In this document: positions 1 through 60,100 of the stretch, piece after piece
Layout: each line of letters opens with the position of its first letter
Numbering within the stretch: the first letter of the stretch is position 1
Origin: Phytomonas francai
Lineage: Eukaryota > Euglenozoa > Kinetoplastea > Trypanosomatida > Trypanosomatidae
Direction of reading: 5' to 3'
Assembly: GCA_001766655.1 (NCBI GenBank)
Contig: MJCC01000005.1
Span: 517,147-577,246 of the forward strand
DNA length: 60,100 nt
Notes under the pieces: generated by a model
Database searches by the model: none
What the model saw: only the letters and a program-made list of their open reading frames with translations
Told to the model about the DNA's origin: nothing
Position numbers and translations under genes: made by a program

Positions 1-293
1 CCCCCCCCTCACATACCCACACATACAGATACAGAGACACACACAACAATAATTGGACCCCGCTTTAGAATATGAACTAAGAACGACGCAAGTCAATTGG
101 TGACTCTTTCCACATAATCTTTAATACGGATGATACTCGCATCTTTTAAAAAATAAAAATAAAAATCCTTATCCTTTTTGTTTCTCCCCTCTTCTGCGTA
201 TGAATGCCGGGAAAACTCCATCGCATATCGGGAGGATTCTTAGCATTAGGTCACTTGTTTGTTCTTCCATAGTTTACGGATAGCAGACCATAT
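1..293. other. 5' flank / intergenic spacer
   Basis: AT-rich spacer. It opens with a short C run and a degenerate CA/GA microsatellite (about 1-50), followed by pyrimidine-rich stretches around 175-195 and 255-270. The latter could serve as a trans-splicing polypyrimidine signal for the first gene. No gene is visible. Confidence 0.5.
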
Positions 294-1085
294 ATGCCGT
301 TACGTCATAATGGCGGACTGAGTATCAGTGCGGCTTCGCGAAATCGCGAGCGGTGCATCGAGATACTCCAACAAAATTTGCCAGAGCCCTCGAAAGCGTT
401 TCTTTCCCAAGGGGTTCTATCCGCCAACGGCTACCGACGACAGCGCCTTTTGGAGGTAAAGGACGAGCTCAACCTCCCGCAGGACTGGATCGCGTCCGCG
501 CTCGGCGCGCTCCAAAAGGCCTGCCGCGGGATTACGCAGGCGGGTATTTTGGCCCAAACGGACTACTTCCTGTGCGCGCTTTTGCACCCCACCTTCATCC
601 CGGCGCGCCACCCGCGCGCGGCGGAGCTTCGGCGCCGCGTCGCGATGCCCGCGGAGCTCGCCCTCTGCGGGACGAGCGGCCTCGAGATCCTCCGGCAGGC
701 CCTCGAGCTCCACCAGCGGAGCGTAAAAGGCGACCCTTCGGAGCTCCTCCTCGACGTCCGCGAGGGCGCTCCCGTCGAGGGGAACGCGCGGCCCTCACAG
801 AATCCCGCGTTCTCGGGCAGCCCCCGTTCCTTAACGGTGAGTCGGTTGGCGATTTCGGATTTGGAGAGGGTGCCCATCGTGGCCGGGTTGGAGCCCTTTT
901 TATTATTTGACCCCAAGGCCTTTCCCACGCGGCAGCTGCGGAGGGGCCGGTTGGGCACCCCGCAAGAGGTTCTTCTCGCGACGACGACCGCGCTTTGCGG
1001 TGCGATTGAGCTGACAGAGGGGACGTTGGTGGTCGCATCTTTTCTCGAGCACATGCTGACCCGCAAAGAGGACGCATGCGTTTAG
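294..1085 (+). CDS. hypothetical protein, mostly helical
   Basis: An open frame of 263 codons starting at ATG and ending TAG. I do not recognise the family. The protein is Leu/Ala/Arg rich, with predicted amphipathic helices over about residues 40-150, then a low-complexity Pro/Ser/Gly stretch (about 155-175), then a second compact hydrophobic region (about 180-255). There is no clear signal peptide or membrane span. The middle (about 480-800) is far more GC-rich than the flanks, with nearly all third positions G or C. Several opposing frames are open there, but only the + frame runs from an ATG after an AT-rich leader to a stop at an AT-rich spacer, in line with all neighbours. It is probably a kinetoplastid-restricted protein. 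Existence is fairly sure, function unknown. Confidence 0.65.
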   Translation: MPLRHNGGLSISAASRNRERCIEILQQNLPEPSKAFLSQGVLSANGYRRQRLLEVKDELNLPQDWIASALGALQKACRGITQAGILAQTDYFLCALLHPTFIPARHPRAAELRRRVAMPAELALCGTSGLEILRQALELHQRSVKGDPSELLLDVREGAPVEGNARPSQNPAFSGSPRSLTVSRLAISDLERVPIVAGLEPFLLFDPKAFPTRQLRRGRLGTPQEVLLATTTALCGAIELTEGTLVVASFLEHMLTRKEDACV

Positions 1086-1744
1086 AGGACCCCGTTGGGG
1101 AGAGTTGAGTTGGATGCCATAGGGTTAGGGACCATTGGTTTTTGAAGGACTTTCACAGTTTACTCATGTCTGGACTTCCAGACGTGAGGTTGGAGAGAAA
1201 GAGAGAGAGGATCCTTTTAAAGCTTTCCACCCTTTCAAGGGATTGCGGTGGTACTTAAACAAGGAAGTGAGATTGCGTATTCAAGAAATATGGTACCACC
1301 ATTTTGGTGAAGGGTGGATATCATGGGCCTGCTCTGAACGTGAATTCTATATTCGTAGCTTGTATCAATCGCTTTGTGGTAGTACCCGATCCTGTGAAGA
1401 CCGAATGGATCGAAGAGGTAGACTATGGGAGTATGCTCCTTTTTTTTCCCCATGCATTCATTTCCATTTAGGAAGCTTTTTTTTTTTTTTTGGAAATAGT
1501 AGGGCATCTATATTGAAAATACTTATATAATAGTTGAGAAGTGTGTATATGTAGACACGGATAATCTTAAAAATATTCTTGAGCGCCTTTGATAGAAAGT
1601 GTGCGTTTTTTTCCCATATAAATTGCTACGGGACGAAAATCCAACGGGGAGGGGAGCTAAACAGGGAATTAGCACCCTCTTTCCTCCCCTCGCCCCCCCC
1701 CCCCCCCCCCAAAGAGTGTTTGCCACTGCATTGCACAGGAAAAG
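1086..1744. other. intergenic spacer with poly-C splice signal
   Basis: About 660 bases. It holds T runs near 1441-1490, probably 3' UTR of the upstream gene, and a pyrimidine block ending in an 18-base C run at 1693-1710. The first AG downstream is 1713-1714, about 30 bases before the next ATG. A 131-codon open stretch at 1135-1530 has no ATG at its head and ends in T-rich sequence, so I do not call it. Confidence 0.6.
1693..1714 (+). promoter_or_regulatory. putative trans-splice acceptor (poly-C tract plus AG)
   Basis: An 18-base uninterrupted C tract follows a mixed CT stretch and is followed after three bases by the first AG. This arrangement suits spliced-leader addition about 30 bases before the ATG at 1745. 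A pure C tract is unusual, because such tracts are usually T-rich. Inferred from position, without transcript evidence. Confidence 0.5.
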
Positions 1745-4700
1745 ATGAATCGCGCTTCAGTTTATAGTGCTTTGGCACCCAAAGTTATTCCCGGATCTAA
1801 CGGCGGCTCTGGGTCACCGGGGATCGGAAGCTTCAGCCTTGTTCAAAACAACCCCTGCTTCCCCCATCAGTCCGCGCACTACGGGGCGGAGGATCTCTTG
1901 GCCTGTAGTTTAGGGGGTTCCAACGGCGGCCCGACTATTCGTATCTTTGATATGAACAGTTTGCAGTTATTGCAAACTCTACACGGCCATCGTAGTTCAA
2001 TCACAGCGCTGCTGTGGAAGCCCCCTAGCGAGTCTTGTCTACAACATCAGCTTCTTTTGTTCAGCGGGGACGGGGAGGGGGTGGTGCATCTCTGGGACGT
2101 CGCGGAAGGCGTCCTACTCAGCAGTATTCAATTATCCTGTCGACGATCCATCCGCGTGCTTTCGTTCTTTTCCCCACAGCATCTTTTGGTGTTGACGGAG
2201 GATGCCACGAGTTTTGTCTTCGATGCGCAGCTCGCTCATCCTACCACGCTCTCGGCCATGTCCTCTCTTTTGGCAATTAAGAAGGAAGATCGGGTACTTT
2301 CACACTTCCAAAAATCTAAGCTAAACCCCCTGGGCACGTTTCTTTTGACCCTTGGCGGCCGATTGTGCGTAATCCCGCAGCTGAATTTGGTTCGGGACGA
2401 GGAGGTCGAGGTGAGGGATTTCGTACCGAACGACAGCGACGTCGAGGTGTCTGTGGTGGATGCATTTTTCAGTGAGGCTGTGGGGGACCTTCTTTACTTC
2501 GCAACATCGAGTTCGATTGAGTTGTATGACTGGAAATCTAGCATGATCTTAGAGGAGCGTATTTTTAAACTATCGGATGGCGTGAGTTTTCTTCGAATTT
2601 ATCCCTCCTCACCGGAGTTTATGTCGAAGTCCGGGGGTCCGGCTTTGCCACTTTTGTATTCCTTCGGAAGTGATCAGCGACTCGTCGCGTGGTATCCCCT
2701 GCGCTCGGGAAAGTTCACCACTGTTTCGATGGACATTTCGAGCACGCGGACCCTATCCAAGGGGGTCGTGAACGTGGTCCAGTCTGACGTGGAGAGGACG
2801 CATTTTGCGGTGCTTTTCGAGGACGGGAGCTTGTCGAAGTGGGTTTACAACACCCACACGCGCCGCTGGAAACTGACAAACTTCTACGTCAACCCCCTTT
2901 TTCGCCCGGTCTGTGCGTGTTTGCTGAGTCCCACGTCGAGCCTCTGTGTGGGGCTTGAAAACGGCCGTATCGCGATTCTGGATGCCGCGCATAATGCCCC
3001 TCTACGGCGGTTTAACCTGGCCTCCTTCGGCAATACGAAGATCGTGCGGGTCTGCGGGCATGCCGGGGGGGATGCGGTGTGGGTGGTCTCCAGCCGCGCG
3101 GTCGACGGGCGCTATCGGATTCAGGTCTTCCTCCTCGATACGCGGAGCGGCGAGGTCGTCTTCACCCTGCGCGCGCCCTCGGCGACGGCGGAGCCCACGC
3201 AGGTGAAGAAGATCGCCGCGGACCCCTCCTCCACGTATCTGCTGATCGTCTTCTGGAATTGCACCTTTGAGGTGTGGAATACGGTCGAGCGCCGGCTGAT
3301 TCGCGCGCACGCGGAGTTCGGCGTCGGCGACGTCTCCTGGGCCCCTGCGGGGATGCGGGGCCTCCTCGACGACCCCCAAGGGGACCCCCAGCTCCTCCTC
3401 GTGGTTTTCGCCGAGGGCGCCGCGGCTCTTTGGTCGGTCTACGGCGATCGCGTGGTGAAGGACGGCCCTCGAGGCGTCATCTTGAACCTCCCCGCGGGCG
3501 CCGTGAACAACTCGATGCAGTCCCTCGCCGTCGGTTCGCGTATGGTCCTCTTCGACGCCAAAGGCAGCGGCGTCGTTTTGGATTTCCACGACGGGGAGCT
3601 CGTCAGGCTGCCGTTAAAGGACGTACCGTTTAATTTGGGTCCGGTACGCTGTCTGTCGGCGCCCCCTCCGCCCGTCGAGCGCGTCGATTCTTCCGTTTTT
3701 ACGTCGAATGCACCGCCCAAACCGGGGGAGGATCCCTTGCGTAGCCTCGCGGCCGTGGTTTTCGAGGATCACTCGTTTGGGGTCTGGGATACGGCAACTG
3801 GGGATCGCGTTGGCTACTCCGCGAGCTCGATATCGGGCGTATTGATATCCGCGATTTCAATTTTCTGGATCGGCAAAGAAAATATCGCGGTTTTAGCCCT
3901 TGATGGGGCGATTTATATCACGCACTACACCCTCCGTACGGTAAACAGCAAATTTGGTTCAAGGGCATTACGTCGTCCTATGCAGAACATGGCATTTCTA
4001 CCACCATCTCATCGGATCTACTTGCAATCTTCTATCGAACTTGTCAGTATGGTAGATCTCTCCCATACCCTTTCGCCTTCAAGCACCGAATCGGAAAAGT
4101 GGAAACTGTTTTCTTCCACAGCTTCCTCGTTTCCTCCACCTTTCAGAGACAGCGCTGAGGGGAGGAAGTGTCCTTCAGCAAGTTTTATGATATTGAATAT
4201 CTCACCCGAATGCCGACCCTATCGAGGGCCCTTTGGGCAGATCATCCCCCCAGAGGTTTCTATGCTTGACGAAGAGCTTCATCTTTATCGGGAAACGATG
4301 GTGCCTTCGTATCTAAGAACTAATATTATGCAGGCCTATTTTAAACGGCGATGGGTTGACTTTTTTTACTGGGTCGCGAGGCTTTTTGGCCAGGTAGAGA
4401 AGCAGCGCTTTTGGGCTCAGGCGAGTCTTTCCAACGCGCCGGTTAACGGCCGCGCGTCTTTTCTTAGCGCCACGGCGCGACTCGCGAAGCCCGCCCCTCC
4501 CGTCGACCCCGACCTGAAGTCTTTTAAAGAAGTCCAATCGGCGTATTCTCCCTATCTCCTAGCGGACGAGTTGACGCCTTATGTGGGCGAAAGCGGGGTG
4601 CTGCTTCGGAATCGCCTCGCGCTGGTGGAGGTCCGGCGTCGGGTCTTCCAGCGACGAAAAGGCGGCGCCGAGGACGCCGCGGCTTTTCTTTCGCTCGCGC

Positions 4701-5566
4701 GCGAGCTTTTGAAGCTTAATTATCCCACGAAGGCCGTGGATCTTCTCCTCGACGCCCACCACGCGGGCCCGAATTTAAACGAGCTCTCCACGCTCGCCGT
4801 GGGCATCGCCGCGGTGAGTTCGCCGGATCGTGGGGTCGAGGAGTGGGAGGGCGGGCGCGCGCGCTCGCTGTCGTGGAATAAAAAAACGACCCCCCGCGTG
4901 AACAAAACGACGAGTTTTCTTTACGTTTCCGCGAAGCGCGCGGCGGCGGTTCATCTCGCGCGCGGGGAGGTCGAGGCGGCGGTGGAAAAATACCTCCTCG
5001 CGAGGGACCCTCACGAGGCGAGTCGGGTTCTTCAATTTCAGGGCCGCTGGCATGAGGCCGCGGCGCTGATTAAACAATTCACCCTCTCCACCAGCGACGA
5101 CGACGACGACGACGGCAAAACGGAGGAAAAGGAGGAGGCATTTCGGGATATTCTGAGCCGTTGGGCCGTGTATTGCGGGAAGGTCGGACAGCGGATGGAG
5201 GCTGCACGGATTTTTTCCCACATTCGCGATTTCAAACGCGCCCTGCAGGTGCTTTCTGAGTCCGCAAATTATCTGGATATCGCGGGCGCGCTCGCGATGG
5301 CGTTATGGCTGGAATATCACCGCCCCCCTGCAGGTTTGGAGGCAAGGCCGCATTCAGGGAAATCGACCACGCAGGATGCGGAAAGTGCGGAGGTGTTGGG
5401 GGTTTCTGAATTCGATGGGGAGCTCGCGGAGGCGATGATCACGGCCCTCGCAGATTACAGCAGCGTTTTAAGCTCCGTAGGCAACTTTGTAGGGGAGGGT
5501 TTGATCCTGGAGAAGCTTGCTTTGCTCAAAACGAGTATGAGAAGCTCGCCCAAACGAGCACCCTAA
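1745..5566 (+). CDS. WDR11-like WD-repeat / alpha-solenoid protein
   Basis: A protein of 1273 residues, close to animal WDR11 (about 1200). The N-terminal part reads as beta-propeller blades: residues ~45-75 contain a segment ending in IRIFDMNSLQLLQTLHGH, and ~95-120 has a GD-x-GVVHLWDVAEGVLL blade. More degenerate blades continue to about residue 750, including VFEDHSFGVWDTATG. The C-terminal third is helical, with solenoid-like units such as KYLLARDPHEASRVL near residue 1080 and an acidic Asp/Glu run (about 1118-1130). This two-propeller-plus-solenoid layout, the opening blade, and an FW-containing segment after the second propeller point to WDR11, a trans-Golgi/endosomal tethering component in animals. 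Coatomer- or IFT-like proteins share the layout, so the subfamily is inference. The ATG is 30 bases past a strong acceptor. The region 3040-3560 is GC-rich. Confidence 0.6.
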   Translation: MNRASVYSALAPKVIPGSNGGSGSPGIGSFSLVQNNPCFPHQSAHYGAEDLLACSLGGSNGGPTIRIFDMNSLQLLQTLHGHRSSITALLWKPPSESCLQHQLLLFSGDGEGVVHLWDVAEGVLLSSIQLSCRRSIRVLSFFSPQHLLVLTEDATSFVFDAQLAHPTTLSAMSSLLAIKKEDRVLSHFQKSKLNPLGTFLLTLGGRLCVIPQLNLVRDEEVEVRDFVPNDSDVEVSVVDAFFSEAVGDLLYFATSSSIELYDWKSSMILEERIFKLSDGVSFLRIYPSSPEFMSKSGGPALPLLYSFGSDQRLVAWYPLRSGKFTTVSMDISSTRTLSKGVVNVVQSDVERTHFAVLFEDGSLSKWVYNTHTRRWKLTNFYVNPLFRPVCACLLSPTSSLCVGLENGRIAILDAAHNAPLRRFNLASFGNTKIVRVCGHAGGDAVWVVSSRAVDGRYRIQVFLLDTRSGEVVFTLRAPSATAEPTQVKKIAADPSSTYLLIVFWNCTFEVWNTVERRLIRAHAEFGVGDVSWAPAGMRGLLDDPQGDPQLLLVVFAEGAAALWSVYGDRVVKDGPRGVILNLPAGAVNNSMQSLAVGSRMVLFDAKGSGVVLDFHDGELVRLPLKDVPFNLGPVRCLSAPPPPVERVDSSVFTSNAPPKPGEDPLRSLAAVVFEDHSFGVWDTATGDRVGYSASSISGVLISAISIFWIGKENIAVLALDGAIYITHYTLRTVNSKFGSRALRRPMQNMAFLPPSHRIYLQSSIELVSMVDLSHTLSPSSTESEKWKLFSSTASSFPPPFRDSAEGRKCPSASFMILNISPECRPYRGPFGQIIPPEVSMLDEELHLYRETMVPSYLRTNIMQAYFKRRWVDFFYWVARLFGQVEKQRFWAQASLSNAPVNGRASFLSATARLAKPAPPVDPDLKSFKEVQSAYSPYLLADELTPYVGESGVLLRNRLALVEVRRRVFQRRKGGAEDAAAFLSLARELLKLNYPTKAVDLLLDAHHAGPNLNELSTLAVGIAAVSSPDRGVEEWEGGRARSLSWNKKTTPRVNKTTSFLYVSAKRAAAVHLARGEVEAAVEKYLLARDPHEASRVLQFQGRWHEAAALIKQFTLSTSDDDDDDGKTEEKEEAFRDILSRWAVYCGKVGQRMEAARIFSHIRDFKRALQVLSESANYLDIAGALAMALWLEYHRPPAGLEARPHSGKSTTQDAESAEVLGVSEFDGELAEAMITALADYSSVLSSVGNFVGEGLILEKLALLKTSMRSSPKRAP

Positions 5567-5820
5567 ACATCCTAAGTCAGGGTAGTGGTTCGGTAAACAG
5601 ACTATATAGGGATATCCATTGACAAATGCTGAGCCAGATATGATGGCTCATGTTGTTGAACCGTGTGCAGATTCCTTGCATCTTTTTTTTTCTTTTCTAA
5701 ACGATACCTCTTTTCCATTAATCATAAAAATATGAGCACATAAAAAAGGTAAAGTGGAGAAGCACCACCGAAGGGAGTTTGCAAACGTATTATTCATGCA
5801 CAATACGGACACATAGCTAG
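5567..5820. other. intergenic spacer
   Basis: AT-rich spacer. T-rich pyrimidine stretch at about 5680-5700, then an AG-poor segment up to the next ATG. No gene seen. Confidence 0.5.
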
Positions 5821-6834
5821 ATGCGAAGTCATCGGTCTGCAAAATTTGCTGAATACCTCTCCACTTTTGCTATTTTAAATTCCATTGGAATTCATGAAGC
5901 GGTTCTGATTGAAAGACGAGATTCGTCTACTGGGGTAGGGGTTTACGTACGGGAGGCGTGTGATGCGCATACGACGCTCTTCGTCGTTCCCGCGCACCGC
6001 ATTTGCACGAGCTCCGTTCTTTCTAAACTAGGGACGAAGATTAATCTGCAATCCAACGGAGATTGGGATATCGAAAAACTTCAAGTGTTGAACAACGGGT
6101 TGATTAGTTTTTTAACAGGCCTGGAGGACGCCAAGGGGTGGATGGAGTGCGCCTGGCGAATGGCTTTGGAGCGGCATCGCAGCTATTCCCTATGGTGGGG
6201 TTGGATTCAGAGCGTGCCCGATGATAAAGAGCTAAAAAGTCTGGAGGGGGGGGTTAGTGGAAATTGCCGTGCCCTGCACCCCACTCTTTACCCTTTTTAT
6301 CTTAAAGGACGCGAAAAAATAAAAGAAGAGATCAAGCTCGCCTTTGAACTATTCTCTCAAAACAACCTGTGCCCTTCCTTTTCCAGTTTTTCATGGGCGG
6401 TGGAGATGCTTCTCTCGCGTGGGATGTTGCTGCCATGGTGCTGGCAAACGAAGGAGGGTTCAGGGGAGGCTGCGGAGGTTGAATTTGGGGTGGTGCCGTT
6501 TGTGGATTTAATTAACGGTGCGAATGATATGAATAATAATAATAGTCATATGCTCAAGGCAAATGCAGTTGTGGAAATTGCGTCCGCAGCTGAGGATTTA
6601 CCTGGGTGGTATACCACCTGGGTAGCCCAAGAAGAGCGGCGTAAAGCTCACGGGGAATCGCTTGATTTGGATGTGATTTTAAGACAGCATTTTTATCTTT
6701 GTGTGAGTTTAACGAAGCCCCTGGTAGCCTCAGAGGAGGTTATTATTTCATATCATACACCTCAGCTTTCCACAGGTGTCCTCTCCAGCAGTGAAGATGC
6801 GCTGCTATCACGGCTGTTACAGTATGGCTTTTAG
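5821..6834 (+). CDS. SET-domain protein, SETD3/Rubisco-LSMT class
   Basis: A protein of 337 residues with a split SET domain. An early segment carries a GVGVYV motif (about residues 38-44), corresponding to the G-x-G-x strand at the start of SET. A helical insert with WW and W-x-W residues follows, then VPFVDLINGAND (about 224-235), matching the (V/R)P-x-x-D-x-x-NH core. Near the C-terminus are SEEVIISYH and a final LLQYGF, matching the E-E-x-x-x-SY-G...L-x-x-YGF end of this class. Members methylate lysine or histidine in non-histone targets such as Rubisco, actin and ribosomal or elongation proteins. The His of the usual NH pair appears replaced by Gly (ING). That may reflect divergence or a changed SAM pocket. 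A C-terminal substrate-binding domain is missing or very short. Target unknown. Confidence 0.8.
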   Translation: MRSHRSAKFAEYLSTFAILNSIGIHEAVLIERRDSSTGVGVYVREACDAHTTLFVVPAHRICTSSVLSKLGTKINLQSNGDWDIEKLQVLNNGLISFLTGLEDAKGWMECAWRMALERHRSYSLWWGWIQSVPDDKELKSLEGGVSGNCRALHPTLYPFYLKGREKIKEEIKLAFELFSQNNLCPSFSSFSWAVEMLLSRGMLLPWCWQTKEGSGEAAEVEFGVVPFVDLINGANDMNNNNSHMLKANAVVEIASAAEDLPGWYTTWVAQEERRKAHGESLDLDVILRQHFYLCVSLTKPLVASEEVIISYHTPQLSTGVLSSSEDALLSRLLQYGF

Positions 6835-7174
6835 TATGCATTGTACTGCTTCTATCCTTTTCCAAACATTTTTTTTGCACTGCATAAGATTCGTATTCGG
6901 GAGGAAAAATGGTGATGTAATATTGGATAGAAAGCATTTCTGCTGACGCATGGTGTGACGATACTGTGAGCGATTGTAATTTTATTTCACATTTTTTCCT
7001 TTTTCCAATATCATTTAATCGTGCATGATAAGGTTTGGTTATCATTCCAATCTGAGCGCATAGTGTAGTGGCTTCAATTAAACCCTATTTGGACAGCACT
7101 TGTATTTTATCGATCTATATCAGCTACACAACCAAACACTAGGTGGACTTTGAAACGAAAAAAGAGAAAAGAGG
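6835..7174. other. intergenic spacer
   Basis: About 340 bases, AT-rich, with T runs at 6867-6877 and 6980-7005. No gene or clear structured RNA is visible. Confidence 0.5.
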
Positions 7175-7768
7175 ATGTCGATAGCCTATCATCGTATGAA
7201 GATGAGGCTCACACGCGGGACGGTGGAATACGTTCGCAATTTCTGCGATGGATGCAATCATGTCTTTTCCTTTTTCACTTCGCCCTTTTCCCGCCTCGGC
7301 AAGCGAATTGCGGCTGAGGCGCCGTGGGTGGTATTTGTTATTGCTTCCACCCTCGTGATGGCGGTCCCCCTGGTGAGTTACCCTTATTTGAAGCCCATTC
7401 TTGGGCGCAGCCCTCGCCATGAACAGGAGGAGGAGCGCGTGCGGTTGTGCCTACAGAAAGGTATCGATCCCTATCCGTATATGCGGCATAAAGACCTTGT
7501 TTACGGCAATAAAGCGACACTGTTTAGCTCGGAGGATCAAAACCCGAAGGAGGCCGCGTGGGAGCATACCTCGCTTCTGGAATTCCACCGTCGGAAGGAG
7601 AACCTTCGACAGCAGGTTGGTGGGGATATCGATGATACCGTGCAGAAGCTGCTCGATCTTCGCAAGCAGCAGCTTCAGCAGTTCGCCTCTCGGCGGACAC
7701 AAATTAATCAGGAGCCCAAGGACCTTATCTTTTCGGGGCGTCCGGATGCGGATAAGCTGACGTCATAA
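7175..7768 (+). CDS. small single-span membrane protein, hypothetical
   Basis: A protein of 197 residues. A basic N-terminal segment (about 1-45) is followed by one strong hydrophobic span at about residues 49-68 (WVVFVIASTLVMAVPLV), then a charged soluble part with a Gln/Lys/Arg-rich helix (about 130-175) that could form a coiled coil. The Arg-rich start before a single span suits a mitochondrial inner-membrane protein, for example a lineage-specific respiratory-complex subunit, but no family motif is recognised. The ATG follows an A-rich leader after an AG. Real gene likely; function not assignable. Confidence 0.6.
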   Translation: MSIAYHRMKMRLTRGTVEYVRNFCDGCNHVFSFFTSPFSRLGKRIAAEAPWVVFVIASTLVMAVPLVSYPYLKPILGRSPRHEQEEERVRLCLQKGIDPYPYMRHKDLVYGNKATLFSSEDQNPKEAAWEHTSLLEFHRRKENLRQQVGGDIDDTVQKLLDLRKQQLQQFASRRTQINQEPKDLIFSGRPDADKLTS

Positions 7769-8023
7769 TTTCCTTCTTATCACAGCTCTTTTACGTTTCC
7801 TTTTTTTCCATCGTGGCTGTTGTTGGGCGTGGAATTACTTTTTGTGTTATTTTTCCGGTACTTTTTCCCTTCTCTGTCTCTCTCTCTCTGTTATTCACCA
7901 TTCCGTCGTGGATTTGCGAGATTGATTGCCTCAAAGAAATCGACCCAACCTTCCTCACGAAAGGGGTTGTCGCTCAATAACCACGGCACTTCAGTTGTAT
8001 TATTCATCCCAACGCCAACCTAC

Positions 8024-8066
<43 letters not shown>

Positions 8067-8371
8067 CAAGGGGTTTCTTGCGTATTGTTTCTCCCATTTT
8101 CAAGGGAATCTCTAGTATCGTTTTCATTGAACCCGTCGTGCGGATTCTATCTATCTATCTAACTATATTGATATAGATAGATACAGTTCTATACCGCATC
8201 CTTGTGGGGCTGTGTGTGTGTGACACGTGCGCACCGTTCCCCAGCTATTTTTACCTATTGGTGCCCCCCCCCCCCTCCTCCCTCTTCCCAAACTTGCCGT
8301 GGTGGTTTTCCGCCTTTTTGCGTGCTGGTCTTTGGCGTTTTTCGTCCCTGTTTGTTCGTTCGCTTGGGGGA
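7769..8371. other. intergenic spacer with CT and TATC microsatellites
   Basis: About 600 bases holding a (CT)n tract at 8028-8064, a TATC repeat (about 8146-8160) followed by a complementary ATAG stretch (8173-8183) that could fold back, and a 12-base C run at 8264-8275. Between 8244 and 8371 there is no AG dinucleotide downstream of the C run, so the likely acceptor for the next gene is the AG at 8242-8243. Confidence 0.55.
8028..8064. repeat. (CT)n microsatellite
   Basis: About 18 uninterrupted CT units in the spacer. It could also act as a polypyrimidine signal. Confidence 0.9.
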
Positions 8372-8932
8372 ATGCTTCGTCGGGGGGTTGGGCTCCTCGC
8401 GCCGGGCGCGAGCGCGGCGGCGGCGCGTCTGCCGGCAGGCCGTCCAGTCCACAAGGGGTGGTTCCGCAATGACCTGATAATTCGGCGGAAGGGCGGGCAC
8501 CGCTCGCGGTGGGGCACCGGCGCGGAGGGCTACGGCGCCGGCGTCCCCTTCAGCGACCAGGTGAAGCTGCACTGCGTGGACAACACCGCGTGCAAACACG
8601 TCCGGCTGATCGCGAAGGCCACCGCCGAGCGCTTCGCGCACTGCCGCGTCTTCCCGGCGGTGGCCCACCGCGTCGCGCTGAATCGCTTCCGCACGGGCGA
8701 GTCCGCCCGGCAGCGGGTGCGGCCGGGGAATATCTACTGGGTTTGCCTCTTCACACGCCGCCAGACGAACACGCGGATGAGCGGGCTGCGCACCAACTTC
8801 GACCGGAATACCTGCATCCTGATGAACGACCAGCGCGTGCCGGTCGGCTCGCGCGTGATGTACACCGCGGGGAGGCACGTCAACCATAAATTCCACCTCA
8901 AGGCGATGGTGCTCGCGAATTTTTTCGTGTGA
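8372..8932 (+). CDS. uL14m: mitochondrial large-subunit ribosomal protein uL14m
   Basis: A protein of 186 residues from the chosen ATG. The frame is open further upstream to 8204, but that part is low-quality sequence encoded by the poly-C region, and 8372 is the first ATG after the likely splice acceptor. An Arg/Ala-rich start (MLRRGVGLLAPGASAAAARL) looks like a mitochondrial presequence. The uL14 fold follows: VKLHCVDNTACKHVRLIAKA aligns with the conserved V-x-D-N-(S/T)-G-x-K-x-x-x-x-I start, and FDRNTCILMNDQRVPVGSRV aligns with the RF-x-x-N-x-x-V-x-I-x-x-x-x-x-P-x-G-(T/S)-R segment. A short lineage-specific C-terminus follows. uL14 lies at the subunit interface near the sarcin-ricin loop. 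The gene is GC-rich throughout. Confidence 0.92.
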   Translation: MLRRGVGLLAPGASAAAARLPAGRPVHKGWFRNDLIIRRKGGHRSRWGTGAEGYGAGVPFSDQVKLHCVDNTACKHVRLIAKATAERFAHCRVFPAVAHRVALNRFRTGESARQRVRPGNIYWVCLFTRRQTNTRMSGLRTNFDRNTCILMNDQRVPVGSRVMYTAGRHVNHKFHLKAMVLANFFV

Positions 8933-9368
8933 TATTGGGGGGGGGAGGGGGGGCGCGTGTGTCGATCGATCGATCGATCGATATCCCCATCCCATGAGAG
9001 GTGGGCGAAGGAAGGATGGGGGGTTGCGGTCGTTTTTTTGTGGCTTCTACGGCCTTTGGGTTCGAGGGACCGGAAGTCGGCGTATTGACTGTTTTTCTCA
9101 TTTACCAGGGTCTCGCGGATCGGTAAAAACGCGTGCCGAACAGATGCTGATATTTGGTTGGTTAAAAAAAAGTTCGGCTACTTTGGATGGCTTTCATGTT
9201 AGTAAATGACTTTTCCGAAATGAGCAACTTTTATATCTATTTCAACAAATCCAACTTCATTCCTTTTCAACAACGGCAAAAAATCGAAGGGAAGGAAAAA
9301 AAAAGTATTATTTATTTGTACAAATACATTTTCACAACTTTTAATTAATTCGCCTTCATAATTTCACA
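8933..9368. other. intergenic spacer with palindromic TCGA repeat
   Basis: About 440 bases. It contains a G-rich patch right after the stop, five TCGA units at 8962-8982 (each unit self-complementary), and then AT-rich leader sequence. A 71-codon ATG frame at 8994-9209 has no recognisable content and I do not call it. Confidence 0.55.
8962..8982. repeat. (TCGA)5 palindromic microsatellite
   Basis: Five tandem TCGA units about 30 bases after the uL14m stop. The whole tract is its own reverse complement and could form a hairpin in the 3' UTR. Confidence 0.85.
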
Positions 9369-10217
9369 ATGACAGACAGGGTTGCGAAGGAGTCTTCTCT
9401 ACAGGATGAGGTAGCCGACATTGCCTCGCTGAATCTTAACGAGCAGGGTGAAGGAAGCCTGAAAACCTTTCTCGAACCATCTGAAGACGCTGAAAAGACA
9501 GACGAAAAGCAGCATTCTTTTGAAGTTGATGAGATCGAATGTGAGCGCATCAAAGGGATAGGGAATGCTTTATTTAAACAAGGAAGAATTTCCGAGGCCT
9601 TAGCAGAGTATCGTAAGGCACTTTTCAAAGCACCTATTAAAAAACCTCCCCTGTCCTCCGCGCACGCTCCCTTCTCGAAGCATAACCCGGTTAAATCTCC
9701 GAACGCCGAGAACCTAACCAGCGACGAATCTAAGGGGGAGGAAGTAGGTGCTCGAGCAAAAAATTTGGATCCGAACGATACTCCGACAGGAAACGGTGAG
9801 GAAAGCAGCGCTAATTACATTTTAACGTCTCAAGTCTACTGCAACGCGGGGGTTTGTCTAATTAAGCAAGGCGATCAAGAAGAAGCAATTGAAATGCTTT
9901 CCGAGGCTATTCGGCATAATCCAAACTATTCCAAAGCCTTTTTACTTCGTGCGGAGTCCTATTTTGACACCGAGAAGTGGTCGAGCGCCTACGGCGATTA
10001 CGAAAGCTACGAAAAATTAGGAGGGGTGCTCAACGCGGCGGAAAAAACGAGAAGGGACGCTGCAAAAGTAAAAGTGGATCAAGAAATGTCAAAAATGCTG
10101 GGCGATTTGAAGGACTTGGGCAATCGCCTTCTCGGGAACTTTGGCTTATCCACGGATAACTTCAAGTTTGACAAGGATCCGAAAACAGGTGGGTACTCGA
10201 TGCGTTTTGAGCGCTGA
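9369..10217 (+). CDS. TTC1: TTC1-like TPR co-chaperone
   Basis: A protein of 282 residues. It has an acidic N-terminus (about 1-55), a first TPR helix pair at about 57-88 (IKGIGNALFKQGRISEALAE), a charged insert of about 55 residues, then TPRs at about 147-220 (NAGVCLIKQGDQEEAIEMLS, then a motif with NPNYSKAFLLRAESYF). The C-terminal tail is diagnostic: LGDLKDLGNRLLGNFGLSTD followed by a GGYSM ending matches the end of TTC1 (LKDLGN-x-x-L-x-x-FGLST-x-NF...G-YS). TTC1 is a TPR adaptor that binds Hsp70/Hsp90 and G-alpha/Ras proteins in animals. The insert between TPR1 and TPR2 is longer than in animals. The gene is AT-richer than its upstream neighbour. Confidence 0.88.
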   Translation: MTDRVAKESSLQDEVADIASLNLNEQGEGSLKTFLEPSEDAEKTDEKQHSFEVDEIECERIKGIGNALFKQGRISEALAEYRKALFKAPIKKPPLSSAHAPFSKHNPVKSPNAENLTSDESKGEEVGARAKNLDPNDTPTGNGEESSANYILTSQVYCNAGVCLIKQGDQEEAIEMLSEAIRHNPNYSKAFLLRAESYFDTEKWSSAYGDYESYEKLGGVLNAAEKTRRDAAKVKVDQEMSKMLGDLKDLGNRLLGNFGLSTDNFKFDKDPKTGGYSMRFER

Positions 10218-10669
10218 TTGATCCAATAGCCGAGTTACGTTATATTATGCATATATATTGCTGTTGTTAATTCCACATATATATCTAATCAATACTAACG
10301 CTTACACCAATAAGAATTAACTTTCCGAATTTAATCGCGCAGGTTATTATTATTATTATTATTACTTTTATTGCTCCGCATTGCGTATCATTTTGGGGAG
10401 GGAAACTATGAAGATATTTCCTTTGATGAGCATACTGTTTGGTACTCATTTTCACTAATATGATAAGTGAACCCCACTACTGAAATCCTTTTAGATGGTT
10501 GGTTGAGCTTTACATTTTTTTTAAAAAAAAATGCACTCCTTCATCCTTTCCTATTCACTAATTTTGTATTCCGCATAAAAAAGGGAATTCAGTCTCATTA
10601 ACTAGTACTTTTACACGTTTCTTCCCTTTTCCATCAACAATAATAATAATAGGAATAATCCCCAAAAGG
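10218..10669. other. intergenic spacer with TTA repeat
   Basis: About 450 bases, strongly AT-rich, with a (TTA)n tract at about 10343-10365 and a TAA repeat just before the next gene (about 10640-10652). No gene seen. Confidence 0.6.
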
Positions 10670-11368
10670 ATGTTTTCCAAGCCTATTGCGCAGTTTTTAG
10701 CTGAGTTTTTAGGCACCTTCTTTTTTCTCCTTACCATTCCTCTCGCTTCTCAGGGTGTGGGGACTCTCTCTCCTCTTCCGATGGGGTTTATGCTCTCCGC
10801 GCTTTGTTTTACTTTACGCTATATCAGCGGTGCGCATTTTAATCCAGCCATTTCTTTTGCCATTTTTATCAACCAACAGCTTTCCATTTTTCGATTTTTT
10901 GCATATTTATTAGCTCAGATCCTTGCGGGATTCACGGCGGCCGTTTATTTATCTTTAATTAAAGAACCAACTATTTTATTGGTAGAATCGGAGTCCGATA
11001 TACAAACTATCTGGCGATTATCGCTTTGGGAGCTTGTCTATGTCTTCGCCTTGACTTGTGCCGTTCTACATGCTTCGTATTCCGGGCAAAAACGAAATGA
11101 TTTTTACGGTATTTCCATTGGAATGACCTTTCTTTCAGCCGCCTATACGATACAAAGAGACAGAGCAGTTCTTTTGAACCCTGCCGGGATTACCGGGGCG
11201 AGTTTGTTTGCCTGGTTAAAGGGAAACCCCCCAAACTTTATATTCATTTTAACAAGTTGGCTTGCTCCCCTTGGAGGAGCCTTCGCTGGTGCTATTTTTT
11301 ACCAAATATTAGACATCAAAGATGATGAAAGGGGAAAAAGAGTGACTCATACGACGCTGATATATTAA
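10670..11368 (+). CDS. divergent aquaporin (MIP family)
   Basis: A protein of 232 residues with six hydrophobic spans and two re-entrant half-helices, the normal length for an aquaporin. Helix 1 has the family's AEFLGTF motif (residues 11-17). The first pore motif is GAHFNPAISF with NPA at 58-60. The second is LLNPAGITGASLF with NPA at 170-172. The residue after the second NPA is Gly173, where nearly all aquaporins have the selectivity-filter Arg (NPAR). Loss of this Arg would widen the filter and alter charge, so the solute cannot be assumed to be water or glycerol. In trypanosomatids aquaglyceroporins sit in the plasma membrane or flagellum, and aquaporin-like proteins in acidocalcisomes and the contractile vacuole. 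The gene is AT-rich with no odd interruptions. Confidence 0.88.
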   Translation: MFSKPIAQFLAEFLGTFFFLLTIPLASQGVGTLSPLPMGFMLSALCFTLRYISGAHFNPAISFAIFINQQLSIFRFFAYLLAQILAGFTAAVYLSLIKEPTILLVESESDIQTIWRLSLWELVYVFALTCAVLHASYSGQKRNDFYGISIGMTFLSAAYTIQRDRAVLLNPAGITGASLFAWLKGNPPNFIFILTSWLAPLGGAFAGAIFYQILDIKDDERGKRVTHTTLIY

Positions 11369-12308
11369 TTTTTTTATTAATAAAAGAATCCTGATCTCAC
11401 TTAGACCGAGGTCCCATTTTTTTTTTTCTTTGAGTGAAAAACTATTTTTGTATACTTAGGCATTACTTGTCTTTTACCTCGCGTTTACATATTGTTGTAA
11501 TTCTGCAATATATATGTACCAGTGGTAAATGTAAATTTTACAAAATTGTCAACAAAAATGAGTGGGAAAGATGTTTCAGGCTATAAAAGCCAATCCATAT
11601 GGTCCTATGTTTTGTGTTTAAGCAATCTTTTTTTTTTGCTTTTACATCTTGTGGAAGTTATTTTGGAAAGAGGTGCATTCAGGAAGAATTCTTTTTCTTT
11701 TGTTTGTATTATTTATCATTTCCTTTTTTTCTTCTTCCTTCCCGTCCCCCTTCTTTTGCTCTTTGTTTTGAAGTGTGGTGTAGAGTTTAGCTCTTGTGGA
11801 TTGGAATGTGCGTTGTTTTTGAAGGCATGTTGTTTGAGTTTTCCAATTTTGAAATTTTACCAAGAGTAGTAAACTTGTTTTGCTACTACTTAACATGCTG
11901 CTTTTTTTTTATCGCAGTAATTGCTAAAATGGGAAATCGGTAATTTCATTCTGGAACTATTGTCCCACAGGGAAGTCTATTCACCTGTTTGGTATTCATA
12001 AGGCTAGACAGTTTGGAATAGGATACATTATTTTAGTTGCTTTCGGTAGTCAAGGCAAAAGGTGGTAATCCTAAAGTATGTTTTCTCCATTTTTTCCACG
12101 GATTTTCATTTTTTTATTGTTGTTTTGGATTTTGCCTCTTTCACCATTGCATAGCCTCTTTCCCCACCCCGCCCCCCCTCCCTCCCTTTTTTTTTTTTTT
12201 TTGAACAGTGACGTGTATTATAGACATCGAATGTGCAGCCAAGTAAACGAATCTGATCTTTTGTAGAAATTATTGTAACGTCAACAGCGGTGAAACGGAT
12301 AGAATTTC
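11369..12308. other. long AT-rich intergenic spacer
   Basis: About 940 bases. Many T runs (11418-11430, 11628-11638, 12187-12202) and a C-rich pyrimidine block at 12163-12187 that leads into the poly-T tract. The open stretch at 11522-11869 begins at GTG and encodes a T-driven Phe/Leu-rich sequence, so I consider it non-coding. Acceptor AGs for the PUS7-type gene lie after 12202. Confidence 0.55.
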
Positions 12309-15300
12309 ATGAAAGCAAACAGATGTCGGCTTCGACGCTTGATACTTGGTATGAGTATTGAGGACGCGAAGAGCAAGTTTGATTCTCCCGATTCTAGGAC
12401 CTTTCTCCGGCTCTCGCATGAGCGGCATAACCAGGGCATCCTGCACGAGCTCCAGCTCGCGCAGCGGCTGCGGAATGGGATGTCGTCCGACCAAAAATTC
12501 CATATTCGGCGCTTCACCAAACCCAGCGTGCGCGGCTTTCAGGCTTACATCAAGCGCTCCCCGGAAGATTACGTCGTCGTGGAGCTCTGGAAGGACCCGG
12601 GGGGGCCGTCCGCGGGCGAAACGCCGGCCATCGCGGGCGAGGCCCTCACCCCACGCGCGATCGACGGTGACCGCGGCGGGAGTCTTTTGCTCGGGAATGA
12701 AAAGGTCATCATCGAGAAGCAAACCTTCGCGGCCGATAAGGCGCAGGTCCTCTCGACGTTATCGGAGACGCTTCAGGTGGTGAAGAAGGACGTCCTGGCG
12801 GAGTTGGTTGGTCGGCGTCAGAGGGGGTTGTTGATTACCGGCCAGCAGGAGACCCTAGTGGATCGCCTGATTGGCGAGCTCAGCGAGGCGAGCGATAAGC
12901 GGTATAAAAGCCTCTCCTCCTCCACGCATTTGCTGGAGCCGGTGGTAGTCAGCGTCGCGATTTTCGGGAAGAAGGATAAGGAGATTTTAGACGCGTTTAA
13001 CAGCGACCTGCTGAGCTTTCCCGCGCGGGAGGGGAATATCTCGTACTCCTTGTGGGTCTCCGGGGGCCTTATCGCAGATGACGGCCTCATCACCGAGTTT
13101 CCTTACCACGTCGCGAAGTACATCGTTTCGGAGACCTACGACGCGAACCCTCAGTGTCCGCCTCAGGCGGAAGTGGAGGTTTACTTCTCACCCGAGCTTT
13201 TTCAGTTGGATAAGGTGATCGGGAAACCCGGGATTGCGGCGCTTCGGCGGTTTATTGGGAAGGTTATGATGAGGCAGCATGAGCCCACCCCTCTCTCCGC
13301 CTCGCTTTTGCTGAACACCTCGGAGAGCGAGCGGGGTCTCTACAACCTTTACTCTCCGCACGAAAAGGAAGAGATTCAAATCCCGTGGACGCAGCACATA
13401 AAGACGAAGGTTTCCAGCATTACAGGCGTTATTCTGAACGTGGAGGAGGATAAGGACGGGGCGAAAATAGGAAAAAAGAAGGAAGGGGTTTTGCTAGTAT
13501 GGAGGGCATGGGGGCATCTTATCAAGGATCTTCACGTGCATGGGGACAGGGACTTCTTATACATCTCCATAGATCGTCAAAAGGAAAAGAAGGAAAACGA
13601 CGAGTATATCACGGAGTTGAAATTACTAGAAAAGACCAATGGCAAGCGGGGGGATGAGCTGGCGAAGACGAATGACGCCGTCAAGGAGCATAGGGCGTTG
13701 CTCAAGACGGGTTCTCGACAGGTGGAGAGGGGTAGCCGCTACATACCGCTTCCCGCGGATTTTGTTGTTTTAGAGTGCCTTTTAGAGCGAAAAGGGCTAC
13801 CGTATAAGATAGTGGTCGAGGATATCACGGAATCCTTGACCGAGATGCAAACCGAGGCGCTCGACATGCTCCGGCTGTCGTTTATGAACGAGCTCGAGGA
13901 GCTCGGGGAGGACGCGCCCGATTTGGTCCCCGTTTTGTACGCGCCGAAGGTGGTGGTATCGCATGCCGGCCTCATCGAGGACGGCACGCACAGCTTCCAG
14001 CGCGTTCGCATTCGCGGGAGCTGCCTCGCGCACGTGGAGGCGCTGGCGTCCTCGCTCGCGGAGGGGGACGGGCCCGCGGCCTCCGCGCGGCGGCGCCCGC
14101 CAGAGGCGGCGCGTCCGCCGAATTTGTCGTTCGCGGCCGCGCGNNNNNNNNNNNNNNNNNNNNNNNNNNNNNNNNNNNNNNNNNNNNNNNNNNNNNNNNN
14201 NNNNNNNNNNNNNNNNNNNNNNNNNNNNNNNNNNNNNNNNNNNNNNNNNNNNNNNNNNNNNNNNNNNNNNNNNNNNNNNNNNNNNNNNNNNNNNNNNNNN
14301 NNNNNNNNNNNNNNNNNNNNNNNNNNNNNNNNNNNNNNNNNNNNNNNNNNNNNNNNNNNNNNNNNNNNNNNNNNNNNNNNNNNNNNNNNNNNNNNNNNNN
14401 NNNNNNNNNNNNNNNNNNNNNNNNNNNNNNNNNNNNNNNNNNNNNNNNNNNNNNNNNNNNNNNNNNNNNNNNNNNNNNNNNNNNNNNNNNNNNNNNNNNN
14501 NNNNNNNNNNNNNNNNNNNNNNNNNNNNNNNNNNNNNNNNNNNNNNNNNNNNNNNNNNNNNNNNNNNNNNNNNNNNNNNNNNNNNNNNNNNNNNNNNNNN
14601 NNNNNNNNNNNNNNNNNNNNNNNNNNNNNNNNNNNNNNNNNNNNNNNNNNNNNNNNNNNNNNNNNNNNCGACCGCGGCCGCGCGCGGGCGCCGCCGCCCG
14701 CCCCCCCCACGATCCTGCAGAGGGTCCTGCAGAACGCCCTCGCGGCGGCGGACCTCGTCGGCGGCGAGGGCCCCTGCGCGGAGGCCTTCGCGCAGCTCGT
14801 CGGGCCCGCCGTCTGCCGCGCCCTCATCCACGAGTTCCTCGCCTTCGTCTGGAATGACCTCGTGAACCAGCGGCTCCAGCGCTACGGCAGCTTCGCCGTC
14901 CTGCCCGGGGATTTGGTCCGGCCCGCGGACGCGGCCGGCGGGCTCGTCTACGCCTCGCGGCGCGACGTCGAGGCCGGGCGCTACCGCGCCTGGGACGTCG
15001 TCCTCCCGATCCCGGGCGCCCACATCCGCCTCCCGGACAACCACACCGCGGATTTGTACGTCGTGACCCTCAAGCGCTTCGGCCTCGTCTTCAACCCGGA
15101 GGCGAAGCAGTGGGATTGCTTCTACCCGAGAGCCGGCCCCCCCCCGGGCGAGCCGGGCGCGCGCCTCTCGTCGTCCGCGGCGCCGGCCTCGCCGTACCGC
15201 GTGCTCAACTCCCCCTTCTCTGAATTGGAGGAGGAGCTGCACAACAGCATCACCCCTTACGAGCCCATCCCCGCCCTCGCCCCGCCCTCTGCGGCCTCTT

Positions 15301-16244
15301 TCGCGGCCGACGGGGGGGAGCTCCTTTCACCGCCCTTTACCTTCGCGTCCTCGCCGGTCGACGACGGCCCCCCGCTCCGCGAGGACCTCCAGCGGCAGCA
15401 CGGCAACGACCTCGGGCTGCTCATCCCCGCGGGCTACCGCGCGCCCCTGTACAACCCCGCGGGCAGCTTCGAGTGGAAATTGGTCAACGCGCAGACCGCG
15501 GACCCCTACCATCGATGGGGCTCCACCATCACGCAGACCTTTTCAAAACCAAGCGGTCCGGCGAATCCGCCTACTTCGCTCGAGAGTGGAACGGGTCCTA
15601 CCAGTGCGAACACTATTATCGATAATGGCAATGGTAGCAGTCGTGGGAATCCTAAAGAGGGCGATTTGACGGCGTTAGAGAGGGCAAAGGTCGAACCATC
15701 GATTCCGCCTTTGGCGACGGCGGCGGCTTCGTCGTCGCTTTTCTCGCAGAAGAAGTTGTTATTTTTCGCGAATGCCTCATCCTCTGCCTCTTCCTCCTCA
15801 CGACGTAGCTCCCCATCTTTCCACTATCGCTCCTATCCTCCTCGTCGTCATCGGTCCTCGAGTCGACCGCTCCCGCCAACGCCGTACTGGCTAGCCTCGC
15901 AGACTAACGCGAGTCTGGAGCTGCGGTTCAATCTACCGTTAGGGGTTTACTCCAGCATGCTTCTGCGGGAATTGACAAAGATGGATGTAAATACACCAGA
16001 CGTGGTCGATATCGACAAACCCTCGGAGGATCGCCGGGTGAACTCGTGGACGGAGCTAACGGCCGACCAGCAGGCGACCTATCGTAAATTTTTAGCAAAG
16101 CGCCGCCAGCAGCGCTTTCGTGTGGAGCAGCCGCGGGCGTTGAGTTTGGCGCTTTTACATCAGCACATCTTTCGATGTGGAGGGGCTCGGAATAGTCTCA
16201 TTCCAACTCTACGCAGCTATGATTCGATTTCCTTACCAAAGTAA
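12309..16244 (+). CDS. PUS7: PUS7/TruD-family pseudouridine synthase homologue (with assembly gap)
   Basis: About 1311 codons including 525 N (14144-14668), much longer than human PUS7 (about 660). The N-terminal segment HIRRFTKPSVRGFQAYIKRS then EDYVVVELWKDPG (about 65-97) matches the TruD entry strand. After the gap, AFVWNDLVNQRLQRYG then VLPGDLVRP, DVVLPIPGAHIRLP and GYRAPLYNPAG match the YVWN...GDLV...D-x-V-x-P-x-PG...AYR series. The end, LRFNLPLGVYSSMLLRELTK then MD, matches the TruD C-terminus (F-x-LP-x-x-Y-x-x-M-x-x-RE-x-x-KMD). The catalytic G-TKD-(K/R)-R-A-x-T-x-Q loop is not intact. By alignment to the preceding strand, IADDGLITEF (Asp257) stands in its place, followed by an insert of about 300 residues before the next conserved strand (VRIRG, about 560). 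It may be inactive or altered. Ser/Arg-rich inserts lie near residues 1120-1190. The start could also be the Met at codon 15. Confidence 0.85.
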   Translation: MKANRCRLRRLILGMSIEDAKSKFDSPDSRTFLRLSHERHNQGILHELQLAQRLRNGMSSDQKFHIRRFTKPSVRGFQAYIKRSPEDYVVVELWKDPGGPSAGETPAIAGEALTPRAIDGDRGGSLLLGNEKVIIEKQTFAADKAQVLSTLSETLQVVKKDVLAELVGRRQRGLLITGQQETLVDRLIGELSEASDKRYKSLSSSTHLLEPVVVSVAIFGKKDKEILDAFNSDLLSFPAREGNISYSLWVSGGLIADDGLITEFPYHVAKYIVSETYDANPQCPPQAEVEVYFSPELFQLDKVIGKPGIAALRRFIGKVMMRQHEPTPLSASLLLNTSESERGLYNLYSPHEKEEIQIPWTQHIKTKVSSITGVILNVEEDKDGAKIGKKKEGVLLVWRAWGHLIKDLHVHGDRDFLYISIDRQKEKKENDEYITELKLLEKTNGKRGDELAKTNDAVKEHRALLKTGSRQVERGSRYIPLPADFVVLECLLERKGLPYKIVVEDITESLTEMQTEALDMLRLSFMNELEELGEDAPDLVPVLYAPKVVVSHAGLIEDGTHSFQRVRIRGSCLAHVEALASSLAEGDGPAASARRRPPEAARPPNLSFAAAXXXXXXXXXXXXXXXXXXXXXXXXXXXXXXXXXXXXXXXXXXXXXXXXXXXXXXXXXXXXXXXXXXXXXXXXXXXXXXXXXXXXXXXXXXXXXXXXXXXXXXXXXXXXXXXXXXXXXXXXXXXXXXXXXXXXXXXXXXXXXXXXXXXXXXXXXXXXXXXXXXXXXXXXXXXXXXXXDRGRARAPPPAPPTILQRVLQNALAAADLVGGEGPCAEAFAQLVGPAVCRALIHEFLAFVWNDLVNQRLQRYGSFAVLPGDLVRPADAAGGLVYASRRDVEAGRYRAWDVVLPIPGAHIRLPDNHTADLYVVTLKRFGLVFNPEAKQWDCFYPRAGPPPGEPGARLSSSAAPASPYRVLNSPFSELEEELHNSITPYEPIPALAPPSAASFAADGGELLSPPFTFASSPVDDGPPLREDLQRQHGNDLGLLIPAGYRAPLYNPAGSFEWKLVNAQTADPYHRWGSTITQTFSKPSGPANPPTSLESGTGPTSANTIIDNGNGSSRGNPKEGDLTALERAKVEPSIPPLATAAASSSLFSQKKLLFFANASSSASSSSRRSSPSFHYRSYPPRRHRSSSRPLPPTPYWLASQTNASLELRFNLPLGVYSSMLLRELTKMDVNTPDVVDIDKPSEDRRVNSWTELTADQQATYRKFLAKRRQQRFRVEQPRALSLALLHQHIFRCGGARNSLIPTLRSYDSISLPK
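14144..14668. other. assembly gap (525 N) inside the PUS7-type gene
   Basis: A run of 525 N flanked on both sides by extremely GC-rich coding sequence with Ala/Arg/Pro codons. The reading frame is consistent across it (525 is a multiple of 3), but this may be chance. Residues linking the conserved VRIRG strand and the YVWN-type helix are hidden. Confidence 0.98.
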
Positions 16245-17014
16245 AAGTCAGAAAAAGGAATGAGAGGGGGAAGCAATATATCTATATAAACACGTATTTA
16301 TTAAATTATAGAACCATACAAGTACCAATAGAGCTAGTCACAGCCAATATCTATATAAAAAATGCTATCTCTGTAACTTAGTTGGCTTGATGCACCTTTA
16401 CGTAAACATGTTATTATCGGAGTTCTAATTTGTTAGCTTTACATTGACTTGAGTTATTGGGATGGTAGAAACAACACAACAAGAATCTACAATATAGATG
16501 GAGACTTGAAAGAAAAAAACAAGTCTGCATAGATGATCTTTTTTTTTTTTAATGGGAGTGTCAGTTTTTTCATGCGGACGAATAAGTTATAACCACTTTT
16601 TGCTACTTCAACTATTAAATGGGTGGGTGTATATTTACGTAACGTCTTTGGAGATATACCTTTCGAAGGATGGTAGTCATATATTTACTATTATCCTTTT
16701 TCCTCCTTTATTCTTTCCGATGAAAATCAATTCTGTAACGGAACCTTTTTTTTTAAAGCACTCTTGACATTATTCATTTATTTTACCTTTTTTTCCATTT
16801 TATTTATATGCACTACATCAACGCATAATATCAAGGTATCTCGTTCCCCCCCCCCCTTCGATAACTTTAGATTTATCAAGGGTAGTTATCGGTTTCATTA
16901 CCCTGAACTACGCGTGATCCTTTTAATAAATTGTTATTTCATTTTTTCTTTATGAGCCATTTACCGAGCAAATTGGACTAAACCCCCGCAAAAAGAAAGG
17001 AAAGCAAAGGCGAA
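16245..17014. other. intergenic spacer with poly-C tract
   Basis: About 770 bases, AT-rich, with T runs at 16539-16550 and 16747-16755, an 11-base C run at 16846-16856, and further T-rich sequence before a purine-rich leader ending at the next ATG. Small open stretches here (16552-16767, 16764-16955) are T-rich and unsupported. Confidence 0.55.
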
Positions 17015-17935
17015 ATGCAGCGAGATGCCTACGCGGCGCTGATTAAAAAGCGCCACCTTCCTCGCCTTCCCGTTCGCATTCTCCAACTCAACGGCCGCGT
17101 CACGCGCGAGTTCCTCTACGAGGAGGTCTTCCTCGGCTACAAACTCCGCCGCCTCGTCCTCCTGACCCACGCCTTCGAGGGGCCGGACTCGCCGGCGGGG
17201 TTTCGCCGGGAGGTCGTGGTCTCGAACTTCGCGAAGCTTCTCCGGCTCCACGACCCCCGCATCCTCTACCGCCTCGTCCCGCTGCTCTGCACGGACGTCG
17301 CGGGCTTCGCCGGGCTGCGGGCCGTCTGCGCGAGCCCCGGGAGCCCCTTCCGCCTCGACGACCGCCGCGACCCCGTCGAGCTCACCCACCGCTTCCCCCA
17401 CGGCTGCGCGCAGCGGGCGGAGATCGGGTCCTTTTTCGAGGCCGCGATCCCCCCCGAGGAGCGCGCCGCCCCCCCCTCCACGCGGCGTCTTCCCGTGAAC
17501 GGCGTCGCCTTCGACGGCCTCCTCCTCTCCCGCGGCCTGACCTCATCCTCCCCCCCCACTCCTCCCATAGCCGGCCCCTCCCAGACGCACGCGGGGGGGC
17601 TGTCACAGCGCGGCCTGACCTCATCCTCCCCCCGCCCCGCCCCGCCCATGGTGGGCCTCCTCACGACGCACGAGAGCGTGGGCGAGAAGGGGCTGCAGCA
17701 GCGCGGCCTCATGCGCGACTTCTTCGAGTCCGCGCTCTACTGGCGGCTGAGGGGGCGGTCGGAGCTGGTCGAGGTGGTGCGCGCGACGCCGCGGCGGATG
17801 CACTTCATGGCGGTGCGCCGCCCGCTCGGGTCGGAGCCCGGGAGCCGACGGAGCGCGCTGCTCGAGAGCGCCCGCGAGAAGCAGTTGTTTGTCTATGAAA
17901 TGGTGGACGAAGACGTGTACGAGTTTGCCGCCTAG
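17015..17935 (+). CDS. hypothetical GC-rich protein with internal tandem repeat
   Basis: A protein of 306 residues. The N-terminal 150 residues look globular, with basic helices and strands (IKKRHLPRLPVRILQLNGRV; LRRLVLLTHAFEG). The middle (about 165-230) is low-complexity and holds two near-identical copies of a segment containing RGLTSSS, 26 codons apart, and a third degenerate copy (QQRGLMRDFF). The C-terminal part (about 225-300) is again globular, with a run of basic strands (VEVVRATPRRMHFMAVRRPL). I do not recognise it. The short basic, RNA-binding-like character would suit a mitoribosomal or RNA-processing protein, but this is a guess. Codon third positions are almost all G/C, in sharp contrast to the AT-rich spacers on both sides. 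The start is the first ATG after a purine-rich leader. Confidence 0.65.
   Translation: MQRDAYAALIKKRHLPRLPVRILQLNGRVTREFLYEEVFLGYKLRRLVLLTHAFEGPDSPAGFRREVVVSNFAKLLRLHDPRILYRLVPLLCTDVAGFAGLRAVCASPGSPFRLDDRRDPVELTHRFPHGCAQRAEIGSFFEAAIPPEERAAPPSTRRLPVNGVAFDGLLLSRGLTSSSPPTPPIAGPSQTHAGGLSQRGLTSSSPRPAPPMVGLLTTHESVGEKGLQQRGLMRDFFESALYWRLRGRSELVEVVRATPRRMHFMAVRRPLGSEPGSRRSALLESAREKQLFVYEMVDEDVYEFAA
17531..17715 (+). repeat. in-gene tandem repeat (78-base period)
   Basis: About 25 identical bases encoding RGLTSSSP at 17531-17556 recur at 17609-17633, exactly 26 codons apart. A third shortened copy encoding QRGLMR lies at about 17697-17715. The period keeps the frame. Confidence 0.8.
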
Positions 17936-18337
17936 GGGCTAGATCGATAGACGCCCACATAGCGAATGACCACAAAGGAAGGAAGGGAGAGAAGTCTGAG
18001 TCGGGTGGGGTATTTGTCCTACTAGGTTTCTGTGAGGCTTGGCGTCAGGGAAGTGAATGGGAGTCTTCGAATTTGCTACAAATCTTTTTACACATTGGTC
18101 TTCACAGAATTATTACTTTCAAGGTTAGTGAAGTTAGGGAATGGGTGAGGTGGTAAATGTCTTGTTTGTGTGTTTCCCTCTTTTCAAAAACATACAAACA
18201 AATAGAGGCTAAGAAATTCACGCCTATGTATCCTCATTACCCTTTTACATCTATTTCTTAACCTATCCATCTTCTTTTCTCTTTCACTCTTTCCCTGTTT
18301 TTTATGCAAACTAATTAAATTGTTTTTTATGTATTCC

Positions 18338-18369
<32 letters not shown>

Positions 18370-18387
18370 AAAAAAAGGGGACATCCA
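17936..18387. other. intergenic spacer ending in poly-C/poly-A block
   Basis: About 450 bases with no gene. The last 50 bases contain a 21-base C run directly joined to a 17-base A run. Confidence 0.6.
18339..18377 (+). promoter_or_regulatory. C21-A17 homopolymer block before helicase start
   Basis: Twenty-one C (18339-18359) are followed at once by seventeen A (18360-18376) and four G. The only AG between the C run and the ATG at 18388 is 18376-18377, which would leave a 5' UTR of about 10 bases. Lengths of such runs are error-prone in sequencing. Confidence 0.5.
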
Positions 18388-20763
18388 ATGAACGATACGA
18401 AGGATATTTCGAATCAAGACAGCTGGGAGAGCTGTTTAGAGGCCTCTTCCTCCTCATCTTGGCTGCGGGAGCCTCTTCATAGGACTTTGCACTATACCCA
18501 TCCTTTGCCGATTCAGCGGCTCATCGTCCCGTTAATCTCCCGTGCGTTGTTGAGCGGGGTTCCGATGGATGTCAGTCTGACTGCACCGACGGGGAGTGGG
18601 AAGACGCTTTGCTATCTTTTGCCTATGCTCCAGCTTATATCGGAAGAAAAAAGGCGAAATACAGACAATACACAGCTTCGTGGGATTATTTTGGTTCCCA
18701 CGAGGGCGCTCGGTCAGCAGGTCTTTCGAGTAATCTCGCGCCTCACGCGGCATACCACGATCCGTGTCGCCACCTTATGCGGTGGAACCGACGAAAATCA
18801 ATCTGGAGGGATGGAGGGGGAGATGCTCGCGCGATGCGTGCGGAAAGGTGGGGATTATTACGATAATGGTGATGGTGTTTCTTGTTGTTTGGTTGAGGGA
18901 AAGACGCTCGCTAATGCCTTAGTTGCGTCGTCTTCAGAGAAAGGAGAAGGTGTTGGGACGGGCGGCCACTCCTCTGAGTGGGTTTGCGATTATTTTTCGC
19001 TTGTGGATATTCTCGTTTCGACCCCGCAGCGGCTGCTCTATCATCTGGACGAGACGTCAGGGCTTTCCTTGGCGTCGCTTCGCCTTCTTGTCGTGGACGA
19101 GGCCGATCAGGTGTTGGAAGGGAGCTTTGCAAATCTGGTCGTGAAGGTGGTTGAGCGCTTTGAGGAAGAGGTCCACTTGCGGGCGGTTCGAGAGGAGGAG
19201 GGAAACAAACGATCCCGTTTTGTTCTCTCTGGAGATCCCTCAAAAGGAGGTGATGCGTTCTTAAACTATCTTTCCTTTTCCGCGCAGCCTGTTCTGCGTA
19301 AAACGGATTTCGCGCCGACCTTGCATAAGGTGCTCTGCTCGGCAACCCTATCCCCCCGCATCGCGCGCATCTCACAGGTGCATCTTCGCAATTGCCAGTA
19401 CTTTACCCTCAACACGCATGGCGAAGATATGAATAAGGGTGGGGCATTAGCTTCTTCCGAGAATTCGGAGCTTCAGTTGCCGCTTCCGTCGTCGGTGAGC
19501 ACATTTTTTGCACTGCCTCCCGCTCTGCAGGAGCACATCGTCTTCGTTGAGGAGTTTTACCGCCATGCCGTCTTCCTGAAGCTCATCTCCACTTTGCTCG
19601 AACGCCTTGAGCGAAGGCAACGTCGACGCAGCGCCGGGCAGGAGAAGTCTGCGAATTTCAACGAAAACGACGCCTCAGACGGGGAGAAGGGCGGGATGGA
19701 TCAAAAAAAGGAGGAGGAGGATGCTTCGTCGTACCCCTGCGTGGAGGATCGCTCTGGGAGTGGGATTCTAGTCTTTTGCAGCTCCCCTGAGGAGGCGCGT
19801 GTGATGGGGCATTTCCTCACCTTAGCCGGCGTGAGAGGGGTGCTGGAGTTCACCACGCTCGCGACCGAGGCGGAAAGACGCCGTGCGTTGTTGAATCCCT
19901 CCTCCTCTTCCTCGCCCTTGTCGTCGTCGTCCTCGCCGTTTTGCGTGGTGGCCTCGGATGCGTTGATGCGGGGGGTGGATATGCCGAATGTCGGGCATGT
20001 GATCATGTACCACCCGCCGGAGACGCTCTCGCAGTACGTCCATCGCGCGGGTCGGACGGCGCGGGCGATGCGGCCCGGGCATCTTCACCTTTTGCTGAAT
20101 AAAATCGGCGAAAGCGGGACCCTCGAGGACGGCGAGGTCGCGCGCTTTCGGACTCTCAGCGCGGGCTGCCTGCACGCCCTCCCGGCGCGGTACGAGCGGG
20201 GGTTTTTCCTCTTTGCCCGGGCCCCTCTGTCGAGTACGCGAGGAGGGGGGGCCGTGGAGGGCCCTCGCGCGGAAAAGCGGCCTCGCCGCGAGGGCGATAA
20301 CGAGCGAGTAGAAAAGGTGGATCATGAGGAGGATAACGCGGAGCGCACAGCCATCGCGGAAGGGAGGGTTGGGGCGGAAAAGGAGGAGATGGTGGAGATG
20401 GAGGAATTAGGTCAAAAACAGGGGAGCGCGGAGTGGTGGGTAGAACAGGCGAACCATTTCCTCCAGCTTTCTCAACAGCAGCTCCAACAACGGTGGTCGT
20501 CTGCGTTGGATTTCGTGGAAAAGGCACAGAAAGTGGCGGCAATGAAGGAGAAAGAAAACACAGCCTCCACTAGTATTATTACTTCATCAGGTGAAAATAA
20601 AACACTGCCCATGCGCACTCTGAAAGAAGAGGTAAACAAAGAGGAACTTCACTCGACTAAACGAGAAGGACATCGACCGAGATTACATAGCTATGGAAAG
20701 GGTGGAGGTGAATCTAAAGGAAGGCCCTTTCCACAGTACGCCAGACGACAGCGTGGTAAATAA
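18388..20763 (+). CDS. DEAD-box RNA helicase, DDX51/Dbp6-like
   Basis: A protein of 791 residues with the full superfamily 2 set. A Q-motif-like segment (HPLPIQRLIVPLI, about 38-50) precedes motif I APTGSGKT (66-73), Ia PTRALGQQV, Ib STPQRL, II DEAD (237-240), III SAT (in CSATLSPRI), IV ILVFCSS, V SDALMRGVDMPNVGHVI and VI HRAGRTARA. Motif V and VI wording and a long insert between Ia and Ib resemble the Dbp6/DDX51 group, which acts in early 60S subunit assembly in the nucleolus. Charged inserts (about 405-450) and a Glu/Lys/Gln-rich tail (about 625-791) are typical of nucleolar helicases. All catalytic residues appear present, so it should be an active ATPase. The subfamily is inference. Confidence 0.9.
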   Translation: MNDTKDISNQDSWESCLEASSSSSWLREPLHRTLHYTHPLPIQRLIVPLISRALLSGVPMDVSLTAPTGSGKTLCYLLPMLQLISEEKRRNTDNTQLRGIILVPTRALGQQVFRVISRLTRHTTIRVATLCGGTDENQSGGMEGEMLARCVRKGGDYYDNGDGVSCCLVEGKTLANALVASSSEKGEGVGTGGHSSEWVCDYFSLVDILVSTPQRLLYHLDETSGLSLASLRLLVVDEADQVLEGSFANLVVKVVERFEEEVHLRAVREEEGNKRSRFVLSGDPSKGGDAFLNYLSFSAQPVLRKTDFAPTLHKVLCSATLSPRIARISQVHLRNCQYFTLNTHGEDMNKGGALASSENSELQLPLPSSVSTFFALPPALQEHIVFVEEFYRHAVFLKLISTLLERLERRQRRRSAGQEKSANFNENDASDGEKGGMDQKKEEEDASSYPCVEDRSGSGILVFCSSPEEARVMGHFLTLAGVRGVLEFTTLATEAERRRALLNPSSSSSPLSSSSSPFCVVASDALMRGVDMPNVGHVIMYHPPETLSQYVHRAGRTARAMRPGHLHLLLNKIGESGTLEDGEVARFRTLSAGCLHALPARYERGFFLFARAPLSSTRGGGAVEGPRAEKRPRREGDNERVEKVDHEEDNAERTAIAEGRVGAEKEEMVEMEELGQKQGSAEWWVEQANHFLQLSQQQLQQRWSSALDFVEKAQKVAAMKEKENTASTSIITSSGENKTLPMRTLKEEVNKEELHSTKREGHRPRLHSYGKGGGESKGRPFPQYARRQRGK

Positions 20764-21446
20764 ACGAAGGAAATGATAATAATATTAAGAAGATTCTGAT
20801 AATAATAATACACGAGTAAGGTTCTGGAGTGTTGATGTGAGATCAAACCAGTCTATTTTCTTTTTTGAAGTACTTCTGATCATTTTCGTATGAGTTAGTG
20901 TTTTGTTACTGCATTCGCGTACAGAACAGAAGCACCATTTGATTCAAATGGGTGTATGGGAAGGGAGAGGAGAGAGAAAAGCGAGCTCATGAAAAATGAG
21001 GGAAAAGAAGGACACTCATTTAACTTGACACCAATAGGATACTTGGCTTTGAATGTTCACGAATTACTATTAAGCACAACTTAATATGTTTTCTTGTACA
21101 CCAGCCATACTCTTTTAATTCATACTTTTTTTTTTTAGATGTGCCCCCTTTTTTGAGTTCCAGTCGGTAAATATAAGGGAGTGTGAGGGAAGGAGGAGGC
21201 AAATACTTAAGCCCTTCAAAAACCTAGCTGGTTTTCCTCGGTACTTCTATTTTGATACTAAAAAGATCGACTTTACCAATAGAAAAGAGACAAATCGAGG
21301 GTAAAGAACGCAAACCATATAGCGATATCTATATACGGATATTTTCATATTTACTCCTAGCAAAGGGCTAGAATAGGATTCTCACACAACATAATAAAAC
21401 AACAGCGACTACTAAAATATAGGAATTACTTTCCTTTTCTGTGAAT
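20764..21446. other. intergenic spacer
   Basis: About 680 bases, AT-rich, with ATA repeats just after the stop (20773-20812) and a poly-T at about 21125-21136. No gene recognised. The Elf1-type gene that follows is opened at its ATG (21447), not at the upstream in-frame GTG. Confidence 0.55.
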
Positions 21447-22052
21447 ATGGGAGGCAAACGTAAAAAATCTAACAATGGGCCTATCAAAAAGGAAAGTCTG
21501 TACAAGATTCCCGCACGTTTTGACTGCCCTTTATGTGATGTCAAGAGCTCTATCATCGTAAAAATATTCCGGTCAACGGGCATGGCTACCGTCCATTGCC
21601 GCTCCTGCCAGGTCGGAAAAGACGCGAAATGGCCGATTTTACCACGTGAACAGGGCGTTGACGTGTTTTTCCGCTTTCGTGAGAAATTACTAGAGTTGGA
21701 TTCCCAATACTTGAACGAACATCAGCTTGGTGTGAATAGCAGAGAGGGGGAATCGACCGGCAAAATCACGAGCCTCGCAGATTTAAATCGTCAAGAGCAG
21801 CGTCAATTAGCTTTAGGTGTAGTAGAGGGTGGTAATACTGCAGGGGGTTTCGCAAATCAAGCTGCAAAAGGCAGGAAACGTAACCGCCCAGCCTCGAAAG
21901 AAGATCAGTTTGAAGATTCAAGGGATAATAATAATAATGAGGATAGTACGATTGACTTTTTCCTACCTCCCCGTTTTGATGATGAAAATGACGGTAGTCA
22001 GGATGATGCTCCTATAGCTGAGGAAGAGCAGTACGCGGCGATGTTTGAATAA
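21447..22052 (+). CDS. ELF1: Elf1-type transcription elongation factor, copy 1
   Basis: A protein of 201 residues from the ATG. It begins MGGKRKKSNN, matching the MG-K-R-K start of eukaryotic Elf1. A zinc ribbon follows with Cys27 and Cys30 in FDCPLCDVKSS, and Cys51 and Cys54 in TVHCRSCQVG, the same spacing as yeast Elf1. After the ribbon comes VDVFFRFREKLLEL, matching the conserved VDVY-x-x-W-x-x helix. An acidic, Asn-rich tail (about 150-201) ends with an EEEQYAAMFE segment. Elf1 binds elongating RNA polymerase II, bridges the downstream DNA channel and helps passage through nucleosomes. The gene is AT-rich and lies directly before a GC-rich paralogue. Confidence 0.9.
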   Translation: MGGKRKKSNNGPIKKESLYKIPARFDCPLCDVKSSIIVKIFRSTGMATVHCRSCQVGKDAKWPILPREQGVDVFFRFREKLLELDSQYLNEHQLGVNSREGESTGKITSLADLNRQEQRQLALGVVEGGNTAGGFANQAAKGRKRNRPASKEDQFEDSRDNNNNEDSTIDFFLPPRFDDENDGSQDDAPIAEEEQYAAMFE

Positions 22053-22550
22053 ACAAACCCTCACATACACCTATTACTATTATTATCACTGGACATTTTA
22101 AAATGGTCCTTTTGGCTGTAATTTGTCACCAAGGGTATGTCGAGTGAGAGCTAGAAAGAGGAGAGAGCCGTTACCCCTCATTCATATCGTCGAAATGAGT
22201 GGCAACGTATTTATAAAGAGTTGATTCTGAATGCAGGGAGAAAAAAGTGATACCACAAAACTATAGATATGCATATATTTGTGTAGACGATTCCAACCTC
22301 GTCACTTATGATTCTCATTACCAACCTATGATCGATTGATGCACGCTGTCAATCCCCCCCCCGTATTTACTTTCTGCATTATTTTTGTCACATCCCAGTA
22401 TTCCCGCGCGTCCCTGTTAGATTAGAGCGTGTCTATCCCCGCCCTTCAAACCAACCCCAAGGGTCTTCTCGGGTGTCACAGCGCCGCAGGGTAGGACGGG
22501 AGAGGCTGGGAAAGAACCGAACAGGAACGGCCAGGAGAGGACAGGAAGGG
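22053..22550. other. spacer between the two Elf1-type genes
   Basis: About 500 bases with a sharp change in composition from AT-rich (to about 22390) to GC-rich. A 9-base C run lies at 22354-22362. The frame of the next gene is open upstream to a GTG at 22473, but the first ATG is 22551. Confidence 0.55.
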
Positions 22551-23276
22551 ATGCCGGACGGGGGTCGTGGCACGGCGCCGAGCAGGAAGGGCCCGCAGAA
22601 GGCAAAGACGGCCCGGGCCCACGGCTACGACGCGCGCAACTACCACCTCAACGCGCACAGCCGCGTGATCCAGTCCCTCGTCCGCTTCGACTGCCCCGTC
22701 TGCAGGACGCGGAACACGGTGGGGGTCGAGCTCGACGGGCGGCGGCGGGAGGCGGTCGTGCGGTGCGGCCACTGCCTGTCCCTGCGGCCGCGGCCGGCGG
22801 AGCTGCCCTACCCCTTCGTGACCGCCTTCGTGCCGGGGCTGGAGAACAAGGCGGACGCCTTCTTCCGCTTCAGCGAGGCCTATCGGAAGCTGCTTCAGGA
22901 GGCAGTGGGGAGGGCGACGGCGGATACCACCGGCGCACGCTCTTCCCCACCTCCCCCTCCCCTGAATACGACCACATCTACTAACAAGGAGGGTTTAGCA
23001 GACGCGGAGGCTAAGGAAACCAGCAGCAATGGTGGAAATATTAAAGGGGATGGCGGTAGTCTTGGCGGACTTTTCGACGTCCTTGAGGGTATTTTAGAAG
23101 GAGTTCCTTCCCGCCGCACTGAGATTGCGCGAGACGGTGGACCAGAGAGCACGCAGAAACTTGAGGAGACAGATGAAAAGGAAGAGAGTTTCTCAAAGGA
23201 TTTGACTAGCAATAAGAGTGGGGAAGAAGAGGAGGAAGAGCTTGTAGACGATGTGGACGCGTTCTTTGATGATTAA
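22551..23276 (+). CDS. Elf1-like zinc-ribbon protein, copy 2 (divergent)
   Basis: A protein of 241 residues from the first ATG. A basic leader (about 1-25) precedes a zinc ribbon with Cys48 and Cys51 in RFDCPVCRTRNTVGVE and Cys72 and Cys75 in VVRCGHCLSL. The C-x2-C...C-x2-C spacing is that of copy 1 and of Elf1. The next segment, NKADAFFRFSEAYRKLLQEA, aligns with the VDVFFRF helix of copy 1. The tail is acidic (EEEEELVDDVDAFFDD), as in elongation factors that contact histones or polymerase. It differs from copy 1 in a longer leader, longer Ser/Thr-rich linker and very GC-rich first half (22551-22910), while its second half is average. I infer an ancient tandem duplication with different roles, for example different polymerases or life stages. 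Confidence 0.8.
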   Translation: MPDGGRGTAPSRKGPQKAKTARAHGYDARNYHLNAHSRVIQSLVRFDCPVCRTRNTVGVELDGRRREAVVRCGHCLSLRPRPAELPYPFVTAFVPGLENKADAFFRFSEAYRKLLQEAVGRATADTTGARSSPPPPPLNTTTSTNKEGLADAEAKETSSNGGNIKGDGGSLGGLFDVLEGILEGVPSRRTEIARDGGPESTQKLEETDEKEESFSKDLTSNKSGEEEEEELVDDVDAFFDD

Positions 23277-23591
23277 GGATTTTTTTGAATAAGATCAAGT
23301 GTATTGGTAATTTTGCTTCTATACGTTTTAAAAGCATTTAATTCTATCCCCCATTTTCTCCATCTTGCATGTACCTCTGTGTATATATTTGCGTGTGTTT
23401 ACGTGATGCTGTATTAACGATGTCCATCTTATTGAATATTTTGACACTATCTTTTCTCATTTTTATATATATACTCCTTTTCAGTTGTGCGCCATATTAC
23501 GTTGTGATTTAAGTTTTTTTAATTTTTACTAGTGGTTCAACAAAAGGGGAAAATTCGGTAATCTTCCTATGCAAATTTAAAGACCTAATGA
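23277..23591. other. intergenic spacer with short upstream ORFs
   Basis: About 315 bases, AT-rich with T runs (23514-23528) and a probable acceptor AG at 23531-23532. Two tiny ATG frames precede the endonuclease start: 23569-23580 (ATG to TAA, four codons) and 23588-23605, which overlaps the main ATG at 23592 in another frame. Confidence 0.55.
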
Positions 23592-26516
23592 ATGCACACG
23601 TATAAACCTTGCGCCCATCATTCTTTATTTCGTATTCATTATCCCCTTCGCCACGTGGTTTGTACTTCATCCAGACTTTCTTTAGGGCACCAACGATCCC
23701 CTACTGTGCATGCTGTTAGTCGTCGCTCTTTTTTCACCTATTCTGTCCGTCGATTACTTCTAGAGCGTGTTGAGGTCGCCCACTCGACCCTTTACAACAG
23801 ACCCCTTAGACCCGTTTCATCATCCTCGCTCCCCTCAAAGGGCTCTTCGGCTGGCAATGGGAGACATGGAGGAAGTGGGATTTATGGAGAGGATGTAACG
23901 GGAAAAACAACACATCGCGCCTTCGGAGAGGGGAACTCCTCGTCTAACCACCTCGCGAATACTCCCACCTCTCGGAATACTATTCAACCAATGCGTACGC
24001 TATCTTTTGCAGACGCGGAGTGTTTTTTCTTCCGCGATGATAACGATAACGATGAGAACCGTGAAAAAGGGATTTATTCCCGCGCATCATCGCATTCCAT
24101 TGATCAAAACGCTTCGTCGTTGTCATCTTCATCTTCCGCACCTTTTTGTTTGCTTTGTCGAGAGTACCTCGAGCCCCCTGCGAATAAACGTACTCATATT
24201 ATTTCTGGAAACCGAGCAACTCATTTAAATCATACCTGTCGTGAAGTTGTTCTGGATTCCTTGGCTCTTCTCGCGATTCGAGGATACTCAATTGACACCA
24301 TTTACGAGGTATGGTCCGATGCACTTTATCGTCACGAGGCTTTTTTCCGAATTAAATCGCTTGTTTCCCCTGTTTGGAGTATCGAGCGCCGTGCAGAGAA
24401 GCTTTCACAACTGCTTTTGGGTCTAAAGGAGGCAGGGGTACTTGATTTAAGTCTCGCGGGAGTTTCTTCAGATACCGGCACCGGCAATGATACTTCCTTT
24501 CATGTCCGCCGCCGTATCGCGTTTGAGCGGTTGGAGTATATTGGTGATAATGCCTGGGGGACACACATTTCGAGCCGCATGATGATTATTTTTCCCGATC
24601 AGCAATGGCAGTATAGCGACCGCGCAGTAGCGTTTAATTGCTTTCGCGATGCGTGCGAGATGAATGTCTTGTTGGAGGAGATGTTTGACGTCCTGCACTT
24701 CGCGCGGCTGCACCCAAGCTACGCCGGCGCCAAAATTGGATCCGGAAAGGTAAAAGCGGATATCCTGGAGGCTCTTATCGGGGAGCTCCACGTTAACGTG
24801 TGGGGGTTAGAGCCCAAAATCTATGATGACACCCCTTTTGTAGAGGTTAATGACCTGCAAGAGAGCCGTCTTGTCTCGGTTATAAAGCACTGCTTAACGG
24901 AGATTTATGATTTGATTATTCTTTATCATTCGCGGGGTCTGAGCTGGAATGCGATTCCGCTTGCGAAGGAGTTGGCGGTACGGCAAATTTGGAAGTGTAC
25001 GATGCCAAGCTTGCAAAGGCATAAGGTCGCTATGCGGCGTGGCATCTCGCGAGCGGTAGTGGAATGCATTGATTTTTCAACCTCCACTTCCCCTCCCACT
25101 CCCACTACTACTACTACTACGAGTAATGGTACCAATGATTTAACAACTTCAAAAGATGGCGAGGGGGCCTCGCAGGGGCTTTGCGCCGTCTCTCATGCGC
25201 AAATTACGCCGCGGGCGAATTTGAGGCCCGTGGCAAATATCCGTCTTCCCGCTCTTCTTGCGCTTTCGAGCTCGCCAGAGCGCTACCCTCGGGTGGTGAA
25301 ACATCCCCTTCGAGCGCTCCCTCTGGAGAAGCTCCCGCAGTCCACGATTGCTGAACACACTCGGCAGGATGTTTTTGCATATTTACATCAAAGTTTTGAA
25401 CGATTGGACTTGCTAAGCGAAGACGCCTTTCAGATATTCAACCGTGTAGAGGGGGCGGAGTGGGGGAAGTATATTCTGCAGCTCGTACCTCATATCGCAG
25501 CGGCGACCGCAGCCCTTTTACAATCCCCTTCGAGGAGGAAAGACGACGAGCACTCCTGCACCTCTCCCGGGAATACCTTTTTTAGCCCATCCCCTAATGA
25601 TGTGGAACAGGAGAATAATAATGGAAGCTCGGCGATGGAGAATCCAAGCGCAATGGGGTCTTCTGGATTTTTCGCCACGCCAATTATCTCCGCTGGGGGG
25701 TTTTCGGATCTTTATTTTCGCGATCCCTACTACGATCTCTTTGATTCTCCTCGTAGCCTCGCCGAGGCGCACGCCTCGCATTCACGGCAGCCTTTTCGAC
25801 GTCATGGCTCGATGCGTCTTCCCCTCGTATCGATTTTCAAATGTACGGATGCGTACGCCATAGCAAAAGGTGGCCATAGACAACAAGAAAAAGAAGAAAT
25901 AAATGATAAAGAAGGCGAAGACTTAGCTCTTAGTATGGCGCGAAACAATGCGTATCCTCCTTTAATACAGCCTTCTTTACTTGGTAGCGAAAATGGAAAG
26001 TTCTTACGTTTACCAGGAGGGCAGTTATTTTCATCGTCGCAGCGCCTTTCCAGCCTAAAGCCGTGTTTATTTCGCTTATCGAAATATGTTCCCGAGGGAA
26101 TTAAAACGCCCATTGGAGGTGTGGTTACCGATAAAAACCTTTACTTTGGCAAATACGCTTTTCTCGCGTATGGAAAATCAAACCCTCTGCGTGCCGAGGA
26201 CGAATTTGACGCCAGTCAAAGAGACCATTCCGAAGGACTAAACGGTAGCATACGATTAGACGTGAAATATACGGAATTCAACACGTTAACGGAGCTGAAC
26301 CATGCGGTGGGAAACACTTCGTCAGGGAATAATGATGGGAGTCTCCCTGAAGATGATAAAATGGAGCAAAGTAATGAGAAGGGCTGCGTAGAGAAGGATA
26401 ATCAAAGGAGTAGTGATAAAAATGGCCGAGGGTTCAGCAGTATCGAAACAGCTAGAGAGTATTGGTTGAAATGGGCAAAAACGCGCCGTCTACAGAACAA
26501 TAACTTTTTTAAATAA
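23592..26516 (+). CDS. kinetoplastid RNA-editing endonuclease-like RNase III protein (KREN type)
   Basis: A protein of 974 residues. An Arg/Ser/His-rich start (about 1-55) suits mitochondrial import. A U1-like zinc finger lies at 186-214: Cys186, Cys189 (FCLLC), His202 and His211 or His214. The RNase III signature is FERLEYIGDNAWG with Glu312, Glu315 and Asp319. The second acidic pair is Asp390 and Glu393 in KVKADILEALIGEL. All four metal-binding positions are therefore kept, unlike the noncatalytic KREPB4-8 proteins. Zinc finger followed by RNase III, and the GDNAWG wording and the downstream RDACEMNVLLEE segment, are the layout of KREN1-3, which cut pre-edited mRNA at gRNA-defined sites in the 20S editosome. 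The C-terminal half is poorly conserved with many Ser/Asn-rich inserts. It is longer than I expect for KRENs. mRPN1-type processing nucleases are the alternative. Confidence 0.85.
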   Translation: MHTYKPCAHHSLFRIHYPLRHVVCTSSRLSLGHQRSPTVHAVSRRSFFTYSVRRLLLERVEVAHSTLYNRPLRPVSSSSLPSKGSSAGNGRHGGSGIYGEDVTGKTTHRAFGEGNSSSNHLANTPTSRNTIQPMRTLSFADAECFFFRDDNDNDENREKGIYSRASSHSIDQNASSLSSSSSAPFCLLCREYLEPPANKRTHIISGNRATHLNHTCREVVLDSLALLAIRGYSIDTIYEVWSDALYRHEAFFRIKSLVSPVWSIERRAEKLSQLLLGLKEAGVLDLSLAGVSSDTGTGNDTSFHVRRRIAFERLEYIGDNAWGTHISSRMMIIFPDQQWQYSDRAVAFNCFRDACEMNVLLEEMFDVLHFARLHPSYAGAKIGSGKVKADILEALIGELHVNVWGLEPKIYDDTPFVEVNDLQESRLVSVIKHCLTEIYDLIILYHSRGLSWNAIPLAKELAVRQIWKCTMPSLQRHKVAMRRGISRAVVECIDFSTSTSPPTPTTTTTTSNGTNDLTTSKDGEGASQGLCAVSHAQITPRANLRPVANIRLPALLALSSSPERYPRVVKHPLRALPLEKLPQSTIAEHTRQDVFAYLHQSFERLDLLSEDAFQIFNRVEGAEWGKYILQLVPHIAAATAALLQSPSRRKDDEHSCTSPGNTFFSPSPNDVEQENNNGSSAMENPSAMGSSGFFATPIISAGGFSDLYFRDPYYDLFDSPRSLAEAHASHSRQPFRRHGSMRLPLVSIFKCTDAYAIAKGGHRQQEKEEINDKEGEDLALSMARNNAYPPLIQPSLLGSENGKFLRLPGGQLFSSSQRLSSLKPCLFRLSKYVPEGIKTPIGGVVTDKNLYFGKYAFLAYGKSNPLRAEDEFDASQRDHSEGLNGSIRLDVKYTEFNTLTELNHAVGNTSSGNNDGSLPEDDKMEQSNEKGCVEKDNQRSSDKNGRGFSSIETAREYWLKWAKTRRLQNNNFFK

Positions 26517-26862
26517 TTTAACCGAATACTGTTTTAGTGAAAAGGTAAAAGTGTGGAAGCGATGCATTCAGCATTTTATATCTTTTATCGTTCGGTTATT
26601 TTTTATTTTAGTATGTGTGCATGATGCATATGTGAAGAGAATAACTGCACCACGTGGCGATTGAAGAAATAACGGGAATGAATAGGAGTCATGATGAGGA
26701 GGGGAGTATGTGGAGAGGAGGGATAAATTTCAATTGCTTTTCTTGTCCAACTTAATTTACATTAACCAAAAGACATGCATATATATATATATATATATAT
26801 ATATCAAGGGGTTTTGCGTGTTGTAAGGTATTTACTTCATACTTGCCCCACCTCCCCTTTAA
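26517..26862. other. intergenic spacer with AT microsatellite
   Basis: About 345 bases. It contains (AT)13 at 26779-26804 and a C/T-rich acceptor region just before the next ATG. No gene seen. Confidence 0.6.
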
Positions 26863-27588
26863 ATGCCCAAAAACAACAAGGCGAAAAACGCTCCCTCGCC
26901 AGGAACTTCGACAGGGGTGAATGCAAGCGGATTCAGTAATAAGGGTGCGACGATTCTAGAATTAGATCCGAGTATAATATACTTTACCTTTTCTCGTATT
27001 AGGCCCTGCTTTTCTTGCGGGCGAAGCATTCAAAGTACGCTTGAGCAATTTCAGACACAAAAGATGCTCCCAACAGACCTTCCTTTGATTTCCGTCTTCA
27101 CCGACGGTACTCATTACTATAGCCAAAATAATCGAAGGTTGTTTATGTACAAAAAGCTTAGGGAGATGGAAGTCATTCGCGTAATTCCAGTGCGCGTTCG
27201 CGGGCTTCCATCTACCAAGCGTATGATAAACAAATATACCCCTTCGAAGTGTTCGCTAACGGCGACTCTTATCAGGGAAAAAAATACCATGACAGGTGCT
27301 AATAAAATAGCCACAGACGCTGATTTAAACTCTGACGAGGATATTGATGAGAAGAAAGGTGAAGGTGGGTCCTTTTACAGTAAGGATTCCTTGAATTCAT
27401 CATTGAGCTCTTTATCTTACTCGAACCATCAAAAAACAGGCCGGCTGCCTCGAAAAGAGAGAAACTCCCATATTGAAGATCTTAATATTGAAAATGACAA
27501 TGCTAGTTTAATAGCTGAAAAGCGGGAAGGAGCGAAAATGGTTGGTGATCGGGATATGAGGAGAAACACAGGTAAACGGAAAGAATAA
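26863..27588 (+). CDS. conserved small protein with ParB/sulfiredoxin-like motif
   Basis: A protein of 241 residues. The conserved core is at 31-125: ILELDPSIIYFTFSRIRPCF (31-50), a Cys pair at 49 and 52, DLPLISVF (72-79) and YYSQNNRRLFMYKKLRE (85-101). The order R-I-R-P, L-P-x-I-x-V, then an aromatic/Ser/Asn-rich NNRRL-x-x-x-K-x-x-R helix resembles small ParB/sulfiredoxin-fold domains, where the helix binds nucleotide or DNA. I recall similar unnamed proteins in other eukaryotes but cannot name the family. The rest (about 140-241) is charged and disordered. It is probably nucleotide- or nucleic-acid-binding, by inference only. The ATG follows a C-rich acceptor. Confidence 0.65.
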   Translation: MPKNNKAKNAPSPGTSTGVNASGFSNKGATILELDPSIIYFTFSRIRPCFSCGRSIQSTLEQFQTQKMLPTDLPLISVFTDGTHYYSQNNRRLFMYKKLREMEVIRVIPVRVRGLPSTKRMINKYTPSKCSLTATLIREKNTMTGANKIATDADLNSDEDIDEKKGEGGSFYSKDSLNSSLSSLSYSNHQKTGRLPRKERNSHIEDLNIENDNASLIAEKREGAKMVGDRDMRRNTGKRKE

Positions 27589-27872
27589 TGCAGGTTTAAA
27601 AGAAATTATCCACACAAGAGCTATGAGAATGAAAGTGTTTCTGTGGAAGCTCCCAATTCTCTAAGGGATGATTCAAGGGAAGTGCGGGTAATTAGGATGT
27701 GGGGTTTTAGTACATACCCATCAATCACAAACGATGCTATTCATTAACATTGCCACTAACGCCATGTATATTTACAAAATTATAGCTTGAAGATTTTTAT
27801 TTTTCGGATATCTTTTCTTTTTACCCTACCGGATCGATTGTTGAACGAGTTTTAAAAAGGTAATTGGTAGCA
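27589..27872. other. intergenic spacer
   Basis: About 285 bases, AT-rich, with a T-rich pyrimidine stretch at 27796-27830 before the next gene. The AATF-type frame is open to a TTG at 27864, but the ATG at 27873 is taken. Confidence 0.5.
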
Positions 27873-29804
27873 ATGAAACGGTTTACAAACAGCGCTAGTA
27901 AAGAGAACCTTATCACGCTAAAAAAGAAGCAGAAGCCTTTGGCGGACTTGGTGAATGAGGAATTGGGGATAGACTCTTCACTTCATTATAGTGGCCATGA
28001 TCATGATTATTTAGACGATGCCGATGCTCCGTCTGGAGGAGCGGTTGAAGAGTACGACTTGGACAATGCCTCTGAGGATGTCCATCATGCGTCTTCGCAT
28101 CGCCGCCATTCTGGTAAACAGGAGGAAAATGTCAAACGAAAGCGATCTCGCGAGGGGGAGGAGGAGGCTGCCCATGCTTCTCTTTCCAAGAATCGCGAGG
28201 GCGTAAAGCGAGGGGAACCCTTTTCGTCTTCTTCAACGCGCTTGGGGGAAAATAGCGGGCGATTACGCCGGCGTGGGCCGCTCGATCCGGGTTTATCGCA
28301 AGGGAAGTACGACGCGACCCCCGTGGACGTGGATACGGCGATGGAGGATATCTTCGGCGCGTTGGATATGGCCGATTTGGACGCCGATGGCGAGGAATTG
28401 TACGACGAGAACGAGGACGTCGGGATGGACTCCGACGACGAAGACGGCGTGAGAGAGGAGGGTAGCGGCTCCGGCGACGATACGAGCAGGAAAAGGCTGA
28501 GGAGCGATCGATCCAAGAAGAGGAAGCGCGTAAAAGATTTGACGGAGGAAGAGTATATCGAATGGCTTTCAAAAAAGCAGAAGCGAAAGCGTCGGGAGAC
28601 TGGGGGGCTTCTTTTAGCATCCTCCGACCCCCAAGGGGGAGAGGAAGGGGCAATTTTAGAGCAGCTCGAATCGCTCCGGCAAAATCAAATTCAACTCATT
28701 CGTAAAAGCACCACTGGAGGGGAAGAGGGTGGTAAATTAGAGGACGGGGGTGATTTTCCTTCTCGCGCAGAGGCCGCGGAGGAGGCTGCGCGGCGTGGAA
28801 AGCGCACCGAGGAGGCCATTAAGCACTACGTAATGCTCTACACGCGGCTCCTGCACGTCCGTGCGAAGCTTCAGCCCGCGATCTGCAGGGCTGTTGGTCT
28901 CCCGCAGTATTACGCGCGTTCGTTATTTCTTGAAGGCATTGCGCGAAATGCGGGGAGGGGAAGTGAATCAGCAAAACGTTCCGCTGCCAAGGCGATGACA
29001 GAGGAAGAAGGAGCCGTAGAAAATGATTCCGAAGACGCTGAAGTAAGCAGTCAGGCGATCAAGGAGGCTTACACGGCGGTAACCACTGAGCTCCGCACAA
29101 TTTTGGCGATGTTTTTTCAAATGGGCACTGATACGTTTGTGAATGCGAAGAAGAAGAAGCTCGCGGCAGGCTCCTCGAACCCACAAGTTCCCTCCTTTAC
29201 GCAAATCCACCAGCTTCATCAGTCGATCATCCGGAACGCGAACGAGTGTGTGCGCTTTTGGGGGGATAAATTCGTGCAGGCGAACAGTGCAAAGCTAAGG
29301 GTAATTTCACAGCCGCTGATCAAGCAAATCGAGGGTATTCTTTCCGCGAAATCCCGTCTTCGACTTCGCGTGCAGAAGAATGCCGCGCACTTGCCGATTT
29401 TAGCCCACCCCGACCACGTCCGGGCTTGTCTGGGGGAGCCCCACGAAGTCTCGGCGGCGTCGTTGTCGTCGTCGGAGCTGGATCTCGCGATGGCTGCGAA
29501 GGCAAAGCGCGCGATGGCGATCGCGGAGGGCGATTTAGACCAGGAAATCTACAACGATTCCGATTTTTTGCGGGAGTTGGTCCGGCGAGGGGGGTTTGCC
29601 GCGAATCAGCTCAAGCAGCAGCTTCTTGATTTGACAAAGTCCCCCAATTCGGGGAAGGAGCCCGCGAAAAAAGGGTTTCATCGACTGACAAAGGGCAAAT
29701 CGGTGAGTTACGAGCCCCGGCCAAAGCTTGTAGGATTTTTAATGGCGCTAGGATATGAGGGCAGCGGGCGTAATGAAGTCTTCATGAAATCCCTATTTCA
29801 ATAA
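27873..29804 (+). CDS. AATF: AATF/Che-1 (Bfr2) ribosome-biogenesis protein
   Basis: A protein of 643 residues from the ATG. It has a basic start (KKKQKPLADLVNEELG), then a very acidic Asp/Glu-rich region (about 40-210) with basic patches (KKRKRVKDLTEEEYIEWLSK, about 211-230). The AATF leucine-zipper region follows (about 280-420), with EAIKHYVMLYTRLLHVRAKL and LQPAICRAVGLPQ. Near the end, NDSDFLRELVRRGG (about 560) matches the family's (Y/F)DDSDFY-x-x-LLRELI. KGKSVSYEPRPKLVGFL (about 607) matches the family's KGRK-(I/L)-RY-x-x-x-x-KL-x-N-F. Bfr2 is part of the SSU processome, needed for early cleavages of pre-rRNA. Acidic and C-terminal features are all present, so it should be functional. 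Confidence 0.85.
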   Translation: MKRFTNSASKENLITLKKKQKPLADLVNEELGIDSSLHYSGHDHDYLDDADAPSGGAVEEYDLDNASEDVHHASSHRRHSGKQEENVKRKRSREGEEEAAHASLSKNREGVKRGEPFSSSSTRLGENSGRLRRRGPLDPGLSQGKYDATPVDVDTAMEDIFGALDMADLDADGEELYDENEDVGMDSDDEDGVREEGSGSGDDTSRKRLRSDRSKKRKRVKDLTEEEYIEWLSKKQKRKRRETGGLLLASSDPQGGEEGAILEQLESLRQNQIQLIRKSTTGGEEGGKLEDGGDFPSRAEAAEEAARRGKRTEEAIKHYVMLYTRLLHVRAKLQPAICRAVGLPQYYARSLFLEGIARNAGRGSESAKRSAAKAMTEEEGAVENDSEDAEVSSQAIKEAYTAVTTELRTILAMFFQMGTDTFVNAKKKKLAAGSSNPQVPSFTQIHQLHQSIIRNANECVRFWGDKFVQANSAKLRVISQPLIKQIEGILSAKSRLRLRVQKNAAHLPILAHPDHVRACLGEPHEVSAASLSSSELDLAMAAKAKRAMAIAEGDLDQEIYNDSDFLRELVRRGGFAANQLKQQLLDLTKSPNSGKEPAKKGFHRLTKGKSVSYEPRPKLVGFLMALGYEGSGRNEVFMKSLFQ

Positions 29805-30288
29805 TAGTAATAATAATAAAATAATTATAACACCGAAGGAAAGAAGAAGAAACCTGGCGAAGGAAACCGAACATAGTGTACTTTCACAAAAGCGATACCG
29901 AAGGTGTCTTTCTTCTTTCTGGTTGACGTCCATAAACCGAAAAATATAAAAAAGCAAAGTGTTTCCGAACATAGATTGAATTCACTTTTTTTAATTTCGG
30001 TAATGGGTGCATCGATTAAAGTATTGAGCAGATTAATATGAAGTTTCTTTTCGCTTTAATGAGTCTGAATATTTGACTAAAGTAGATTTCTTTTTTCCTC
30101 TTCTAATGAGATCGTCTTGTTCTTAGAGGCTGAAACAACTTGCTTCCCTCCCCACTTTTTCCCCCTTTTCCTATACCTACATTTAGTAAAATATTACATC
30201 CGGAAGTTAATACACCAAAGAGAAAAGAAGAAGGACGCCGATCGTATATTACCTTTCCTTTCTCTTCTCTATTTTTCTTGTTCTCAGG
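29805..30288. other. intergenic spacer with strong splice acceptor
   Basis: About 485 bases, AT-rich, with TAA repeats after the stop. It ends in a 36-base pyrimidine-rich tract (30250-30285) followed directly by AG. Confidence 0.55.
30250..30287 (+). promoter_or_regulatory. polypyrimidine tract and AG abutting the THO2-like start
   Basis: A near-continuous C/T tract ends in CAG at 30285-30287. The next AUG is at 30289. If this AG is used, one base lies between the spliced leader and the start codon. Confidence 0.6.
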
Positions 30289-33200
30289 ATGACATTGAGG
30301 GAATCGTCAAAGCTCACTCCAGCGCAGCAAGTAAATGAGCTCTTTAGAGATTCTGTATTTCCGAAGCTATGGCCGCTCCTTTCACTATCCGCCTCGCCAG
30401 ATTCCTCTGCTCCAACAAGTGAAAATCATAATACCACGGAGTTGATAATACGCAGCAATAATAACGACAGCAAAAGTAGCTTTTCTGCCAGCGCTACCAA
30501 CAAAAACAGCAATACTGTAGCTCTTGCAGAGCAAGAAGCTCCGGAATCGGACCCCGGGGGGGTTCAAATTCGGATTGAAAGGTGCGCGTTGAGCTTGGCG
30601 GAGGCACTAATCACGTTGATGGGGGCTCCCTTTCGGCTTTCCCCCCTCGAATCCGCCGAGACATCCTATAAAGAATGGTTAATGCTGTACCGAGAGGCCG
30701 CGGACAGCCTTTTAGCTCCTCGTCTGCGCACAGGTTTTCTTGGCGACGTTGAGTTCACGCAGTCCATACGCGATTACCTTCTTTCCGACGACCGCGAGCG
30801 CGGAAAAAAAGCCGGAGGCCCTTTCCACGACGACGCGGGCGCGAATCCTCCTCCTTCTCGGGCCTTCCACCGCTTCGCCCTCGAGCAGTTCTTCGTTTTG
30901 CTGTGCACGGCGATGATGGCGGGGGCGTGCGCGGGCGCCGGGGGCCTTTTGGCCCGCCCGCAGAGCCGAAAAGACGCCCACGCGGAGGAAAAAAGAGGCG
31001 GGGGGGGAATTCCTCGGTCTGCCGAATCCTTTTCTTCTCCGGCGGCGACTTCGGCCCCGTCGACGGTCTTCGCCGGGGTCGGCTATGCGGCCCGCGCGGT
31101 GGCCCTCGCCATTTTTACGCTCACCGGGATGCTCCCGAAGGCGCTGGAGGGCGGCGGCGACGAAGCGCGGAAGGAATCCCTTCAAAAAGAGCTTAAACAG
31201 CCTGTTAGGGCGATTTGGTACGGCTTTCTCGTGATCTTTTTACAGCAGCTCTCCGCGCGGAATAGAGCCGGGGTCGATTTGCCCGCATGGCAGCAGTTTT
31301 TTGAATCCTGTAAGGCTGAGGCGGTGGCTCGGCTCGCCAGCCCGATTAGCGATGAGGATGAGGATAGTAATAACAATCATCATCATAGTAATGATGATGA
31401 TAATAATCGTGATTCGGAAGAAAAGGGCAACACCCTCGCAGTGGTTGCCAAGACTCCTTTGAAGGATAGCTCTTCGAAGCCGAATCTTTTCGGTTGCGGT
31501 GGAATCTATTCGGGTTATTATTATATTCCTCACGGAAGATCGCTTGCAAACTGCGTGAAGTTTGAGGCGCTGCGGGCGTGGGAGGGCCTTTCACCTTCTT
31601 TCCTTAACGAAACAATCGCACGAACGCGGTTTCGTCGGGCCGCGCTGCTTTTCAAATCGAGCACCCCTCATATCGTTTCGCAAGCTCCTGGAACGACTTT
31701 TCTTCTGCTTACCATTTTCCATCAGTTTATGGATGAGTGGAATGTGTGTTTTAGGCAGATTTCTTCACGCAGCACTCTAAGCGAGCCCGCGCGATACTAC
31801 TTTTTAAATCGCTGGGAAAGAAGCCACCCCTCTCGCGAACCCGAAGGGAAGAAAAAAATAAACCTAGATAAGCTGTCCGACCGTGAGAGAGAGCTTATTC
31901 AGATCATTGAGCGGCATGCCACGCGTTTGGGGGCGGTTTTGGGCGAAAGCGCCGCGCATGGGTATCTTCTGGCCACCGTGATCGGGTGCGTGCTCTGCAC
32001 GACCTATCTTTTACCCTATAGTCGCTCCGCGGCCTCTTTGCGGGATGCGCGGGCCGCGAATCCGACCACGTCGACCGGCAATACGAACCCCCCTTCCTCG
32101 GCGATGCAAGGTCTGGAGCCGGGGCAGGTGTGGACTTTAACAGGGGGAAGTCTACGGCTCCTGCCGAGCGATCCTAAAAGTGAAAAGCCGTCGAGCGACC
32201 CCTCACGCCATTCCACGGGAGAAGGAGGCGAAGGAGGAGGAGGAGGAGGAGGGGAAGGGTTTAAGGCTTGGCAGTCTGCCTCCGCGCGCTGGTTAAAGCC
32301 GCGGGCGGTAGATCAGTGTTCAGAGATGGAATGGCGGCTTAGACGGTTTCCCCCCCTAGGACTTCTTCTTGAGCACCTCAATATTGACCTCTTCGTGGAA
32401 AGTCACTTCTTTTATTTTAGCACGCAACTTCGAATCGGGTTATCGCCGATCCATCAGGCGGATAATCGAGAAAAGCTCGCGATCTGCGCGCTCTTGAGCG
32501 GATTATGCGATCTGAAGACGGCGCTGTTTATGTACCACTTCGCGCGTGAGCCCGTGGCGCCGTCGAACGGGTGGGGAAAACCCAACCCGACGCTGCCGTA
32601 TACCGCACTCGAGGACTTCACCGAGGCGATGAATCGCTACGCGGACGACGTGAAGAGTGAGATCCTGCTTGATTGGGCATCGGCGAAGGTGGGGGGTGGG
32701 GGGGTGAGCGGCCCGCGGCGAGCCCGCCCACGTCGACCCTTCGAGCAAGGCCCCAAGGAGTTGGAGGGGATCACGTATTTGATGAACTCCATCCCGCGAA
32801 ACGGCGAGCGCCACGGGCAGCGCTTTTTCCAGATGAAGTATCCGGACGCCATTCCGACGTGGACGCAGTTTCTGTTGGCGCCTCCATCGGGATCCTCCGC
32901 GGCCGTCCACCCCGCGGCCGCCGCATCGGCCTCGGCCCCGTTTGCCTCCCCGGCGGGGCCCTTGGCGTCGCCGGCGCGCATTTCGCCCTGCCGCTTTCTT
33001 CTCGAGCTCCTCGCGCCGCGGCTTTACGGCTGGGCCGCGCTTTTCCTCCGGGATATTCTCCGGCCCCCCGCCGCGAACGTCTTCCTCGTCCCCGCCCGCG
33101 CCCTCGAGCACCACGTCAACGTGCAGGTCTACCTCGCCGAGACGCTCCTGCGGCGGCTCGCCCGGTGGGAGCGCGAGGCCGCGGGCGAGGGGGCGGCCTC

Positions 33201-36200
33201 CCGCGGCTCCTCCGCGGGCTCCCCGGCGAGCGCTTTCCCCCCCCCTTCCTTTTCCTCGCCCTCCTTTTCTTCGCCTTCTTCTTTTCCGGCCCCCGACCCC
33301 GCGCTCGAGGGCCAATTCCGCTGGCTGGCGGAGCTCCTCCCCCTCGTCGAGGCCGCGGCGGCGTACGTCGGCTCGCAGACGCTGCTCCTCCCGCTCACGG
33401 CGCGCGTGGCGGGGCTCGCGGCCGCGGCGGTCGCCTTCGCGCGGAATTCTTCGCCGACAGCGGCCTTCGCGCGGGCCTGCCTGGCGCTCGCGGAGCTTTA
33501 CCTCGCGCGGGTGGTGGTCCCCGGGCTGCGCGTCCTGCCGCCCTCGCCGCCGGTCTACGACGCGCTTCAGGGCGGCCTGCGCGTCCTGCAGGGCGCTGCG
33601 GAGGCCGTCGACTTCGCGCCCGCCCTCGCCGCCGGGGGGTTCCTCCATTTCGCGGAGGCCTGGGCGCCCGCGCGGCCCTCGCGCGCGGCCGCCCTCGTCG
33701 AGTGGGCGGGGGCCCATTCGAGCGGGGAAAGCGGCGAGGACGACGACGACGGCCGAGTCTTGGCGTTGGCGCCCGCCCTCCCCCGCCCTCCGCACGATCG
33801 GATTCGCGGCAAGGAGCTCGAGGCGCTCTTTCAGCAGTCGTTGAAGCGGGTGAACGTGGAGAACGTGGATTACTACCGCGTGCTCCTTCGCGAGGTGCTC
33901 TACGCGGATCCCCTCTACGTCGCGAACACCCTCCTCAAGCAGGCCGTCGGCTACGAAAACAGCTTCTTGGCGATCCACACCAGGCTCCTTCTCGGCTTGC
34001 CAACCCCGATCCTGACCATCGTATTCCACCACGGGTTGGTTCTTATGCAGGAATTCGCGGCCGTCGATCGTGTAGGCGCGGGTTCGGGCGAAAAGACGAG
34101 CCGCGTCGCGTTGATCGCAAACTTCTTGGCGACCTTATGGCGGGATAATTCGATTTCCACTTCCGAGGCCGAAGGGGAAAACAAAGAAGTAGGACTCGCC
34201 GGGCGGGTATTGGTGAAGGCCGCCGAGGCCGCTCTTCGGCAGGATACCCAGCATAGCCTCATTTGCGGGCTGGAGATGCTCAAGGCGCTCCTCTACCAGC
34301 TCACCCACCGCCGTCTTGAGCACGAGGAGCAGTTTAGCGAGGCTCAGATCAAAGCCCTCGCCCTACCAGGCGCGTTAACGTCTTTTTTTGGGAGAGGCGC
34401 GATGGATTCGTTTCGTTTAAGTCGGTGGAATGCATGGCTAACGCCAGCGAGCCTGGTGGCCGGGAGGTGCATTCTTGTGGAGGCCTTGGAGCAGCCGATG
34501 AGTATCGGCGTAGAGGTTTCCTCGAATGAAGAGGCCAGCTTTGATGGGAAAAGTGAGGAGGAAGAAAATGAAGACGAGGAGGATGGAAAATTGAGCCAAA
34601 CGGAGGTCAGGATGCCGATCGGATCGTGGATTCTCCTGCATTTATGCCGCTTGCAGAGTCGTATCTATGAGCTTCAGGCGGATTTAGAAGGGAGTATGGA
34701 GGAGGTCTTGCTCACCTCCGCTAAGGACTACAACACGCTCAACGACTTGATCTTTGCGGTGGAGGAGCTTCTGCTGATGTCAAATTCGGAGGCGGCGGTG
34801 GGCCCACCGGACGAACTCCTCGCGCGAACCGCATTACCGCACACCTTTCTCAGACTCAGCGCGCGTTTTGCGCATCGGAGAGACCTTCACAAGCCGCAAA
34901 GCATCCCCAGCCCCCCCCCACATCAACCGAAAGAGCGATGTGGCTACTTTACAACACGAGATCCCCTCATCCGCCCCGTGATGTCCTCGACCACGAACAA
35001 CCCGTCCGCTCGCGACGAGGAAGCGGGGCTGCCGGGGGGTCATGAAAACGAGGGGATCGGGGATGCGGCGTGGGGGTGGTTGGCGCGCAGCATCCAGCTC
35101 ACATCCAGCAGCGTTAGCCTAGGCCTCTTACGACGGCTTAGCTTCTTCACCGCGGCCCACTTCATCTTCGAGGAGGAGCCCTACCAGGCGGCATTGGAAA
35201 GCTGGAAGGCAGCCTTGGCCCAGGCAACCACCAACAATCACGCGGTAAAGTCGTTAAACGAAAGTATTGAAGGTGAGACGGGGCGTGTCATGTCTTTTTC
35301 TTTGTCGCCTTCCTTGAGCGAACTCAGCGTGGATTGGCTGAAATCGCTGGATCACGAAATCGAGGTGGAGAGAGAGTCCCATCGCCGTCTTTGCCAGGAT
35401 GATGCTCGCCTGCGCGCCTGCAAGGAACTATTTGAGGAGCTTAAGCGGCGTGTTTTGCTCCCAAGCGATGGCTCTTTGATCAAGGATGAGGTGGGCTCGG
35501 ACGCTAGACTGTTGCTGGTGTCTATGTACTTGCTCCCACGTGCCTTACTCAGCCTAGAGGAAATGCTCTTTGTTAAGAATTTCTTTGAGTGGCTCCTTCG
35601 CGAAGCCCGCGCCGATGACGAGCGAAGCCGCAAAGCTGGGAGCTATCCAAACGAGCAGGATACGAACCCGCCGCCGTCGTGCTACGAGCGCGTCGTGGAT
35701 ATGATTTTTATCCTCATTACCAAGGCATGCACCTTTTTTGTAGGGCTGACCGATGCCGAAAGCAAGCGCTTGGGCTATCTTTTGAACTACATCCAGCGCA
35801 TGCTGGAGCCGCCCGAGATGCTGCGTCTGGATGCCAGTGTTAAAAGGGTCCTGGCGGCGACCGCCGCCCCGGCGACGTCTTCGACCACCGCGCGGGCGTT
35901 TTTACGGGATCCGACATCGGGGGCGGCTGGCGGGGAGGCCGTGCGGGTGAACGCCGTGGTGGTGGCCTCCAGCGCGAAGTTATGGGACGCCTACGTGAAC
36001 CCGGCGCCGGTTTCGCTCTGGGGCCTCGTTGCCGACTCCTCCTCGACGGGCGCGCGCCCGCGCGCGGCGAGTTCGGGGGCGGGCCCGGGCCTTGCGGGGC
36101 TGAGGGCGCACCCCCTGCAGTGCGAGGCCTACCTCTGCCGCGTGCTCGTGCAGTTCCTCGGCAACCTCGCCGACGTCGCGGCGCACCTCCACCGGAACGC

Positions 36201-37008
36201 CTTCCTCGTCCTCGAGCGGCTCGACAAGCGCGCCTTCCCGAGCACGCGGGCCGCCACGGAGCTCCTCCTGCGCGCGATCGCGCCGCACGCGGAGCGGCGT
36301 CGGCCGAACTTCGCGTCGGCGACGGCCCTTTTGAAGGCCCTGCGGGACGGCCTCGCGGCGAAGCGCGCCGTCGACGCGGCCCTGCAGGGCCTCCTCGCCC
36401 ACCGCCACCACCGCCGCCTCGTCCTCGCCGGCGCCGAGGCCGACCTCGACGACGCCGAGGCGTGGCTTCGCCTCGCGCGGGTGCGGGAGGGCTACGTCCG
36501 CGGGCTCCTCGCGCGCGAGCTCGCCGACCCCGGCCTCGGCGCCGGCGAGCCCGGATGGACGGAGGCGAACGCCGAGAAGGACGCCGAGGACGCGGAGCTC
36601 GCCGACGACGAGCCCGCCTCGCCGCCCTTGGACGACCCAACCACCTCCCCCCTCCCTTCAATCATGCGGATATCTTCCTCCTCCTCCTCGTCGTCTTCTT
36701 CTTCTTCTCGCTCGGAGGTGTCGGCCCGTGGCGGGTCGGGCGAGAGAAATCCACGCGATGAAAACGACGACGTCGGGGGCTCCGATTCCGATTCCGAGGC
36801 CAACGCCCACAGCCCCGTCTTCGCCGCTCGCCCGGATGAGCCTGAGGATGGCCGGAGTAGCGCGTCCTCCGGGGCTCCTTCAGTGGGGGGTGCGGATCGG
36901 GACCCTCGTCCGCCGCTGAACGCGCGGAGAAAGCGTTCGAGAGAACCCAGTGGAGGTCCTTTGGAAGCGGACGCAGAGCGGCCTTGCATACAGCCAAAAC
37001 GAGACTAG
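30289..37008 (+). CDS. THO2: THO2/THOC2-like THO-complex scaffold
   Basis: A protein of 2239 residues, larger than human THOC2 (about 1600). Helical throughout. At about 1185-1225, LKRVNVENVDYYRVLLREVL then YADPLYVANTLLKQAVGYEN parallels THOC2's MKRL-x-x-ENV...NP-x-x-x-x-x-x-L-x-Q-x-x-x-YDN segment. At about 1745-1770, YLLPRALLSLEEMLFVKNFF parallels the C-(I/L)-FPR-x-x-x-S-x-x-D-A-x-(Y/F)-x-x-x-F segment. A CYERVVDMIF motif (about 1800) and a run ending RLGYLLNYIQRMLE parallel CYDR-(V/I)-F and RYGRFL-x-x-(M/L)-LE. The order is kept. The C-terminus (about 2085-2239) is acidic, Ser-rich and basic, as in THOC2. THO couples transcription to mRNP packaging and limits R-loops. Two very GC-rich blocks interrupt the gene (about 32690-33930 and 35860-36650), giving Ala/Arg/Pro-rich inserts. 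Confidence 0.75.
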   Translation: MTLRESSKLTPAQQVNELFRDSVFPKLWPLLSLSASPDSSAPTSENHNTTELIIRSNNNDSKSSFSASATNKNSNTVALAEQEAPESDPGGVQIRIERCALSLAEALITLMGAPFRLSPLESAETSYKEWLMLYREAADSLLAPRLRTGFLGDVEFTQSIRDYLLSDDRERGKKAGGPFHDDAGANPPPSRAFHRFALEQFFVLLCTAMMAGACAGAGGLLARPQSRKDAHAEEKRGGGGIPRSAESFSSPAATSAPSTVFAGVGYAARAVALAIFTLTGMLPKALEGGGDEARKESLQKELKQPVRAIWYGFLVIFLQQLSARNRAGVDLPAWQQFFESCKAEAVARLASPISDEDEDSNNNHHHSNDDDNNRDSEEKGNTLAVVAKTPLKDSSSKPNLFGCGGIYSGYYYIPHGRSLANCVKFEALRAWEGLSPSFLNETIARTRFRRAALLFKSSTPHIVSQAPGTTFLLLTIFHQFMDEWNVCFRQISSRSTLSEPARYYFLNRWERSHPSREPEGKKKINLDKLSDRERELIQIIERHATRLGAVLGESAAHGYLLATVIGCVLCTTYLLPYSRSAASLRDARAANPTTSTGNTNPPSSAMQGLEPGQVWTLTGGSLRLLPSDPKSEKPSSDPSRHSTGEGGEGGGGGGGEGFKAWQSASARWLKPRAVDQCSEMEWRLRRFPPLGLLLEHLNIDLFVESHFFYFSTQLRIGLSPIHQADNREKLAICALLSGLCDLKTALFMYHFAREPVAPSNGWGKPNPTLPYTALEDFTEAMNRYADDVKSEILLDWASAKVGGGGVSGPRRARPRRPFEQGPKELEGITYLMNSIPRNGERHGQRFFQMKYPDAIPTWTQFLLAPPSGSSAAVHPAAAASASAPFASPAGPLASPARISPCRFLLELLAPRLYGWAALFLRDILRPPAANVFLVPARALEHHVNVQVYLAETLLRRLARWEREAAGEGAASRGSSAGSPASAFPPPSFSSPSFSSPSSFPAPDPALEGQFRWLAELLPLVEAAAAYVGSQTLLLPLTARVAGLAAAAVAFARNSSPTAAFARACLALAELYLARVVVPGLRVLPPSPPVYDALQGGLRVLQGAAEAVDFAPALAAGGFLHFAEAWAPARPSRAAALVEWAGAHSSGESGEDDDDGRVLALAPALPRPPHDRIRGKELEALFQQSLKRVNVENVDYYRVLLREVLYADPLYVANTLLKQAVGYENSFLAIHTRLLLGLPTPILTIVFHHGLVLMQEFAAVDRVGAGSGEKTSRVALIANFLATLWRDNSISTSEAEGENKEVGLAGRVLVKAAEAALRQDTQHSLICGLEMLKALLYQLTHRRLEHEEQFSEAQIKALALPGALTSFFGRGAMDSFRLSRWNAWLTPASLVAGRCILVEALEQPMSIGVEVSSNEEASFDGKSEEEENEDEEDGKLSQTEVRMPIGSWILLHLCRLQSRIYELQADLEGSMEEVLLTSAKDYNTLNDLIFAVEELLLMSNSEAAVGPPDELLARTALPHTFLRLSARFAHRRDLHKPQSIPSPPPHQPKERCGYFTTRDPLIRPVMSSTTNNPSARDEEAGLPGGHENEGIGDAAWGWLARSIQLTSSSVSLGLLRRLSFFTAAHFIFEEEPYQAALESWKAALAQATTNNHAVKSLNESIEGETGRVMSFSLSPSLSELSVDWLKSLDHEIEVERESHRRLCQDDARLRACKELFEELKRRVLLPSDGSLIKDEVGSDARLLLVSMYLLPRALLSLEEMLFVKNFFEWLLREARADDERSRKAGSYPNEQDTNPPPSCYERVVDMIFILITKACTFFVGLTDAESKRLGYLLNYIQRMLEPPEMLRLDASVKRVLAATAAPATSSTTARAFLRDPTSGAAGGEAVRVNAVVVASSAKLWDAYVNPAPVSLWGLVADSSSTGARPRAASSGAGPGLAGLRAHPLQCEAYLCRVLVQFLGNLADVAAHLHRNAFLVLERLDKRAFPSTRAATELLLRAIAPHAERRRPNFASATALLKALRDGLAAKRAVDAALQGLLAHRHHRRLVLAGAEADLDDAEAWLRLARVREGYVRGLLARELADPGLGAGEPGWTEANAEKDAEDAELADDEPASPPLDDPTTSPLPSIMRISSSSSSSSSSSSRSEVSARGGSGERNPRDENDDVGGSDSDSEANAHSPVFAARPDEPEDGRSSASSGAPSVGGADRDPRPPLNARRKRSREPSGGPLEADAERPCIQPKRD

Positions 37009-37364
37009 CGTGAACGCGGGTATATCCAATAATAAGGATGGGAGTGGCACTGGTCGTGGTGATGGCAGATGCTACTTTTTTTTTCGTGTACAAGAATTAA
37101 GAGAAAAAGTTAGGCAAGTCAAGCTTGGCATCTCGCTCCTAATATAAATGTCTTTCTTGGAAAGGCAGATAGTGGTAATGAATTCCTGAAAATACGTGCA
37201 TTTTTAGCGTTTAGATAAGCTTTAGAAGGTTAAAAAAGAGAGGCAGTAATGACGCGACGATAACCTGCATCGAAAATGACTTCCTGAGACATCTGCATTT
37301 TCTTTTAGCCCCCCCCCCCCCCTTCTTTTCCCTCCAAGTGATCCCTTAAAAATAAATCCATAGA
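37009..37364. other. intergenic spacer with poly-C tract
   Basis: About 355 bases, AT-rich, with a 14-base C run at 37309-37322 just before the next start. No gene seen. Confidence 0.55.
37309..37338 (+). promoter_or_regulatory. putative trans-splice acceptor (poly-C/T tract plus AG)
   Basis: C14 is followed by a T/C stretch and the first AG at 37337-37338, 26 bases before the ATG at 37365. Confidence 0.5.
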
Positions 37365-38612
37365 ATGCAGGCAACACTATTGTTCACATTTCCAGGTGCA
37401 GTCGGAGATGTGGCGCTTCGGATGTTCATCCCGTTCCCCGAACAACGGCCCCGCACCTCCGCGAACTTCCTGTTCATGTGCACGGGATCGATCCCGCCGG
37501 ACGATGTCTTTCGGGTTCTGCGGCTTCAGCCCGGCAAGGACGTCGAGTTGGAGGACTTGGCGGAGGCACGCAAGGCGGGGCTGAGGCCCTTCAGGGAAAC
37601 CGCTGTCGTGCGGCTGGAAAAGGGGATGCTTGTGGAGATCGGGAGCAGCGCGAGTCGGTCGATCTACAAAGGTGGCTTTGTCCCCGATGAGCCGGTCGTG
37701 GAGCCGTCAGGAGGGGGGGGAGGGCACGCGCAGAATCGGAGCGCGCTGGCCTCGATGCGGCAGTACCAGGCCGGCACGATCCTCTGCGGGAACGCCGGCG
37801 TGGCCGACACCCATGCCAGCCGGTACTACATTTTGTTAACGGATTTGAGCGAGGCGGAGAAAAGTGAGTTTCGGTCGTTTATGCTGCTTGGGCGGGTGGT
37901 CGAGGGGCTGGCGGAGTTCAAGGCGGCCTGCGAAACGGTCAGCATCCACCCCCGCACGTTGGCCCCACTGAAAAAGATCAGTCTGTCCGCTTGCGAGCTC
38001 GAGTACGAACCCAGCGTCGCCCATTTCACTGAAGAGGAGGGAGGGGAAGGAGGCGATAACAGCAGCAGCAAGGGGATTAGGTCTTCGACGAGGCCACAGC
38101 CCTCAAATATGCCGCGGGAGCGGGTAACTGGTAGGGTCCGGCAGCGTGAGGAGGAAGGTGTAGATTCCAACAACGCATTGCCGGGCAAGGAGGACGACAC
38201 TGCGGATTCTAATGGCAGGGACACACAAAGATACTTTTTCCGTTTCGGGGAGATCTTTCCTTCAAAAAAGGGAACGCCTATGAGTGGGAAGTCTCTCGGT
38301 GGCCCTGCCACAAAACGCCATCGCACTGAAGTGATCACCTCTCATGATAATGGTGAGTACGCCTTACAGACCACTGCCACGGGAGTGTGCCCTTCTTCAA
38401 GCCACAGCCAGGGATCTCAGGAGCCCTTTGACTTCTTCAAGGTACAGGAAAATGCATTTATGAACGATATTGCGGTCATCAATGAAACCCAAAGAGCTCG
38501 GCATCAAAGCCGTGAGCGACGTCTGATGAAGAAAAATAATGGCGTGGCCACAGCGAACACGAATACAACGCAACGCAGGGGAAAGGCTAAACACGTGAAA
38601 AAGCGTTATTAA
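37365..38612 (+). CDS. degenerate cyclophilin-type PPIase domain protein
   Basis: A protein of 415 residues. The cyclophilin fold spans about 5-215. It starts with strands ending in RPRTSANFLFMCTG (28-41), matching the P-x-T-x-x-NF-x-x-L-(C/A)-x-G motif. GTILCGNAGVADTHASRYYI (about 145-164) matches the G-x-(L/V)-x-M-A-N-x-G-x-x-T-x-x-SQFF-I motif. LLGRVVEGLAEFKAACETVS (about 184-203) matches FG-x-V-x-x-G-x-x-x-(L/V)-x-x-(I/V). The catalytic strand FHR-(V/I)...GFM-(I/C)-QGGD is not recognisable. In its place is SIYKGGFVP, so Arg55, Phe60 and Gln63 of CypA appear lost. It is probably a binding rather than an isomerase domain. The C-terminal half (about 225-415) is charged and disordered, ending in a basic KAKHVKKRY that could act as a nuclear signal. 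Spliceosomal or nuclear cyclophilin-like roles are possible, but not shown. Confidence 0.75.
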   Translation: MQATLLFTFPGAVGDVALRMFIPFPEQRPRTSANFLFMCTGSIPPDDVFRVLRLQPGKDVELEDLAEARKAGLRPFRETAVVRLEKGMLVEIGSSASRSIYKGGFVPDEPVVEPSGGGGGHAQNRSALASMRQYQAGTILCGNAGVADTHASRYYILLTDLSEAEKSEFRSFMLLGRVVEGLAEFKAACETVSIHPRTLAPLKKISLSACELEYEPSVAHFTEEEGGEGGDNSSSKGIRSSTRPQPSNMPRERVTGRVRQREEEGVDSNNALPGKEDDTADSNGRDTQRYFFRFGEIFPSKKGTPMSGKSLGGPATKRHRTEVITSHDNGEYALQTTATGVCPSSSHSQGSQEPFDFFKVQENAFMNDIAVINETQRARHQSRERRLMKKNNGVATANTNTTQRRGKAKHVKKRY

Positions 38613-39100
38613 AGTTGATACCACTAAAGAGTATTTAATTATATTATGCGACTTATTCTCTGTCCTTCGTTTAATAATATACAGCAGACAGCAACAGCAG
38701 TATCAAAAAGGTGACATCAATTCGCTCCAGATGTAGATGATAAAGATATTCTGAGGAAAAGCTGAATACAAGTCATACCCAGCATATTGTCTTTATGTGT
38801 GCATCCCTTTCTCTCTCTCTCTGTCTCTCTTTCTTTCTTTGATTCTCCTGCCCTAAAAATTTACCGATCAGTTATTGAGCCAATAGAAGAGCTGTGATAA
38901 AAAGAACAAGAGGGTAGAGCCATCTTAGGTTGTACCCCTTTTTCCCCTTTTGGACATTAACAAAGGGTGCACTTGAAGAGACTCAAGGGATAGTCTCTTC
39001 TTAAAAAAAAAAATAACGCATTTAAAAAAAGCCGTCACACTAATACTAATTATAACAACAGGGTTGATTTACTAAGACAAGACCAAGCCTCCCTAAGTCA
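38613..39100. other. intergenic spacer with CT-rich repeat
   Basis: About 490 bases, AT-rich. A CT/CTTT microsatellite lies at about 38813-38840, and an A-run block at 39004-39013. No gene seen. Confidence 0.55.
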
Positions 39101-41528
39101 ATGAAGCTCTCTAGAACAAGGTACTACAACTCCTTCCGATCCCTGTTTATGGGTCTGCGCTCAACGGTGACTGTGGTGTCATCACGGGGCGAGGCGGCGT
39201 CTTCGGCCGGCCTGACGATACCGCGGCTGCGCGGCTGCTCTTCTGCATCACTTTGGGCCGCCCTCGCTTGCCCTCTGCGATATCTCTCAACGCCCGGCAG
39301 GACTACGGCCCCAACGCCGCTCCACGAATCTGGCGAGCCCGACCTAGCGGGGGGCGAATTGTCGGTCTTCGCGGGCAGGCCTTCCGAGGCGGGCGCCGCG
39401 TTGGGTGGGCTGAACCTTCGCCTGGCCGTAGTGCGGCCTGACCTCATCGACGACTGGATACCCGAGCTGAACGACGTGGACGCGTATTCCGTCCCGTACC
39501 GGAGTAAAAAGGCGTACTGGTGGCGATGCTCGCGATGCAGGGAGGTCTACCAGGCCTCCCCCCGGGATCGCGTGCGGTACGAAGGGGAGTCCTGTCCAAG
39601 CTGCCGTGGCGTCTGCCCCGCGCCTGCGCAGGGGCGCGCCGGCGAGGAAGCCCCCACCACTCGCAAAGACCACCAAACCGCCGAGGGGATCGACGACAAA
39701 GACTCGGCAACGGCGGGTGCTCGCGTCGAGGGGGAAGAAGTCGCCGATTCCCTTGCCTCCACCCACCCGCACCTCGCGCTGCGCTGGGATCACGCCAAAA
39801 ACGGACTTCTGAAGCCAGTCCACGTCAGGAGCGATAGCACCATCAGCGTCTGGTGGCTCCCGTCCACAGCGCCGCTTTCTGGCATGGACGAGAGCCGGGG
39901 TGTCGACGCAAACGGGTCCTCCTCCTCCTCCTCCTCCTCTTCTTTGCCTTCCTACGCCTCCTCGACGACACTATCCTCGGGACGGGATCAGCCGAGTTTT
40001 CAGAGGCCGGTGTACGCCTTTGTATCCGATCCCACGAGCCGCGAAGAGAAGGAGGAGGCGACGGCCGCGCTTGAGTGCGAGCTTCTGAAGCGCATCCGCG
40101 AGGCCGCACGAATCGCTGACGCTCAACGGTACGGCGCCTTCCCGTTTACGCTCTACGGCGAGCGATGCGTCGCGGACGGCGGTTCAACCGATGCCGGGCT
40201 CGACCCTACGCCGGGCGAAGGCGGGGGCGGGCCTTCACCCGCGCCGCGAAGCATCCCGATGGGTTCAAAAGATAGGGAATGGCTGGTTGACCTCTGGAAG
40301 GCGAGGGTCGCGGGGTTGTTGAGGACTACAGCCGAGCCATCGCAGAGCCCGCCGCGAGGCGATGCCGACGGCGAGCATCCGGGGGCGGATGGCGCCTGCG
40401 CGGGGCTTGCATCCAGCGCACATGCCGAACCGATGGATCGCGCGGTTGGGGAGGTGGGGGAAGGGGAGGGGAACGCACGCGTGGTCGTCAACCGAGACTA
40501 TTTTTACCTGAATCGTCTTGACAAGGGCACCGTCGCGCAGGTTGGTCGCGAGCAGGTTCTCACGGCTTACTGGGAGTTTGTGCGGATGCGCAAAGCGAAC
40601 GTGCCGCTTGACAAGGGCGGCGTTCCCGTCGAGGCGGAGGTCCCCCCCCCCGCCCGGGGTGCCCCTCCGCCCATCTTGGCGCACCCAGATGGCTGGGCGG
40701 CGGCCTTCACCCTGCACGCGGAGGATATCGTCCCGCGGGGCCGCCTCTCCGCGCGCGCGACCCTGCGCTTCGCGGTGGAGGCCCCCGGCGTCGTCCCGGA
40801 CGCGTCTTCGCCGCGCGAGGGCGAACCCCGCAAAGGCGCGCCCCCGCCGCCGCCCGTGGGCGCGTTCGCGGCGGGCGACGACGCGNNNNNNNNNNNNNNN
40901 NNNNNNNNNNNNNNNNNNNNNNNNNNNNNNNNNNNNNNNNNNNNNNNNNNNNNNNNNNNNNNNNNNNNNNNNNNNNNNNNNNNNNNNNNNNNNNNNNNNN
41001 NNNNNNNNNNNNNNNNNNNNNNNNNNNNNNNNNNNNNNNNNNNNNNNNNNNNNNNNNNNNNNNNNNNNNNNNNNNNNNNNNNNNNNNNNNNNNNNNNNNN
41101 NNNNNNNNNNNNNNNNNNNNNNNNNNNNNNNNNNNNNNNNNNNNNNNNNNNNNNNNNNNNNNNNNNNNNNNNNNNNNNNNNNNNNNNNNNNNNNNNNNNN
41201 NNNNNNNNNNNNNNNNNNNNNNNNNNNNNNNNNNNNNNNNNNNNNNNNNNNNNNNNNNNNNNNNNNNNNNNNNNNNNNNNNNNNNNNNNNNNNNNNNNNN
41301 NNNNNNNNNNNNNNNNNNNNNNNNNNNNNNNNNNNNNNNNNNNNNNNNNNNNNNNNNNNNNNNNNNNNNNNNNNNNNNNNNNNNNNNNNNGCGGACGCCG
41401 GCGGCGCCTCCCCCCCGCCCCTCCCGCCGCCGGCCCCCGGCGCCGGCGTCTTCGAGGCCCCCAACAGCCCCCGCAAGGTCGCCCGCCCGCGACGCAAGGA
41501 CCCCGCCGTGCAGGATCATGCGCCGTGA
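39101..41528 (+). CDS. DUF4379-type zinc-ribbon protein, probably mitochondrial (with assembly gap)
   Basis: The frame starts at ATG 39101 with MKLSRTRYYNSFRSLFMGLR, an Arg/Ser-rich start that suits a mitochondrial presequence. Residues about 111-170 hold a zinc-ribbon repeat: RPDLIDDWIPELNDV, then a WWRCSRCREVYQASP segment and a CPSC pair. This is the P-x-L-x-x-x-W...S-x-K-x-x-W-W-x-C-x-x-C...CP-x-C pattern of DUF4379. A second, degenerate copy follows at about 222-250 (HPHLALRWDHAKNG then VWWLPS) without its cysteines. DUF4379 repeats occur in kinetoplastid mitochondrial proteins; role unknown. After the N run (40886-41390) the original frame gives an implausible Arg/Pro string. The +1-shifted frame gives GAGVFEAPNSPRKVARPRRK and ends at 41528, so I take that end and infer a wrong gap length. 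Confidence 0.7.
40886..41390. other. assembly gap (505 N) inside the zinc-ribbon gene
   Basis: A run of 505 N, not a multiple of 3, flanked by sequence of extreme GC content. The plausible coding frames before and after differ, so the length shown is probably not the real one. Confidence 0.97.
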
Positions 41529-41600
41529 GGGGATAGGGCCGGGACGAAAGGCATGCATCATCGCCCAGTTTGCTTCGTTTAGTTGTTGGTGTTATCGAAT

Positions 41601-41615
41601 CTCTCTCTCTCTCCC

Positions 41616-41649
<34 letters not shown>

Positions 41650-41659
41650 TGTGTGTGTG
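41601..41659. repeat. compound (CT)n-(AT)14-(GT)n microsatellite
   Basis: A CT tract, a short C run, AT x14 at 41619-41646, and a GT stretch follow each other. Confidence 0.9.
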
Positions 41660-41849
41660 CTATTTCGGAGGGGTTGAATAGAGGTCAAAGGAAACTTCAG
41701 AAAGATCTATTTCTATTTCGGATGGTTTTTGCTTTCGGTATGATCGCCCTTTCAGGGCTATAGTTTCTATGAATTCGATTATTTTCGCTTTGAAATTCGA
41801 AAGAACGCTTATTTTATATCCATCTTCATTCATTTTGCTTTTCTTCATC

Positions 41850-41853
<4 letters not shown>

Positions 41854-41883
<30 letters not shown>
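41854..41883. repeat. (CA)15 microsatellite
   Basis: Thirty bases of alternating C and A in the spacer before the AGC kinase gene. Confidence 0.95.
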
Positions 41884-41888
<5 letters not shown>

Positions 41889-42350
41889 GTATCTAAAAAG
41901 GGAAAGCGAGTGATTTAGGGGATTCGATAAAATTGAATAGTAAAATAGCTTTTTCCAAGTTTTATTTTAATTTCTTTCATTTTTTACCCTTTCTACTATT
42001 ACCTATTACAAAAATACTTAAAGACCTAATAATTTGGACTTAGTATTTTAATTTTTTTTCGCATTGTTTCTTTTCCCTTGTGCTTTTCTCAAAGAATATT
42101 TCAATAAGACATTTCTTTGTTTGCGTTTACCTTGTTCCGGTGTATGTATCATTCTTCAATTTCTGTACATTTAAAGTAGGTTTATATAAGAGCTCACATA
42201 TCTGTAATTGATGATAGTAGATCCATTTTCATATGGATATAAATATAAGTGCAGATACTTAGAGATTTTACATCTCCAATTCGTAAAAGTCAAAATAATA
42301 GTAAAACACTATAGGGAAGGAAAATTTCTTCCTATAATAATAGCTAAAAT

Positions 42351-45300
42351 ATGGGAATCAGCCATTCAGGCGTAGCTGAAAACCTTATGCCAGTCGCGAG
42401 AGTGCCGCAAGGTCTGTCGGACCCTCGCTCAGAAGGGAAATCTGTATTGACTTCACGACTTTCCTTCCATGGAAGGTGTCAAATGGCCACGAATAACTCT
42501 TCTACCATGAATGCAAATGCGAGTGCAAATGTTATGATTCCACACAATACTTTCGCAAATTCTAAACCAGCTGACACCAGTTCCGAAGCGCTCGTCTTAT
42601 TGAACCATCTTTCGCTTAACTGGGCGATGTTCGAGGAAAAATTCGATGATATTACACAGCTCTTTGTTGAGATTCTCCTTACGAATGATATAGCAAATAA
42701 CGGTACCATCACCTCACCGAAACCTCCTTGGCGGAATGTTGCGAATGGAAGCCGAGCGCCAAGCCTCACCGAAGAAGAGACCGCAACAGACTCGAATAGT
42801 ATGCGTGTCTCGGCGCGCGCACCTCCACCCGCAGCGGCGGCGAAATTCCAAAACCTCCCCAACGAAGAGAAGGGTTTGGCGAACCTAAATGGGCTTTCCA
42901 GCAGTTTTGTCTTTCCAACGCACGTTCAACAGCGTGGCCGCAACAATCTACTGCCATCCCTTCAACAAGAAAAGCCCCCTTTGGGGGCGAAAAAATCTTC
43001 CCCACCGCACGCCTCGTCAGGGCAGCCCACCAAAGACACCGATGTGAATGCTCCCCGCCAGAGAACTGCCCGAGCGGGCAGTTTGAAGGGTAGCTTTTCA
43101 CAAATGGATGCGGCCTTTTCGGATATCGGCGCTTTCGACTGGACGAACGACGAAGTCTCAATGATGCAAATCTCGCCCACGCTGCGGATCGCGGTGCTCG
43201 AGCTGGGGTATGTGGGTATGCGCTGTGTTGTGGACACATTGTCTTACCTTGCATTCGGTGAATGCCATAAAGAGTCGGTCGTCAGACCACCTGCAGAGTG
43301 GGCCTCTTCGAACACCCCCTTTTCCGCTCAATCTACGAATTCCAGCGTTCCACATTATCTCGGTAGCGATACTTTAAACAATTTGAGTGGAATTCACCCC
43401 GATGCACGGTGTACTCCGAGAGGCAAGCTCGAAATGACCACTTTATCACACTCCCCGAGACGGCATTGGCCGAACAGCACGGAGTCATACTCTTCAAGAA
43501 ATGGTGGGGGTCTTTCTAGGATTGCGGCCTTGAACACAGTTGTCTTTATGGATCGAGGCAGTAATCTCATATCCCATTCAAAGTGTACAAACGACAATTT
43601 GAACACAGGCCTAAAAACGAATGTTTCTGATCGATCGAGAAACTACTGCCCTCAGAGGAGACATCGTAGCTTTATGACCAAATCACTTAGAGAAAGAGGC
43701 TATAATAGTGAGCTCCTGATGTTCATAAACTTCCGAAGCAGCAAAAGTCCGAGGTGCCCGATAATTAACAAACCAATATTACCTCATAAAGGGATGGTTA
43801 CGAAATTGTCTGACGGCCCTCATGCCAGGAATGACGAGGATGCCTCACAGCGTCCTCAGGCGACAAACCTCTCTCCGTTATTTCGCAACTCTCGTCAGCA
43901 CAGCGCGGCGGGGAAGAAGGTCTCTCCTCTTCCTTCCGCGCCCAGTATATCGTCTGAAGGGTTTAGGGTGGGTGAGGCGGGGGGTTCGCGCGCGTCCGTG
44001 TACGGTGCGGGCGGCGGGCGAGGGCCCGGCAGCGGTGATACCGTCCATCATACCAGTACGGGTGGCTATGACCGCCTCATCGATCAAGAGGCTGCCTTGC
44101 CTGGTTTCTATCGCGGCGCGGTGCTGGATGCGCTCTGTGAGGTGTTCGCTCATTTGCATCTCACCGAGGGGGACTTAGCCGTGATGATCATGTCGCTTAT
44201 AGTCTCGGCGCTAGATGTGCAGGAGAGCGAACAGGTAGCTCAACAAAAACAGCTTTCGCCGAAGTTTCCGACTTCGAATCATGCGGGGAAATCGAGAAAC
44301 GGCGAACACCACAGCTCGCAGCCATGCGCCGAGGCCCCTACAGGAGCAGGTAGCGTATCGCTTGAAAGCAACCATCACAATTCGAGCCAAATCGGTAGCC
44401 ACAAAGACAAGACTAGTAACGCGTTGAGCGAGAATAGAAGTTTTAATCGCTTGCCTAATTCGAGTATTTGGGTTATTGTAATGAAGCTCGTGCGCACCTA
44501 CTTTATGCCGCCTCTATCACAGGCAAGAAAGATACTTCAGTTTGCTTCGGGATGCATTGGCAGACCGTCTTCAGAATTTGCGATGGGTTCACCATCGAGA
44601 AGGGAAAGTCGAGTTGAAAGCAACAATCTCTTGCATAATCAAGTCGTCGAAGGCGCTTGTATTCAGAAGTCTGGCAATAGCCTAGCTATAAAGGGCCGTA
44701 GTAAGTTGAATAGTTCCGTAGTTAGCAGTCGATCCCAGGCGAAATTGACGAGCTTTAGCAATGCGACAACACCGAGTACGTGCGTAACAAAGACACTCGA
44801 TAGCTTAAACTACCACGTTTCAACAAACTACGACATCTTGTACAGCCAGTCGCATGCGTTCTTTAGAAAATATTCGGCTTTGTTTAATCTGCCTACATCC
44901 TCTAAGAAAGGAAGCCAGCTTGAGGCAGACCAAAAAACGTCTCTCTCTTCATGCTCACTTAGCCAATCGAACTTCCAATCAGTACCTCAGCAGCGCCAAA
45001 AGCGACTGAACTATGGGGGAACGTCAAAAGTGAAGTCGAAGATTATGAACAACGTAGAAAATGGAAACTTTATCACTTCGACATTATCGGCGTCAAATGA
45101 TATTCTGTCTCTCCACGGAGCGCAGCATGGCTACCATGTGAACTTTTCTGATAATTCTATGTCCGCTTCGCCTAAAAATTTTCTCCCTTCTAGCGCTTCT
45201 CCAGCATCGAATTTCAAAATTGTCAAGCGCCGTCTGGGAGAGTTGTTGGTGCAGAAGCGCAGCTTCGTGCTTCATTTTGCCGAGCATGTTGATAAAGGTC

Positions 45301-48173
45301 GTCGTATGACAGGCTCTTTGCAGAGCGATTTTATCGGAGGCAGTTTACATCCCAATAGTGTTGGAAATACCCACCAACAAACCTTTAACCAGTCCACGGA
45401 GCTCGCCGAAAGAACACCCACCACGGCTCGTGTAAATTTTCAAGAGGCACGTCGTGATGGGGATGATACGAACCCTTCCCAGTCTGGGATGCTTCCAGCC
45501 ATCGGTAAAGGCGCTAAAGACAACCATAAGAGCTCCGTCAATCGCCGGTTGTCCTTTAACCCTGTCTCAAAGGAAGGCGAGGAGGAAATTGGTAACGATA
45601 TCATCTTCCCACTGCGGACCCGAATGCTGATTCTCTGCCGCCAGTATGTTTATCTGTACGATGCCATCCCAAGCACTTTCGCGATGCTTGGCATTGAGCA
45701 GACCTCGAATTCGGATTTCATGCCAGCCTATCTCAACACCCCGATCGCGCTTCTCGACACCGCGCGTAATGCGTTGAGCGACTTCTACATTGTCAGCGGG
45801 CCGACGGATACGGAGACGGCGATGGTGCCTCCCACGCGGCAGGTCCGCGGCGCCCTCGTCGGTGGCCAGGCTTCCCCACCCTTCCCGAACAATACCGCCC
45901 CTCTGGGGGATTTAGCGCCCGATGGCAAGTCCGACAGCCGCGGCGTGTCCCCAGTGAGCTCCACGATGACGCTTCCTTTTCCAGGCAGCAACCACGTCGA
46001 CGTCGACGTCTTTCGCACGCGGAATGAGGAGGGGGGGATCTCTTTACTCACCCTCCCCATAGCGCAGCCACCCCACGGTGAGGAGGACCCCCGCCCCCAC
46101 GACCCAGAGAAAACACCGGGGACGTCTCCGCCGGCGGTTCGGCCACCCTCCGAGGCGAAGACGCGGCTGCCTGGTCTGGATTCCACCCTCTACGCAAGGC
46201 GGAGCGAGCTCTTTTTGTTCCGGAAGGACCCCCCTAGCGGTGGTGATGAGAAAGGCGTCCTCTGGGGCACGCACAGCGGTATCACCCATGTTGTCGGGAA
46301 TGAGGCGGTTGGCATCACAGTGTACCCACTGCGCATCCTCTACAAGGGTGTTCTTCACCACTTTCTCTTCCAAAAAGTAGGCACGCGGGCGTGGTGGTAT
46401 ATGCGGCTAACCGAACTCGTCACGGTCTGTCAGTCCGCCGCGCATGCCCTCAAGGTGGCGGCGTCGAGACAGTCCGTTTACGCGTTTATTCGGAATCGGA
46501 TTTCCTACACCGTGGGGCCGTCTGCCTTTGAATGTGTCGATATGCTCGGGGTCGGAGCCTTCGGCCGCGTCCTGTTGGTGCGGCACAAACTGACAGGGAA
46601 GCTCTTCGCGATGAAAATTGTCCGTAAGACGTGCTTTCATGGGGTCCGAAATGTCATTGAAATCCGCCGCGAATGCGCGATTCTGGAGTCTCTAGACTGT
46701 CCCTACATAATGAAGATTCATGCTTGCTTCCAGTCTGACAGTCGTGTTTACATTCTGTTAGATTACCTTCCCGGATGTGAGCTCCTGATGCACACCCAAC
46801 GCGCTCTAGGTCACCGCTTTGAAGAGCCGGCGGCGCGTTTTTACATCGCCGAACTCGCCATCGCGGTGGAGCATCTGCGGCTTCACGGAATCCTGCACCG
46901 CGATGTGAAGGGCGACAACCTCGTCTTGGATGTGGAGGGCCACGTCGTGCTCACGGATTTCGGTTTCGCGAAGAAGATCACCGTGGATGATGATTTATAT
47001 CCCACGCAGGGCGACAACCCGCCAGGCCGTGTTGTTAGGCAGCGAACTGGTTGTGGCACGCGCGCGTACATCGCACCGGAGGTCCTCAACGCGACATTAC
47101 CAAATGAAGAGGGTTACGGCTTAGAGGCCGATTGGTGGAGCATGGGGGTTGTTCTCTTCACCTTAACCACGGGGTGCTTTCCTTTCTTGCGTAAGACCGA
47201 GCACGAGACGAACGTCGCCATCACGCAGTCCCCCCTTCAGTTTCCCCCGCATGTGGCGCTGTCGGAAGCGGCACGAGATGTGTTGTTGATGCTGATGCAG
47301 AAAGACCCCGCGCGGCGCATTACAACCCTCGCGCAGCTCAAGAGACACGCCTTTTTTAATGGGTTTGACTGGGAGGCTTGCGAGAAACGCCAGCTGCGTC
47401 CGCCGGTGTCCTTACACAAGGATAGCTACAACACGCCATCGTCCTCCTCGGCGGCGTCGCGGCGACTGAAAGAGGCAGTGAGGAACGCCCTCTGCTGCGC
47501 AAACGACGCACATTCACAGAAGCTACCCGTCAGTTGGGATTCGAGGGAGTATAGCCTCACGAACACACGCTACGCCAAGGAGTTTAAGCAAGAGAAAAAG
47601 GAGATGCTGCTTTTGGAGTCGGCATTCGGTCCAGATGTGATACCAATGCCGATCCAGGTTGAGAATGACGTTTTTGGTCCACTTTATGATAACCAGGAGC
47701 TTTTCAGCAGCATGCGAGATGCGGTGGATACAAAATATGATTACGACGCGCGTGGCTACATCCCAGAGGTGTCGCGCATGGATATTGTTTTGTTCCCGAA
47801 TGGCGAGCAGATGGTATACAGAAGTAACGGGATCAATAGTACCGCGAACGGTGACATCAATCCTTTGGACACAGCCTTTACGGATACTTGCACAAATGTC
47901 GTAATGGACTCTCAGCAGCAGTTCGGACAAAGCACAGATAGTAAAGCCCGGGCATCTTTTGGACATTCCAACCCATTGTCCATGAGCTATGGCGACACTG
48001 GTGGTAATCATAGCACCAATGGAGAGGTTTTTAGGTTAGTCTTAGACGATTACAAAGAGGAAAATTATTCTCCCATAATCTATATGCCTAACATAGAGAC
48101 ACACACAGCACCAGAAACCGCAATGCCGTTTCCTCAGCCATCTTTCCAGAAAGGTATGGTTCGGACGAAATGA
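42351..48173 (+). CDS. giant AGC-family Ser/Thr kinase, possibly N-myristoylated
   Basis: A protein of 1940 residues. It starts MGISHSG, with Gly2 and Ser6 fitting the N-myristoylation consensus. About 1380 residues of Ser/Asn-rich sequence follow, with several short hydrophobic helical islands (near 280-300, 580-625 and 1090-1145). The kinase domain is at about 1394-1690. It has the Gly loop GVGAFGRV, Lys in FAMKIVRK, HRDVKGDNL (Asp about 1517), TDFGFAKK, and CGTRAYIAPEVL, then DWWSMGV and a FFNGFDWEA segment. This FF-x-x-x-DW end, with GTRAYIAPE, marks the AGC group (MAST/Rim15 or PKA/PKC neighbourhood). A short AGC-type tail follows, then about 220 residues of acidic and Asn-rich sequence. 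All catalytic residues are present. Substrates and subgroup unknown. The gene is followed by another giant kinase. Confidence 0.85.
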   Translation: MGISHSGVAENLMPVARVPQGLSDPRSEGKSVLTSRLSFHGRCQMATNNSSTMNANASANVMIPHNTFANSKPADTSSEALVLLNHLSLNWAMFEEKFDDITQLFVEILLTNDIANNGTITSPKPPWRNVANGSRAPSLTEEETATDSNSMRVSARAPPPAAAAKFQNLPNEEKGLANLNGLSSSFVFPTHVQQRGRNNLLPSLQQEKPPLGAKKSSPPHASSGQPTKDTDVNAPRQRTARAGSLKGSFSQMDAAFSDIGAFDWTNDEVSMMQISPTLRIAVLELGYVGMRCVVDTLSYLAFGECHKESVVRPPAEWASSNTPFSAQSTNSSVPHYLGSDTLNNLSGIHPDARCTPRGKLEMTTLSHSPRRHWPNSTESYSSRNGGGLSRIAALNTVVFMDRGSNLISHSKCTNDNLNTGLKTNVSDRSRNYCPQRRHRSFMTKSLRERGYNSELLMFINFRSSKSPRCPIINKPILPHKGMVTKLSDGPHARNDEDASQRPQATNLSPLFRNSRQHSAAGKKVSPLPSAPSISSEGFRVGEAGGSRASVYGAGGGRGPGSGDTVHHTSTGGYDRLIDQEAALPGFYRGAVLDALCEVFAHLHLTEGDLAVMIMSLIVSALDVQESEQVAQQKQLSPKFPTSNHAGKSRNGEHHSSQPCAEAPTGAGSVSLESNHHNSSQIGSHKDKTSNALSENRSFNRLPNSSIWVIVMKLVRTYFMPPLSQARKILQFASGCIGRPSSEFAMGSPSRRESRVESNNLLHNQVVEGACIQKSGNSLAIKGRSKLNSSVVSSRSQAKLTSFSNATTPSTCVTKTLDSLNYHVSTNYDILYSQSHAFFRKYSALFNLPTSSKKGSQLEADQKTSLSSCSLSQSNFQSVPQQRQKRLNYGGTSKVKSKIMNNVENGNFITSTLSASNDILSLHGAQHGYHVNFSDNSMSASPKNFLPSSASPASNFKIVKRRLGELLVQKRSFVLHFAEHVDKGRRMTGSLQSDFIGGSLHPNSVGNTHQQTFNQSTELAERTPTTARVNFQEARRDGDDTNPSQSGMLPAIGKGAKDNHKSSVNRRLSFNPVSKEGEEEIGNDIIFPLRTRMLILCRQYVYLYDAIPSTFAMLGIEQTSNSDFMPAYLNTPIALLDTARNALSDFYIVSGPTDTETAMVPPTRQVRGALVGGQASPPFPNNTAPLGDLAPDGKSDSRGVSPVSSTMTLPFPGSNHVDVDVFRTRNEEGGISLLTLPIAQPPHGEEDPRPHDPEKTPGTSPPAVRPPSEAKTRLPGLDSTLYARRSELFLFRKDPPSGGDEKGVLWGTHSGITHVVGNEAVGITVYPLRILYKGVLHHFLFQKVGTRAWWYMRLTELVTVCQSAAHALKVAASRQSVYAFIRNRISYTVGPSAFECVDMLGVGAFGRVLLVRHKLTGKLFAMKIVRKTCFHGVRNVIEIRRECAILESLDCPYIMKIHACFQSDSRVYILLDYLPGCELLMHTQRALGHRFEEPAARFYIAELAIAVEHLRLHGILHRDVKGDNLVLDVEGHVVLTDFGFAKKITVDDDLYPTQGDNPPGRVVRQRTGCGTRAYIAPEVLNATLPNEEGYGLEADWWSMGVVLFTLTTGCFPFLRKTEHETNVAITQSPLQFPPHVALSEAARDVLLMLMQKDPARRITTLAQLKRHAFFNGFDWEACEKRQLRPPVSLHKDSYNTPSSSSAASRRLKEAVRNALCCANDAHSQKLPVSWDSREYSLTNTRYAKEFKQEKKEMLLLESAFGPDVIPMPIQVENDVFGPLYDNQELFSSMRDAVDTKYDYDARGYIPEVSRMDIVLFPNGEQMVYRSNGINSTANGDINPLDTAFTDTCTNVVMDSQQQFGQSTDSKARASFGHSNPLSMSYGDTGGNHSTNGEVFRLVLDDYKEENYSPIIYMPNIETHTAPETAMPFPQPSFQKGMVRTK

Positions 48174-48505
48174 TTATGCAGAGCAAAACTAAGGTGAGCA
48201 AAAAAAGCATAACGTGTGTGCCACAGGATATAGACTCGTTTTGGGATAAAAGACAACATTGAGCAGCTATGAATAGCAGTTACTGCCCAAAAATTTTCGA
48301 TATTATTTAGATTCTTCCTTTTCCCTATGACACAACTGTTCTGGTAGCCCAATTGCTGCAATTGCTGAGATGAATAATACAAAAGGATTTAAATATGTCT
48401 TTATAAAGGAAAGATGCTTGTATCGACAATAACAAGAGTTTTTTCCTGTAATTTCTTTGTACATTGCACATTTGATGCCTTTTTTTTTGGTAAAGAGCTT
48501 GAAGT

Positions 48506-48546
48506 ACACACACACGCACACACACACACACACATACACACACACA
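48506..48546. repeat. (CA)n microsatellite
   Basis: About 20 CA units with one G and one T interruption. Confidence 0.9.
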
Positions 48547-48963
48547 TCTATATGTACTTATAGATAAATGTGTGTATTTATGTTTTGCACATCCTTTTCG
48601 AATGAAATGTCTTTTTACTTCAACATTTGAAAGGGTTTGGTTTGATTCCACTTATCTGAATTATTTGTTTGACGTAATGTATCTATTTATTTTTTACCTT
48701 TGCCTGAAAGAGTCTGGAAGATACATGAGTATTTCTCTGCATGTGTTTTATCTTTGTAGAACTTTTTTTTATTCCTGGTCAAGAAATAAAAAAAAACACA
48801 TAAATCGGGGAAAACTTAAGTATTTATGTATATAATTTCATATTTGGAGCTGATTTTCCCCTTATCAATCCATCTATGTTGTCTTTTTAAATATCAAGGT
48901 GATAATGACATGAACGTGTGTGGTTCTAACTCTCTATATCCTTTTTATTCAGCAATTTCCTGT

Positions 48964-48994
48964 TTCTTTGTTATCTGTCTCAGATAACAAAGAA
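48964..48994. other. perfect 14-bp inverted repeat, 3-base loop
   Basis: The arm 48964-48977 is the exact reverse complement of 48981-48994, with a TCT loop. It could form an RNA hairpin in the UTR. Confidence 0.85.
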
Positions 48995-49114
48995 CATGAT
49001 ATGCAGTAAAGACGAGGAACTCATATTTTCCTCCGAATGTTCCATTCTAGAGTGGAGAACATGTCCAATACAACGCTTCTATACTCCAACTATTTTCTCT
49101 CATTTCCTTATTTT

Positions 49115-49137
49115 TTTCTCTTTCTAGGAAAGAGAAA
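49115..49137. other. perfect 10-bp inverted repeat, TAG loop
   Basis: The arm 49115-49124 (pyrimidine) is the exact reverse complement of 49128-49137 (purine), with a 3-base loop. Confidence 0.8.
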
Positions 49138-49627
49138 GAGAAGGTGGTGTAAATTTTTTAAAATACCAAGTCTCTTTATCAATTAGGTATTCAAAAGGGT
49201 TTTATACACATATTAAGTAATTGTACATACTACTTTTCACATCCTTGAGGTTTGAATATTAATTGTTTTTTTCTTCGCTTGATTTCTTAGGAATAATTTG
49301 GTGTGCTTATTTTCTTAGTTTCTTTTCGTGTGTGTACATCTAAGCACAATATTTGCAGCGAAACTGGCATTTAGTTTTTTTTTTTCCCATAAAGCTTCTT
49401 GAATTTCGTAATATATCTACATATTGCAAGCTACTACATTCTTTCTCGTTTGTTTAGCTGCGTTGAATTCAACTGTTTCACGGAAAAGCATACAATCATA
49501 AATTTTAACAAAATAAAACATTCAAAAAAGACTATTTAGCCGTTTTTTTTAAGCATCTTTTAAAACTATTTATGTGTTTTATTTTATACAGGAAATAAAA
49601 TATTGTCATACTTTCGGCGGTTTGAGA

Positions 49628-52600
49628 ATGTTAAAATCTGATAATTTACAAGAAAAGTTCTTAAGCAATCCCTCTGATCAGGATGCACAAACCAACCGGG
49701 CCCCCGCTGACCCCATTTTCTGTGAAAAGAATGGAGTCGTCCAAAATTTATCTGAATGCCTTAAAGAGCATGACAAAGAGAGTCATAGCAATGAGGCAAC
49801 ACTAGAAGCTACAAAAGTTTTAAACGAAGAGCACTTCTCTTCACCACGCAATTGTAATCCACCAATAGATGCAAGACAAGAATACAATTTGGTAGAATCC
49901 ATTGAGCAGGTGTACATTTCAGCTTTCCCGCAAACAGCTAGCCATGAACCCCCGTCGCGCATTCAAGAAACCATGTATATGACATCGCCATTTTTGTTCA
50001 GACGATTTAACTCCGCCAGACAAATAAACTTTGTTCGGGCCAAAAAAGACATGCAGCTATACAACCAGCTGCGCCACTGTGCACGCCAATCCATTGAAGA
50101 CTTACTGATACCAGTTATCATCGTAAAAAACTCACACTTTTTCGCGTCTTCTCACGAAGGTTCCCCTACTCTTCAACCATCTATGACCAGTAATCGCGAT
50201 ATTCTCAGCAGCACTAGCAGTCCTATAGACCCTCTTTCACTTTCAAAGACAATACCATTAGATACTGTCTTTAGGCATTTCCAATTGGATTCTGACAAAC
50301 TAAACGAGGATTCTCCATGTTGTTGCAATGTGAATCCGGAAAAGAAAACAGAAAAGTCTGTAAACCTCACAGCCATCCGAAAGACGGCCTCCCTCAGAGG
50401 GGCTGCTCACAGCAAATCTAGTTTTTTCGAGCATCAAGAGGTATCCCATGCCTCCTCTAAAGGTATGACAGACATACACGCTACAAACCCCCTTTCTCGC
50501 TCCTGCAGGTCACCTTCTCTATTTTCATCCGAGACATTTCCAATCGTGCATGCGAATCATGCCGGGCTCCAGATTCTCGGCTGCGCTACACACCAGGATT
50601 TTGTCTGCAGTGATTTCGGAGCTAATTTCCGGTGCTATATCCCCGTAGCAGCGGATCGACCCTGCGGCAAGCGGGGGCGTGATTCATTCAGCCGGGATGA
50701 CTCCGAGGGTGGGGTTGCGGTTGGAGCGACAGAATCCCAGGTGAACTCTGGAGTTGCCACAATCAGAACACTTCCGCACTTTGACAACTGTACGACAGCA
50801 TCCTCAAATTCGGTGCGTACCTTTCCTCCTCCAGACGACTTGAAGAGGTCGGATTGCTCTAAATATGAAGTTACACAGCTCTCAGAGCTCTTCCGTGCGG
50901 GGACGGAGTGCTACTTGGGACTCCATAACATACACGATTCAAGCAACTATACATGCTTTGCGATAAGTATCGATCAAGTGAACCTATGCAAACCCGAAAA
51001 CGCGACCACTCTATTAGGGAAAAACACTAACGATGTAAATGAAACTAAATCAACTGATTTTTTCCTAGAGACAGGTGCGAATATGAGCGGAGTTGACATG
51101 ATAAATACAAATGCTCTCCTTGCTAACATTAAATGCAGGAGCTCACAGAAAGATAGGTTCGAGTTTCCCGACGAATACAGTTGTGACGGTAACGCTGACG
51201 AGCCGTACTTAATGATCTTTTTCCTTAGCAAGACATTCCCTTCTGGAAGCATCGAGATACATGCAAATAGAAGTGACGAGGTGGCAGACAAAGCTTTGTC
51301 TATACCTATGCATCTGAAATCATCAGCTCTTAATACAAAGAGGCAATCTAATACAGAGCCGTTCCTTTTTAAGTGTAGGACTGATCCCACAACACCCGTT
51401 ATTGCCATTAACAAGCCAATTACAACTGGAATCTTGAGTCCATCGAGGACTTCGCTCAGCGAAGATCGTGTTGACCCACCTACCTCCGTCCTGCCATCCT
51501 TTGCGCACCAAGCTCTTCGCAGTATCAAGTCAGATCCCACTTTTCTCGCTCGCGCCTCCTTGTCAGTTCATTCTCTAAAAGGTTCGATGCACACGGAGCG
51601 CCGAAGCGGCGTTGGTACGGAAACGGAGTTGAATACAAGCGAAATGGTAGAGAAACCTAAGAACAAAAACCTTAAGGAGGGAAGCCCCACTAAAAGTCAA
51701 ATCAGGTTTCAGATTGCCCGTAAAACTCATCAAACGAATGCGTATAGGCCTTTTAGGCAACTTTATATGCCCATTAGTAAAGATTTTCCGGGTTCAAACA
51801 ACGCGGGGAGGAGTAAGTTGTCGCTTTCAACCATTTTGTCGAGAGAAATTAACCCAGCATCGTCAAAAGAACACAACCTACTTAATCAAGGACATCCCTT
51901 TCAGGAAAAGACATCTCGTAGGGATTCACATGGGCGCCGACTCAGTGAGACGCAACAGCAACATTGGCATGTACCAGACCCATTTCTGTCAAAGCGAAAG
52001 ATGTCGCAAGTGGGAAGCCGGAATTTAAGCATATTCAGCCACTTAGAAGGCAGTACTGAGGCTATGCACACCGTAACGGAAATAAGGTCAAAGGAGATTG
52101 GGACAGATCATCCCGATATGCTTGTAGATGGTAATTCCAGCATCGATGCCTTGGCTAAATCACCAGTACAAAAAGGGAAGAGGACCTCTCGCCTCAGACG
52201 TATGGTTCACGCAAAAGCACCGAAGTTCGCTGCCGATGGTTCTAATTTGAGCTTAGACTCCTCTAGTGTAACTCAGCAAGCCAAGGACCAGATTAAAATC
52301 ACAGAGCCGCTCAACCAGGGTGCCCGGTCTCACCGGAACGATCCAGTGAGGGATCACTACACAAATACGGACACTTTGAAGACGTGGAAAGTCTTTGGTG
52401 TGGTAGAATCCGCCGGCAAAAATACCTCTGCAGCACATACGGCATCGAAAACAGTTAGGCCTGCATCGTCAGAGACAAGATTCTCGCCCTTTTCGTTGAG
52501 TGGCAGGAAGGAGGAAGCTTTACATGGGCCCACATCAGGCTGTCAGACCCCCTCCTTGACCCCCAACAACTGGCGAAACAATACAGGGCATACCTATTTG

Positions 52601-55600
52601 CACCCGGACAATGGTTGTAATGAGTGGGATAAGTTACGAAGGAATTCCGAATCGTTCCAAGGAAGTAACATGAGGCCCTCAACCAATAATAAAGATGTGA
52701 CCACACGTACCAGCAGCACAGCTTTCAGTCCTGATTCTTCAAACCTAAAATTTGTTTCCTTCAGCACCTTCCCCGATGTTCCGACTGGGGATTCCAGTGG
52801 ACAGCAACAACATACACCGTTACAGGCAAGAAGCATGAGTTTATCCTCACGCCCCGCAATGACCCAACGCGCCCGCACTACAGACACTGTGAATGTTAAA
52901 AATCTACGTGCCCGATTGGAATCCCTCAAGGGCATTGCTACGGTTCATATCTCGAAACGTGTTCCTGAAGTCTTCATCATGAACTTTGTGTCGTTTATCC
53001 TGTTCTTGCAGTCTGCCCAGCGCTATCAGCGTTGTTGCGGTGCTGAGGTGCCGGTTCATTGCTTTGCGAACGTCAAGGACACTTTTTTCGTGATCGATCT
53101 GCTACCAAATACCATACTCGAGGGGATAAGTCTGGATGAGATGATGGAGAAGCTCGAAGCAAAATACGCACAATTCGAAAAAAAGACTACCCGTAATGAG
53201 CAAGACTTTGCTGTCTCTGAGGTTGAGCGGGTGAGCCATACTTCTTTTGATATCACGAATAGCCCTAGCTCTGATCTCAACAAGGCTTCTCCACAAGCTG
53301 AAAGCTTGAGGATTGGAACCAAACGACAGTTTAGGCTTATTAATCAGGCATTCCATACGACGCATCTGCAATCTCTGGTGATGGGCAGCGCCTCACGAGG
53401 TAGGGACAGTGGAGCAACGAGCATGTCCAACGGGTCGATGGGCATGGGAACGGGGCTGGTATCTATCGCGTTGCCGGATGCATCTCTTCTGGCAAGTGCT
53501 GACGGCGTGGATCAGGATCGGGCTAACTTTAATAATCCCAATGTTGCCTCTGTCGTCATTTCTCCCACGCAATCTGGCACGGCAGAGATTCCATCTCCAG
53601 AAGTGCAAGCCTATGTGCCGCTTGAGTGCATCCTTTCACAAGAACTAATTGACCTTCTCACTTATTGCAACGGTTCCCTCAGCATCCGTCGCGATAGCGC
53701 GGCCGTCACACTTAGTCTTCCCTATATTACAAAGGAGCGGTTGGCCTTACTTGATAGCGTCGAAACAGTGCAACTGTCCTTACAAAAAGGGTTGTTTACG
53801 TTTGGCGTTTCGCTTATCAACATTCTGACAGAAGAAGTGGAGGCAAGGACAAATTTTGAGGGTGCCTCACTGTTGCATAAACCAGATGAGGAGAATCATT
53901 TGTCGCAGAATGAGAAACAGAGCCCGGTGCCAAAGTCACCCCCAGGGAAGTCCATCAAAAGTGTGATCGGAAAAGGGTACGAGGTCATTAGCCAAGGCCA
54001 GCCAATCTCACCACATGCGGAGATGGCAAACCATTCATTGATCTCCCTAACGGAACCGCTTATCATCAATGATGATGAGAAAGAATGTCTTTCTGAGGGA
54101 AGCTCTGGACAGGGAATCCAAAGCCTCAGCTCTAACAGTCGTAACCAACTCCAACACGTGCCACCGCGGCGTAAATCGTCAGTAGTTCAGTTTATGCTTG
54201 ATGACAGTACAGAGGATGGTAACAATATTAGGGCCTCTACAACACTTCATGACAGCAAAAATGGCAGCACTAGTCCCATCTCTTGCAAGGTTGCATCGTC
54301 TAAAAGGAAAGTTTCTTCTGCAGGACTTGCCACTGCAGCCGCAGGGGCTTCACTCCCTAGTGTACTGAGAAGCGAGAATAATGGCGTAATAGGGAGCTTG
54401 CCAATCGATAAAAACCCACAGGCTGAGTGTTTGTCTGAGTTTGGACGTGATAGCTTAAAAGAAAAACTCGAAGATCAAGCTACGTCGTCATCGCATTCTA
54501 TACTGTTAACTACCGAAAGCCCCTTTCTGGAAAAGGAAGTGAAGGCGGATGACGCCTATGACAGAGAAGCAACCACAAAATCGGAAAATACAGACCAATC
54601 TGACTCGGAAAGCTGCAACATATCAGAACCACTACGCAAAGATGATTCGAAATCCAAAGGAGTTGATCTTTTAGAGGAGTTCGAACTAAATGTAAGTGCG
54701 CCCGAAGGTCTAATTTTCAATCGTGCAGAATTGAAGTCCTCAAATAATGATCCGACGTCGTCTTTGCAGACGAATTTAGAGGGGGTGACGACACTGATAT
54801 CCGCTACGGAAGATCGGGAGGGGCCTTTTCACCCTAAACTAGCCTGTTCCTGTTCCATCTTACGCAAGAATTCAGCCTTTCCTTGCACAATATCTCAGAG
54901 TAGTAGTAGCTCTAGAAAGGCAACGAAGAGTGTTTCCTTCGAGAACGTCGAAATGGGTACCCAAGGAGTAGCACAGCGCGCCCCAAGCTTGAGTTTTCCA
55001 AGCATCCCTAACGATTCTCTAGACGAAAGTTATCCTAATATGTTCCGCATTTTGGGCACAGGACCGTCTTTTGAAAGTGGCAAGGACTCCAGAGGGTTCG
55101 AATCGAGACGGAGCAAAGACCTTAATAGCTTCAAAACAAATGGTCTGCCACTGTCCTCTGAAAATCTTGAAGAAAGGGTATTTCCCCATTGCCAAACTTC
55201 TTTTGAACCCAGTTCCTCCCATGTGCCAAAGAAACACGAAGGAGAGGGGCCAGGTACGAAAGAGATCAGTTCTCATGGTGAAGCTAGGCTCTTCTACCTC
55301 GTCATATACACCACTGAGGATCGCCCTGATATCGAGGAGGAACTTGGTCGCTACGGGCACTGCTGCTTGTTTATCACAACCCCCGAAAAGATGTTGCGTT
55401 ACATACGAGCTGGGATGGACCGCTTTGATTTACTTCTCGTGGAGTGGAACGATAAGCTTCTCACTCCCGAAATTAAGAAGCTTTTGTTGGAGCGTACGTC
55501 TCATCAGACCGTCGTGATGTACCATCTAACTATTTCAGACGACGAAACCGGGGATTGCGATTCTGAATCAAAAGATAGCAAGCATAGGGGGGGTGGAGCC

Positions 55601-57481
55601 ACATGCTCAACCCTTCCTGCTTCAATTCCTGCGAGCGCCATCCTTCGCAGCTCTGACATCGCGTCGGTATTCCTTAACTCCCGTATGCAGAGACAAACAC
55701 TGGAGTACTTTTTTCGAAAGCGGTTGCTGCGGGAAATGCTGGAACTCCGGGTGATACAGCCCTATCAGATAGTCCGTCAAATTGGTAGTGGCTCTGCTGG
55801 AGATGTTTTTGAGGTGGTGTTATACGCTTCCAAGGGCCGTCTGGCTATGAAGCGTATCTTTCTGAAGAATATGTCGTTGCGAGGGATAGAGCGACTCAGT
55901 CGTGAGGTCCATATCATGAGCTCGCTAGATCACCCCAATATCATTACTTTCTCTCACACCTGTTCCGCCGGCAACGATTTTTGCATCTTTATGGAGCTCT
56001 GTGATGGGAATCTGAACCAGAGAATTCAAGCCCCAGTCTCGCCGTCCCATGGTGTTCCCTCTAACTCGAGTTTTCCTTCTTCTCATATTCAAGTCCCTCG
56101 AACTTGGTCTAGTTCCATCGTAACCAACAGCAAAAACGGTATGATCGCACCGACCAGTGTCGCCAGTCTAACGTCTATCAGCCCGGAAGAAGCAGTATTG
56201 ATTATCCACGACATTGCCAGCGCCATCGCCTATCTCCACAACCAAGGTATCGTCCACCGGGACATAAAGCCGGCAAACATCTTGTTTGCGAACAACGTGG
56301 TCAAGATTGGCGACTTTGGCTCGGCTATCAGGCTGCACGAGCAGCGGCCGCTGACCAACATGAAGGGGACGCTGTCTTACATGGCCCCCGAGGTCATCCT
56401 CGGCGAGCCATATGGGAAGCCCTGTGATATGTGGTCCTTTGGCTGCGTGCTGGCGGATATCATGGGCCTCGACCTGGCCCACCTGGTCGGAATGCACATT
56501 CCGGCCCTCGTCGAGTTGTACGGGTCGCTCAGTATGAACGAGAGCCTGCCCGTGACCATCGCGAACCTTACCGTTTCTCGACTGGAGGATGTGGCCCCTG
56601 CTACGACCTCACGTGGTGTCCTCGAGGCCGTGCGTAAAGCTTCGATCCAAGCCACAAAAGAGCGAGATGAGTTGGGGAGTTGGTTCGCTTCCACTAACAC
56701 ACTGGAGGTGACCCCTGTGAAGTCACCCTTTATATGCAGACCCGATAGCCAATCGGACTTGCAAGGCTTGAATATCACCTCCACCGTGGTGTCGCGCGAC
56801 TTTTCACAGTCCCGAGGCCAGAAGACCTCCCTATACCTGGATACCAGCAACGGGGGGGGAGTGGACTCCATGACGCGAAGCGGCAGCGTGCCGCTGCGGC
56901 TCCCCGCCACGCTCCCCGTCGAGGATCTCAACGACGTTCCCCTCGTGTCGCGCTACGCGAGAATGCCGTATGAGTTTTCCAGCAGCCTCGACAAACGCCA
57001 GCCGCATCAGCCTAGCAAAAGTCGCATCGACGCGGCCGGGGAAAGCAGCAGTCTGACCGTGTCCCGCAAAGTCACCTGCATCAATATCAATAAGAACTCC
57101 GTGATTAGCACGCAGATGGTCTCACTGCCTCGTTCGTTGGTGGAGCTTCTCGAGTCGTTATTCCATCGTGATCCGACCAAACGCATGACGATCGAGGTGG
57201 TACTGGAGCATCCGGTCTCGTGGGACGTCGAATGGATGGCAAACATGATGACGGCTCTTCATGAGGTAAACAAAAGCATAATAAGCTTGAATAATGCCGA
57301 AAGCAACATCGGTGACTCTTCGATATGCTATTCGAAAACCGGACGTTTTGCACGGGGTGTGCGCAGCCAGAGGGCAGCCGGCATGGGTCCTAGGGGCAAT
57401 GGTTTCGAAGAAAAGTTGTCGCTCTCGTTGAACTCTTCACCGTTATTTGTACCGGATGATGGAGGAGCTCAAAAATTATAA
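49628..57481 (+). CDS. giant PAS / pseudo-histidine-kinase / receiver-like / Ser-Thr kinase protein
   Basis: A protein of 2617 residues from the first ATG after an AG. The frame is open further up only to a GTG at 49574. A split PAS-like domain covers about 150-550: SIEDLLIPVIIV (about 155), then IVHANHAGLQILGCATHQDF (about 305), then strands such as YTCFAISIDQV and DEPYLMIFFLSK. At about 1115-1170 and 1320-1365 are segments resembling a decayed HATPase: a VFIMNFVSFILFLQSAQRY helix and LSQELIDLLTYCNGSLSIRR then AAVTLSLPY. At about 1887-1970 a receiver-like domain reads LFYLVIYTTEDRPDIEEELG and FDLLLVEWNDKLLTP. A full kinase (about 2042-2560) has GSGSAGDV, Lys2075, HRDIKPANI (Asp2212), DFG (Asp2229) and GTLSYMAPEVI, which is STE11/MEKK-like, with inserts of about 45 and 200 residues. 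I infer a sensor kinase rebuilt from hybrid histidine-kinase parts. The kinase is certain. The PAS, HATPase-like and receiver-like calls are moderate to weak. Confidence 0.8.
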   Translation: MLKSDNLQEKFLSNPSDQDAQTNRAPADPIFCEKNGVVQNLSECLKEHDKESHSNEATLEATKVLNEEHFSSPRNCNPPIDARQEYNLVESIEQVYISAFPQTASHEPPSRIQETMYMTSPFLFRRFNSARQINFVRAKKDMQLYNQLRHCARQSIEDLLIPVIIVKNSHFFASSHEGSPTLQPSMTSNRDILSSTSSPIDPLSLSKTIPLDTVFRHFQLDSDKLNEDSPCCCNVNPEKKTEKSVNLTAIRKTASLRGAAHSKSSFFEHQEVSHASSKGMTDIHATNPLSRSCRSPSLFSSETFPIVHANHAGLQILGCATHQDFVCSDFGANFRCYIPVAADRPCGKRGRDSFSRDDSEGGVAVGATESQVNSGVATIRTLPHFDNCTTASSNSVRTFPPPDDLKRSDCSKYEVTQLSELFRAGTECYLGLHNIHDSSNYTCFAISIDQVNLCKPENATTLLGKNTNDVNETKSTDFFLETGANMSGVDMINTNALLANIKCRSSQKDRFEFPDEYSCDGNADEPYLMIFFLSKTFPSGSIEIHANRSDEVADKALSIPMHLKSSALNTKRQSNTEPFLFKCRTDPTTPVIAINKPITTGILSPSRTSLSEDRVDPPTSVLPSFAHQALRSIKSDPTFLARASLSVHSLKGSMHTERRSGVGTETELNTSEMVEKPKNKNLKEGSPTKSQIRFQIARKTHQTNAYRPFRQLYMPISKDFPGSNNAGRSKLSLSTILSREINPASSKEHNLLNQGHPFQEKTSRRDSHGRRLSETQQQHWHVPDPFLSKRKMSQVGSRNLSIFSHLEGSTEAMHTVTEIRSKEIGTDHPDMLVDGNSSIDALAKSPVQKGKRTSRLRRMVHAKAPKFAADGSNLSLDSSSVTQQAKDQIKITEPLNQGARSHRNDPVRDHYTNTDTLKTWKVFGVVESAGKNTSAAHTASKTVRPASSETRFSPFSLSGRKEEALHGPTSGCQTPSLTPNNWRNNTGHTYLHPDNGCNEWDKLRRNSESFQGSNMRPSTNNKDVTTRTSSTAFSPDSSNLKFVSFSTFPDVPTGDSSGQQQHTPLQARSMSLSSRPAMTQRARTTDTVNVKNLRARLESLKGIATVHISKRVPEVFIMNFVSFILFLQSAQRYQRCCGAEVPVHCFANVKDTFFVIDLLPNTILEGISLDEMMEKLEAKYAQFEKKTTRNEQDFAVSEVERVSHTSFDITNSPSSDLNKASPQAESLRIGTKRQFRLINQAFHTTHLQSLVMGSASRGRDSGATSMSNGSMGMGTGLVSIALPDASLLASADGVDQDRANFNNPNVASVVISPTQSGTAEIPSPEVQAYVPLECILSQELIDLLTYCNGSLSIRRDSAAVTLSLPYITKERLALLDSVETVQLSLQKGLFTFGVSLINILTEEVEARTNFEGASLLHKPDEENHLSQNEKQSPVPKSPPGKSIKSVIGKGYEVISQGQPISPHAEMANHSLISLTEPLIINDDEKECLSEGSSGQGIQSLSSNSRNQLQHVPPRRKSSVVQFMLDDSTEDGNNIRASTTLHDSKNGSTSPISCKVASSKRKVSSAGLATAAAGASLPSVLRSENNGVIGSLPIDKNPQAECLSEFGRDSLKEKLEDQATSSSHSILLTTESPFLEKEVKADDAYDREATTKSENTDQSDSESCNISEPLRKDDSKSKGVDLLEEFELNVSAPEGLIFNRAELKSSNNDPTSSLQTNLEGVTTLISATEDREGPFHPKLACSCSILRKNSAFPCTISQSSSSSRKATKSVSFENVEMGTQGVAQRAPSLSFPSIPNDSLDESYPNMFRILGTGPSFESGKDSRGFESRRSKDLNSFKTNGLPLSSENLEERVFPHCQTSFEPSSSHVPKKHEGEGPGTKEISSHGEARLFYLVIYTTEDRPDIEEELGRYGHCCLFITTPEKMLRYIRAGMDRFDLLLVEWNDKLLTPEIKKLLLERTSHQTVVMYHLTISDDETGDCDSESKDSKHRGGGATCSTLPASIPASAILRSSDIASVFLNSRMQRQTLEYFFRKRLLREMLELRVIQPYQIVRQIGSGSAGDVFEVVLYASKGRLAMKRIFLKNMSLRGIERLSREVHIMSSLDHPNIITFSHTCSAGNDFCIFMELCDGNLNQRIQAPVSPSHGVPSNSSFPSSHIQVPRTWSSSIVTNSKNGMIAPTSVASLTSISPEEAVLIIHDIASAIAYLHNQGIVHRDIKPANILFANNVVKIGDFGSAIRLHEQRPLTNMKGTLSYMAPEVILGEPYGKPCDMWSFGCVLADIMGLDLAHLVGMHIPALVELYGSLSMNESLPVTIANLTVSRLEDVAPATTSRGVLEAVRKASIQATKERDELGSWFASTNTLEVTPVKSPFICRPDSQSDLQGLNITSTVVSRDFSQSRGQKTSLYLDTSNGGGVDSMTRSGSVPLRLPATLPVEDLNDVPLVSRYARMPYEFSSSLDKRQPHQPSKSRIDAAGESSSLTVSRKVTCININKNSVISTQMVSLPRSLVELLESLFHRDPTKRMTIEVVLEHPVSWDVEWMANMMTALHEVNKSIISLNNAESNIGDSSICYSKTGRFARGVRSQRAAGMGPRGNGFEEKLSLSLNSSPLFVPDDGGAQKL

Positions 57482-57723
57482 TGCTTATACCTCAAACTCA
57501 ATCCCCGTTGCCCAAAATACTGTTATGAGTCGCAACTTCTTAGTGGGCTTTGTCCTCAATGACAGCACTACAGCTTCATCGAAATACATTATGAATATAA
57601 TGGCTAATATAAAAAGGGGCAGATCCATATTATAACCTTGTATCTGTCCAAATAGTATACCTGTATACACGAATAAAGTAGATGAAATACATTGTTTTTA
57701 CATAAATTAATGTCTTTTCTTAT

Positions 57724-57759
<36 letters not shown>

Positions 57760-58741
57760 ACCATCTCTCCCTGTATTTAGTTTATTTACCAAATGAGAGG
57801 GAAGGAGCCGCCAGTGCCTCTTATCTTTTTTTCCCCCAATTTCCCTTGGTTTGTTATGGTGAGGTTAATCACTCCCTCATCAAAGACTAAACCGCTGAAA
57901 TGGATAATAAAATATGGCTTCAGTATGTCTACGCGTATCTGATCGTGGCACTTGTAAAAGTGTCTTGAATCCTCTCTAAAACAGGAGTTTTTTTTGATAC
58001 GCTTTTCTTTCCACCTCACTTTTTCCCTTCTGTGTGTATGTGGGGGGTGGGGTTTTCAAATGTGGGAAGAAAAATAGAAATTGCATTAAAAAAGGCTAAA
58101 AAGAGGTGGATCTAAAAGTCGGAGATCGGTGGGAGTAATAATACTTACCGCAGTTTCATGGCTTTTATATCTCTATATTTCTAAAAATCTAATGACATTT
58201 TCTTTTTTTTGGCCGTTGTTTCTCTCCTGTTTTTTTTTCTACGATGCAAGAACGATTTTTACAGATGCTTTTTTCATATCATAGTTTCAATCATTTTTGA
58301 AATCTTGTTCACAGATTCGAGTTGCATATGGATGTAACTTTATTGCTTATATAGCTATTTCATTAACTATTCAAATGATTAATTGTACTTCAGGATTATT
58401 TTATTATCTTATATGAGGATGGAATGGAAAGGAAAATATAATTAATCAATGGACTCTTTCCCAATGCTTTTTTTTCTGCAACTTTAGTTTTCTGTACCAT
58501 ATATTGTTGGGGAAGTTTGTAGGTTGCGTCTTGTGCTAAAAGTATTTCCATACACATAGTTAATAGGGACTGTTATGACCAGTAAATAGGATAACATGCC
58601 TTTTTGTGCTCCTTTCTCTCTTCCTTTCCTTCCATTCCCACAATTTATCTCTTCTGGCTTCTTAATATGATAAAAATCGTTTTTAGAATTGTTTAAGCGC
58701 AATATAGGAAGTAATATTTTTGTGCATACTTGTTATTCATC
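57482..58741. other. long AT-rich intergenic spacer
   Basis: About 1.26 kb with a TA microsatellite at 57733-57759 and many T runs. Short open stretches are AT-driven and unsupported. The next gene opens at the ATG 58742, not at the in-frame TTG 12 bases upstream. Confidence 0.55.
57733..57759. repeat. (TA)n microsatellite
   Basis: About 13 TA units in the spacer. Confidence 0.9.
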
Positions 58742-59779
58742 ATGTCCGAATCCTGGTATATTCCTGATGATATCAAGGATCGCTGTGAAGAGAACCGCTT
58801 CAGTCCCAATCAACCGTGCTCCCACGAAGTACTCTCTAGAATTATGGTCTTTTACCAGTCGCACGGGATTGTAGATGTTATCGACAACGTTGATTTTTTT
58901 GCTGAAGCGTTGGTGAAGGAGATGGGATACTATGCGTACGATGTTATCACCATCTCAGAAGAAAGTATGGGTGATGCATTCGACGCATTAGCTAAGAAGC
59001 ACTTTTCTGAGCACGCCCACGATGATGATGAGGTGCGTTTTATTATTGGCGGTGAAGGCTATTTTGACATCCGTGATCCCGAAGACCGCTGGATTCGCAT
59101 GTGGTGTAAGACTGGTGATTGCATCGTTTTGCCCGCGGGAAGCTACCACCGCTTTACCACTTCCACCAGCAAGTACACAATGGCTGTTCGCCTTTTCAAG
59201 AAGAACCCGAAGTGGATCTCGCTGGACCGCTATGATGGGAGCGCGACCGAGTGCCATATGCAGTACGTAGCCTTACTTCAGGAGCCCCTACAAACTGTGT
59301 TGGGCCCCTCGTGCGATGACGAAAAGGACCCGGACTTTATGAAAAACCACTCCATCCCGTTTCCTCTGGAGCTGGATGCGGTGATGGGGAAAGTTGTGCG
59401 GAAATTCTTGGAGTCGAAAGGGGGGGCGCTGGTTATGTACTTTACCGGGGCGTCTAGTCCCTACGTGGGAGGTGAAAGCTGGTGCCCGGATTGCATTGGC
59501 GCCAAACCGTGCGTTATTGGAGGGTTTAACAAACTATGTAATAAGTTTGGGAATGGAAAAGTTTTCTTTGTGGAGGTGCCTGTTGAACGAGCTAGTTATG
59601 AGTACAAACCCGATTACCCATTGCGCCACCACGAATTTATTAAACTGCAATGCATTCCGACGGTTTTTGTGTTTTCTCCTAACCCCACAAGGGCATTGGA
59701 AACGGCTTCCTGGTGGGAACATCTAGTTCTTAAGGTACGTACTGAATCTCCAACCCCTGATGAGATGATCAAGTGGTAA
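58742..59779 (+). CDS. ADI1: acireductone dioxygenase fused to TXNDC17/TRP14-type thioredoxin domain
   Basis: A protein of 345 residues. Residues about 1-180 are acireductone dioxygenase (ARD), a cupin of the methionine salvage pathway that cleaves acireductone to the 2-oxo acid of methionine and formate. Metal ligands are all visible: His91, His93 and Glu97 in EHAHDDDEVRFIIGGEGYF, and His136 in LPAGSYHRFT. The domain's W-I-R-x-x-x-K-x-GD motif is also present. Residues about 210-335 are a thioredoxin-like domain: YFTGASSPYVGGESWCPDCI with the WCPDC active site (Cys248, Cys251), then strands ending in IPTVFVFSP with the cis-Pro. YFTG and WCPDC are the signature of TXNDC17 (TRP14), which reduces small disulfides such as cystine. 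Both halves look complete and catalytically intact with a 30-residue linker and no stop or frame break. I know the two as separate proteins in other organisms. Confidence 0.92.
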   Translation: MSESWYIPDDIKDRCEENRFSPNQPCSHEVLSRIMVFYQSHGIVDVIDNVDFFAEALVKEMGYYAYDVITISEESMGDAFDALAKKHFSEHAHDDDEVRFIIGGEGYFDIRDPEDRWIRMWCKTGDCIVLPAGSYHRFTTSTSKYTMAVRLFKKNPKWISLDRYDGSATECHMQYVALLQEPLQTVLGPSCDDEKDPDFMKNHSIPFPLELDAVMGKVVRKFLESKGGALVMYFTGASSPYVGGESWCPDCIGAKPCVIGGFNKLCNKFGNGKVFFVEVPVERASYEYKPDYPLRHHEFIKLQCIPTVFVFSPNPTRALETASWWEHLVLKVRTESPTPDEMIKW

Positions 59780-60065
59780 CACACAAATTTGATGAATTTT
59801 TGAAATGGCCTGAGTTTAAAATAAAAACACGTTTCTTTATCTAATAAATTTCCAATTTTGTATTATGTTTTTCGAATTTGATAGTTGTAACTAAAGTTTT
59901 TGGTATCTTTTTCCCAACATAGAAAATTTCACTGGTAAGAAATAAGTGAACGAAATTAACCTTATGCTGCTCTAAACTTTCTGTGCCATTCCATTGTGTT
60001 GGCTTTTCAATTCAACTAAACACGAAGTAGAGGGAAAGCAAGGGATGACTATTAACATACACACA

Positions 60066-60100
<35 letters not shown>
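59780..60100. other. 3' flank with AT microsatellite at window end
   Basis: About 320 bases, AT-rich, probably the 3' UTR and spacer of the fusion gene. An uninterrupted AT repeat runs from 60073 to the window end. No gene seen. Confidence 0.6.

Follow-up and report, generated by a model that had tools for sequence, protein, structure and literature searches.

Control of a MAP3K-type kinase by a receiver or a hybrid sensor is known from fungal Ssk1-Ssk2 and plant ETR1-CTR1, in which the partners are separate proteins acting in trans. Ssk1-Ssk2 is also named in the abstract of PMC3573049. For DAK (dual ancestor kinase, Tb927.9.3120), Jensen et al. 2021 (PMC8519429) describe a PAS domain and then a cassette of DHp, catalytic and receiver domains before the kinase, found by HHpred, with the same layout in T. 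cruzi. In that account DAK has lost the relay His, has kept predicted transmembrane (TM) segments, the DHp region and the receiver Asp, and carries its kinase at 737-980; the fusion is placed in the bodonid-trypanosomatid ancestor. An STE kinase with cyclic-nucleotide (cNMP) and PAS domains and no T. brucei orthologue, LmjF15.1200, was reported by Parsons et al. 2005 (PMC1266030). No account of the domains of the gene described here, or of its whole family, was found among the literature matches listed, nor by terms in PMC7618733, PMC6429582, PMC4177888 and PMC6366073, with supplements and most subscription papers outside the scope of the search.

We analysed a stretch of 60,100 nucleotides from Phytomonas francai (the window), in which positions 49628-57481 form a stop-free frame of 2617 residues encoding the window protein, P0001. 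The features discussed below are as follows.

49628..57481, + strand: whole gene, a second DAK-like hybrid-sensor kinase and DAK paralogue, 2617 aa
50090..51265, + strand: PAS fold, residues about 155-546, with three long inserts (fold prediction)
52880..53122, + strand: likely GHKL-like ATPase (CA) core, first half, residues about 1085-1165 (pLDDT about 90-95)
53609..53761, + strand: CA core, second half, residues about 1328-1378 (alignment and predicted model)
53762..53842, + strand: window-clade motif (about LS..GL..FGV...N..TE) directly after the CA core (orthologue alignment)
55286..55750, + strand: receiver fold, residues about 1887-2041, an insert replacing helix 4 (alignments, profile-profile comparison, predicted model)
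55442..55444, + strand: Glu1939 at the phospho-acceptor position, end of strand 3 (motif alignment and model)
55754..57247, + strand: STE11-like Ser/Thr kinase, residues about 2043-2540, with two long inserts, catalytic motifs intact
58730..59779, + strand: next gene, acireductone dioxygenase and TXD17-like thioredoxin, 41% identical to L. donovani P0113 residues 2608-2939

The closest protein to P0001 is P0002 of Phytomonas sp. EM1 (55% identity over the whole length), and in its own genome, a 17.4-Mb assembly of 37 contigs, the sole full-length match to the window gene was the window gene itself. The L. donovani relative has an equivalent 3' neighbour: model P0113 merges a kinase gene with an acireductone dioxygenase/TXD17-like gene, its kinase part being followed by the dioxygenase/thioredoxin part. 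The directly adjoining upstream gene (42351-48173) encodes another very long kinase, of 1940 aa with the kinase at 1395-1669, in which nothing other than kinase families matched Pfam at E 0.01 and which is absent from the receiver-HMM rows. Elsewhere in the window, 23592-26516 encodes a 974-aa protein whose RNase III domain falls slightly below the Pfam cut-off (E 7e-5).

We propose, with a probability of roughly 0.6, that the window protein is an STE11-like (MAP3K-like) kinase whose N-terminal part comes from a hybrid histidine kinase, with the relay dead and the receiver serving as an allosteric module. Computation supports the PAS and receiver folds, the intact kinase motifs, the residue losses, the constant receiver-kinase spacing and the paralogy to DAK; we infer allostery, its sign and its signals. 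The original prediction, made from the DNA alone, had seen sensor-derived modules and a Ser/Thr kinase in one 2617-residue protein, which is confirmed, and its view of descent from a hybrid sensor kinase, with phosphotransfer residues lost and folded modules kept beside an intact kinase, is supported. Structure prediction had been named beforehand as a possible refutation; it yielded PAS and receiver folds and favoured a GHKL-like core.

Pfam reported kinase families only in the window protein, and the complete C-terminal Ser/Thr kinase expected there retains its Gly loop, Lys, HRD and DFG. Its STE11 grouping is to be read with the weak deep branches of the kinase tree (51/43). A domain of receiver length had been predicted directly before the kinase, and the model gives a receiver fold at about 1887-2041, whose helix 5 (residues 2018-2041) ends where the kinase starts. 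Response_reg (PF00072) has no match in P0001 and none in the genome at E 0.001. The window-clade receiver alignment (A1) by itself retrieved no receiver from PDB sequences, and homology was therefore drawn through paralogues, by means of a second alignment (A2) of the receivers of P0136, P0278, P0240 and two further genes of this genome, C14 and C22. Searched against the PDB, A2 retrieved true receivers, with RpfC best at 1e-6, and nearly all of the 38 rows to E 1 were response regulators, receivers or sensor kinases by name (XerH was clearly unrelated). Profile-profile comparison of A1 with A2 gave E 2.2e-5 and a probability of 77%, and aligned the window protein's FDLLLVEW to the strand whose last residue is Asp in the other receivers. 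In two Trypanosoma orthologues the A2 HMM also picked out the receiver site, scoring 2.5e-5 in T. grayi and 6.5e-5 in T. cruzi, whereas none of 240 shuffled proteins did better than 0.35. It missed P0001, P0002 and P0112 of L. major, gave only 0.58 and 0.73 on the DAK proteins, and found nothing on the C11 gene.

From the end of the receiver profile to the Gly loop there are 21 residues in four of five window-clade proteins (P0002, unreadable by motif, looks alike by eye). In seven of eight relatives the gap is 31-32 (P0240 being unreadable), counted from a different HMM end, so that 21 and 32 are not comparable. Such constant spacing, read from the sequences, could also be given by packing without signalling.

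For the PAS domain, a core near residues 155-330 had been predicted, and structure prediction gives a PAS fold spread over about 155-546; both the PAS and the receiver fold models were built on alignments of window-clade orthologues only. The PAS model had no Foldseek match below E 2.7, and VIA-align re-examination of that search made PAS visible, in 51 chains; neither structure model (PAS; CA plus receiver) has a Foldseek match reaching E 0.001. The stretch between PAS and CA comprises 545 residues in the window protein and is disordered-looking by eye, although compatible with a diverged helix pair, and its length ranges from 115 to 563 across five window-clade proteins (bounds set by hand). 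A strict H-box pattern between PAS and the ATPase core was absent from all 11 proteins searched, relatives included, P0001, P0002, P0102, P0108 and P0112 being among them. By eye, the C22 gene and P0136 apparently keep a helix pair at the DHp place. The "complete hybrid sensor" of the original prediction is not supported, as the region separating PAS from the ATPase-like core showed no recognisable DHp/HisKA. Outside the assigned domains, residues 1001-1050 (52628-52777) are 70% identical between P0001 and P0002, which equals the level of the CA core, and look disordered despite this conservation.

Hydropathy plots gave no N-terminal TM segment in P0001 or P0002; Trypanosoma relatives have N-terminal hydrophobic segments, and Leishmaniinae have none or isolated weak ones. 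Because the two Phytomonas proteins lack segments of the Trypanosoma type, the input of the window protein is likely to be soluble or borne by a partner, as far as sequence indicates. The same difference between lineages suits a reading in which the N-terminal modules are a mere scaffold that docks partners or determines where in the cell the kinase sits, with no conformational effect on it, since placement has changed in evolution; the loss of phosphotransfer residues and the long linkers that part PAS and CA from the rest fit it as well. However, the spacing from receiver to kinase is constant against a PAS-CA stretch that varies several-fold, and conservation of the receiver with its connecting helix (0.80-0.85) is close to that of the kinase (0.77-0.90). 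We consider mere scaffolding rather unlikely.

Under the preferred reading of a dead relay with an allosteric receiver, the His-Asp relay would have ended with an unrecognisable DHp, an insert in place of the ATP lid, Glu for Asp in the receiver and no acidic pair. The receiver would be a fixed allosteric module, autoinhibitory or scaffolding, with its last helix running up to the kinase N-lobe, and would set that lobe through contact. Held by long flexible linkers, the cores of PAS and CA would probably act on the receiver or on partners via ligand or protein binding. Of the allosteric input proposed originally, the receiver's part is thus the best backed, through its fixed distance from the kinase, and the parts of PAS and the ATPase core, on long variable linkers, are hardly backed.

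HATPase-like fragments had been suggested near residues 1115-1170 and 1320-1365. One predicted model favours a GHKL fold there, and we regard such a fold as likely on that model, whereas the profile tests fail. In the Foldseek search with the CA plus receiver model, PhoQ, RetS and KdpD chains were within the top 50 rows, and CA chains (0.92-0.97) scored nearly equally with PLP-enzyme chains (0.87-0.93). The window CA profile matched the paralogue CA domains at E 0.056, below significance, and the paralogue CA HMM had no window-clade match above noise. The paralogue CA domains, including those of the HATPase-bearing P0136 and P0278, retrieve histidine-kinase and CheA ATPases (60 of the 61 matches listed, best 7.9e-13). 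Alignment A4 took in CA pieces chosen by eye from C14, P0240 and the DAK proteins, so that their own HMM matches arise by construction, and in alignment A6 a few stray residues from four CA pieces sit in receiver columns. HATPase_c has no match in P0001, N and G boxes were not seen in the alignment, and an insert occupies the ATP-lid region. The motif directly behind the core is present in the window and in all five orthologue pieces covering the site, and is well conserved in the window clade; by eye it is not at the equivalent place in DAK sequences, and it has no known match.

At the receiver's acceptor position, 25 of the 26 readable relatives have Glu and P0101 has Gln (27 examined, P0004 unreadable by motif), and no acidic pair follows strand 1 in the alignment. 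Since the acceptor Asp, the acidic pair and the ATP-lid region are gone and no DHp is recognisable, the receiver would not be switchable by phosphate in the usual way. Another reading holds that the relay is altered and not dead, in that the receiver is still modified, by phosphate or by a substitute, or that nucleotide still binds to the CA core. Consistent with it, the CA pieces of Phytomonas and Leishmaniinae have, by eye, an Asp close to the first glycine-box position, and the receivers of C14, C22, P0278 and P0240 keep Asp; Glu or Gln in 26/26 readable acceptor positions, the missing acidic pair and H-box, and the insert where the ATP lid should lie make it improbable. Glu at the acceptor also occurs in diplonemid P0136, which the tree does not put within the window clade, so that the change from Asp to Glu need not be a single event.

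This genome holds up to five members of the family. We ran 23 of its kinase genes through the HMMs, the genome having further kinases beyond these; C14, C22, C11, the DAK-like gene and five others were also read by eye, and the remaining 14 by HMM only. The five others (C6_247, C6_203, C13_140, C32_553, C35_695) showed no such modules by eye and are missing from the receiver-HMM rows. The DAK-like gene, L001 (C32:1317747-1320815), encodes 1024 aa, 87% identical over 1-1024 to P0262 of Phytomonas EM1, with two hydrophobic segments, PAS (E 1.4e-5) and a kinase at 742-986; its CA domain and Asp-bearing receiver (receiver HMM 0.58) were assigned by eye and from the DAK description in PMC8519429. 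The C14 gene (L019:1898-7762, - strand; 1954 aa) encodes a pair of cyclic-nucleotide stretches, PAS, CA by eye, a receiver and an STE11-like kinase. Both Asp and the acidic pair persist in its receiver, which matches PF00072 at E 0.19 (positions 2-110 of 111) and is possibly still phosphorylatable. The C22 gene (L022, C22:771500-781400) is a 3989-aa open frame with an incomplete start, a cyclic-nucleotide domain, PAS, receiver and kinase; by eye, its receiver has Asp and its H-box His position reads Glu. P0148, P0142 and P0134, relatives of C14 and C22 outside the receiver HMM, were matched at 2.5e-24 to 1e-18. The C11 gene (L018:2879-6238, - strand; 1119 aa) encodes a pair of hydrophobic segments and a receiver-like stretch, assigned by eye only, that lacks Asp; its kinase domain is close to the window clade in the tree. 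No protein named T. brucei was among the matches listed (98; best 120 of 922; best 120 of 5030; length gates 1439-4580 and 967-3076).

In the kinase tree of 52 rows, the window clade stands at 100/99, joined by P0009, P0008 and P0117 at 98/92, then by C11, P0214, P0218 and P0229 at 100/100; a wider group adds P0240, P0125, DAK and P0278 at 97/88. That the window gene is a simple orthologue of published DAK is very improbable, for although its domain order is that given in PMC8519429 and the kinase domains group at 97/88, the genome has the separate 1024-aa L001, which has the short layout, a kinase at 742-986 near DAK's 737-980 and, by eye, the acceptor Asp reported for DAK. Moreover, the window clade forms a branch of its own (100/99) in a tree whose rows do not include Tb927.9.3120. 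The window gene as DAK itself was dropped once this DAK-like gene was found. The L. major accession Q4Q920 from PMC8519429 matched none of the proteins compared. The cNMP-PAS genes group at 99/99 among themselves, and they and P0136 have no supported link to the DAK/window branch; a single fusion is therefore not demonstrated.

HATPase_c exceeds the Pfam cut-off in P0136 (Hpha, a diplonemid; 2.9e-18) and P0278 (PhM_4; 8.3e-10), taxon labels that we take to denote groups apparently outside bodonids and trypanosomatids. These two HATPase-bearing relatives, P0278 grouped with DAK and the window clade and P0136 unplaced, hint at a fusion that predates the bodonid-trypanosomatid ancestor proposed in PMC8519429. 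Tentatively, we suggest an old multi-gene family of Euglenozoa, in which a complete hybrid histidine kinase may have been fused to a MAP3K-like kinase before the diplonemid-kinetoplastid split. Its members would keep successive stages of decay, first of the His, then of the ATP-site motifs, then of the DHp, the acidic pair and the Asp now read as Glu; the window clade would be purely allosteric, and sister genes with an Asp receiver possibly phosphorylatable. A bacterial-type phosphorelay would thereby have turned stepwise into an apparent intramolecular regulator of a eukaryotic kinase, with several stages within one genome.

Compared with known systems, Ssk1-Ssk2 and ETR1-CTR1 act in trans, whereas the window protein is fused and without phosphotransfer chemistry. 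P0136 and P0278, both EukProt entries, share with it PAS, receiver and kinase in one chain, and probably the ATPase core; they have a hydrophobic N-terminal part, a recognisable HATPase_c whose glycine motifs, by eye, are retained, and a receiver acceptor that is Asp in P0278 and Glu in P0136. LmjF15.1200 and its likely relatives (the C14 and C22 genes, P0134, P0142, P0148) likewise combine PAS, a receiver (seen here by an HMM of which C14 and C22 are part) and an STE11-like kinase; unlike the window clade, they have N-terminal cyclic-nucleotide domains, the C14 and C22 receivers have Asp, and no supported branch joins the two groups. DAK shares the order PAS, receiver and C-terminal eukaryotic protein kinase, with a catalytic domain between PAS and receiver that is likely in the window protein, and the layout, originally thought undescribed, was published for this paralogue in 2021 (PMC8519429). 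According to that paper DAK has TM segments, a DHp and the receiver Asp, its likely orthologue here being 1024 aa long, whereas the window protein has 2617 aa, lacks TM segments and Asp, shows no recognisable DHp and has a putative split CA core. To the published picture we add that DAK is not alone, the window gene being a variant of its layout, among kinases with an unusual regulatory part in parasites of people and plants.
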